DNA of 64,000 bases from positions 19,906,001-19,970,000 of the forward strand of contig JAQISU010000155.1 of NCBI GenBank assembly GCA_029339505.1, read 5' to 3'. Of this stretch, positions 1 to 64,000 are shown piece by piece. Source of the stretch: Unio delphinus (lineage: Eukaryota > Mollusca > Bivalvia > Unionida > Unionidae). The notes beneath the pieces were generated by a model, which was not told the origin of the DNA, made no database searches, and worked only from the letters and a program-made list of their open reading frames with translations. Each line of letters starts with the position of its first letter. Position 1 is the stretch's first letter. Position numbers and translations under genes: made by a program.

Positions 1-636
1 TCATGTGATCGTATGCCTCCCGTGTAGCAACGAAAGTAGACGCTCTGTTACATTATATTTATATTTAAGAAAGGTACTTTCATTATTCTGTGTTCATCGT
101 TTTCTGTATCGCATACTAAAGTATTTTATTCTTATCACATTTTGTTATTGCCTATCACTGCTGCACTCTTAGATGATAAAAAGTCATAAGAAATCTAATG
201 ACTCATTCCATTGTCAAGCTAAAACAGTTTACTATGCGCCATTGTTGTTCAACTTACTAATTGCAGATAATGCTATTTGATCATGTTTTTAAAAATTTAG
301 TTCTTGAACGGTTTGTATGATACTTTGTATTTTTTTCTAAAATGTGTTTAAGAAGTTCGCAATGAAACTTAATAATTTATAATTTTACGTTAGGGCGACA
401 ATAATATGTTGAGAAAAAGCGTCAACTACTGGCAGCGATAGGTTGAAATATAATGATACTGCCAACTTGTTCAGTATTATCACTGGCCACGTAGTTTTGC
501 GCACTGTATTCCAAACACAACATTTAAAGCTGCACCAACATTACATACATGGTTCAAATGGTAAAGATGCCGTTCAAAGTTATACATCGTCTGTAAATTT
601 ATAATTGCTTAGAGTATTTGAAGTCAATCAAAACAC

Positions 637-729
637 GATTATTGGATTAGTACTTATTACTTGTCATTTCTGGAATGGTGTCCAGAGATTATTGGATTAG
701 TACTTATTACTTTTGGAATGGTGTCCAGA
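637..729. repeat. two-copy direct tandem duplication (~50 bp unit)
   Basis: The segment 637-686, starting GATTATTGGATTAGT, is repeated immediately at 687-729. The second copy lacks about seven bases in its middle. Seen directly; no function inferred. Confidence 0.85.
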
Positions 730-1846
730 TCTTTTTCCTGTGGCACATATTAGATAATATTCACTGACAGAATATATGTGGACGAATCTTTCGACTATGC
801 AAACAGTGTGCATATAATTAATGTGATCGATTAACATCATCGACTTGTCAATGACCCTAGTAGTGGACTGTATGGGTTGACTATGATTTTACAATATATT
901 CATCACCCATTCAAAACAGTTGAGTTACAGTCTGAAGTAATATAAAGTCCAGTTTTATATTCAGTTTTTGGCAAGATACCAAACAGGAAATGTGCAATTG
1001 AAAATATAAATTTTATCTTTATATGGACAGGAACACTGAAATAACTTTTTCTCTAGCATCGATTGGCTGAATAATGCTGACGCATAAAATGTACGTTAGA
1101 AAGGTTACAGCTTGAGTTGGATTCAAAAGTGTATTTAGTTCAAACGGCTTAAGCCTTTAATATTATAATAGTTAGCGAGTGATGAATAGCTTATCTTAGA
1201 CAAATACACTTTCCTTATCAAACAGAAGTTCAAATATTAATAGTAGGAACACACACATGAAAAACAAACGACTGCAAAAGTGATTCTTGTATGTGTTGAG
1301 TTTAGAAAATAAATTATCGATCACTTTTTCCGTGACTCTAGTCCGTTTATAAATAAACGAGTATGCACATTCTTCATGCTTTATAAACAAGATAAATGTA
1401 TCCAATGGACCTGTGCAGAGTAATAATATTAAAATGTGGATAGAAGTATGTTTCGTCGCAGAGGATGGCAAACGTAGAAATTCCTGTACAAATCGGCCAT
1501 TGTCTAAAGTAATTGTGGGAAAGAGTTTGTAAGACTGGAAAAGCAGATGCCATTTTATATGTCAAAGTCATACGCCTTCGATCGATTAAACACCATTCAA
1601 ATGACGGTATCAATGTAATTGAGTTCATACTAAGTTACATAGTATGCTTATATGTATTTGCGAATCGTACAAAATATTATGTTGCTTTTAAAATTGAGAC
1701 ATATATATTCCATGTTACTAAACAATATTTAAATTGATTTTCTGACACACATGTTTATTTACATTTTGTTTAGGTCAGTAGTTTTCAAATTAAACTCAAC
1801 TAAAATCATTATGACAGGATACTACAACTGCTAATACTAAAAAAAC

Positions 1847-1848
<2 letters not shown>

Positions 1849-1897
<49 letters not shown>

Positions 1898-1918
1898 TAA
1901 TACTAATAATGATAATAC
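1849..1918. repeat. (AAT)n microsatellite
   Basis: Trinucleotide array with a few interruptions near its 3' end. Confidence 0.95.
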
Positions 1919-3210
1919 CTATAGCAACACCATTTGCTTATCGTATTAAATAACCACGTTCACTTCAGAATACAACTTTCTTTCGAACTGTGATTCGTAA
2001 CACAAAAATAATAATTATTAATACAATATGTACTGCTGCTGCTAAACTATTTATAATATTTGCCAACAAATGCATAATCACTGCTATTGCAATTTTGGTA
2101 TATCTGAGTATTGATCTATTCAATAAGATAGGTTTAGAGAAGGTCACATGGTGACTTCAGTACGTATTTAGAGTACGTTATTGATTCCTCTTGTGTGTGC
2201 TAACTTTTAACCATGATTGTATCTTGTAGTTTCAGCTAATGGTCGGTAACAGTAAACGGAATCATTAATTGGCTCACTTTTGTCCTTATTTTCATGACGT
2301 AACAACATTGGATTTTTAGTTCAAGATATAATATTTGCTGATATCATTGCCAACACTATTAAGGTTTTGATTCTGTCAGTGCTTCCTGTTCAGTCTTTTT
2401 ACATAGTTAAAATACGTCATCCATTAAATCATTACCACAGTAGTTTGGAGTATCTATTATATTAAACCAAGGAAGTGTTTTGAGCCATTTGTACAAGAGA
2501 CCTAAAAGTAATCACGTTTTCTTGAAGCTAACGTAATTTTATTTATAAATCAGGAAGTATACGGAATAATCGTAATATTGTTGTCTTTAGTATGAGTGAA
2601 TAGCCAGAGCGATCTCAAGCTGAAGTTCAAACCTGGGTTTGATTACCTCTTTTATCGATGAATTATATCAGTCGAACTGATCGTAGTTGAACGTCATCCA
2701 AACCTCCAAAATATTCCTTCCAAGATTGGAAAACATATAAAATATTCTGGCCTTTTAAAATCGGCATTGGCAAACAGGTAAAGCCTTATTATTACAAATT
2801 TCACCAAAATGTAGGAACGCGCAAGCTGATGTATGGCAGTAGCTTTAGACAGCAGTTAGAAAAATGTTTTTGATCTGGATGCTTAAGTCTAGTTTGAACC
2901 GGAATATATAAGTAACATCACTTTATCCTTTGCCCAACTGAGAATGTAGATCACCATCACAGAGTTGTCCAACATGAAAATTACTACATTGCCGTAGATC
3001 CATCCTAAAATAAAACATGTTGACCATAACTTTCATTTTCTGTGAGCTGCTCTGCAGATGGAACACCAAAGTGTCCCTTCATGTTGTAAAGCATGACAAC
3101 AGTTCAGCTCATAAGCCATGCGAACTAAAGTACGTACTTACTCTAACGTCTCATTGCGGACTGTCTAGGCTGATTAAATCGACTAATAATAGGGTGCTGC
3201 AGAAAACTGA

Positions 3211-3516
3211 GGGGCTACAAAATCATAGTTCATACCACTCCGGGGTGGAAGAGGGAGGTCGTGGGTTCGATCTTCGGCCGAGTCATACCAAAGACATACA
3301 AAAATATGTACTAACATCTGCCTCGCTTGGCGCTCGTCATGAAGAGGTTATTGTTAGGACTGGTCGGCCTGGCCTCAGGGTTATGTGAAGGGGTGGGGCA
3401 TCATGCTACATGTCTGCGGCAGGATGCCAGAGTGCTAGACATCACTATAAATTACCTCACTGCAGACATCGTAGAGATATGACTGAACAATTGTTAAAGC
3501 TACGTTAAAACTCCTA

Positions 3517-3517
<1 letters not shown>
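3211..3517 (+). mobile_element. tRNA-derived SINE (copy in duplication unit 1)
   Basis: The head carries a pol III B-box-like stretch, GTGGGTTCGATC, at about 3261. A conserved body follows (GGTCGGCCTGG..., CTGCGGCAGGATGCC), and the element ends in TTAAAGCTACGTTAAAA and an (AC)n tail. A related copy with the same body lies in reverse orientation at 18615-18900, which supports a dispersed family. The start is approximate. Confidence 0.75.

Positions 3518-3559
<42 letters not shown>
3518..3559. repeat. (AC)n microsatellite, SINE tail
   Basis: About 21 AC units directly after the SINE 3' end. The equivalent array in the second duplication copy (7371-7388) is less than half as long. Confidence 0.95.
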
Positions 3560-5354
3560 ATACACAACCTGAGTTTGATACTCCACACCACGCGAACGTT
3601 AACTTTATGGATCAAATTTAAATTGGACAAATATTAAATACCCAGGTTAACATATTGCTCAAATGTATTTAGTTCCGGTGTTTTCCAGAAAACTAAAACA
3701 CCAAGACGATCTAAAACGGACAGATGACCTTCACAACTATTGTACTTGACAGATGACCTTCACACCAATTGTACTTACGGTGTGTTTTAGGAGGATGTAG
3801 TCGAAATAAACTGATGTAGCTATTGACAAAAATGATTATGTTCGTGACTTAATATGGTGACCGAATAGGATTGCCGAAACTGGAACGCTCTTTGTTCGTA
3901 GGCGAACAGAAGGACCTTGCGATAATATGCCCTTCCTAAATAATTGCAATCATCCTTCCGTTTTTGCCAAAATATATAAGACGATGAAGAAGTCTCATCC
4001 GAAGCTGTTGGCTTTTTGAGTGTCGGGGCAACTATAATCTATAATTTTCATAGTGTTACATACAGATGTAGTTGTAAATGTCCCCGATTGTTCTATACTA
4101 GAGTTACGATCGCTCGCTTGTATACGTCTTTTCAGACACAACTTTATTTTAAATGCTCGGATCACGGTTTTTGTATAACCGGTGGGCTGATTTCTCATAT
4201 ACGTTATTCAAGTCGTCTGACACCTTCAGTTGTAGACTTGGTTCTCAGTTGTCGTTAGTGGGCATTGATAAATAGGCAACAGATAATGAACGTCCTTGAA
4301 ACAGACTGTATAACTAAACTCAATCCGATCAAACATGAGATTGGTTTCCACAGTTATTGAGAAAGTTTATTTTGATATGGTACTATCTCTGAGATCGCTA
4401 AGAACATTTTTGGAGGAATGGACGAGGCATTAACTAAGTGAGTCACCAGCCGAGCACAGATTGTCTTTGTCAGTGTACTGGATTGTCTGCTAGACGGTCA
4501 ACCCAGTGGCCGGATTGATCGTATATTCGGCTGTCAGCTGCACTTGAATCTGCTCTCAGGAGTGTAAAACTAAACTAACGGGCAGGTCAAACTAAACTGA
4601 TCCCTCTAAGGTTCTACATACTATGGAACTGTCGGCCGGTATGTGACAGGTCTTACCGAAGGCACTAGACAATAGACAAAGTCGGCCTTACGGATGCTTT
4701 CCTGGTCCGGAACTGAAATCGTGGCGTACAGCATAAACGAGTGGTGATACGGACGATCAAGATCCGAATGATATTACATCTGCCATTTCTAACAAGCTTT
4801 AGAGCAATGCTATGGCATAGGGTAGATTTACAAACACTGTCTAGATATGGACTACTTAGAGCCATACTATTAGAATGAACGTACGAACAAACATTGTCCC
4901 GGGATCATTAACTGCATTTTCGTTTCTTGTGCCTGTGACACATCTGTGACCTTATCAGCATTTGTGGAGAATGCAGTAACGGAAACTTCACCTCTTCTTC
5001 ACCGGAAATAATCATCACAATTTGAATCGTATGAATAATTTTTTACTCCCTAATACGTTAGCAATCCATTACGTCCTCTATTGCAGGATGCAAACATCAC
5101 ATTCTGTCAGACTTCACACATCTTGTCATGCCCTTTATGCCTTTCTACAACACAGTAGTCCAGAAGTCTTAATGTACAAACAATACAGGTTGATGATAAT
5201 GAAAATTTCGTGCAAGCAAGATAACATCTCACGCATGTCTTCATTAGATAGAAATTTGTTTTATTTACTTTATTTTAAGCAATTGTTTAATGCAAATGAA
5301 GACATCGACAATGCACAACCAAATAATTTCACAATGGAACTGTTTGTAATAATA

Positions 5355-5358
<4 letters not shown>

Positions 5359-5419
<61 letters not shown>
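5359..5419. repeat. (AT)n microsatellite, unique to duplication copy 1
   Basis: Pure AT array. The matching position in copy 2 (about 9212-9222) has only GTGTATATATTAATAT, so the array grew after the duplication or collapsed in copy 2. Confidence 0.95.
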
Positions 5420-5424
<5 letters not shown>

Positions 5425-7063
5425 TCCATTTATTGCAAAATAGAGAGAGGTCGTTTTCAAGAAACAGACTTTTGTAATGTCAATTCGTCTGTGATTATAC
5501 GCGACGCATTTTGGATTAGATTGAGCAAAATGAACATGATCGAATTCCATATTTTCAAAAGTCTTCAGAATTAGTCCATCACACTTACAATGGGTTCAAA
5601 CCTTTTTGTCTTAGTATATATTTAGTTGTTTGCTAAATAATAAATCATATTTAAATTGTTTCTAAACTCACAAGCAGTTAGACAGGGTGACCCTTTCCCT
5701 CACACCTATTCATACTATCTCTCGAAGTGTGCATTAGAAATCAATTTATATATCAATCGTGTAAATATAGACAATTCAAAACACTTCAATAATCGATGAT
5801 AATTGAACTATGCTCATAATGAAAATTACCTCAAGACAATTTTATGTCTGCAGATAAACTCTTCTGTTACTGTGCATTTGGAGTAATCTTTGACAAAACG
5901 CACGTCATTATTGCATAGTGGAGTGAAAATTATTATTATTGTGAAAAATTAAATGTCTTTCTTGGTGTAATTTGCGTTGTTTTATGCTTCTTGAAATTAA
6001 ACTGAATTTGCATACAATCAATATTAATATGTAACTTCGCCGAGAACATAGAATCAGTAAAACAACACATACTAATTGATAATTAAGATCCATGTCTATC
6101 GTTTTTTAATTACTGTAATACAATATCTTGATCTGCCTTTGACTGTTTTATGGTATTTCATAGTCTCTAAAGGATATCTTGCAAAATCTTTGAATAATCA
6201 TTTATCTGTCTTCTTTGCAGTCTATAGGATGACAAATTTAAACTTACTTTTAAGACCCATGGCTAAAGATTTAACAAATTCAATCATTTAATCATGCACT
6301 TATAAACGTATGAATGAAAACTAATTCATTAATACACTAATTGAACTTGGGGATCGCGTTCTAAAAAACTTGAAAAGTTGTTTTTTATGGCACTAACTGG
6401 TTTTCTTAAAGAAAGAAGGCCTCCATAACATTCACCAGAGGTTAAAGTTTTTGGAAAAAGAAATGTTTGCAAATGTGACAGATTTATCACATTTTGGTTT
6501 GATTCATATATTAAGATTACTCGTTAAAATAGTGTGATAGCTGGCATTGTTTTATGTATCGTGTATTTAACATAGATGACATTCTAAGTAGTGATTGAGG
6601 AAATAGCAATAATATATAAAAATCCTACTTGGGTCCTACAAAATTTAAATATAAACTGCAGGAAAAAATAATTTCTCAGGAAGCAGAAAAACACTTCAAA
6701 ACGTTATATATCATATGTGCGGGGAAAACTAAAAGTAACGGTATCTCTTTGAAACGACAATGTGACATTGGTGATGAAAGTACCAATGTGGAGTAAAATG
6801 TTCTAGTTCTTTTACATTTTTAATTGTGTGAGACGTTAATGTTACTTATTGCAATTTTATACAAATTTGTGTTGATGATATACAAGTCATTTAACGACCC
6901 CTTTCTGTAAAATCTAAGTTTGACTATTTAAGTACAGACGAAAGGATGACAACGATTCGACTCATAAGCCATGAGAACTAAAGTACGTACTTACTCTAAC
7001 GTCTCATTGCGGACTGTCTAGGCTGATTAAATCGACTGATAATAGGGTGCTACAGAAAACCGA

Positions 7064-7370
7064 GGGGCTACTAAATCATAGTTCACACCACTCCGGGGTG
7101 GAAGAGGGAGGTCGTGGGTTCGATCCCCGGCCGAGTCATACCAAAGACATACAAAAATATGTACTAACATCTCCCTCGCTTGGCGCTCAGCATGTTGAGG
7201 TTATTGTTAGGACTGGTCGGCCTGGTGTCAGGATTCTGTGAATGGGTGGGGCATCATGCTACATGTCTGCGGCAGGATGCCCGAGTGCTAGACATCACTA
7301 TAAACTGCCTCACTGCAGACATCGTAGAGATATGACTGAACAATTGTTAAAGCTACGTTAAAAATCCAAT
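7064..7370 (+). mobile_element. tRNA-derived SINE (copy in duplication unit 2)
   Basis: Same SINE as at 3211. The B box is better preserved here (GGTTCGATCCCCGGCCGAGTC at about 7117), followed by the same body and a short AC tail. Confidence 0.8.
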
Positions 7371-7388
7371 CACACACACACACACACA
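7371..7388. repeat. short (AC)n, SINE tail
   Basis: About nine AC units after the SINE. Confidence 0.9.
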
Positions 7389-10300
7389 ACATACAAAACC
7401 TGAGTTCGATACTCCACACCACGCGAATGTTAACTTGACGGATCAAATTTAAATTGGAAAAATATTCCATACCCAGGTTAACATATTGCTCAAATGTATT
7501 GAGTTCCGATGTTTTCCAGAAAACTAAAACACCAAGACGATCTAAAACGGACAGATGACCTTCACAACTATTGTTCTTGACAGATGACCTTCACAACAAT
7601 TGTACTTACGTTGTATTTTAGGAGGATGTAGTCGAAATAAACTGATGTAGCTATTGACAAAAATGATTATGTTCGTGACTTAATATGGTGACAGAATAGG
7701 ATTGCCGAAACTGGAACGCTCTTTGTGTGTAGGCGAACAGAAGGAACTTGCGATAATATGCCCTTCCTAAATAATTGCAATCATCCCTCCGTTTCTGCCA
7801 AAATATATAAAACGATGAAGAGGTCTCATCCGAAGCTGTTGGCTTTTTGAGTGTTGGGGCAACTATAATCTATAATTTTCACAGTGTTACATACAGATGT
7901 AGTTGTAAATGTCCCCGACTGTTCTATACTAGAGTTACGATCGGTTGCTTGTAGCCGTCTTTTCAGACACAACTTTATTTTAAAAGTTCGGATCACGGTT
8001 TTGTATAACCGGTGGGCTGATTTCTCATATACGTTATTCAAGTCGTCTGACACCTTCAGTTATAGACTTGGTTCGCAATTGGCGCTAGTAGGCATTGATA
8101 AATAGGCAACAGATAATACACGTCCTTGAAAGACTGTATAACTAAACTCAATCCGATCAAACATGAGATTGGTTTCCACAGTTATTGAGAAAGTTGATTA
8201 CATACGGTACTATCTCTGAGATCGCTAAGAACATTTCTGGAGGAATGCACGAGGCATTAACATCGTCTCAAAAGTGTGTCACCAGCCGAACACAGCTTGT
8301 CCTTGTCAGTGTACTGGATTGTCTGCTAGACGGTCAACTCAGTGGACGGATTGATCTTATATTCGGCTGTCAGCTCTTGAATCTTCCCTCAGGAGTGTAA
8401 AACTAAACTAACGGACAGGTCAAACGAAACTGATCCTTCTATGGTTCTACATACTAGGGAACTGTCGGCCGGTAAGTGACAGGTCTTACCGAAGGCACTA
8501 GACAATATACAAAGTCGGCCTTACGGATGCTTTCCTGGTCCGGAACTGGAATCGTGGCGTACTGCATGAACCAGTAGTGGTGATACGGACGATCAAGATC
8601 CGACTGATATTATATCTGCCATTTCTAACAAGCCTTAAAGCAATTTTATGATATAGGGTAGATTTACAAACACTGTCTAGATATAGACTAATTAGAACCA
8701 GACTATTAGAATGAACGTACGAACAAACATTGTCCCGGGATGATTAACTGCATTGTCGTTTCCTGTGCATGTGACACATCTGTGACCTTATCAGTATTTG
8801 TGGAGAATGCAGTAACGGAAACTTCACCTCTTCTTCACCGGAAATAGTCATCACATTTTGAATCGAATGAATTATCTTTTATTCCCTAATACGTTTAATA
8901 CGTTAGTAATCCTTTACGTCCTCTATTGCAGGATGCAAACATCACATTCTGTCAGACTTCACGCATCTTGTCTTGCCATTTATGCATTTCTACAACACAG
9001 TAGTCCAGAAGTCTTCAGGACGTAATGTACAAGCAATACAGGTTGATGATAATGAAAATTTTGTGCAAGCAAGATAACATCTCACGCGTGTCTTCATTAG
9101 ATAGAAATTTGTTTTATTTACTTTATTTTAAGCAATTGTTTAATGCAAATGAAGACATCGAAAGCGCACAACCAAATAATTTCACAATGGAACTGTTTGT
9201 ATTTATAAACATGTGTATATATTAATATCCCTTTATTGCAAAATAGAGAGATCGTTTTCAAGAAACAGACTTTTGTAATGTCAATTCGTTTGTGGTTATA
9301 CGCGACACATTTTTGATTAGATGAGCAAACTGAACATGACCGAATTCCATATTTCCAACAGTCTTCAGAATTAGTCCATCACACTTATAATTGGGTTCAA
9401 ACCTTTTTGTCTTAGTATATATTTAGTTGTTTGCTAAATAATAAATCATATTTAGATTGTTTCTAAACTCACAAGCAGTTAGACAGGGTGACCCTTTCCC
9501 TCACCGATTCATACTATCTCTCGAAGTGTGCATTAGAAATCAATTCATATATCAATCGTGTAAATATAGACAATTCAAAACACTTCAATAATCGCTGATA
9601 ATTTAACTATGCTCATTATGAAAATTAACACAAGACAAATTTATGTCAGCAAATAAACTCTTCTGTTACTGTGCATTTGGAGTAATCTTTGACAAAACGC
9701 ACGTCACTATTGCATAGATGAGTGGAAATCATTATTATTGTCAAAAATTAAATGTCTTTCTTGGTTTAATTTGAGTTGTTTTATGCTTCTTGAAATTAAA
9801 CTGAATTAGTATACAATCAATAAGTAATAAGTAAACTTCGCCGAGAACATAGAATCAGTAAAGCAACACATACTAATTGATCATTAAGATCTATGCTATG
9901 TTTTTTTTTAAATTACTGTAATACAATATCTTGATCTGCCTTTGACTGTTTTATGGTATCTCATGGTCTCTAAGGGATATCATGCAAAATCTTCGAACAG
10001 TCATTTACCTGTCTTCTTTGCAGTGGATAGGATGACAAATTTAAACTGACTTTTAAGACCCATGGCTAAAGATTCAACAAATTCAATCATTTAATCCTGC
10101 ACTTATAAAAGTATGGATGAAAACTAATTCATTCATCCACTAATTGAAATTGGGGATTGCGTTCTAAAAAACTTGAAAAGTTGTTTTTTATGGCACTAAC
10201 AGGTTTTCTTAAAGAAAGAAGGCCTCCAAAACATTCATCAGACGTTAAAGTGTTTGGAAAAAGAAATGTTTGCAAATGTGACAGATTTATCATAGTTTAG

Positions 10301-11069
10301 TTTGATTAATATATTAAGATTACTCGTTAAAATAGTGTGATAGCTGGCATTGTTTTATGTATCAGTATCAGTATTTAACATAGAGGACATTCTAAGTAGT
10401 GCTTGAGGAAATAGCAATAATATATAAAAATCCTACTTGGGTCCTACAAAATTTAAATATAAACTGCAGGAAAAAATAATTTCTCAGGAAGCAGAAAAAC
10501 ACTTCAAAACGTTATATATCATATGTGCGGGGAAAACTAAACGTAACGGTATCTCTTTGAAACGACAATGTGACATTGGTGATGAAAGTACCAATGTGGA
10601 GTAAAATGTTCTAGTTCTTTTACATTTTTAATTGTGTGAGACGTTAATGTTACTTATTGCAATTTTATACAAATTTGTGTTGATGATATACACGTCATTG
10701 AACGAACCCTTTCTGTAAAATGTAAGTTTGGCTATTTAAGTACAGACGGAAAATCCTTTAGAAAACGTTAGACTTCGTTTCGTTGTTGTTCTACTCCTTG
10801 TTCATTCTAAAAAAGTACTATAGTAGGCTTGATCAATATGAACTCCCAGTTGCTAATGTCTCTCTCCATGTTTATATAACCAAATGTAAACGGTGTATCA
10901 TCATATTTACGGAAGCATTATTGTTTATCTTTCTTGATATATGAATAGTCCAAACAACACTTGTGGTCTCTTTGACTTTGTTTTGTAACTACTTTGTTCA
11001 GTCACTTGTCAATTCCATGCTTGTAAAATTGTACACACAGTGTATCCAGTGTACATGGACAACGTTCTT

Positions 11070-11350
11070 TTGAATACCAGGGCCCGGCGACGTGGAACGA
11101 TTTACCCATTGAAATTAGACGCAAAGACAGTGATTCCTTTTAAGTTCTCTTAAAACTCACCTGTTTCGACTGAAGGGACAAACTTAGAGACCTAGTCATG
11201 TTTTGTATCTTATATGTTTTCATGATATTTTTATGTTTTCCAATTTCATTGTATTTGTCATTTGTTTTTCTGTAGTGTAGTCTTATCATTATTGATGAGG
11301 TAAATCGCTTAGAGCTTCGAAAGATTAGTCCCCATTATTATTATTATTAT
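11070..11350 (+). mobile_element. LINE (CR1/Rex/L2-like) 3' end remnant
   Basis: The conceptual translation contains ATWNDLPIEIR and, in another frame, SLKTHLF. These are the usual last conserved blocks of a LINE reverse-transcriptase protein. The segment then runs through a short 3' UTR (GGTAAATCGCTTAGAGCTTCG) to an (ATT)n tail at about 11335-11351. Internal stops and a frame change show it is dead. The family assignment is from memory of such termini, not a search. Confidence 0.6.
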
Positions 11351-12783
11351 CTTGATTCCGCGATTAGTACTGTTGTGTTGAATTATATCCCGTCTTTTAA
11401 AGTGAATGTGTTGATATAAACATACTTTTGTTCGATCCCTTGTGCTGTTTAAACATTTCAAATTTGTATGTCATTTTTCATTTGAGTGTTTTTTTTTAAA
11501 ATCTCTATTAAATAGTATGAGTGCGTTTCATTAATAAGGTATCGTACGGTGATGTCCACATTTCTGAAAATACAGTTATGAAAAGAAAATATCCAACAAT
11601 GATTGCGTTTTGGTATTCTTTCATGCAGCAGAAATACAATTAGTCCTCATATGTAGATTTGAGAACTGATATTTGATTTTATTATTAATTTCAAAATTAC
11701 TGTTAACGTTATTTTTATTTAAATATATGTTTCTTAAATTGTATTTGCAATTATTTCGGAGAAATATGAAACTTTGTTTAGTTTATGATTTTAATTTAAC
11801 TTCAATTTTGGTATTGTTACTAAATTATTTAAATCCACAAAATTCGTACTTTTCTATATTTCCTGCTTTAATATTAAAGCAATGTGGTTTACAATGAATT
11901 CGTAAAGAATGCATTTGAAAACTGTAATTCTACGATCAACTTAATGTTTCTATTCAAGCTTGTTTTTTTTGGTCATATCTTGAATTATGAAAACAAATAA
12001 TATCACTCATATTTTCTACGAAAATCTGCACTTAATACAGCAGAACCTTACGGATAAATATCTATTATTTCCGTGATGGACACATTTCATCTAGTCTGTG
12101 AATATATGTATATAGTGGTTCATTTTGGTTTTGCTATTATTACACGGCTGTTATAATAACTATCGTACAATACGTGGTTGTTTAGAACTTAAAACAACTG
12201 TTTGAATATTATGTGCATTTGTACAACTAAAAAGGAAGTGAAATATCAAATTATGTCACAGGCAATCAATACGGTTTATTAGTAAATGCATGTCTTGTGT
12301 ATATATTAACACACGAGTTGAGGATAGTTGTGAATCAACCGAATTGATATGTAAATAATGCAGAAATTACCTTTTCATTTCAGGTACTGATGTGTCACAG
12401 AATAAATAAAATAACTGATAGGAGTTATACTTGCTCTAAGCTAAGACACATACTAATACGATTTTGTTTCAAGTGTTCGCAGTCTTAATTGTGTTGTATA
12501 TAGTTTTCTTTCCGTACACTGGCGGAAAAGCCCATCAGTCAATGAATATCTAAGTTGATTCTAGCGACATGTGTAAATCGTTGCTGGGTATATTTAATGT
12601 ATCAATATCCTAGTATATGACACATGGAGATGATCAATATGTCTTAAAAATCGTGTTAAAGGAGATAAGTCAGATCTACTATTATTTAAATTCTCCTTTC
12701 TATTATCATTGACAAATATGTTACTTACTGTTTGTCAACGTTTTTGTGTAAATAGTTAATCATATACCATTTACCATGCATAT

Positions 12784-12786
<3 letters not shown>

Positions 12787-12858
<72 letters not shown>
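12787..12858. repeat. (AT)n microsatellite
   Basis: Pure AT dinucleotide array of about 36 units. Confidence 0.95.
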
Positions 12859-12860
<2 letters not shown>

Positions 12861-13953
12861 TGCATTCATCCATTGGCTCTTACATTTTGGACAATTTTAT
12901 TTGTTACCTTCTTTTATCATCAACATCCTGTTTGTTATCGTAATCTTTGGTCTTCTATTTATATCAAATGGCATGATTTAAGTCACCGGCTTTAACATTC
13001 ACTTCCTCAAACGTTTCTAATGTCATTGAGGTTGCATGTTGAGTCAAATTAATTTCACACCCATTTAGAAACCAAATTTCAAGCTAATAATTACTTAAAG
13101 ATGGTCGAAATTGGGTAGTTTTCACCAAATACCTCGAGTTTTATACTGTATATTGTTCTCAATGGCTCCTCACATAGGAACTGAACTGGTTATTGTGATT
13201 GTAATTTCATAATATGTTCTGCAAGTTAAATCTTATGACCATATATGATGTGTTATGTATGTTAAATTCCCTTATAAATATTTTAAAACTCCGTAATAAA
13301 TATATATTTGGTGCTTTCTATATTTAGATAAAAGTATCGTGACACAGGATGCAAACAAAAGTGGACTAACCGGTTAACTGTTGTAACGATGAGAGCGAGA
13401 ATATATGGTGATGATTGTTATGAAAATAAATCTTTGTCAGCTATTATCGAAACTCTTCTGCTTAAATACAGCTAGGATTAAGCTTTTGTTATTACGTATT
13501 ACTTGTTTGGTAACACATGACGGAAATACAGTTAGGTACCTATATTAAGACAAGAAGTAGTATCAAAATGCATTCACTTACTTAAAAGCGTAACTAAACA
13601 AGTCGCATTGTAAAAGACATAAAATTGTCTTTGAAAACAATTACTACGTATAAATAGATTGAACATATTATATATATATTAAATTCCGAATTAATTAGTT
13701 AAGAGGTTGTTGAATATGTGTATAGCGTACCTCCCACAACATTCGATAATGTCAATGCTACATTTTATCTCCATATTCGTATAAAACGTTAGCTATATAG
13801 TAATACAGAATTTTCCCTATTTAAACCAGGAAGGTGTCCAAATCATAGAATGATATCGATTATAAATTATTGCTTAGTATTAACTCTGGTTTCGGCTAGA
13901 GAAATCTAAAGGTAAAAATAATTTATCACATGAGTAACGTATACAAGAATTTA

Positions 13954-14043
13954 CCAATCAGCAAGAGAGAGCAGGAAATGCGTTTTGATCCAATGAAAAC
14001 TCAGCAAGAGGGAGCAGAGAATGCTTTTCGAGCCAATAAAAAC
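13954..14043 (+). promoter_or_regulatory. duplicated CCAAT-box promoter segment of the EGF gene
   Basis: A 43 bp unit (TCAGCAAGAG...) occurs at 13958-14000 and again at 14001-14043. CCAAT pentamers lie at 13954-13958 (in ACCAATCAGC, a good NF-Y-type box), 13990-13994 and 14033-14037, spaced 36 and 43 bp. All sit 40-125 bp upstream of the TATA box and point the same way as the gene. Confidence 0.6.
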
Positions 14044-14075
14044 TCATTTTTATTCTTTTTTTTGTAACTCGCTGG

Positions 14076-14085
14076 TATATAAATA
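14076..14085 (+). promoter_or_regulatory. TATA box of the EGF-domain gene
   Basis: TATATAAATA lies 67 bp upstream of the start codon at 14143. Transcription would start near 14105, giving a 5' leader of about 35-40 bases. Confidence 0.65.
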
Positions 14086-14142
14086 CAGAGGGCTCTATGA
14101 ACATATTTCAAGTTTCTTTCACAAGAGTATACCACAGAAAAG

Positions 14143-25956
<11,814 letters not shown>

Positions 25957-26295
25957 GTCAGTGCCATCGAAGGAGCGATTATAAATCTAGTTGACAATGG
26001 ACAAGCATATTGTTATATTTTGTATATATTCTAGGTTTGCCATTTTCTTGTGTTTAATCGACAAGAACAATACAAGCCATAGAGAGTGTAGAGAAAAAGC
26101 ATAAGAAAATATATATTCAATTATCTCAGGTCATATGAGAGGGGTGGGGAACTATTTAAAACCCTTCAAGATGTTGCGCTTTTTCTTTCATATTGACGAC
26201 AATTATAAAACATGATTCTATTCTCAGTGGAAGGATGGAAGAATGGATCTCTGGGAGTGTCACGTCCAGCTCCACCAATAACAAGCTTGATCTTC

Positions 26296-26301
26296 AATAA
26301 A
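26296..26301 (+). terminator. candidate polyadenylation signal of the EGF gene
   Basis: First AATAAA downstream of the stop codon at 25954-25956, about 340 nt away. Further AATAAA hexamers follow near 26324, 26648 and 26957, so the actual site is uncertain. Confidence 0.35.
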
Positions 26302-27998
26302 ACATTGTTACCAGAATACCAATAATAAAATAATGCAAGGATTACAAACATAATTGATATGTGGGAACTTGGCACCAAGAAATACGAGCACACAGCCTGC
26401 TTCATCAATCTGCAAAGTATCATCGCTGTGTTTTGTCTTTCAAAATATAATTGTGTTGTATTATCTTTAAAGTTGGTTTTGTCTTTTATGAAAAGACAAT
26501 GATTTATATTTATCTATCTTTAAGAGTGAATCAAATGATTTTATTTTGTGATTGTTACAATATATACTCTTACATGTGAGTAATGCAGACACTCTTTACC
26601 ACACTGGGGGATGGGGACACATTTGAAACGATGAGTATCCGTACAAATAAATGTTTCATTTCTATCTCTCTGATAGAAAAATACTCTAATAATGGATTAT
26701 ATAATGGGTGTGTGCGCATATTGAATTTTTAGGCGACAAAATATCAATTTTCATCAGGCAAGACATATGGTAAGTTCAGACGTAGGAAATATAGTATGTA
26801 TATCAATGTTTCCGGAGTTTACACTGTATTGCTTTAACAATAAGCCTGAAAATGATATTGCTGCGGCTCCTTTTATACAACGACCTCTCACTAGAGAGGT
26901 GAGACATGTATAGTTATATGTATGTTTTGTATTATGTCACGAATGTGTTGATTTTGAATAAACCATATTTGCTTTATTGATCGTTGCACTGTTTTATGTC
27001 ATCGGTGAAATTTAAATGTGTTCAATAACGAAACATGAATGAAAAAGCCATATTTAATTCGTGCACTGGGGAAATTTGTTTTAAACAGAGAGGATGTTTA
27101 CATTATCTATCATTTAAAATATGATTTAACAATGATATGAACATAGATTTAAAAAAAAATGATTATAAGATAATATAACATATTTGTATAAACTGTCTTG
27201 AAGAACTGCATTATGTCACGCCATGACACATGTACCATGTGGAAGTTGATGGTGTGAGGTATGATTATGATAATAATGAAGGTCATACGAAATGGGCTTT
27301 GCTGAAAATTTGCATATAACAAAACCCGAACGGATACGCATCTAATCTTCGTAAACAATGCTAATGCATGCACATTCATTTTTGAAAGGCTGTCGTTCTA
27401 GAAAATTATGAAGAGCTTAGAAATTGACCAATGAATGATGTAACAGGAAACATGGTTGTTACTGTATTTTTCATCTATCAAATCAATCACAAAAAGATCT
27501 TTCTCTTCTTTATAAGTTGTAAAAGGGAAAATTATGCAAAACTCTGTATCTAGCCTGCTTCTCTGGTATATATTTCAAACAATTATTACAGTTTACATTT
27601 AATTGATGCTAGCATAAATGATAAAAGGTAATGCAAGCATAAAGTTTCATGATTATTCGTGCAATATGGTCTAGGAAACTAAGCTTCATTTAAGTTCGAA
27701 GTCAAAGAAAATATTTAGCCAGAATTGTAACGGAGCCGCAGGAACTCAGTTGATTCTGCATTGGATACATAATCAAATGGTCGCGGACTCTAAAGCTTCG
27801 GCTTTAAAGGACGGCTGTTTCGGTATACCCTTGAAAATTGCACTTAAAATCCATTTTGTTGCAATAATATGGCGAGTAAACTATTTATAATGCCATTAAA
27901 AAATAGCCTAACCCAATACAGTCGTATCCCAGGGATTATTCCAAATTCGAACAGTCCCATCGTATTTAATGACTGTTTATACAAAGTATTGGTCATTA

Positions 27999-28002
<4 letters not shown>

Positions 28003-28081
<79 letters not shown>

Positions 28082-28086
28082 GAGTG
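28003..28086. repeat. (GA)n microsatellite
   Basis: Dinucleotide array with two small interruptions at its 3' end. It creates artificial Arg-Glu and Ser-Leu open frames on the two strands. Confidence 0.95.
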
Positions 28087-30140
28087 AGAAGTTTTTTTTA
28101 ATAAGAGTAAATATCTAACGATTATGTAGAACATATTGTATAGTCTCGAAGGACGCATCCACTAATGACCATTCAGACCATACAAGATATTCATACTTAA
28201 TTACGAGGGAAATAAAACGTCATTTCAGTCTCAAGCGAGCACTTCCAAATCTCAATCTGGCACACATTTTAGATGTCAAGTTTCTTATTAAACCGATCAG
28301 AAATCTTTTTCCATGTATTCTTTCTTGTAACAATTTTAAGAAGAAACAGCGCTTTATTTCTACAGATACTTCATGACTGAATTTGATAAAATTAGTAATG
28401 CAACATATGTCACCAAGGTTGTCCTTTTGAAAGAATTCTCGCAAATTCGGCACTTGTTACTCAAGATGGACTTGATCAATATAAAGTGATGAAATTTGGG
28501 ATGAAAAGTTCGTCTTGTACGGTTTAAACGTTTAATGAACACATACACATCTTGGCTAGATAATTATGACGCTAACATCAACGACCTCATCAACTAACAG
28601 GACACATGGAAAGATCAGTTAGTCTTTATGATCTTTAAAAGTGTAATATAAATCATTGAACATGTAGCTATCATGATTGGATAACTATTACCTATGTTTA
28701 GGTCCATACGAGCTGTCTCTTTATAATTCATTATGATACCTGGATCTGTCTTTGGTACATTGACAATCTCATACTCTTTTCTATGATAGTGTGTGACACA
28801 ATTGCTGAGAAAGTAGGATAGAAAGTTTTATATCAGCAAACATTAACAATAAAAGTCAAAGGAAAAACAATTTGTACCGTGATACTATATATGAATTAAC
28901 GATTGGAAATGTCGAAGGCCATACACTCCTATTTATGATAGGTTTTCGGTTTCTCATTATACAAGCGATTGAAACTAGTTAGCAGGCACCAAACAGGGAA
29001 ATATGCGCCGCGTAATATGAAGGTTTGAAAGCCTTGACTGACATCTAGCACGATGTAAATATGCTTTGCGCAATGGCATGATGCATACTTGAGCACAATC
29101 ATAGAAAAAATCGAGAAACATTATAAAGGTTATCTAAGTCCAAACTTTATAATTAGGGAAGGGTAATGTATCGACAATTTACCTCGATGAAGAGTAGAAC
29201 TGTTTTTCAACTTGTTGTCCCTGCGACATAAAGGTTCTGTGTACTTTGAGCGACACACTTGTCGAGTAGGGTAGTGTACCTCAGGAGGAAAACGATGAAT
29301 AGCAAGGTTTTAGCCCAGTTTTACTGCCCTAGCGTCAATAGCGACGTAGTACAATTATGTTTGCCATTAAACATGAGTAAAAAGCATATTTAATTATTGT
29401 GCACTGTTCATCTTACTCGAGTCGAGTAGCTAACTACAAGAAAACCTCAGTAGATAAATTACTCGTGAGTGAGAATGAGGGTGGAAAAATATGTAATTAA
29501 AGGTCAGAGCTTGTCCAGAGTCTGCGTCAGCAAAGCAGGGAGATTTTTAAGAGGTACGCAGAAATAGTTCTTGACTGAACCAGTCATACGAGGTTAATAT
29601 ATTTCCACACAAAAGACGTTCAACATTTCATCGCTATAGCTATTCTTTTGACAGATTTAACTAGGAAAAGGCAACCAGATAAAGTTTCTTGGGATTGATG
29701 CCTTAAAAGAAAATACGCCAATCCTACGTTGCCATAGCAAAATAAATCGCATGGTTTGAGAATTGATACGTTCAGCTTATGATTAGTATCAGTTTTACAG
29801 AAAGAGTAAGATGGTGTAAAATTGCTTTATAGCTTATGCTAGTAGGACATTTTTGCTTCAGAAGCAAAACTGCTCCCTGATCGAAATGGAACGTTTGTCA
29901 CTAGTGGGAAGGAAAAGGCAATTTCACACGTAATGCTTTTTATTCTTGAAATGGACCACCATTCTCGAATATATTTGAATAAAGCAAAAAGGTCGCCAAA
30001 GCAGTGTTGTTGCGTTGGGCATTGACGTTGCTGCCATATGGTTTCCGGATCGAGGTGATTAATGAAGGTGCCTATTTATTTAGAAGAGTGTGATTTGTGA
30101 CATTTTACCATGTAATTCTAGTGTCGTAAATAATGCGATA

Positions 30141-30409
30141 CGATATTTATTGACTTTTTTTATGGTTTAACGCCATTTTTCAGCACAATATAGGCTATAT
30201 ATGGCGGCCAGTATTAATGGTGGAGGAAGAACCCGGACAAATCCCGGTAAGAACCACCGACCCACGAGAAGCTACTGGCAAGCTTTCTCACATAACTACA
30301 TTAGCCGAATCTTAGACTCGAACCCACGCAGAGAGAGGTGAGATGGCAGTGGTCCGTAACGGACAGCGCTTTAGACCACTCGGTCTATCGGGGCCCCGAT
30401 ATTTATTGA
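30141..30409 (-). mobile_element. tRNA-derived SINE with 13 bp target-site duplication
   Basis: On the minus strand the body runs from 30396 to 30154. It has a tRNA-like head (GGGGCCCCGATAGACCGAG, A-box-like TGGTCTAAAGCG, B box GGGTTCGAGTCT), a middle block ACCGGGATTTGTCCGGG, a CTGGCCGCCAT block and a GGCGTTAAACCATAAAAAAA tail. CGATATTTATTGA occurs at 30141-30153 and again at 30397-30409, a clean target duplication. The CCGGG...GGCCGCC...GGCGTTAAAC layout is one I associate with mollusc SINEs. Confidence 0.85.
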
Positions 30410-31859
30410 TATCTAGTCTTGATTTCCTAAAAATGTTATCACTTTTCTAAGGGCAGATTTATTGTCTTGTATCTGCTTTTACTTAATGTCAATGCATTAG
30501 ATATACTCAAAATGTGCTGATATTTCTCTCCCGCGTACAATGCTTCAGAAGGGTGGTTATTTTTATATTAGCTCTTTCAAAATAATTTAGTTCACCCAGT
30601 ACTGCACGAACAAAGTGACGGCATTGAGAAACACATTTATCGTATGTCTCTCTGATCGTTGATTTCACCATAATCCGGGTACTTATAGAGTAAAGTCTGA
30701 CTATTACCAGAATACAACGAGGTTAGTCAGGAAGCTGTCCACTTTATGTGAGCAGACTTCAGTTGCAGTGATACCTGAAATATAAAATTAAATTATTTTT
30801 TCCACCTCCGGTCTTATGTGATAGAATTGCGAGATATATTGGATTTATTGTGCAACACAGCCAATTCATATGAACCGATGCGAGGGTATATTACTGGATT
30901 CGTATTTAACCGTCTCCCGTATAATACACAGTCGTAGTCATTATATTTTAGCTGAATTATGATTGTAAGTCGTACATCTCCGTGGATTTCGTTAAACGGT
31001 ACGATACTGTCGACGGTGACGTTGGCTCGGTGAACGATATCAGTTTACTCACCGTGAGTGACCAAAGCTTTGGGACAAATGGGTCAGCAATAGAATAGGT
31101 GTCTATTATTTCTGTGCAAAGTCTAAACTATGCAAACCTTATAATTTGGTATAGTGAGTGACTAAAGCTTTAGGACCAATGGGTCAGCAAGAAAATAGGT
31201 AGTTTCCTGTAAAATCTTTCGGCAAATGGGGAGGCGTCTGCTTGCTGCGCGTTGTAGCTCCTTGACCGATCTATGAGAGCTATGGAATCGGAAGAATCAG
31301 AAATATTCCGACATCGTGTCCTTGACATCATAATCAATATTCAATATCACTATACGAGTCAAATCAATAATTCAGTATCGCTCTATTAGTGTCTATTATT
31401 TCTGTGCAAAGTCTAACATTTAGTATTATATCAAAATACATCCGATTGAAATAGCACAATATAAACTGTATTTACAATAAATTAATCACAAGTTTATTCA
31501 CAAGTATACCAAGCACCTTCATTCAAGCTTAAGATAACACTGGTATGTAATGAAAATGTTCTGCTATTTTATACCAATTTACAGAGTGTGATACGTTTAA
31601 TTTTCATAGAGTTTTCTTTTCATTTAAATGAGATTAACTTCTTAAACGTTATTTTATTTATGACTAACTGTTGACATTTTTTTTAGGCGATTTAGCAGTT
31701 TGTTTGTATTCTTAATTGCAGACATCAATAAATAACCGTGTGATTATTGGGAATCACCAATAGGAATATGCTAATTATTATTTTAAAAATGCATTAATTC
31801 ATGTTAAATTGTGCCAAGGCTGGGGTTGAAACGGTTTGCAGTCGAAATGTCTTGGGAAC

Positions 31860-32030
31860 TTTTTTGGGGTCGAAATGTCCCCCCGATAAACCCCAATAAA
31901 AAACAATGACCCTCGCAAAGCTACTGGCAACATTCTCACATATTGACATTTGTTTCGCCTGGGCCTCGAACCACACCAACGAGGTGAGATAACAGTGATG
32001 TGTAAAGTCGAACGGTTTACATCACTTTTC
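31860..32030 (-). mobile_element. decayed SINE related to the 30.2 kb copy
   Basis: Shares GCTACTGGCAA...TTCTCACATA and GAGGTGAGAT...CAGTG with 30280-30350 in the same order and orientation. The B box is degenerate and no target duplication was found. Confidence 0.5.
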
Positions 32031-33456
32031 AACTGAAGATACATACTATATCCATCAGTAAAAATTAAAATGACTACAACAGCTACTCTATCAGGATCCT
32101 CATCACTGCTGGATGTAAGGGTATCATTCTCTCGGGATTAAAGGGCTTTGAGTAAATTATATGCTCACAGAGAGATTTTGTTCTATGTTGGAGTTAACGC
32201 TTTGTATTAGTCTGTTTATGTCATACGCAATTAAAAGTTTCATGTGTATAACAAAACACAATCAGATTTCCATACCGACATCAGTAGCTTGGAAAAAAAT
32301 ATTATAGAGCTATTATAGTTATTAACTCTAAACTCACCTGGAAAAAGCCACAATGGAATAGAGGCACACTAGTAATTACAAAAAAGGATTATATACATGT
32401 TAAATATCCTGTCTTTTAAAACTTTCCCAAAAGTAATGTGAAAAGATCTCAGCCTCTCGTTAGAAATATTTGAATTGTTATCCTTCATTAAAATGGCATA
32501 AGCGTTTGCTTAGTTCCGTTTGTCTGGAAATCTGACATTTGTAGCAGTTCTGCATCTCGTTTTGGCGAACTTTATGACCTAATTTATTCGACTACAGTGC
32601 TAACTGAATCTAATTAAGTTGAAGCCAGGACCATCAATTAGTAACAAAGACAAATAATTTCTTACACATTTATTCAAAACTAAGCATCTTTAGCAACATT
32701 TATACGCTACCATTTTAATTTTAAAACGATAAAGTATTGGTATACGGACGTCTGAAGATACCACATTAGTAACACCCAAACACCGTTTTAAACAGATTTG
32801 ATCCTGTGTAAAGAACAGACATAACGTCACAAACGTGCGTACTTTCAGATAGTTTTAGGCCTCAATATTCTTGACTGTAAGGCTATTAAAAAAATTCAAT
32901 TCGTTAATTATTAACATAACAACAATAGAATCCATAGTTAGAGCCTACCAACATATTTCTATTTGACATGTTTATTAGTTTGTGAAAGTGTTGGAGAGAT
33001 AAACTATATCTTAAGATTGACGCATGAATATTTAATAACGTTACATAATACTGAACTGACAAATTCACTTAATTGTTTTAGTTGATAGTATAATATATAC
33101 CTTATCATCAAGTAGTGAACAGCGCAGGTGGAAGTAACGAAGGGGGGTTATCTCCATTTGAGATAACTTTTTATAAAATATTTGAATAACTTTCGTTAGA
33201 TTTCAGTCCTAAAGGGCTCTGTTCCCTTGAATATAAGCAAGCAAATAATATACGATATACTTCTGCACAAAATATCAACTTATATAATATGTGTTGGTTT
33301 ATATTAATTAGTATGGTTAGTATAAAAACAGATTAAAATATAGGTCTGCTAGGGGATGGGGGAAGTTATGTCAACTCCAATCTCATTTTTCTGATATGCA
33401 GACTCATATTGCTATGTTGGATTTAACTTGTGTATGTCGAAAGTGATTTCTAAATA

Positions 33457-33457
<1 letters not shown>

Positions 33458-33503
<46 letters not shown>
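33458..33503. repeat. (ACT)n microsatellite
   Basis: About 15 ACT units. Confidence 0.95.
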
Positions 33504-33504
<1 letters not shown>

Positions 33505-33744
33505 CGCTTGTGCTGCTAATTACTATTTTCAGCCTATAATGGGTAGTGTGAAAATTATAGAAAAATGATGAAACTTGTAAAGAAAATGATGATAATTATT
33601 AGTCCTTTTCCTCGTCCACCATCTCCATTATATCACAAAAAAATTAGAAGTACTATGATCAATTCTGCTCATTTCTGTTCACTACAGCATATGCATTCTT
33701 CTCCAAATTTACATGTACATCAGCAAGCACGTTTGATAATGTTT

Positions 33745-33746
<2 letters not shown>

Positions 33747-33805
<59 letters not shown>

Positions 33806-33812
33806 TCTCTCT
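33747..33812. repeat. (CT)n microsatellite
   Basis: Nearly pure CT array with one interruption near 33800. Confidence 0.95.
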
Positions 33813-33951
33813 TAATACATTTGTCTGAAGAAATTCGCTTGCGTGACTACACATCTTTTCTGTCAGAGAAAGAGGAAATAAATAGCGAACCTATTTTACT
33901 CATATGTCGATGGGCTTATTATAGTTTTACAATTATTACAGAAATATTAAC

Positions 33952-33996
<45 letters not shown>
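33952..33996. repeat. (ATT)n microsatellite
   Basis: About 15 units. Confidence 0.95.
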
Positions 33997-35618
33997 GATG
34001 CAATCAGGCCGATGTTCTCAAGTGAAGGTGGTAACTCCACAGGTTTCAAGCACTTGTAGTTATCTTTCACACAGCCATCGACTTGTCCGGCCTCAGGATT
34101 GGCTGCATAGAAATGGTGGTAACAAATAACTGTCTGGTTTCCTGACCATTTGCTCCAGTGATGCCATCAACCTTTCAACACATTCAGAAATTTGTAAATA
34201 ATGTAGTAATAAAAGTTAAAATGGTATTCATTTTAACAAACATAACTAATATTTGACTGTATAATTATTTTGTCACATTATATGACTTTGAATATGTGCT
34301 AGAAAAATAAATCTGCACCGGCATTTTTTTTAAACATTCTAGGACTTTGTTTTGATTAATATAAAATAAATCAAGCTGCTTTGCTATCATTGTTAGTGTA
34401 TGCGATCAGGTGGAACTTCCCAAGTGAAAGCATTTGCTACACTCATTACAAGGACTTGTACTTTGCGTGCAAATGGGATGTGTAAGACTGGAAACATAAT
34501 TAATTATAGAGGCCATGAATAGCAATATAAGAATTTGATTGCACCATCAAATCGGTAAAAGGTTCATACATGCTGAAGTTATGCAATTTACATTACCCTT
34601 TTCCAGAGGTATTTGAGTTGAAGCTTGAATCCATACGGTCACTCTCATCTGGTTTGTAGCTTGAATCATCGGACTCCTTTATCATGGAACACTCATCTTC
34701 AATATCATCAGTATCAGTCTCAGGGTCTGTGTCCGGTTCATCAAAACTGTCTATTCTAAAGAAAACTGAATCCCTTTGCTCATTCTCTGCACATGGACAT
34801 TTACCTGAAAACCTGTGAAATATCATACATGTGCATTCTGATTATCATGGTTTTCACACAGTTGAGTAACTCATGAATATTATATGCTTATCAATAAACG
34901 TGTAATATTGCTCAGTAACAAAAAGTGGACAAGTGTATGGTATACAGAGACAATTGCTTACACTATCATACTGAACTTAGTTAATTTATTGTTACATGTG
35001 TCATTTGCTTGTTGACTTTTAATGGTGAGATCATAACAATGAGTTATACGTGTATTATTATTACAAAATCAATTTGTTTTCCTCTCACTAATGCTTGACT
35101 TCTCTTAAATCTCTTGAGTATCTTGTCAGTCTGACATTTAACGGCAATACTGTCCCTAGTCTATGGGACAAAAGCAATACTTGAAAAAATATATTTGGCA
35201 AATTCTAATAAATACCTTTGCATTAGATTAATCGCTACAGCTTTTGTGGTCATCCTTTAGGTTTTATGCATGTTTGAACAAAGACAAATGCATCAAACCT
35301 CTTTAGCTATTTAGAGAAACTATAACTCGTCATAATGTTTGACATATAACCAACACATTGCATAGCTTTCCCACAATAAATAATAACATATCTTTATTTA
35401 TTTACTAGTAAGCTAACATATATGATGTCATATGAAATCATATTAAGCTAAACCAACCATTTAAACACAGGAAATGCAGAAAAAGTTCTCTGTTACATCA
35501 ATATGCACACCATTATATGTCGCACCATCTACTGTTGACTGTGTGATTGGTGTAGTTTGGGTTTTCTCTTGTGCATTTTCTTCTGGATGCTGGTTTTGAA
35601 AAATCTCTTTCAACATCT
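33997..35618 (-). pseudogene. possible multi-exon gene or transposon-gene remnant
   Basis: Best piece: a minus-strand segment of about 34597-34812 that reads an acidic stretch (DEPDTDPETDTDDIEDE, then SDDSSYKPDESD). It is bounded by a plausible acceptor (TTTCACAG) and donor (GG|GTAATG). A second open stretch at about 35465-35618 starts at an ATG and encodes MLKEIFQNQHPEENAQEK. Nearer the 3' side, frames with CNECSKCFHLG (about 34420-34450) and CYHHFYAANPEAGQVDG (34020-34130) look like zinc-finger fragments. DNA around 34002-34060 and 34405-34460 is similar, so one block may be duplicated. No family was recognised and the exon chain is not proven. Confidence 0.25.
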
Positions 35619-35721
35619 AACAAAAAGATAAAAGTAAATCAAGCAGCATTAAAAGTTTACATCATAAACAATATTAAAGCATAATTCTCCTTATATTACC
35701 TTGTATGATTATGAACATAAT

Positions 35722-35724
<3 letters not shown>

Positions 35725-35774
<50 letters not shown>
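35725..35774. repeat. (AAT)n microsatellite
   Basis: About 16 units. Confidence 0.95.
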
Positions 35775-35776
<2 letters not shown>

Positions 35777-36042
35777 TACTTGTCACATCGAACAAACATT
35801 GATATTACATCTGCAATCAATGGGTTGTGGGTGTGAATCAGACCTAAAACGAGATCCATTGGCATAATAACTAATTAGTCCTTAAAATTAAAAACAATCA
35901 ATACACCAGCTATTCACACCATTTAAGTATGAAATAAACACTTGTGATATAATACTATTATTATTGTTGAAAACAGCAACAGATAGGAAAGAGGCTACAG
36001 CATAAAAAATAATTTTTTCTAGGCTGAGGTACAAAGAATGCA

Positions 36043-36054
36043 GGGGGGGGGGGT

Positions 36055-36146
<92 letters not shown>

Positions 36147-36160
36147 TAGATAGATAGATA
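36043..36160. repeat. compound G-run / (TA)n / (GATA)n array
   Basis: An 11-base G run (36043-36053), a (TA)n array (36059-36144) and four GATA units (36145-36160). Confidence 0.9.
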
Positions 36161-37011
36161 CACACACCTTGGATTTAGACTTTGCACACACACATACATA
36201 CACACACATGTTGATAAGCAGATTTCATAATTTTGGGGGATAAGGGTGGACCTACCTATTTCGATTTGTAAACACACTCCCACTGAAACCGCCCTCTCGC
36301 ATTAATCGCTCGCAAGCTAGGTATATTTGTGGCAAGAGTGAAAGGTTGACAACAAATAATATAACATGCTAAAATCAATCATTTATTTACCTTTGCTCGC
36401 TCTCGCTTTTGGAAAGCTTTAATCGGGCTACCTGTTGTTAGGCCTGCCGTAACCCTTGATTTATGTTGATCTGGTTTGCATGCACTCTGTGTTATATGGT
36501 GAGAAAACAGACATGGAACTGCATTAGGCATGAGTCTAATGGTCTGAATCCAAAGGACCGTTTCAGTTTAGAGGTGGGATCGAAATCGTCTTCTCTAAGT
36601 GGTCACTATAGACAACTTGACTATCTCGCCTGACACTATAGTCGGCTCAGTCCAATCTTTTCTTGTCGTTCGTATCTGCTTAATCCATTGCTTCCTTGAA
36701 ACTAGGTAAAGCTAGGAAACCTAGGTAAATTATCACAGGCACCTTGCAGTTTTTAAATAACAAAGTCTTGTTAGGGTTTGGAATGAATCTGAGATAAACG
36801 AGCTTATCAAGGGCAAACCACTCATCAGAGACACATATCCTTTAAGCAAACATATTTTTTATTAGCAACACATCCTGTCTAGAGATATTTCATAAATCGG
36901 GCTGCTGTATACACTGTGATTAACAGTGGTCGTATTCATTAAAGTGACCCCATCGTCAAGAAATTTAAATTAATCACCAAATCTTAATGGGAAGTAGTGT
37001 GATAAAACAAT

Positions 37012-37081
37012 CGATGACGACGACGATGAAGATGATGATGACGATGACGATGATGACGACGATAATGACGATGTTGATGAT
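37012..37081. repeat. (GAY)n trinucleotide array
   Basis: GAC/GAT triplets with a few interruptions. Confidence 0.85.
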
Positions 37082-38052
37082 ACGAAATGAAGTTTAAAAG
37101 AGTAACACATAACTAGATAATTAAATATTTAAAGCTGCATAAATCGATAATATAAAATAAAACCATACCGGTAAGGCGTGCCGCTTATTTTGTAATATAT
37201 TACTAACTACCTGAATGGTCTTGTGTGCCACATGCTGTTACTAATAAGTTCCCCATTGTTTTGCTTTGGTTTCCAATAAGGTAATTCAAGTTCTCTTATA
37301 CCGTATTCTACATGAATTTTCGTAAAACTTTAAAGCGATTTAAAATCTATTAGTTTTAATAAAACAATCTATATACCGATTTTAAAATGACTTTCCGTCC
37401 CAATTTAGCAGGTTCAAAAATCGAAAACATTTCGCAAAATATTAATTTTTTTCGACGAGAAAAGCTGTCAATCCTTGGATTATAGAACGTTGAACAAAAT
37501 ATTGTACCAATAGTATGCACGGGCAAATCACACAAAAATAAATAGATGAGAAAAATAATTCTGCATTACTTTATCCCCCAAATGATATCTCGTTTCAATA
37601 AGCTCAAGTAACATTCTTTGAGGAATGCTTTTTAAACGCCGTCTTGCCAGGTGAAACCCGTTCCATAAGATTATTACGCTACAGAGCTACAGAAAGGCAA
37701 AAATGGCTTCTTATAAATTCCAGACAAACCAGATGGGAATTAAATTCAAATTAATTTGAATATTTTATCTCTCTTTGTCTGTTCAAAATGTTCATCTAAA
37801 TGCTGAAAACCATTTAATTGTATAAATTTTGTAAAATTAAAATTAAAATCTATGTTGAATATGACAAACACGAGTTTATTGCTCATCAGTCTTTATGTAA
37901 CCATACAAATCCCAAGAACATGATCCATATAAAAACCTATTTGTCGAACCAGCTAATCATTATGTAAAACTAAAACACAATTTAATCCAGACGCCAAATG
38001 ACGTTGTTAAGAAATATCAATATAGCCATCGTGTTAAAGAATGCATATAAAG

Positions 38053-38054
<2 letters not shown>

Positions 38055-38112
<58 letters not shown>
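38055..38112. repeat. (AT)n microsatellite
   Basis: Pure array. Confidence 0.95.
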
Positions 38113-38114
<2 letters not shown>

Positions 38115-41020
38115 CTTAATAGTTTGTTAAATTTCAAATCTATTACTAGTAACTATGATCCTTCTGTACTTATGTATGTATGATTTACACTTCTCAAAAC
38201 AACGCTATACAAATTAAACTTTCATGTTTAACCTCGTAGACTCGAACTCTCGATCCCACATCTAGTTTAATTACGTGCCTTGAGGTCTCGAATTATCGAG
38301 AGTTTAATTAACATAATTCTATTCTTATTAATTGTATCCGTACTTTTGAAAACAGGGGGATTTGTCGATGGTGCCGTAAATCAGTCTGTCTGTTTCTGTC
38401 ATAGTTCCTCCTCCAACACTGCTTATTTTTTTTTCTTTTGGAGATTATCTTGGAGTGCTAGATTTATGTTGATCAAGATACAAAACGTGTTAGTTTTTCT
38501 GGTCTGTTCCATCTCTTACTCCTCCCACACTGATTAAAATCTCTCAGTAAAACTTTGTAAGGATCGTGTTTGATCTTCAAAATGCAAAATACATTTTTCC
38601 TGGAAAAGAATTTGGAGATTGCAAAGTTTCCAAATGGAGGCATTACGGAATTCGTTAGGTTTTGCTTCTTCTTCTATACTGCTTTGACACTTGTATTGTA
38701 ACTATATAGGCTAGATATGTGATAAGCGTGAATGATAGATGCGTAGCAGAGCATTCCTTTTCATTTATGATTATTTGTGGATAAAGTCCTTCCAATTTTG
38801 TCGCAAGAAGTGTATAATAGATTTTAATTTGCCATCGGTTTTTCTCCCACATTGTGTATAGGACTGGAAATTTGTAGACAAAATTATATGGTTGGTGTGT
38901 GTGCACAGTGAGGGTTTCCTTTTTACTGAAACTCATTTGGGGGAATATTTTTGTGACAAACCTTATAAAGGGTGATGATGTTTGGAATTCGGTCTTGTCA
39001 TCGTCGCTTCATCTCTCACATCGATTCGACGATTAGATTTTACAGTATACAAGCGACATTAAAATTATTGTGTGTGGGAAATTGACATTATCCATAGCAA
39101 AGTATAAACAATACCTACAAATAATTAAAATAAATGCTATATTGGTGACGAATCAATTTGAAATTCAATTCATTTCCATCGCTATCGTTAATTGGTATAT
39201 TCGGAGAGTTATAACTACGTCTTTCGTGGATAATGACAAGGCTAAATGGTAATTTAAACGTAATTATATGGCAAGAGAAAACGTACGTGTTATTATACAG
39301 CTCTGAAAACTTAGGTACAAATAAATACATGTTGTATGTGTCCTGTGAGCGGTACGAGGGCATTTCAGACCTAAGTATAAGTCAATCCATTCAGCATGTG
39401 CCCCATAAACATTTGAAATGACATTATCAACTATGAAATGTTCTACTAGTTAATTTGGAACAGATTGTCCAATATAGGTTCATCATAAAGTATGATATAC
39501 TTAGAACGACTTTAGTGACGACAGATCGATCTCGTATTTCGTAGTCCACTTCATGAAGAACTATATCCAAAAATAGGTGATAGGTGTTAAATATTGGTTT
39601 GAGTGTTATTGACCAAGATATGACTCTTATCAAGTGGTACACATGGTATGCTTTAGCCTATCAGAAATATTTCCTTTTACATTTACTTAAAATTGGATAC
39701 CAAAGAACGCGGCTAACTTTTTCGGAGTAATACTGAACTTCGATTGCTGTAGCAAATATAACTTACGATTAAATTGTATTATATCCAGCAACAATCTATA
39801 AAATGGAAGAAGTATCCGCCGGAAACTGATCGATTCATTTTTCTCATATTCCGTACAGAACCAACAAGTTGAACTCTAATACTACGATTGTGCATATTTA
39901 CAAAGATCATTTTGTTAAAACTTTCTATGTATTTCAAGCCGAAATTACAATTTCGTCAGGCCTTTATTTCGAGTTTGTAGCTGTGTTATGACCCTATGGT
40001 ATTAACATATTTAACAGATAAGGAGTTAAACAATCGACTTAGGTAAACTTCAAGAAACAATTTATTGCCGTAGAATAGAAACACTAATGCAAATGACGAG
40101 TTAAGTATTGGGATTTTATATTCAAGGTAATGCTGAATGTTTTATCACAAGTTCAAAAGTACAGAATGGATTCCAATAGTATTGAATGTCTTTGAATGAG
40201 TCCTCAATAATCCGAACTTATTGATTCAGTCTAAAATAGTCAATGAGAACTTTGAAATTTGAATGAAAAATTTTAATAAATAATTATACAGACTGATAAT
40301 AATATCATTAATAATTGTTTACCAAATATCTTTATACACAAATGTAATTTGAAATGCGATGTAGTAGATTTTGTAACTAAAACACACTAACTTGAAAATA
40401 AAGTCCCATTCTGAATTAAAATAAATATCTTGATTCAATTTTAGAATCATGACAAAAGATAGGAAGAAGAAACTTAATTCAAAATATTATGTTGAAAACG
40501 TTAATCTGTATATGCATACAAAAATAGCAGCAAAAATACATTTGTATAAGTTGAATAGGTCTTGTCCACTACTGATAAAATAAATCTTTTAGATACAGGC
40601 ATAAATAAGTACGTATGGCATGGACCAAATTTTATTGCCGTAACTGATTGACGTAGTCACGTGATGTTCGGCTGACTTTTTAATATAATATGCACCTGTT
40701 CGACACATTTCATTGTCGTTCTGTTATTTATATAACTTTCATCCGTGTATGACATACATGTTTTGCAAGCACAAATATCGCTTTTAAAGTTTAGGTCATG
40801 TACTGAACTAACTAGAACTTCTTGAGCATAGAGGATACAACTCATAAGACTCATTGTTTATGGATCTGAATAATGGTTTATTATGTTTTATTTCTGTGCC
40901 TTAATTTATTCAAAATAAATACAATTTTAAACCATAATTTTATATCATTAAAATACTAATCAGGCATATTTATGAACTTAATACTCTTTGAGAGAATTCA
41001 TGTAGTGTTTGTGTGTGTGT

Positions 41021-41023
<3 letters not shown>

Positions 41024-41097
<74 letters not shown>

Positions 41098-41098
41098 A
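41024..41098. repeat. (GA)n microsatellite
   Basis: Nearly pure GA array preceded by a short (GT)n. Confidence 0.95.
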
Positions 41099-43005
41099 CG
41101 TTCATCTTGAATTGATTCCCGATTTAGATCTTAAGAAATGGATCTGCATCACATCCCATTGAAAGTTTAATAGCCATTAAATAGGGAATGGCGATAAAGC
41201 ATGAAATAGTTGTGCCCTTTTTGAGAATTTAGTCTTACCGTGCAAAAGATTGAAGTAAAACTGAGATTTGAACGCAATCAAAATTGGAATTTTAGTATTG
41301 CAATGAATATCAACTATATATGGAATACTGGCTATACATATAGTGAATTGATAAGATATTTTTTTTTGGTTAAGAGAAATACCGCTTAGCTGTTTCCTTT
41401 AGCAAGTTAGGAAAATTAGGTGTATTTTTCTACTTATAGCTAGACAATCTGTCTGTAAGTCTGATTCTCACATACCTAGACGAACACACACATATATAAA
41501 CACAGTAACGGCTTTCCCATTAGGTAGACAAGGCACCTGCCGAGGCGGCTAAATTTAGACGGAAGTAGATTTTAAAGTATGGACATATTGCTTTTTGTTT
41601 TCTAAAGGATGCCAGGCTCAGGTAATGACCAAACGTGCAGAATCATTTGTAATAATTGTTTTTTCCCCTCAAAATAATTTAAGTAAAATAATTACACGAC
41701 TCTTTAGAAAGTGAATTTTGACAGAAGACAGGTGGTAAATCCTCATTTCAGTAAATTGAACATATTGGAGAATTGTTTAGATTTTGTACTCGGTATTATT
41801 ATTTTGGTTGTGAGTTCATTCTTTAGGAAAATGTTAATATTGCCTCATATATTATATTAAGCTTATATGCCGTGATTCTTAATTTTGGTGTGACACATTT
41901 GTTCTATCTCGTTTATATCCATACATTGTTTCGTTCTCATTGACAAGGCTTTCACTCCTGTCGAAGTTTAGTAGATATTTATCACTCTCTCACTAACAGT
42001 CTTAATAACTCGAGATGCTTGTACCAAAACCATTTTTCAATCCCAGTCAAGTATAATCATATGATGCTCAAAGGAACCGACACTATATTAAAATGAGCGC
42101 TATGGAAACAGTTTATTTATTTGTTCCCTTGTCAGCATGTCGCTAAATAATTCAGAACCTGTTTACAGCACACCCTTGGAACGTGCTAAGAGTCATTGTA
42201 AGCTCGATAGAAAGTAAATGGACAGACCGAGATAACAGCTCTCATTTTATTGAGTACCAACTACCAAACATTATGTTGGGATTACTGTCAATTGTGAAAC
42301 TGATCATAAGAAATATTTTAGTTCATCAATATAAACTAATGATAAATAAATAGAAATTAAGTTAACAAATATTCAACAATAGATACACCTAAAGATAAAT
42401 ATATAAGGAAACGTAGATGCATACATGTCATGATGGAGAGTCCCACCCGATGAATAAGTAATGAATTTACGTAAAATAATCTCATAATATCATTATATGT
42501 GTTTTGTAAATTACAGAAAGACAAATTTTGCATTAGATTTGACAGAAAAAGAATATTTAAATCACTTTTCTTATTTTAATATTTCTATCAGCCTTGCTAT
42601 TGTGTAGAATAAGACATGCAACAAGAATGGTATTTTAGAGACAGCAATGGAATTCTAATAGATCCTGGTGATAGAATGATACATGAATACAATTACTTAT
42701 TATAGTATACCAGGAAATTAATACTTTGCTTACAATGTAATTTTGTGCGTATTTGTATTACGCAAAACAAAAACAAAAAAAAAAAGAAGAAGACAGAATC
42801 TGACTTTACAGAGAAGATATTGAGTGGTAGGCATTATGAAATATCTTTTGGAGTGTTGGTATAAAAATATGTTTGTGGAAATATTAAATTAACGGTACTC
42901 TTTAACGCAGATGAAAAGTGCACTGAAGTTTATTTTATAGGTTGAAATGATGCAATACCAGTTATTATTATAGACGGAATAGTTGAAATCTTCTAAAAGC
43001 GTGGC

Positions 43006-43008
<3 letters not shown>

Positions 43009-43104
<96 letters not shown>

Positions 43105-43118
43105 TATGTGTGTGTGTG
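43009..43118. repeat. (AT)n/(GT)n compound microsatellite
   Basis: AT array to about 43106, then (GT)n to 43118. Confidence 0.95.
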
Positions 43119-46100
43119 ATTTCAAGATTCTTAACCTTATATCCATTAAGTTTAAGCTATGAATGTTATTGAAATAATAAAGTTTATCACGATCCGCTGA
43201 AATTAAACCTTATTCTTTGTGATATATATTTTGTGATGATATGACCTAATTACACTAATCTCTTGTGAAATTATAAATTGGTAAATAATCAGTCTTCAGA
43301 CATATTTAATTTGAGATAATTGCTGTCTTAATCGCTTTGTCGTAAAGCTTGTACACAGACACAAGATGTATTAAGTTTAACATATTATGTAGTTACGGCT
43401 CTTGATTAAATGTAAAGACCCTATGTATCTTTTTTATATTCTTAGCTGAAGATACAGCTTTGAACTTTGATATAGTCTAAATGTTTTTGTACTGACCTAT
43501 TTCCTTATTAAGGAATGGTTTAGCGCCCTTTATACCTTGTATCTATTCATTTGTCTTGGAGATTTTGTTTTGGAGATAAACCATTTTCAAAAGGAATAAG
43601 GTTTTTTTTCCTTCTGGTGCGTCTAAAACAACTTGTATATTTCTCCCAGTGTCGTTTCAGTTGCTTTAAGACATTATTTTCATTACTTTCTTAATCGCCA
43701 GCCCACACGTTCCATTACTAATACTACCACTGCCACCTCACATCACCAAATAAAAAATATGATGTTTTGGCAGCCGTACACATAGGCACTAGAACGTGCA
43801 GACCTTCGTAGTCAATTAGATATTTCGTCTCAAGAAACATTGGCACTGGATAGGTTGGATCATTATTAATATATGTGTTTAGAGTAATTTTAAGAGATGG
43901 ATAAAGTATATACTTTCTTCTTTTCTTAGTCTATTAGTATTCTTCCATGTTTTGCTGCTACTTTGGACGTAATGCCGGATATATTGTATATATTTATAAT
44001 TTTTATATTTAGTATTTTGATTTGATTGGACATTGGACATAAATATAAGCATTCATCCAATGCTTATATCTTTATCACAGTTATATTTTATGCAGTATTT
44101 GAATTATCTCAAACTGGATTTATAAATTGCTTATAATGTATACAAAAGACATATATTGATGATATTCTTTATAGGTTTTTTTTATTTTTTCCAGTTTGGT
44201 ACATGTATGGAAGAATTCATACGATTTGTTCAAATCGATTAGCATCTAATGTTTGATAAGTTTTCATTTCTTTTAAAAAAAAAACAGTGTTTGCTTATGA
44301 TTGTTTTATGATCAATTATTTTATTTGGTTCACCAACTTTACTCTCTGTCTCAGTTTTATCAATTATGTATTTTGTTTGCCTAATTTTATACCAATCTAC
44401 ATAATGTTGATTATCATGGCCCCCTGTTTCGTTTAGACAAATCAAACTGGAAATTTACTAATCGTAAATCGTAAATCGCGAATTATTCCACGTATTATTT
44501 TGCATATGAAGGGTCCAGTTTTACTTTGATAAAGAAAAATCTTTGTTAGTTTTTTTCTTTTTGCGTATCTGTATCTGCAACAATTCATTTTAGTTTCATT
44601 CGCAGTTAAGTTCACTTCCAATTCTTATATAAATTACAGAAGGCCGTTAATTTCTGTGTTTGATGTTTTGGTATTTTTGAATCAAGCACATGTTGTATCA
44701 ATTACGTAGTAATTTTAACTCAAAAATGTGTGGAATTTGTTACGTATATTCTATGAGAGAATGGAAAAAATCCACTATAGCTTTTGGCACATTAACATGT
44801 TGCTTGGTTGCATCCTCGGATTTTCCTCAACTATTAGCAATTTAAATTAATTATACTTGTTCAATGTGTGCATCATATCAAGGTAGTGGTACTGTATTTC
44901 TTTTGATCAGCAGACGTAAATTAATAGCTAACAATCCATATAATTACTTTCACGTAAAACAACCATAATGTTTATAGCCACATATAAAATAGTACCTACT
45001 TTAAGGCAACATTATTTCCTTCAGGCTCCAGATGTTAAAATAGCCATAATATATTTTCCAGTTTACTATCACATATCCTTTGCTATTTATTGTTATCATT
45101 ATTCAAGATTTTCCGTATTAACTAAATCTTTTTTGTTGAATAGAGATAACTCCTGCTTGTAAACAATTACAGTTACTCCATATTATCTCCCTTTGAATCT
45201 TATAATTAAATAATGCTTAATTCAAATAATGCTGAGTTTTGATATTACTTCTCTGATTATACAAATCTTTAGCTTGAAATTAGAAAGATGTCATTTGGAA
45301 AAGTAGACTTATAATTTGAGATTTTGAATTTCTGCCTGATGTTATATTTGGTTGCACCATTGGCCTTGTAGTAAGGTAGATAGATAAGCCACTCCACACT
45401 TTGGAACTGTTGGGAGGTTCACTACTTCATTTGGCGAGATGTCTCTAGATCGGTGATGTGATATATTGTATGTATCAATAGAGTTTGTTTTAAATATATC
45501 TATATATCTATTCATTTTTATGTGTTATTTTCAGTAACATATTTTCAGTTCTAATCCTATAAACTCGATGAAATCATTTTACTAGATACGCATTATTTTT
45601 TTGTCTGAGAGATTGAACATTTATTAAATATTTCTTTCAGAAATAATTTCTTAGCCTTTACTCAATAAATTCGGGTTCTTCATTGATTTTTATCTTTTGT
45701 AGCTTTCATTCTTAAAATATTTGAAATATGTATGTTTCCATCGTTAGTCCAAGCATATTTTGAGTAGACATCTGCTACTGTCAAATATATTTGTATTTAT
45801 TATTATTTTTAATGATCTGGAACTGTGCAATCTACATGAGTTTGTTCATGCTTCGCTATCCGGTAAAATGGATTTTGTTTCCTGCCTAATGTGGCTCCGC
45901 ATGTAATTAATAATTAATGGACATTTTGGTTCTTATTATAAATCAATTAAGTATTGGTCTTGATTAGTGTATATTACCTTCATAGCTTTTGAACAGTAAC
46001 GTCACGTTTACTACTTTTTTTTAATCTAACGTATAGCATAAATAACCTGCGTACATGATCCCATTTTTTGCAGAGTTGTAATTCGCAACGCGCGCATTCC

Positions 46101-46599
46101 TTATCGATCGGGTTTACCGCAGCCTGGAAATGTTTGATTTGCCTGTGCTGTGACCTTTTTCATTCCGACAATATACAACACATACATAGATCTGAATTTA
46201 ACTTGTGACTTATATTTAGGCCAAAAAATTAAATTATATACATTTTTTGATGATAGTGATCTCATTAATAAAAAATACTCCAGGTAAAATCTGGATATTT
46301 TATGTTATGTTGAAGATGGCCGTCATCGCTTAACTGCTCGAGAAAGTCTCTTCCGATTTTGTGCTATTTTTATATTTGTGCTTGTTCTACATTGTTGTGT
46401 TTCATCATGCACTGGCTGTTCCGTTCGTATGTGTTAATTCATCTCCTTGTTTTGGAAACGAGAACAATTAGAATTTTTCTCAGCTGTTTAATTCCACTGT
46501 TAAGACTCATTTGTGTTTGAATAAACCGCCGTCACGTGACCGCTTACAATATGACAGACCCTCATGAATTGGATTAAATGACTACACCTTGGTTCTAGA

Positions 46600-46793
46600 T
46601 ACTACATTGTGCTCAAAAATGAACGAACTGGGAATACATTCATCATTACTTAAATGTAAACGGAAGCGAGATTAGAAACGTTGTTTCAAAGCTGGCCGGC
46701 ATAGAACAGGAAGAAGAATTCCAGTTTTCTCCCTTTCGCACATAACAGATAAACAATTAAAAAATTCTGTCGTTAATTTTAATAACCTGGTTC
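46600..46793 (+). pseudogene. 5' part of the LINE interrupted by the Polinton
   Basis: A plus-strand frame is open from about 46703 up to the insertion point (residues such as DKQLKNSVVNFNN). It joins without a shift to the endonuclease frame at 63310 if the element and one target duplication are removed. The extent upstream is unknown. No conserved domain lies in this left piece itself. Confidence 0.5.
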
Positions 46794-46794
46794 A
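46788..46794. other. left target-site duplication of the Polinton
   Basis: TGGTTCA here against T|GGTTCA at 63303-63309. The shared core GGTTC (46789-46793 and 63304-63308) extends to 6 bp in either direction because the bordering T and A also match. Polintons are known to make 6 bp duplications. Confidence 0.8.
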
Positions 46795-47009
46795 GCAGCA
46801 GAGAGGGTGAATCCTACAACATTTTTTGTTTTTATTTTTGATTATACCCCCTCCAAATAACACTTGACCCTTCTCGCGAAAAAATAAGTCTCTGACCCTT
46901 GTTTGAAAACATTCGCGTCGCAACGTCGTTGTCACTCACCCCCTCTGCTGCTAGAACTTTCAGTTCTAGGTTAACCGAATATTTGATCCAGTCCGATACG
47001 ATATCGTGT
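46794..47009 (+). repeat. left terminal inverted repeat (216 bp)
   Basis: Reverse complement of 63088-63303 with one mismatch (G at about 46984 where the partner implies T). It includes the last dozen codons of the ATPase gene, which therefore reads into the repeat. It contains an inward-facing copy of its own tip (46936-46952) and a perfect hairpin CTAGAACT-TTC-AGTTCTAG (46951-46969). Confidence 0.95.
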
Positions 47010-47636
47010 CCTAGGGTCTGCTAAATTTATTGTCACAAATCCGTGTGGTTTTGACTGAGCGTGACTAAAGAAATTTCTAAACTGATAATGATTCATATCA
47101 CCGCTGCACCAAGTTTGATGAATATTTCGTAGCGTATGAGTATCAACGCCGTTAAATACACACAACACATTGCAATTATCTCTGATCACTTTTGGTATTT
47201 GTGTGTATCGTTGAGTGACATAGATCACATCAGTGTTTTTATGCCTGCCTCGGGAAAATATTCTAGCAGGATTTTTTTGATTATCTAACATGATATCATC
47301 GTATACCACTAAATTGTTAATACTTCCATCGATGTCTTCCACGGAAGGGGCTTCCTCTATATCAGTAATAAACTCAATAAAATCTTCATCGATTTGAAAT
47401 TCTTTTGCTTTCTCGTTAAAATCCTTTAGCACTTCATAGCATCGCTGATCGTCTACACTCGGGGCTATTAAATACAATTTGTTCCATTTCATCCATCTCG
47501 TTATCAAATTAAGTAGCAGTTGTGTCTTTCCGCTTCCAGATGGTCCGATTATAATCATTCTAATTGAATTCGGCAACATTTCATGATGTTTAATAGGTTC
47601 CCGTCGTCGGGTAGCTGAATAATCAATTATATTCAT
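46971..47636 (-). CDS. FtsK/HerA (A32-like) genome-packaging ATPase
   Basis: 221 residues, usual size for Polinton ATPases. Walker A GPSGSGKT is at 31-38, and Walker B, NLVVYDDIM at 108-116, carries tandem aspartates. VIYVTQRY at 137-144 matches the sensor/arginine region of this family. In adenovirus-like and Polinton-like systems the protein pumps DNA into preformed capsids. The gene points outward, its stop codon lies inside the left terminal repeat, and it shares a 17 bp divergent gap with the zinc-ribbon gene. That gap holds TTATATATAAATT, which may serve both. The start is the first ATG of the frame and puts the Walker A at the usual distance. Confidence 0.92.
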   Translation of the reverse strand: MNIIDYSATRRREPIKHHEMLPNSIRMIIIGPSGSGKTQLLLNLITRWMKWNKLYLIAPSVDDQRCYEVLKDFNEKAKEFQIDEDFIEFITDIEEAPSVEDIDGSINNLVVYDDIMLDNQKNPARIFSRGRHKNTDVIYVTQRYTQIPKVIRDNCNVLCVFNGVDTHTLRNIHQTWCSGDMNHYQFRNFFSHAQSKPHGFVTINLADPRTRYRIGLDQIFG

Positions 47637-47653
47637 GCCGTTATATATAAATT
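47637..47653. promoter_or_regulatory. divergent 17 bp promoter gap with TATA-like core
   Basis: The only spacer between two start codons facing away from each other. It contains TATATATAAA. Its brevity implies that at least one transcript starts inside the opposite gene or has almost no leader. Confidence 0.4.
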
Positions 47654-47851
47654 ATGGATCTATATTGTGTGAAGTGTAAAAAACGTACTGGCACAGATGA
47701 CTTGACGACGATTACAACTAAAAATAACCGATCAGCGCTTTCTGGTAAATGCGTACAATGTAGTACAAAGAAATTTAGATTTGTTTCTAAACCCAAGGAA
47801 CTCAAGGAACCTTTAAAAAAAAACGAGGAGGTGATATCGCAGCCAAATTAG
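47654..47851 (+). CDS. zinc-ribbon protein (DUF5679-like), N-terminal part of a PLA2 fusion gene
   Basis: 65 residues in frame 0. MDLYCVKCKKRTG and SGKCVQCSTKKFRFV form two CxxC knuckles in the layout of the DUF5679 family (identified from memory). The frame ends 14 codons after the sequence CC TTT AAAAAAAAA CGA at 47810-47826. One base back (-1), the reading continues straight into a phospholipase A2 domain, which has no ATG of its own near its start. TTTAAAA at 47812-47818 is in the exact X XXY YYZ register for -1 slippage. I expect a single zinc-ribbon/PLA2 protein in intact relatives. Confidence 0.8.
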   Translation: MDLYCVKCKKRTGTDDLTTITTKNNRSALSGKCVQCSTKKFRFVSKPKELKEPLKKNEEVISQPN

Positions 47852-48183
47852 CAAAACTCCCTGGAACTCCATGGGCAAAATACCCCGGAGAAAAACACCT
47901 TCCAGGATATAGCTACTGTGGACCGGGAACAAGACTTGATATCAGACTCAATGATCAAAATCAGCCCCGACCCGGTGAGGAACCAATAAACGCTATTGAT
48001 AAGGCCTGTCACCTTCATGATGTATCTTATAAAAGCAGTAATCTGCAGCACAGGCATCTAGCAGATGTGAAATTAATTCATGCGTTAAATGCTATTTCTG
48101 ATAAATCTTTCAAAGAAAAATTGGCTTCCTTTTTGATAAAATCGGCTATGAAAAGTAAATTGATGTTAGGGGCTGGTAATTAA
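47791..48183 (+). CDS. parvovirus-type phospholipase A2 domain (-1 frame of the zinc-ribbon gene)
   Basis: Open frame without an ATG until residue SAMK near its end, so it must be entered by frameshift or fusion. It contains the calcium-loop motif YCGPGTRLD and the catalytic His-Asp pair in KACHLHDVSY, the arrangement of viral PLA2 domains (Phospholip_A2_4 group). In parvoviruses this activity breaches endosomal membranes during entry, so a virion role is plausible by analogy. The N-terminal LPGTPWAKYPG resembles the LPGTP repeats of the minor virion protein at 59090. The C-terminus is MLGAGN, which matches an adenain cleavage consensus. Eight bp separate it from the integrase start. Confidence 0.85.
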   Translation, partial: TQGTQGTFKKKRGGDIAAKLAKLPGTPWAKYPGEKHLPGYSYCGPGTRLDIRLNDQNQPRPGEEPINAIDKACHLHDVSYKSSNLQHRHLADVKLIHALNAISDKSFKEKLASFLIKSAMKSKLMLGAGN

Positions 48184-48190
48184 TAACAAC

Positions 48191-49146
48191 ATGGAATCTA
48201 TTTATTATTCCCCAAGAGGATACTGGAGGGGTAAATCAGCAATCCATAAACTCGCTAGTGCTGCAAAAGTGAAAAAAAAACCACTGCGGCTCATTGGTTA
48301 TCCAAACAGGCACTATGGCAAATTTATCTACCACCGCCTAAACAAATCAATTTCTCGCATTTTGATGTGACCGGACCCAATGAAGTTCATCAGGCTGATC
48401 TATTATTTCTGCCACATGATCGTGGTTACAAATACGCATTAACCGTAGTTGATATTGCAAGTCGATACAAAGAAGCAGAACCGTTAAAAACAAAATCAGC
48501 CACTGAAGTGGCTTCTGCATTTGAAAGGATTTATCGAAGGAGTCCTCTGCACTGGCCAAATCTATTACAAGTTGATCCTGGCAAGGAATTTCAGGGTGCA
48601 GTGTTATCTACAATGAAATATCACAATGTCGCTATCAGACGAGGGCATACTGCGCTACATCGTGATCAGGCCATTGTAGAACGATTTAATAAAACCCTTG
48701 CTGAGCGGTTATTTGGATATCAATACGCAAAAGAATTCATCCAAGAAAAAAGATCCCGTGAATGGGTTAAAAGGTTACCAGCTGTGATTACTGCACTGAA
48801 TAACGAGATTACTAGAACCATCAACATGAAACCTATCAATGCGATTAAAAAGAAGTCAATACCTGAAATGGAAATTCAAAAAGATTTTAGCGTTTCCCAA
48901 CCAATTCTTGGTAGTAATGTCATTGTGAGGTACTTATACGAACCAGGAGAGCTTGAGGGTGGCACAAAAAGGGCTACTGATCCTATTTGGAGCGTCACTA
49001 CGCATAAGATATCTAGTATAACACGATCTACGGGTAGACTTCCAATCTATAAACTGGATTCAACTGCCCCTCAACGGGGTTTTACTAGACAACAATTACA
49101 AGTGATACCTGAGGATACTCAATTACCACCGCATGGGCTTAACTAG
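48191..49146 (+). CDS. retroviral-type (rve) integrase, frame broken at an A9 tract
   Basis: The start MESIYYSPRGYWRG at 48191 is the characteristic Polinton integrase N-terminus. At 48272-48280 (nine A) the frame must step -1 to continue into TAAHWLSKQALWQIYLP and then the catalytic core. Core motifs: HQADLLFLP (first Asp), LLQVDPGKEF (second Asp) and DQAIVERFNKT (Glu), giving D-x34-E between the last two. The C-terminal part (about 180-255 of the 48367 frame) looks like the usual chromo/SH3-type DNA-binding region. Without the shift, translation ends at 48370. Its stop codon overlaps the convergent replicase gene by 8 bp. Role: insertion of the linear element into the host genome with a short target duplication. 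Confidence 0.9.
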
Positions 49147-52100
49147 CACCCTTGCGTCTATTGCACTCAAGACAAGTCAACATCACATTATTTCTGACAT
49201 GACCGAGATTGTTATTTTTTCTGTCCACGGTGAATTGGCGAGGATCCTTATCCGAATACTGCCAACGCATTATACAATTGCAACTCGCGCAGTGATTATT
49301 CTGTTGTTGCTTCAGAGTAATTATTAATTCAGCATCAATATCAAATTCTCGTTGGTTTTTTTTGTCTTGTTGTTTGTAACCGGAGAGTTTTTTATCAATA
49401 ATATCATCTATTGTGGTGTCATTATCATTGCTAATGATTTCATCATCGCCTGACTCTGTCAGGACAATTCTTCGAAGTTGATTTATTTTTCGTACTCTAG
49501 ACACTGCGAGATAGACTAAATTCGACCATTCTATGCGATTATCTACTATCCAAACAGTTATATCCGATATAGTCAATCCCTGTGAAGAGTGTATTGTTGC
49601 TGCATAACCTAGCGTCCATGGGGATTTATTAGCACGCAATGCATCTTCAACGACATTGATATCAACCAGCACAATATCATTTAATACGAGAATCTGTCTT
49701 TGAAATCCTTCGGATTTTGGTCCTGGAATATCAACTTCGATGTTCTGTTTTCGTGTATCCGATGGCCTATAACATAACGGTACTGGAAGTGTTGCAAATT
49801 TTTGTTTATGCAATTCAAATAACTTCATCTGAAGTGTGTCCCTGACTATTTTTCTACTTGCAATGATTAAATCATTTGGTCTCCACGCTTCCCAAAACTC
49901 ATTCATGGGAGTTTCTGAAATTATTTCACGGGCTATTTCACACTGGATTCTATCCGGTTGTAATCTAATTAGTTTCTTAAATTCTTTTAATTCATTATCA
50001 AGTGATCTATGATCGGTATCAATTTCTTCATAATAGTCTACAAAACCCTTTAGCCATTCATGGGGGGATGCACCGACAAATGGTGGAGGTTGGCCGTGAT
50101 CACCGCACATGACGACTTTTGTATTCTTCAATAACAACCACTCAAGAAATATTTTTAAGACATCTTCGGACACTGTGTCTATTTCATCCCACATGATAAT
50201 TTCAGGAATAAATTTCTCTCCCATGCGCTCAGGAGTCCATTTATCTCCCTTCCATCTAAAGAAACTATGATAAGTGCAGGCATTTACTCCTCGTTGTTTC
50301 ATCTCTCTGGCGAGTCTGTGAGTCGGTGTTAGCACAATCATGTTTGATTTCCCACGATATAACTCAATTGCCCGGGTTGTTTTTCCTGACCCGCCACAGC
50401 CGTTTAAATAAACTGTTTTATATCTACAGATTGGATCAGAAATCGGTGGTGCACTAGAAAATTCTGAACACTGATTGCTTTCTAAGTAATTATTTTCAAT
50501 GGTAACATCTGCTGATGGAATATAATCATGAAGCATTTCCTTCTTAATTCTCCATGACCCCCAATTCTCGTTGCCAGTAGCCTTAAAATCAGCCATTTTG
50601 CTATTTATGTAAAATGAGTCAGTAGCAACTCTAACTGCGGTGGTAGGAAATCTATTGATCATTGAAAACAGATTGATAGAAGCATAACCAAGCATAGAAG
50701 CTCTCAAATATGTGTACTGCTGATGGTATCCATCAGTGTAAGTAACAATTGTACCCAATTTGGTTCCATCGGACATAAATGCGTCCTTACGATTGACATA
50801 TAAGCCCCTATTCGTTAAATCTTTGATTACAAAATCGTATTCAGCATTGTCTATAATCAATCGTGAAGAATATCTCGTATTATCATCTTTGCCACCTTGG
50901 GTAAATTTACCGATTATTCTTCGTCCAAGATCTTTTGCTTCATTGTTTCTGATTTCAAATAACTGTCTGGACCAATCCATGATTTGTTGTTCATTAAAAT
51001 CAGGAAACAGTTTTCGCTCTTCGCTAATTATTTTTTCTAGATCAGGTTGTGGTAACCAGACTGATTTCTGTGCTCGATAGGATATAATTGCTTCACTGAC
51101 AATTAATGATTTTAACATCTTACAATCAAGCATATACCGTAATAACACTATTGGCATCCAGTGTTTTTCAGACATGTGTTTACCAATCCAAAGATAACTA
51201 CACGGATGAAGCCCTTCAGCCATTTCAAATGATACTACACAAGCGAATCCGGTTAAATCGAAATGTGGCAGTGGTCCATTAATAGCAACACGGGTCATTT
51301 CGTGTGTAGGGTGTCCAAATCGTTTGAAATATTTCTCACACTCTCCATACCCAAGAAAACTTCCTGGATAACATGCAATCATATCAACTGAAATAACGGT
51401 ATCAGCGGTGTATTTTGTGTTCCATAATCCTCCATGGCTGTATTCAAGACAGGACAATTTGACATCTGATAAGAACTCACTTCGGGTTGGTTTCCACGCG
51501 TTTTTCTTCCTAGCAAAATGTGCTACAACTGATGGAAGTGTAAAACAGTTTGCTAATAATTGATCGTTGTCTTCCCCCCCAGAACTCTGGGGAGAAAATT
51601 CACTAGCTAGTTGCTTCATTTGATTATGCAGCTCTTCAGTACGGTACAATTCTCCGTTGGGTCTTACAAACTGATCAAATCTACATTCTTCGTCTGAAGT
51701 ACTATGAAATAGCCACACTGACACAGGATCGTTTTTACTCAAATGGTAAATAGCATCAAATAATTTCTGCTCTGAAAAAAACTCTTCGGTTCCAAACAGA
51801 TATTTTACGGTTCTATCCCGTGGGAATATTGTTACTGCAGATGACCACGCGTGTTCGTTATGATCAATAATCTGTATTGGGTTTCCATTTTTATTATATT
51901 TCGATTCGTATAATACTTCTCCGGTGATTGTCCTTACCGATATTGGAAATCTCAATGATGTTTCTAATTTGGCTATATCTTGAATTGTTGCCCCATGCTG
52001 TTTCACTGTCAGTTCCCATTCGGTTATTTTTTTTCGTCTTAGATCAGTTAGTTTATTTCCCCGGGACGCATTTGTGAAGTGTTCTATTATTCGTGTTGCT

Positions 52101-52615
52101 ACACAATTGAGCCCTGTCGAATATTTCATGGGTGCTAGTTTTGAAATATCAGGTTTTTCATTGAGTGGATATATCCCGTAAACAACTACTGTGACAGGAT
52201 AAGATCTTTCGTAGTAGGGTTTATCAAGTCCAGTCAAAATTCCTGGTTTTGAATCCTGAGTCACAGTGACAGTTTTTTTGTCCTTAAGAATAGGCTCGTA
52301 TTTGTCCCTAATTATCCATTTTCCATTATCATGGATAAGGAATTTTATTCGAAAAAAATTTCTTTCTTCCCCAAGACGTGAGATTATCACTGCTGCTTTT
52401 TCATCATTCATGGTAGCGTCAACAACACCATCAATTCGAAATGTTGACCAACAATGAGCTGCCCCATCACGCTTGAATTCATTAAAACAGTCTCTGATTT
52501 TACTAATCAAGGTTCTATCAAGAATTTTATTCTTTGGTGTATCAGAAACTCTATCAAGATTGAATTGAACACTTTTCCAAGGCTTGATTTTCGATAATCT
52601 CTCGAACTCCTCCAT
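49139..52615 (-). CDS. replicase: PolB-like palm + SF1 helicase + HNH nuclease fusion
   Basis: 1158 residues, one uninterrupted frame. About 405-700 is polymerase-like. Motif A is SVDMIACYPGSF (Asp at 411), motif B-like RRIIGKFTQ is at 565-573, and motif C is VATDSFYI (ATDS, Asp at 666) instead of the usual DTDS. GSWRIKKE at 686-693 follows. About 733-1045 is an SF1 helicase: Walker A NGCGGSGKTT (Lys 745), Walker B IIMWDEID (806-813), motif III GDHGQPPP, TIHSSQGLT (1007) and LAVSRVR (1036). About 1109-1154 is an HNH-type nuclease with CASC, TVDRKN, GHVRNN and CLECN. Residues 1-390 match nothing I recognise; no exonuclease motifs are evident. It replaces the protein-primed PolB normally found in Polintons. 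It converges on the integrase and diverges from the zinc protein at 52640. Confidence 0.82.
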   Translation of the reverse strand: MEEFERLSKIKPWKSVQFNLDRVSDTPKNKILDRTLISKIRDCFNEFKRDGAAHCWSTFRIDGVVDATMNDEKAAVIISRLGEERNFFRIKFLIHDNGKWIIRDKYEPILKDKKTVTVTQDSKPGILTGLDKPYYERSYPVTVVVYGIYPLNEKPDISKLAPMKYSTGLNCVATRIIEHFTNASRGNKLTDLRRKKITEWELTVKQHGATIQDIAKLETSLRFPISVRTITGEVLYESKYNKNGNPIQIIDHNEHAWSSAVTIFPRDRTVKYLFGTEEFFSEQKLFDAIYHLSKNDPVSVWLFHSTSDEECRFDQFVRPNGELYRTEELHNQMKQLASEFSPQSSGGEDNDQLLANCFTLPSVVAHFARKKNAWKPTRSEFLSDVKLSCLEYSHGGLWNTKYTADTVISVDMIACYPGSFLGYGECEKYFKRFGHPTHEMTRVAINGPLPHFDLTGFACVVSFEMAEGLHPCSYLWIGKHMSEKHWMPIVLLRYMLDCKMLKSLIVSEAIISYRAQKSVWLPQPDLEKIISEERKLFPDFNEQQIMDWSRQLFEIRNNEAKDLGRRIIGKFTQGGKDDNTRYSSRLIIDNAEYDFVIKDLTNRGLYVNRKDAFMSDGTKLGTIVTYTDGYHQQYTYLRASMLGYASINLFSMINRFPTTAVRVATDSFYINSKMADFKATGNENWGSWRIKKEMLHDYIPSADVTIENNYLESNQCSEFSSAPPISDPICRYKTVYLNGCGGSGKTTRAIELYRGKSNMIVLTPTHRLAREMKQRGVNACTYHSFFRWKGDKWTPERMGEKFIPEIIMWDEIDTVSEDVLKIFLEWLLLKNTKVVMCGDHGQPPPFVGASPHEWLKGFVDYYEEIDTDHRSLDNELKEFKKLIRLQPDRIQCEIAREIISETPMNEFWEAWRPNDLIIASRKIVRDTLQMKLFELHKQKFATLPVPLCYRPSDTRKQNIEVDIPGPKSEGFQRQILVLNDIVLVDINVVEDALRANKSPWTLGYAATIHSSQGLTISDITVWIVDNRIEWSNLVYLAVSRVRKINQLRRIVLTESGDDEIISNDNDTTIDDIIDKKLSGYKQQDKKNQREFDIDAELIITLKQQQNNHCASCNCIMRWQYSDKDPRQFTVDRKNNNLGHVRNNVMLTCLECNRRKGAS

Positions 52616-52639
52616 ACTATAATTAAAACAAGTATTTAA

Positions 52640-52981
52640 ATGAAAGATTTAAGTATAATGAATCATTGCAAATGGCTTATGATTGGATCAGTGACACCGT
52701 GTAACAAATCATGCAGAAATGAATTCTCTTGGTATCATATGCAAAGCTTTCGTCGTGGAAGCCGAGGTCCGTTACCCTGTATTCAATGTGGGGTTGGGGT
52801 CAGGGGGAGGTCGCAATTATGCATTATGTGCGGCGGCAGACGATACAGGGAACTAAAACGCTATTATGATAAAAAAATAAAAAATACTGTCATTGACCCC
52901 AACGATGACAAAATAATAAAGACTGCTCAAGATTATATACAGAGACTTATAATTAAACCAAACAATGAATTAGAAAAATAG
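52640..52981 (+). CDS. small cysteine-rich, probably zinc-binding protein
   Basis: 113 residues, or 107 from the second ATG. It has two cysteine sets: HCKW...CNKSCRNEF and PCIQCGVGVRG...CIMCGGRRY, the latter a clear double CxxC. A basic helix (RRYRELKRYYDKKIKN) and a charged C-terminus follow. The start lies 24 bp from the replicase start, head to head, so the two probably share a promoter and an early role such as transcription control or replication accessory work. No family was recognised. Confidence 0.6.
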   Translation: MKDLSIMNHCKWLMIGSVTPCNKSCRNEFSWYHMQSFRRGSRGPLPCIQCGVGVRGRSQLCIMCGGRRYRELKRYYDKKIKNTVIDPNDDKIIKTAQDYIQRLIIKPNNELEK

Positions 52982-53337
52982 TGTTATTATACAAATGAAC
53001 CAAGAATTCAGACCTCACCCCTCCGTGCTTGTTAATTATGAAGCATTCCGTAATGGTATTATCAGAAAATTCTATTTTCGCGTAGGTCTATAACACCAAG
53101 GGAGACTACTCTTAAATGATATAACCAAGGGAGTTATCATTGTGATTTAGCTTCTGAGTATTGTTTTATAGGTAAAGAAATATTTTCTTTTTTTTTAGTG
53201 TTTAAGTCAAATATTCTGTGTCACGTGCGATTAATGCGTATTTCATAACATAGGATGTGATCCGGAGATGCAGGCATTACAGGATAACACACGTGTATAC
53301 TTTCTCCCTTAGATTGTGTTAACTTGTTTAATGGGTA

Positions 53338-53990
53338 TTGTGATTCAGCGCTGGGCATTGTTTTGTAAGAAAAGACATGTTTTCAAACAATTATATTCTT
53401 TGTTCTAGTGTTTAAGTCAAATATTCTGTCTCATTTAAATACTGTGAAACACCATTAATAAGTAATTCAAGAAAATAAAATAGCATACTTGCGGATTGAT
53501 GTATTAATTCCCTTTATATACTCTCTCCCTTAGATGGTGTCGAGATGATAAGGGAGGGAATAACAACCCCCCCCCACCTACTCTTATATGTTTCTACTAT
53601 TATGTGTAAATATAAGTGTTTTTAAATGTCTGTATGTTGACTATCATTTGTATAATTTAATATGTAAATATTGAATAAAGATTTTAAAAAAAAGAGGATG
53701 CCGACATGGCACCTATAAAAGATGTACAAATGCTACATCTATAAAAATTACATTACAGTATGTCGTGGGTTATTTGCCTTTAAATTGTGATTCAGCGGCT
53801 TGGGATATAATTAATTAGAAAAGAAATCAAATATAAAATGTTTTCAAACGATTATATTCTTTTTTTTTAGTGCTTTATGCAAATATTCTGTCTCATTTAA
53901 ATACTGTGAAGCACCATTAACAAGTAATTCAAGAAAATAAAATAACACACTCTGTGGATTGAAGCTGCTGTATTAGTCGCCTTATATACT
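53338..53990. repeat. dispersed direct repeat pair (~185-200 bp units)
   Basis: Units 53338-53522 and 53787-53990 share GTGATTCAGCG, TTTTCAAAC.ATTATATTCTTT and a long block around CTCATTTAAATACTGTGAA. A weaker third piece (AGTGTTTAAGTCAAATATTC) is near 53198. Confidence 0.85.
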
Positions 53991-54009
53991 AAATGAAAGG
54001 TTTAAAGCT

Positions 54010-54154
54010 GGGGCTTTCAAGGCCAATTCGACCAGTCAAAAAATAACCCACGCCATTGACACGTGTGCGTGGTTGACTTTTACTCAATCATGCAACCGGG
54101 TTTAATTTCAGGGGTTGCTTTGATTGGTCGAATTGGCCTTTGAAAATCAGCCCC
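54010..54154. repeat. inverted repeat, ~32-36 bp arms, ~78 bp loop
   Basis: The left arm 54010-54040 (GGGGCT...AAGGCCAATTCGACC) pairs with the right arm 54119-54154 (GGTCGAATTGGCCTT...AGCCCC) with one mismatch and a small bulge. No flanking target duplication was seen, so a nested miniature transposon is possible but unproven. Confidence 0.85.
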
Positions 54155-54194
54155 GTCGTTTCATGTTTGTGATGTCTGTGCCGTCCCATCATCA

Positions 54195-54425
54195 TTACAT
54201 CATCATTGAATTATAATCCATATTACATCATCATTGAATTATAATCCATATTACATCATCATTGAATTATAATCCATCCTTAATTAAGTTAATTAAGTAT
54301 ATGTATACCTACAATCTGAATGGAGATATATACGGTATTTGTGCTGTCCTTAATTAAGTTAATTAAGTATATGTATACCTACAATCTGAATGGAGATATA
54401 TACGGTATTTGTGCTGTCCTTAATT
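54195..54425. repeat. two adjacent short tandem repeats
   Basis: Three copies of a 28 bp unit (CATCATCATTGAATTATAAT...) are followed by two copies of a roughly 72 bp unit starting CCTTAATTAAGTTAATTAAG. Confidence 0.9.
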
Positions 54426-54437
54426 AAGTATATGTTG

Positions 54438-54445
54438 TGACGTCA
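54438..54445. promoter_or_regulatory. perfect CRE/ATF palindrome
   Basis: TGACGTCA, 30 bp upstream of an ATG at 54475. One consensus 8-mer in a window this size can occur by chance (roughly one expected per 65 kb at equal base use). Confidence 0.3.
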
Positions 54446-54474
54446 CCCCAAGCATATCTTCTGGGCGGTCTAAG

Positions 54475-54702
54475 ATGGCGTTTGCCACGTTAGGCCTCCC
54501 TTCCGGAGATGTATGTTTCGGGTTTCCCTTGGGCTTACTTGGATGTGAAGGCAGCCAAGGAGTTCCAAAGATGTGTTGTCGTATATATGTAACCTCTAGG
54601 TCATTTCACGTAAACATACCCTCTTGTGATTATAACCCGTTATTTGACGAGTTAGATTCACTCTTAGGGGAATATGTTTCCGGTGAATGTAAATATAAAT
54701 GA
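54475..54702 (+). CDS. small hypothetical protein
   Basis: 75 residues with several cysteines (GDVCFG, LLGCEG, KMCCRIY, IPSCDY, SGECKY) and a Gly-rich start. Not recognised. It lies just after the CRE-like site and its composition is less AT-rich than the surroundings. It may be a real small gene or chance. Confidence 0.25.
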   Translation: MAFATLGLPSGDVCFGFPLGLLGCEGSQGVPKMCCRIYVTSRSFHVNIPSCDYNPLFDELDSLLGEYVSGECKYK

Positions 54703-54721
54703 CCTAAAATAAATACCATCC

Positions 54722-54943
54722 ATGGATGTAATTAGCTCTCCATCACATTTGGGTTACCCCGTATGGTGTTCAAAAATGAATTACCGGCCAAAACGTGGAT
54801 GCACATTGGGTAACCCCAGAATGAATTATAGGCTAATAGAAACGGTCATAGGGTCATATCTCAAAGAGCAAAAACATTCTGATATAAAACAGAAACAGAA
54901 AAATGCTCTAACAAAGGACCCTATGAAAGACACAAAGGCCTAA
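54722..54943 (+). CDS. small hypothetical basic protein
   Basis: 73 residues with a repeated MNYR motif (positions about 20 and 34) and a lysine/glutamine-rich C-terminus (HSDIKQKQKNALTKDP). It starts 19 bp after the previous frame's stop. No family was recognised. Confidence 0.2.
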   Translation: MDVISSPSHLGYPVWCSKMNYRPKRGCTLGNPRMNYRLIETVIGSYLKEQKHSDIKQKQKNALTKDPMKDTKA

Positions 54944-55029
54944 TAAGGGACCCAATCAATGCAAATAGAACCACAACGGCCTATATCAAGGGGGCCAAAT
55001 GACTGATAATCGCTCATCATGGTTGATAT

Positions 55030-55215
55030 TTATTTTTGTCTGCATTTATATTTATATATACAGAATTAATTTTAAAAAAATATATTTATATATACAGAAT
55101 TAATTTTAAAAAATATATTTATATATACAGACTGAATTTTAAAAAAGATAGTTATATATACAGACTGAATTTTTAAAAAAGATATTTATATATACAGACT
55201 GAATTTTTAAAATAT
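55030..55215. repeat. AT-rich ~35 bp tandem repeat
   Basis: About five units of TATTTATATATACAGA.TGAATTTTTAAAA type, directly upstream of the 118-residue frame at 55267. Confidence 0.9.
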
Positions 55216-55266
55216 TAACGGCTCATTTATTTTTGAAAAATGAATTAGAAATATGTATTATCATAT

Positions 55267-55623
55267 ATGAATTCTGAAATTATGAATAGCATCATAGTTG
55301 AAATTGCAAAATTGAAAAATCAGAATATTAGATTGTCAGATGGGTTAAATCCTGATCAAATCAAGTCGGATTTTCAGGATATAGAATACGGAGTTAGCAC
55401 TAACAAGTATATGTTGCCAAAGAAATATGCACTCATCAAAAAAATTCAAAATTCTATTCGAGACTCTCTTTCATTTTCCAGTGAAGTAGATGTGTTTGTT
55501 CCGTTATATACTATCGTGGAAGGAATACGAAAAGAATTGGGTAACGAATATGAATTGAAAAAGGAAGTTAATTCTAAAATTAGAAACTTACGAGCGTTAA
55601 TTCAAGAAAATGAACTATTTTGA
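55267..55623 (+). CDS. hypothetical helical protein, first gene of the virion half
   Basis: 118 residues, charged and predicted mostly helical by eye (IIVEIAKLKNQN, YALIKKIQNSIRD, VNSKIRNLRALIQENELF). No motif was recognised. Length and composition are those of a real gene rather than a shadow. It could be a regulatory protein or a small virion component. Confidence 0.45.
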   Translation: MNSEIMNSIIVEIAKLKNQNIRLSDGLNPDQIKSDFQDIEYGVSTNKYMLPKKYALIKKIQNSIRDSLSFSSEVDVFVPLYTIVEGIRKELGNEYELKKEVNSKIRNLRALIQENELF

Positions 55624-56119
55624 TTGACCGGCCCCTCAAAAGATTTTGTCAGACAGTAAAATCTCCTTGAGATTTTCATTTTTTTTTTTGTCATTTTTGA
55701 TTGAATCAGTGAAAATATTTCACACTGCGAAAATAAAATAGAATCCTAACAGCTTTTCTCTATGGAAAATCCAATGCAAAATCGACTACTTGACCCTACG
55801 AGGTTTTTTGATGAAAATCGATGAAAAATGACCAAACATGACTGAAAACAGGCAAAAATTGATGAAAAATGGCTAAAAATCATCAAAAATGAGTTTTAAC
55901 AGCTTTTCCTTATGGAAAATCCCATGTAAAATCGACTACTTGACTCTAAAATCTCTTTGAGATTTTCAACTGAAAACCACCAAAACTGTCAAAAACAGGC
56001 AAAATCAATGGATAAAAAATAAAAATATTTCACAGCAATAAAAAGTTGGACCGTTAAGGATGGAATCATCGATGGGGAAAATTGTTTTACAATTGAAAAA
56101 TGGTTTCTGATTTCAAATA
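55624..56119. other. intergenic spacer with duplicated AT-rich block
   Basis: A phrase AACAGCTTTTC..TATGGAAAATCC followed by AAATCGACTACTTGAC occurs at about 55748-55794 and 55899-55944. Runs of GATGAAAA and AAAATG triplets lie between. No frame of note. The 3' end carries AATTGAAAA at 56091. Confidence 0.6.
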
Positions 56120-57082
56120 ATGGTCAATGAAGCATTAACGACCCGATTGGCTCGTGAGCGACTAGATGCAATTAAGAAATTTATACCAATTCGCGACTCT
56201 GTAAGAAATAAACTGCAACAACGACAGAGTTTACAAACTGATTTTGCTCTGGGGTCTGAAGAGTTGTTTAAACCAGTAACCACAGCAACGAAAGGAGTAG
56301 AGCGTGCTTTACTGGGAGATAGTCCCGAGACGGGGAAATCTGTTATTGGTGAACTTGAAAAACTAGCAGCGAAAACTGAACAAACAAAACAAATAGAATC
56401 AAAGAGAACAGTAGATGATTTACGCATGAGATTTAACGAAGAAGGGTTAGCAGCAATTGATGAGACTGATCCAACAGAAATTCCTACGCTTGTTGTTACG
56501 TCCTATGAAGACAGAAAAAAAATGTTGAAACCAGAACATCATAAGTTTGTTAAGAATTTCACTCACTGGGCTGATATATTCTATAAAATCAAAACTGGAA
56601 AAAGTCAAAAAAAGACAGATAGTGCATCATACATTGAATATATCAGGATGGTGGATCACGTGTATAATCAATACGAAGAGTTTAAACAACAACAAAAACC
56701 GCCAAGATTGCAAAGAAAGCGACAGCAACCTGCAAAGAAAATATCTTTTTCACCTAAAAAACAACAACTACCACCTGATGATGATGATGATACTCTTGAT
56801 TATTTACAAACCACGGATACAGACAAACTAGATGAAGCAACTGGTTATAGCGGAAGTGGATTAGGAAATCCAAGGATTGGAAACACTTGTCCTGATAGTG
56901 TTATCAATGATATATCACGATTAGATGTTCTCATCGGAGGAAAACGAGCTGGAAATAACTCTCTAGAAATAATTAATGAAGCAGCTGATATCTGTAAACG
57001 GTTCTTTGCCGGCGGTATCATGGATATCAAAACATATCGAGATTTCATTGACGAGTTAGCAAATGGGTATCATAGCGATTAA
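56120..57082 (+). CDS. conserved Polinton virion-associated protein
   Basis: 320 residues. An N-terminal helical region (about 1-110), a middle globular part, a basic linker (QRKRQQPAKK), an acidic run (PPDDDDDTLDY) and a C-terminal domain with LDVLIGGKRAGNNS...EAADICKRFFAGGIM..KTYRDF. That C-terminal pattern (L-GS/GG-xxAGNNS ... NE ... L..G.I....Y) is one I recall from proteins encoded next to capsid genes in animal Polintons; function unknown. LIGGK fits the adenain cleavage consensus. AATTGAAAA lies 29 bp upstream of the start. Confidence 0.7.
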   Translation: MVNEALTTRLARERLDAIKKFIPIRDSVRNKLQQRQSLQTDFALGSEELFKPVTTATKGVERALLGDSPETGKSVIGELEKLAAKTEQTKQIESKRTVDDLRMRFNEEGLAAIDETDPTEIPTLVVTSYEDRKKMLKPEHHKFVKNFTHWADIFYKIKTGKSQKKTDSASYIEYIRMVDHVYNQYEEFKQQQKPPRLQRKRQQPAKKISFSPKKQQLPPDDDDDTLDYLQTTDTDKLDEATGYSGSGLGNPRIGNTCPDSVINDISRLDVLIGGKRAGNNSLEIINEAADICKRFFAGGIMDIKTYRDFIDELANGYHSD

Positions 57083-57115
57083 ATAACAATTGAAAACACT
57101 ATTGTTTTTATAATA

Positions 57116-57562
57116 ATGATTATACACTACAATCATGATAAACCAACCCTCGTCTATGTAGTTAATTCACGGTTTCCAGTTTATAGAGCATACTACGGAG
57201 ATGGCCTCGGCAAGACCATTTTAGGATTCTTTTCAAAAACGGCCCCAAAAGTGATGCCGTTAGCTAAACAACTAGGAATGAAAGCCATTGATGTTATTCG
57301 TGATAAGGGTATTAGTACTGTTGGAGATCTTGCCGGGAAAGCGTTTTCAACTGCGAAGGATAAAATAACATCATTAGTGAGACGAAAAGAGAAACAGGTA
57401 CCATTGCCATCTACAGCAGAGATACCTGCGAGTGTCAGTAAAATTATAAATAACGCAGTAGATGAAAAACTAGCGTCGATGGTAAATCAAGAGGACCAAA
57501 ATAACATGACAGCAAACATGATAGCAGGAAGTGGCTTTAAAAAACCACGTAGAAAGCGCTAG
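57116..57562 (+). CDS. small basic minor virion/core-like protein
   Basis: 148 residues. A short N-terminus precedes YYGDGLGKTILGFF, an amphipathic stretch (SKTAPKVMPLAKQLGMKA) and Lys/Arg-rich segments. The C-terminus is GSGFKKPRRKR. The pattern (glycine-rich hydrophobic start, basic end) resembles adenovirus-like core or cement proteins, by analogy only. IAGSG near the C-terminus fits an adenain site. AATTGAAAA is 28 bp upstream of the first ATG. Confidence 0.6.
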   Translation: MIIHYNHDKPTLVYVVNSRFPVYRAYYGDGLGKTILGFFSKTAPKVMPLAKQLGMKAIDVIRDKGISTVGDLAGKAFSTAKDKITSLVRRKEKQVPLPSTAEIPASVSKIINNAVDEKLASMVNQEDQNNMTANMIAGSGFKKPRRKR

Positions 57563-57616
57563 CGTTTTTCACGATGAAATGGAAAATCCGATTTAGACTC
57601 TGATAAATAGAATAAA

Positions 57617-59032
57617 ATGTTCAAAAGGTCACCTGATCCAGCATTTGATATAGATGCCCCAGTGCGTAAAGATGATTCTGTACGCGATTTTCAATTTTAT
57701 TCTTATCACGCAGTACAACCAGATCTCCGATCACGAATTGAACTTCAAGTTCATGATACCAGTAAATACTTTTTGCCTTGTGAAGCGTTTATTGAAGTAG
57801 AAGGAGAACTTGTAACAAATGTTGCAGCTGATACCCCATATGACATTAGCCCAACTACCCGAGTTGGTTTTGTTAATAACGGTATCATGGCGTTATTTGA
57901 AAGCGCTAGATATCTCATTGATGGAAAAGAAATTGAATCCATTGACCGTGAAGTTGATGTGGCTACAACAATCATAGGGTTAGCAAGATATTCTGATGAT
58001 TATACAAGATCAGCGAGTCCATCTATGATGTTTGCAAAGGATATTACTGATAACGCTGAACACAACCAGTATTCTAGAGTCAAGGCAACACAAGTCACTG
58101 CAGTTAATCCAGCACCAGCCGGATATACAAGACCACCTGGTGATTTTGATGTCATAAATACTATTACTACTTACAATCTAGGATTTGCAACACGTGTATC
58201 AACATTACAAGGACAGCGTCGACAATTTTTATGTGCAATTCCACTGCATCATATATTCGGATTCTGTAGAAACGTCCGAAAAGTTATTTATGGAGCTAAA
58301 CACACAGTAGCGCTTGTACGAAAGGGTACTGATAATGATGCAATATGGCGTGATGCTGCTGTTCCTGATGGTAAAGTCGTTTTAACAAAACTATCATTGT
58401 GGATGCCAGTGTTAACTCCATCAATTACCGCAGAAGGAAAATTGTTATCATTTATGGACCAAGGAGGAAAGTCGTTATTGAGTTGGTTATCAGTGACTAC
58501 GGATACTAAACAAGACAATGTTAATGGTACATTCACATGGCACCTGGCATCAAAACAAGGAGTTTCAGCTCCACGTCATATATTTATTGCATTACAGAAT
58601 GCTGCGCGAGTTGGTGATCAACCACGAAGTCATATGATATTTGATCAGTTAGGTGTTAATGAAGTCTCGCTGAGAATAAACGGACAGCAGGAACCATCTG
58701 AAGATGTGCAACTTGATTACGGTCAAAATCATATTGCACGTGTCTATCATAACCTGTTGTCATTTATGGCACGTGATCAAAATGTGGATACCGGTTTGCA
58801 AATATCACAATGGGATTTCAAAAGCCTCTATCCGATTTATTACTTTTCACTGGAACATCTTGATTTAACAAGACAATCTGTCGTTGATATACACTTCAGA
58901 GCCCGTGTAACCCGTCCTGGTGCTGTTGCTAATTATAGAGCGGTTGCTGTCATTCTCAGTGATAAATCAATGCTACTTGAAGGTGTTGGTGGAAGAATGA
59001 GAGTGGTAGATGCACCAGTGGAAAATATGTAA
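57617..59032 (+). CDS. major capsid protein, double jelly-roll fold
   Basis: 471 residues. Diagnostic stretches: SRIELQVHDTSKYFLPCEAF with IEVEGELV (about 38-65, first strands of jelly roll 1), VGFVNNGIMALFESARYLI then DGKEIESID (about 85-110) and a second barrel around YPIYYFSLEHLDL...VDIHFRARVTR near the C-terminus. This is the DJR-like group of capsid proteins found in animal Polinton-like elements. It is shorter than the roughly 600-residue hexon-like Polinton proteins. Trimers would form the capsid facets. A 117 bp piece (58080-58196) recurs in the fiber gene. The upstream motif CGATTTAGA (57589) is shared with the next gene. Confidence 0.85.
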   Translation: MFKRSPDPAFDIDAPVRKDDSVRDFQFYSYHAVQPDLRSRIELQVHDTSKYFLPCEAFIEVEGELVTNVAADTPYDISPTTRVGFVNNGIMALFESARYLIDGKEIESIDREVDVATTIIGLARYSDDYTRSASPSMMFAKDITDNAEHNQYSRVKATQVTAVNPAPAGYTRPPGDFDVINTITTYNLGFATRVSTLQGQRRQFLCAIPLHHIFGFCRNVRKVIYGAKHTVALVRKGTDNDAIWRDAAVPDGKVVLTKLSLWMPVLTPSITAEGKLLSFMDQGGKSLLSWLSVTTDTKQDNVNGTFTWHLASKQGVSAPRHIFIALQNAARVGDQPRSHMIFDQLGVNEVSLRINGQQEPSEDVQLDYGQNHIARVYHNLLSFMARDQNVDTGLQISQWDFKSLYPIYYFSLEHLDLTRQSVVDIHFRARVTRPGAVANYRAVAVILSDKSMLLEGVGGRMRVVDAPVENM

Positions 59033-59089
59033 TTGAAAATCTGAAGGATATTTCCATTGAATGGTTTTACGATTTAGAATCAATCAATT

Positions 59090-59689
59090 ATGTATAACAT
59101 GTCATATAGTGTTATTAGTGTTGCGTTAACTCCTGGTCAAATCAAAAAATTGCAATCAGAATCGGCTAAAAAATGTGGAACCACAATCACGTTGAAACCT
59201 AATCAAATGACTGGTGGGGCAAATAAATTATCGCTGACAACTCGTCAAGTGAAACATTTCAATGATGCTTTCAAGGATAAAAAAGGAGTTCAGATCACAC
59301 TCTCTTCGGCTGCTATCAAAAATATGATAAAAACAGGTGGTATATTTCCGTTGTTTGCTGCAATACCAGCATTGGTTGCGGCAGCAGCCCCAGCAGTAGC
59401 AAAAGCGGCCGCATTGGGGGTAGTTGGAGGCTTGGGAACAAAAGCGGTACAGAGCATTGCTGAATCATATGAACCGAAGAAAGGTCAAGGGTATAAAAAA
59501 AAGGGAAAGGGTCTAAGACTACCAGGAACCCCATATTCATGGTACAGCGGAAAGGGTCTAAGACTACCAGGAACCCCGTATTCATGGTACAGCGGAAAGG
59601 GTCTAAGACTACCAGGAACCCCGTATTCATGGTACAGCGGGAGATCCGTTCACGGATCAGGCCTGAGACTACCAGGAACGGTTTATTAA
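59090..59689 (+). CDS. minor virion protein with hydrophobic segment and LPGTP repeats
   Basis: 199 residues. An N-terminal half of two related blocks (LTPGQIKKLQSESAKK, LTTRQVKHFNDAFKDKK, each followed by a T-x-L/S beta-like stretch) is typical of Polinton pVI/pX-like proteins. A Gly/Ala-rich hydrophobic segment follows (about 84-122, FPLFAAIPALVAAAAP), possibly membrane-active. The C-terminus has three near-identical 15-residue repeats with LRLPGTPYSWYSG plus a fourth partial LRLPGTVY. At DNA level the repeats are 45 bp units at 59511, 59556 and 59601. MTGGA near residue 41 fits an adenain cleavage site. Usual role by analogy: capsid-internal cement or membrane disruption. Confidence 0.75.
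   Translation: MYNMSYSVISVALTPGQIKKLQSESAKKCGTTITLKPNQMTGGANKLSLTTRQVKHFNDAFKDKKGVQITLSSAAIKNMIKTGGIFPLFAAIPALVAAAAPAVAKAAALGVVGGLGTKAVQSIAESYEPKKGQGYKKKGKGLRLPGTPYSWYSGKGLRLPGTPYSWYSGKGLRLPGTPYSWYSGRSVHGSGLRLPGTVY
59511..59645 (+). repeat. 45 bp coding tandem repeat (three units)
   Basis: Units start GTCTAAGACTACC at 59511, 59556 and 59601 and are nearly identical. They encode a 15-residue motif, and the low divergence implies recent expansion. Confidence 0.95.
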
Positions 59690-59700
59690 TTCAGAAATCT

Positions 59701-60138
59701 ATGGTTCCAATGTCCAATTTTGATTTAATGGATGCTGCTAAAAAACTAGTGATTAAAAATTTCAGAGGTGTTTTTATGAAAGATCAATTACCACATCAAC
59801 CAAACAAAACTGAAACAGGTATTATTAATCTCGATAACAGCACCGGACCTGGAACTCACTGGGTTGCATACGCTATTGATCCACGTGGGATTGTCTATTT
59901 TGATTCATATGGATTAGCCCCACCAAAAGAGTTTATGCATTATATAAAAACCCTTCCAATGAAGACTTGGTATTCTACGCTACCAACACAACAAATCAAT
60001 GACCCACCAATATGCGGCAGTGAAGTATTAAATGTCCTTGACGCTATTTCTAACTCCTTGGGTAACCCAAGGGGAAAACCACCACACATTGTCGTAAATG
60101 ACTACACTAGTAATCGCTTTTTAGAGATAGATATATAA
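59701..60138 (+). CDS. adenain-like cysteine protease
   Basis: 145 residues from the ATG at 59701. The same frame is open upstream over the repeats but that is a shadow of the neighbouring gene. The catalytic His is in GPGTHWVAYAI, the acidic residue in VYFDSYGLAPP, the oxyanion Gln in LPTQQIND and the Cys in PPICGSEVL, in the order of adenovirus protease and Ulp1-type enzymes. In Polintons it processes virion proteins during maturation. It starts 12 bp after the stop of the repeat protein and is followed 6 bp later by the fiber gene. Confidence 0.88.
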   Translation: MVPMSNFDLMDAAKKLVIKNFRGVFMKDQLPHQPNKTETGIINLDNSTGPGTHWVAYAIDPRGIVYFDSYGLAPPKEFMHYIKTLPMKTWYSTLPTQQINDPPICGSEVLNVLDAISNSLGNPRGKPPHIVVNDYTSNRFLEIDI

Positions 60139-60144
60139 AATATC

Positions 60145-60894
60145 ATGATTGATATTTGGGGAAGACCTCTGAAACCCAAACCCGATGACACTGCAACTCC
60201 TGATTCTATCAAGGATATAAAAAAAAAAATTAAAGATGAAATCGCTGAGACGTTGAACTTAACAAGTGTTGACCCGAATGAAATAGTTGTATTTCAAGAC
60301 AAACAGGGTAAATTGAAATCCAGTAATATTTCTCTGGATGATATTTTGGTTAAACAACAAAACGCAATCGAGAACACCGTTGCGCTATTTTCCGATCAAG
60401 GTAAACTCAAACCGGGTGTACTTTTTTCGACGATTACAGATCGATTTACAAACCACGATAAAGAATTTGAAGATCATTTAAGAAACTACAATAGTTTCCG
60501 TAGAAATGTCGTTCATAAGTTCTTTGGATCCCCAATTGTAGTTACACCATCTATCGCTGAAATTAAAACGTTTATAGATGATCAAAAGGTTATCAACGAA
60601 GCAACAAAAACAACAACCGACGCCATTGATAAATTTATTGGAACCCCGTTAGATAAAATTGAACTAAAACTCCCTGATATTAAAAAATCCATCGATGAGA
60701 CGAAAACCTTCATCGAAGGCATCAAAGGGGATGCAACGAGGATGATAACAGTCATTGAAAAAACAAAAATTCCTCATGAGAAAACCAACAACGTAGTATA
60801 CACAATCAAACACGGATCAAGGCAACACAAGTCACTGCAGTTAATCCAGCACCAGCCGGATATACAAGACCACCTGGTGATTTTGATGTCATAA
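60145..60894 (+). CDS. fiber/tail-like protein, interrupted by a capsid-gene fragment
   Basis: 249 residues as read. The N-terminal part (1-about 30) has a short MIDIWGRPLKPK anchor-like start. Two related motifs, QGKLKSSNISLDDIL and QGKLKPGVLFSTI, precede long heptad-like helical stretches (about 90-215), as expected for a trimeric stalk. From 60817 the DNA is an exact copy of 58080-58196 of the capsid gene, read in another frame. Residues after position 224 are therefore not fiber sequence and translation stops at 60894. The likely original C-terminal head resumes at 60935 in a +1-shifted frame. The role as receptor-binding spike is inferred from architecture. Confidence 0.7.
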   Translation: MIDIWGRPLKPKPDDTATPDSIKDIKKKIKDEIAETLNLTSVDPNEIVVFQDKQGKLKSSNISLDDILVKQQNAIENTVALFSDQGKLKPGVLFSTITDRFTNHDKEFEDHLRNYNSFRRNVVHKFFGSPIVVTPSIAEIKTFIDDQKVINEATKTTTDAIDKFIGTPLDKIELKLPDIKKSIDETKTFIEGIKGDATRMITVIEKTKIPHEKTNNVVYTIKHGSRQHKSLQLIQHQPDIQDHLVILMS

Positions 60895-60933
60895 ATACTA
60901 TTACTACTTACAATCTAGGATTTGCAACACGTG
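60817..60933 (+). repeat. exact 117 bp copy of capsid-gene sequence
   Basis: Identical base for base to 58080-58196 and in the same orientation. Flanking bases differ at once on both sides. It lies within the fiber gene and breaks its frame. Confidence 0.98.
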
Positions 60934-60934
60934 G

Positions 60935-61171
60935 ACACCTGAAAACAACAAATTAGACATCACTGCAACAGTTAAGGGTATTTATCGATTAACAATAGTG
61001 ACAACGACTCAATTTAATATTTCATCGTCCAGTTCATCCGGGGTCAATAATACGATTTCAACGATCATCGACAAGGATACAACTGAACAGTTCACGTTAA
61101 TAGCTACTGATACAAATTTGGTTAGGGTTACAACAACGTGGTATGTGGAATTCGTAGCGGATTTAAGTTGA
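60935..61171 (+). pseudogene. detached head domain of the fiber-like protein
   Basis: 78 codons open to the stop at 61169-61171, with no ATG near the start. The sequence is Thr/Ser/Val-rich with alternating hydrophobics (TATVKGIYRLTIVTTTQF, TEQFTLIATDTNLVRV, TTTWYVEFVADLS), the look of a beta-sandwich head. It lies directly after the inserted capsid fragment, before the next gene, with no start of its own. Confidence 0.6.
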
Positions 61172-61233
61172 AAATTGCAAAGCAATTTCACTAACGGTTT
61201 CAATTGAAAACGCTAGCGTATTTAAAATAAAAA

Positions 61234-61878
61234 ATGATTTCATCATCGCAATATCGCTATGATCAGGTCAGAGAGTATCAAACTAGACTCAAAACCTTGT
61301 CTGAGGAGTATGAATTGAAAATTAAAAAATATCGCAGGAGAATTACCGCAATTGATGTTACTGTGTACGCTGTGAGTGGTGTAATCACCGGAGCTGGTAT
61401 TATACTGTCTTCAGTGACAATGATGGCCCCGATAGCTGTTCCAATTTGCATTTCTGCGGCAACAACAATCGCTGGAATAATTTCAATAATCACAAAAAAA
61501 ATATCATCATGCAGCCAACGGAAACTACAAGACTACATAATTCAATTTCATGTTGTGTCCACTGCATACTCGCAATTATCCTCATTGATATCGTCATCGC
61601 TCGATGATACAATTATATCAGAGAGTGAGTTTTCAGCGATGGTAGATATATATGATTCTGCGATGTCAAAATTAGAAATACAACATGAGTATAATAACAA
61701 TGACAACACAGATGGAATTACTTCAACAAATAGTGGAGAACACAAAACCAGTACAAACAAGCATGATCTCAATAACCTCAACGAATCCAGAATTCAGTGT
61801 GAATTTCCCCTCTCCGGTCCCAGTGAAGGAAATCGCGCTAGCAAAATTACGAGTATACCACAGCTGGCCAAATATTAG
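61234..61878 (+). CDS. two-helix membrane protein of the virion module
   Basis: Open for 214 residues. The first 150 look real: a charged coiled-coil-like start (YQTRLKTLSEEYELKIKKYRRR), then two adjacent hydrophobic segments (about 42-65 and 68-88, AVSGVITGAGIILSSVT and PIAVPICISAATTIAGII), then a helical region. The two-helix pattern after a basic helix recurs in animal Polintons as I remember it. The last 65 residues overlap the penton gene in another frame and are low-complexity. The native end may be earlier, or the overlap is real. AATTGAAAA is 32 bp upstream. Confidence 0.65.
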   Translation: MISSSQYRYDQVREYQTRLKTLSEEYELKIKKYRRRITAIDVTVYAVSGVITGAGIILSSVTMMAPIAVPICISAATTIAGIISIITKKISSCSQRKLQDYIIQFHVVSTAYSQLSSLISSSLDDTIISESEFSAMVDIYDSAMSKLEIQHEYNNNDNTDGITSTNSGEHKTSTNKHDLNNLNESRIQCEFPLSGPSEGNRASKITSIPQLAKY

Positions 61879-63058
61879 GTCAAAACCATTTGGTGGTCAA
61901 CAACCGAATAATTCACTGGTATTTGCAAATAAGAATAAACCCGACGGTACCCCAGACTGGAACGTTGTTTCCATACCAACCGGATCATATCAAATTGAAC
62001 AAATCAATGATGAATTCGCGCGTAGAATAAAATCGATTACTGGAAAAGAATCAAAAATAGCTATAACAGTTCATGTGCCGACACTATCATCTGCCATTGA
62101 AATAAGCACAGAGGGTTATGTCGTAGATATCTATCAAAGCTCAATAAGAACAGTACTAGGATGGCCTGAATTACCACCCGGAGGAAAAACCGTTAAATTA
62201 CGAGAACCACAAAAAACCGATTATATCACAGACAGGACAAAATCTGATAATCCAGTAAGGAGTTATAAAGATTATGATAAGTCATATTTTTTCATTAGAG
62301 TAGAATATGATGAAAGAGTACTACTTATTCATCATCTTGCTAACCGGGATAAAATCACTGAAAATTTCACAGCTTTCAATAACGATATTTCGTTGTTGTT
62401 TATATCTCTTAGATCCGGCACTCTCACCCGAGATGAATTTATCAGTGTCGTAGAAACATGTAACAAAATCATCAATGACATGGAAACATTTCATTCACAA
62501 ATTATTCAAGAAGTATTAGGTGACAGTAGTCCTAAAACAAGAGATTTATTTGCAATAGAATATAGGATCCGCATAGGAGATATTCCAACATTCAAACTTC
62601 CAGGATATAATATCTCAGAACTACAAAAATCTCTCGATGATGCCATCGATGAAGGTTTCAAAAAAATCCATGATACGTGGAAAAAAACACCATCACAACC
62701 ACAAACAACTATCCTCAAACATAATAATGACCCAGATGGTGGTGGCAGGCATATTGCTCCGTTCAATGTGAATATTTCAACGGTGATTGCGCTCAATTTA
62801 GTATGTGATGTGATCGAAGGAAGCTATCAAATTAATCTAGAACGATCAAATCAAGCTCAGCAAGGATATATTTTGTATTCATTTGCACCAACAGCTCCTC
62901 CAGGGTTTTTAATAATTGAGTCTCCGGTGAATCCAGTCTATATGCGATGTCATAATAATTCATTAACCAGAATTAATTTCAAACTCACAGATCAGTCTAA
63001 TAATCTGATTGATTTACAAGAGGAGGTTTTACAAATTAGTCTATTTGTGAAATCATAA
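61685..63058 (+). CDS. penton-like minor capsid protein (single jelly roll) with internal insertion
   Basis: 457 residues. The N-terminal part (about 25-155: NPEFSVNFPSPVPV, NVVSIPTGSYQIEQIN, IYQSSIRTVLGWPEL) and the C-terminal part (about 365-457: HIAPFNVNISTVIALNLV, IEGSY, YILYSFAPTAPPGFLII, NFKLTDQSNNLIDL) match the single jelly-roll penton protein of Polintons and virophages. Between them lie about 200 extra residues, mostly helical and charged. The usual size without the insert is about 250. The start at 61685 overlaps the preceding frame by 194 nt; later ATGs at 61700, 61712 and 61763 are alternatives. It ends 30 bp before the right terminal repeat. Confidence 0.8.
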   Translation: MSIITMTTQMELLQQIVENTKPVQTSMISITSTNPEFSVNFPSPVPVKEIALAKLRVYHSWPNIRSKPFGGQQPNNSLVFANKNKPDGTPDWNVVSIPTGSYQIEQINDEFARRIKSITGKESKIAITVHVPTLSSAIEISTEGYVVDIYQSSIRTVLGWPELPPGGKTVKLREPQKTDYITDRTKSDNPVRSYKDYDKSYFFIRVEYDERVLLIHHLANRDKITENFTAFNNDISLLFISLRSGTLTRDEFISVVETCNKIINDMETFHSQIIQEVLGDSSPKTRDLFAIEYRIRIGDIPTFKLPGYNISELQKSLDDAIDEGFKKIHDTWKKTPSQPQTTILKHNNDPDGGGRHIAPFNVNISTVIALNLVCDVIEGSYQINLERSNQAQQGYILYSFAPTAPPGFLIIESPVNPVYMRCHNNSLTRINFKLTDQSNNLIDLQEEVLQISLFVKS

Positions 63059-63087
63059 ATGATTTTCGTCCCCAGACAAGGTCTCGA

Positions 63088-63303
63088 ACACGATATCGTA
63101 TCGGACTGGATAAAATATTCGGTTAACCTAGAACTGAAAGTTCTAGCAGCAGAGGGGGTGAGTGACAACGACGTTGCGACGCGAATGTTTTCAAACAAGG
63201 GTCAGAGACTTATTTTTTCGCGAGAAGGGTCAAGTGTTATTTGGAGGGGGTATAATCAAAAATAAAAACAAAAAATGTTGTAGGATTCACCCTCTCTGCT
63301 GCT
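63088..63303 (-). repeat. right terminal inverted repeat (216 bp)
   Basis: Partner of 46794-47009, 215 of 216 positions complementary. It carries the same inward-facing tip copy (63145-63161) and hairpin (63128-63146). A 68-residue frame crossing it (63059-63265) is probably not a gene. Confidence 0.95.
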
Positions 63304-63309
63304 GGTTCA
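63304..63309. other. right target-site duplication of the Polinton
   Basis: GGTTCA, equal to 46789-46794. The final A coincides with the first base of the left repeat, so 5 bp are unambiguous and 6 are possible. Confidence 0.8.
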
Positions 63310-64000
63310 AATTCCTCTTAAATCGTCAACCGTTGTATCAACTGTCCCAGTGATACCACGACGTATTGCATTATTCAACGCTCAATCAGTAGGATCACCG
63401 GAAAAGCGCACAGAAATTGTTAATTTTATCAACGATCAGAATATTGACGTCTTCTTCCTGACAGAAACATGGCTACGATCGTCAGGTGATTAATCTAAGT
63501 GTGCGGATTTAACACCCAGCGATTGCTCCATCAAGTCGCTTCCCGCAACTCTCGCGGAGGTGGAATTGCTGTAAAAATAAAGAATTCCCTGATCAAATGC
63601 CTTAAGTACAACACAACCTTCAATTTCTGCCACACATCGTTTGAACTAGTCCAAACAACGCTCACATAAATAGAACAAAAGGCATGCATGACATCCAAGA
63701 ACACATAAGAACTTTCTTACATCCAACAGCGGAACAACTTCATAACTGCCTGCGTTCATTGCTTGAAAAAAATGCCCCAGCCAGCAAATGCAGAGTATCA
63801 ATAAAAAAATTGTTCTCCATGGTATAGCAGTGTTACGGACCAGCTTCGATCTGCTAAAATAAATCGCCGAAAAGCAGAGAGGCTTTGGATTTCCACCGGA
63901 CTCACTATTCATAAACAAATCTATGAAACTGCTAAGAAGAACGTTACAAACATAGCCCATTTAGCCAAATTATCCCACTACAGTACTAAGATCACGGAGA
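63310..64000 (+). pseudogene. LINE apurinic-type endonuclease and linker, degenerate
   Basis: Translation gives RRIALFNAQSVGSPEKR and VFFLTETWL (63358-63473), then after a stop and frame change SRGGGIAVKIKNSL (about 63550-63590). These are conserved blocks of the EN domain of CR1/Jockey/L2-type LINEs. Further on, RKAERLWISTGLTIHKQIYE (63865-63923) matches the linker before the reverse transcriptase. Internal stops and shifts show it is dead. It continues past the window edge. Together with the left piece at 46.7 kb it is the insertion target of the Polinton. Confidence 0.7.

What the first reader, a model, noticed from the sequence alone, without database searches (positions are those of the whole stretch)
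49139..52615. Polymerase, SF1 helicase and HNH nuclease fused in one Polinton replicase
Polintons are normally defined by a stand-alone protein-primed PolB. Here the only polymerase candidate has palm motifs DMIACYP, GKFTQ and ATDS, then a full SF1 helicase, then an HNH domain. There is no visible 3'-5' exonuclease and motif C lacks the usual first Asp. This suggests a different initiation mode with built-in unwinding and nicking. I vaguely recall uncharacterised proteins of this layout in other eukaryotes, so the fusion may be wider than this element.
Basis: partly seen in the sequence, partly recalled or inferred. Interest (0 to 1): 0.85.

Follow-up and report, generated by a model that had tools for sequence, protein, structure and literature searches.

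The report
Polymerase-helicase fusion of a virus-like transposon
A virus-like jumping element in what is probably an animal genome seems to copy itself with one large protein that joins a protease, a DNA polymerase, a helicase and a nuclease; this kind of fusion was already known from elements of other organisms, so the new part is mainly the host and how recently it has multiplied.

Summary
Window 49139-52615 (minus) is one intact 1158-aa frame with family-B palm motifs (D411, K570, A664-T-D666), a Pif1/RecD/Dda-like SF1 helicase and a C-terminal HNH domain. It lies in a 16,510-bp element with inverted repeats, 5-bp target duplication, integrase, A32 ATPase, double-jelly-roll capsid and adenain-like protease. 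This layout is the published Tlr1-like helicase, or pPolB-S1H fusion; missing exonuclease, missing first Asp of motif C and C-terminal HNH are all described there (PMC11071308). That favours ordinary protein-primed initiation over a new mode. New here: at least 40 copies of 98-100% identity in one 2.5-Gb genome that also carries canonical Polinton PolB genes; relatives in molluscs and mycorrhizal fungi; an HNH domain aligned in 42 of 44 members. Palm homology rests on predicted structure and conservation; sequence profiles did not beat shuffled controls. Known kind, new member.

The parts
46789..46793 (.). left target-site duplication GGTTC
   Evidence: equal to 63304-63308
46794..47014 (+). 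left terminal inverted repeat, begins 5'-AGCAGCAG
   Evidence: inverted repeat found; 3 mismatches in 221 bp to the right copy
46971..47636 (-). A32-type packaging ATPase, 221 aa
   Evidence: Pfam Pox_A32 2.3e-16
47654..47848 (+). DUF5679 piece
   Evidence: PF18930 8.1e-14
47824..48180 (+). phospholipase A2-like piece, in another frame than the DUF5679 piece
   Evidence: PF08398 2e-12
48367..49146 (+). retroviral-type (rve) integrase core; the N-terminal part appears not to be in one open frame in this copy
   Evidence: PF00665 1.3e-7, 32.3 bits, just under its cut-off of 32.6; frames
49139..52615 (-). the replicase: pPolB-SF1 helicase-HNH fusion, 1158 aa
52157..52534 (-). replicase residues 28-153: alpha/beta domain at the place of the terminal protein
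   Evidence: model m551bb372b3aa; function inferred from position
51464..52156 (-). replicase residues 154-384: OTU-like protease region with Cys171 and His252
50411..51463 (-). replicase residues 385-735: family-B polymerase palm, motifs A 411-417, B about 561-573, C 664-667
   Evidence: Foldseek to phi29 DNA polymerase 3.2e-6 with the whole model (aligned range not shown); mavirus polymerase 1.1e-11; conservation
49442..50410 (-). replicase residues 736-1058: SF1 (Pif1/RecD2/Dda-like) helicase
49142..49372 (-). replicase residues 1082-1158: HNH / endonuclease VII-like domain
   Evidence: PHROG 1035 4.2e-9; aligned in 42 of 44 members
52640..52981 (+). 113-aa frame with two CxxC pairs, divergent from the replicase
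   Evidence: no Pfam match
56120..57082 (+). 320-aa frame, part of the capsid gene cluster
   Evidence: order shared with a diverged relative
57116..57562 (+). 148-aa frame of the capsid cluster
57617..59032 (+). [quoted passage not shown]
   Evidence: PF21738 2.2e-18
59090..59689 (+). 199-aa frame with three 15-aa repeats
59539..60138 (+). adenain-like maturation protease frame
   Evidence: PF00770 0.0037, below its cut-off
61685..63058 (+). 457-aa frame, possible minor capsid or penton protein (guess)
   Evidence: no Pfam match
63083..63303 (-). right terminal inverted repeat
63304..63308 (.). right target-site duplication GGTTC

Best explanation
The protein is a Tlr1-like replicase (pPolB-S1H) of an integrated, virus-like Polinton-type element in a eukaryotic host. 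Most likely it works thus. The N-terminal alpha/beta domain serves as terminal protein and offers a hydroxyl for the first nucleotide at each end of the linear DNA; the OTU-like protease then frees it from the rest; the exonuclease-less palm extends by strand displacement; the fused SF1B-type helicase, which by its family should move 5'-3', rides the displaced strand in the direction of synthesis and makes up for the lost exonuclease. The copies are packaged by the A32 ATPase into a double-jelly-roll capsid and inserted by the rve integrase with a 5-bp staggered cut. Shown: intact frame, conserved catalytic positions, helicase and HNH domains, terminal repeats, 5-bp duplications, many near-identical copies. 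Inferred: priming by the N-terminal domain, self-cleavage, polymerase activity, helicase polarity in this protein, packaging. The role of the HNH domain is open.
Confidence: 0.83

Rival explanations
1. One reading: a new replicase type with a different initiation mode, in which the HNH domain nicks and the helicase unwinds so that the polymerase starts from a nick rather than from a protein.
For: HNH residues are aligned in 42 of 44 members that reach helicase motif VI, more than a passing homing insertion would be expected to show; no recognisable terminal-protein fold among listed rows.
Against: Linear element with terminal inverted repeats and integrase as in protein-primed relatives; OTU-like region and an extra N-terminal domain as in the published protein-primed family; the position where many HNH nucleases carry the general-base His is Arg1132 in 40 of 42 (the expectation of His is recalled).
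Confidence: 0.08
2. The palm is a catalytically dead relic and the protein works only as a helicase, with replication by a host polymerase or by the stand-alone PolB of the canonical Polintons in the same genome.
For: First Asp of motif C is Ala in 49 of 50; motif B is degenerate; the title of the 2016 paper on the fusion calls the polymerase inactivated (seen only in a reference list); canonical PolB genes abound in the genome.
Against: D411, K570, D666 and the surrounding motifs are nearly invariant over molluscan, fungal and unnamed sequences, which a dead domain would not need; the 2024 paper gives up the inactivation claim because several active polymerases lack that Asp.
Confidence: 0.12
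3. The sequence is a contaminant or assembly artefact, not a host-genome element.
For: Some relatives sit in bacterial and archaeal MAGs.
Against: At least 40 copies on many contigs, those checked being of megabase size, with element ends and 5-bp duplications at 7 distinct other sites.
Confidence: 0.01

Closest known systems
Tlr1-like helicases / pPolB-S1H fusions of Tlr1 (Tetrahymena), polinton-like viruses and transpovirons (PMC11071308; PMC3671162)
   Same: Order: variable N-terminal domains, OTU-like protease, exonuclease-less palm with changed first Asp of motif C, SF1 helicase, C-terminal HNH or GIY-YIG; Tlr1 also has rve integrase, ATPase and capsid genes (passages; section 10).
   Different: The host genome here is 2.5 Gb and probably animal; the named relatives found are in molluscs and glomeromycotan fungi; the HNH domain is stably kept; an adenain-like protease frame is present, reported absent in Tlr (PMC4028283, passage).
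Canonical Polintons / Mavericks with stand-alone pPolB
   Same: rve integrase, A32 ATPase, double-jelly-roll capsid, protease, terminal repeats (as a group; from the papers' passages and recollection).
   Different: Those of this genome have DTD in motif C (8 of 8 fetched) and a polymerase in which Pfam sees DNA_pol_B_2 and no helicase (972-aa part of one copy); in the two copies that I read in part the integrase and ATPase are only about 26-28% identical to this element's.
OmPLV helicase SF1-pPolB of Oxyrrhis marina (PMC12721341)
   Same: SF1 helicase and pPolB in one protein.
   Different: Reverse order, helicase first, and the exonuclease is kept; its authors suggest an independent origin (abstract and passages).
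Mavirus pPolB
   Same: TP-vOTU-palm, most of the exonuclease lost, first Asp of motif C missing (PMC11071308 passages).
   Different: The helicase (S3H) is a separate gene.

Membership tests
Tlr1-like helicase (pPolB-S1H) | SF1 helicase C-terminal to the palm in the same protein | tested here: met
Tlr1-like helicase (pPolB-S1H) | palm of family B with motifs A, B, C, first Asp of C changed | tested here: met
   motifs and conservation; whole-model fold matches to phi29 and mavirus polymerases; sequence profile not significant; palm not folded alone
Tlr1-like helicase (pPolB-S1H) | TPR1 and TPR2 subdomains of protein-primed polymerases | tested here: inconclusive
   phi29 is the only DNA polymerase named in the 50 rows, but the palm was not folded alone and the aligned range is not given
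Tlr1-like helicase (pPolB-S1H) | OTU-like protease before the palm with conserved Cys and His | tested here: met
Tlr1-like helicase (pPolB-S1H) | terminal-protein-like domain before the protease | tested here: inconclusive
   an alpha/beta domain is there; no terminal-protein match among listed rows
Tlr1-like helicase (pPolB-S1H) | no 3'-5' exonuclease | tested here: met
   PF03175 not matched by the window protein nor among the 25 of 41 families shown for 42 rows; N-terminal region models otherwise
Tlr1-like helicase (pPolB-S1H) | common clade with Tlr1, transpoviron and PLV proteins in a sequence tree | not testable with these tools
   no protein so named was listed, and searches found no viral contig
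Polinton (strict sense) | rve integrase | tested here: met
   PF00665 1.3e-7, 0.3 bits under the curated cut-off
Polinton (strict sense) | stand-alone protein-primed PolB with exonuclease | tested here: not met
   only the fusion was found in the element
Polinton (strict sense) | 6-bp target duplication (recalled) | tested here: not met
   5 bp in the window and in 8 of 8 copies with both ends found, one of them ambiguous in a TA repeat

The most novel reading that the evidence does not exclude
An animal-resident Tlr1-type lineage in which the C-terminal HNH nuclease is a fixed working part of the replicase rather than a homing insertion, multiplying recently in a genome that also houses canonical Polintons, so that two protein-primed replication designs, one with exonuclease and one with helicase plus nuclease, run side by side in one host.
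Probability: 0.35. Interest if true: 0.6.

Novelty: new member of a known kind. Interest (0 to 1): 0.42.

Why it matters
Tlr1-type replicases were described from a ciliate element, polinton-like viruses and transpovirons (PMC11071308). Here one sits in a probably animal genome in dozens of near-identical, mostly uninterrupted copies, with relatives in molluscs and mycorrhizal fungi. That would widen the host range of the type, offers a recently active example, and lets exonuclease-plus and helicase-plus replication be compared inside one host. Because Pfam did not see the palm, such proteins get names like 'AAA family ATPase', so their spread is likely underestimated.

Tried and rejected
Sequence proof of the palm: the Pfam scan of the protein at E up to 1 showed no polymerase family; that of 42 rows (the first row is only residues 28-400) shows none among 25 families of 41. 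A profile against solved structures found SF1 helicases (some under other names), TraI and one restriction enzyme at 1.4. Hhalign against phi29 and PRD1, 8 near-identical Polinton copies and 31 Polinton polymerases (30 of the 120 listed, plus one copy of this genome) is not significant; controls are given under evidence against. I therefore do not claim sequence homology. Spacing of motifs was considered as evidence for TPR subdomains and dropped, because RNA-primed polymerases have similar spacing (recalled).

Viral contigs: two scans of IMG/VR found no relative; GTDB genomes gave one 3,152-bp contig of an archaeal MAG, probably contamination; phage records gave none for the replicase or the capsid.

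Not reached: host identity (probably a bivalve or other mollusc by the nearest named Polinton polymerases; inference only); count of terminal repeats in the genome (the query did not complete). The 2016 paper on the fusion is not held; a search for the name H6WBE3 found nothing. The first selection run mixed strands and is void; one search replaces it; there 7 of 28 pairs were dropped for unequal length. An earlier count said 33 of 40 copies without stop; the table gives 34.
Full report
What is there. The finding's coordinates hold one uninterrupted minus-strand frame of 1158 aa. In it Pfam sees the SF1 helicase (AAA_19 2.1e-10, AAA_30 4.2e-8) and a sub-threshold HNH (0.058); PHROGs see a Dda-like helicase (2.1e-17) and an endonuclease VII-type HNH at 1082-1157 (4.2e-9).

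The element. Inverted repeats begin 5'-AGCAGCAG; with a 5-bp duplication GGTTC on either side the element is 46794-63303, 16,510 bp. The two repeats differ at 3 of 221 positions. It carries an A32 ATPase, an rve integrase core just under its cut-off, a double-jelly-roll capsid protein, an adenain-like protease below its cut-off, and DUF5679 and phospholipase A2-like pieces. No other polymerase was seen among the frames scanned.

Copies. In the window's own 2.5-Gb genome the replicase has at least 40 full-length copies of 98-100% identity, the window's included; 34 of the 40 have no internal stop; only 40 candidates were scored. I fetched end pieces for 10 other copies: in 8 of 10 both ends were found, and all 8 show a 5-bp duplication, at 7 distinct sites because two copies on one contig share flank and duplication; at one site in a TA repeat the length is ambiguous; in 2 of 10 the right end was not found in the stretches fetched. 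Lengths were 15,113-16,482 bp. Eight copies, the window's included, differ pairwise by 0.26-0.98% in the replicase gene, pooled pN/pS 0.37 over 21 of 28 pairs. So the element spread recently, and with selection on this protein.

Limits on the palm. Sequence methods do not reach it. The window protein matches no polymerase family in Pfam at E up to 1; for 42 family rows none is among the 25 families shown of 41. Profile-profile scores lie within the range of shuffled controls and below those of two other segments of the same protein, though motif C and a following G-x-W stretch fall in register. The palm is therefore accepted from predicted structure, from nearly invariant catalytic positions and from the published family, not from sequence similarity.

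What it belongs to. PMC11071308 (section 10 read whole; other passages) describes Tlr1-like helicases as vOTU-palm-S1H proteins with variable domains in front, first Asp of motif C missing as in the active polymerases of mavirus and pipolins, exonuclease lost, and C-terminal HNH or GIY-YIG. The features named in the finding are all in that description. PMC12721341 (abstract and passages) describes a helicase-first fusion that keeps the exonuclease and cites the Tlr1 fusion as prior. PMC3671162, PMC4642659, PMC4028283, PMC10120064, PMC7805220 and PMC4409740 were seen as passages. The 2016 paper whose title states the fusion was seen only as a reference.

Distribution. The first search gave 74 relatives at 30-74% identity, the second 189, of which 120 were listed. 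Named ones are Elysia sea slugs, glomeromycotan fungi (Gigaspora, Racocetra, Cetraspora, Diversispora, Rhizophagus, Ambispora, Acaulospora) and MAGs of Candidatus Thiodiazotropha, a clam symbiont (recalled); most have no name. In a FastTree of 51 sequences (window and 50 of 74) the five named fungal ones form one group and the window groups with four unnamed proteins (supports not printed). HNH residues are aligned in 42 of 44 members that reach helicase motif VI. Seven literature searches on Polintons and one more on animals (20 of 14,995 listed) showed, in titles and abstract starts, no paper on this replicase type in animals; the library lacks most subscription journals.

Contrast within the genome. 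PF03175 was scored at 75 candidate places and gave 150 matches, in the part with motif A (profile about 208-365) and in a part before it (about 8-218, by its place the exonuclease), many in open frames of about 1361 aa. A 972-aa part of one such frame matches PF03175 at 3.4e-44 and no helicase family. Pieces beside two of them carry integrase and ATPase only 26-28% identical to this element's. Beside one lies a diverged capsid cluster in the same order as this element's (capsid 71% identical), ending about where the similarity between the two Polinton copies begins, so an older relative appears to have been hit by a Polinton insertion.

Mechanism. Shown: intact, selected, multi-copy gene; terminal repeats; 5-bp duplications. 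Inferred from the family: protein priming at the ends, release by the OTU-like protease, strand displacement aided by the fused helicase. Pif1-type helicases move 5'-3' (recalled), which on the displaced strand is the direction of the fork. The HNH role is unknown; Arg1132 (40 of 42) stands where many HNH enzymes have the general-base His (recalled), while His1139 (43 of 43) and Asn1143 (41 of 43) are kept.

Verdict. Confirmed observation, known kind, new and abundant member in a probably animal host.

Noticed in passing
window 47654-48180: A DUF5679 piece and a phospholipase A2-like piece (PF08398) follow each other in different frames between the ATPase and the integrase.
   Followed up: partly
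window 47640-48400: The integrase N-terminal part appears not to be in one frame in this copy; among 8 copies the open stretch at this place is 324 codons in 6 and 290-295 in 2, the window included (assigned by position).
   Followed up: partly
window 58080-58196 and 60817-60933: A 117-bp stretch of the capsid gene is repeated exactly at and beyond the end of the frame 60145-60894, as if copied there recently.
   Followed up: no
window 59504-59640: Three 45-bp repeats (15 aa) lie where the frames 59090-59689 and 59539-60138 overlap, so the true start of the protease frame is unsure.
   Followed up: no
L045 1606-5306: A diverged capsid cluster (capsid 71% identical) sits directly beside a canonical Polinton, as if the latter had inserted into an older relative.
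   Followed up: partly
L035-L042: The same genome holds many stand-alone Polinton polymerase genes (75 candidates scored), the 8 fetched about 95-96% alike to the first.
   Followed up: partly
L009: An archaeal MAG contig of 3,152 bp encodes a 42% identical relative, probably eukaryotic contamination.
   Followed up: no
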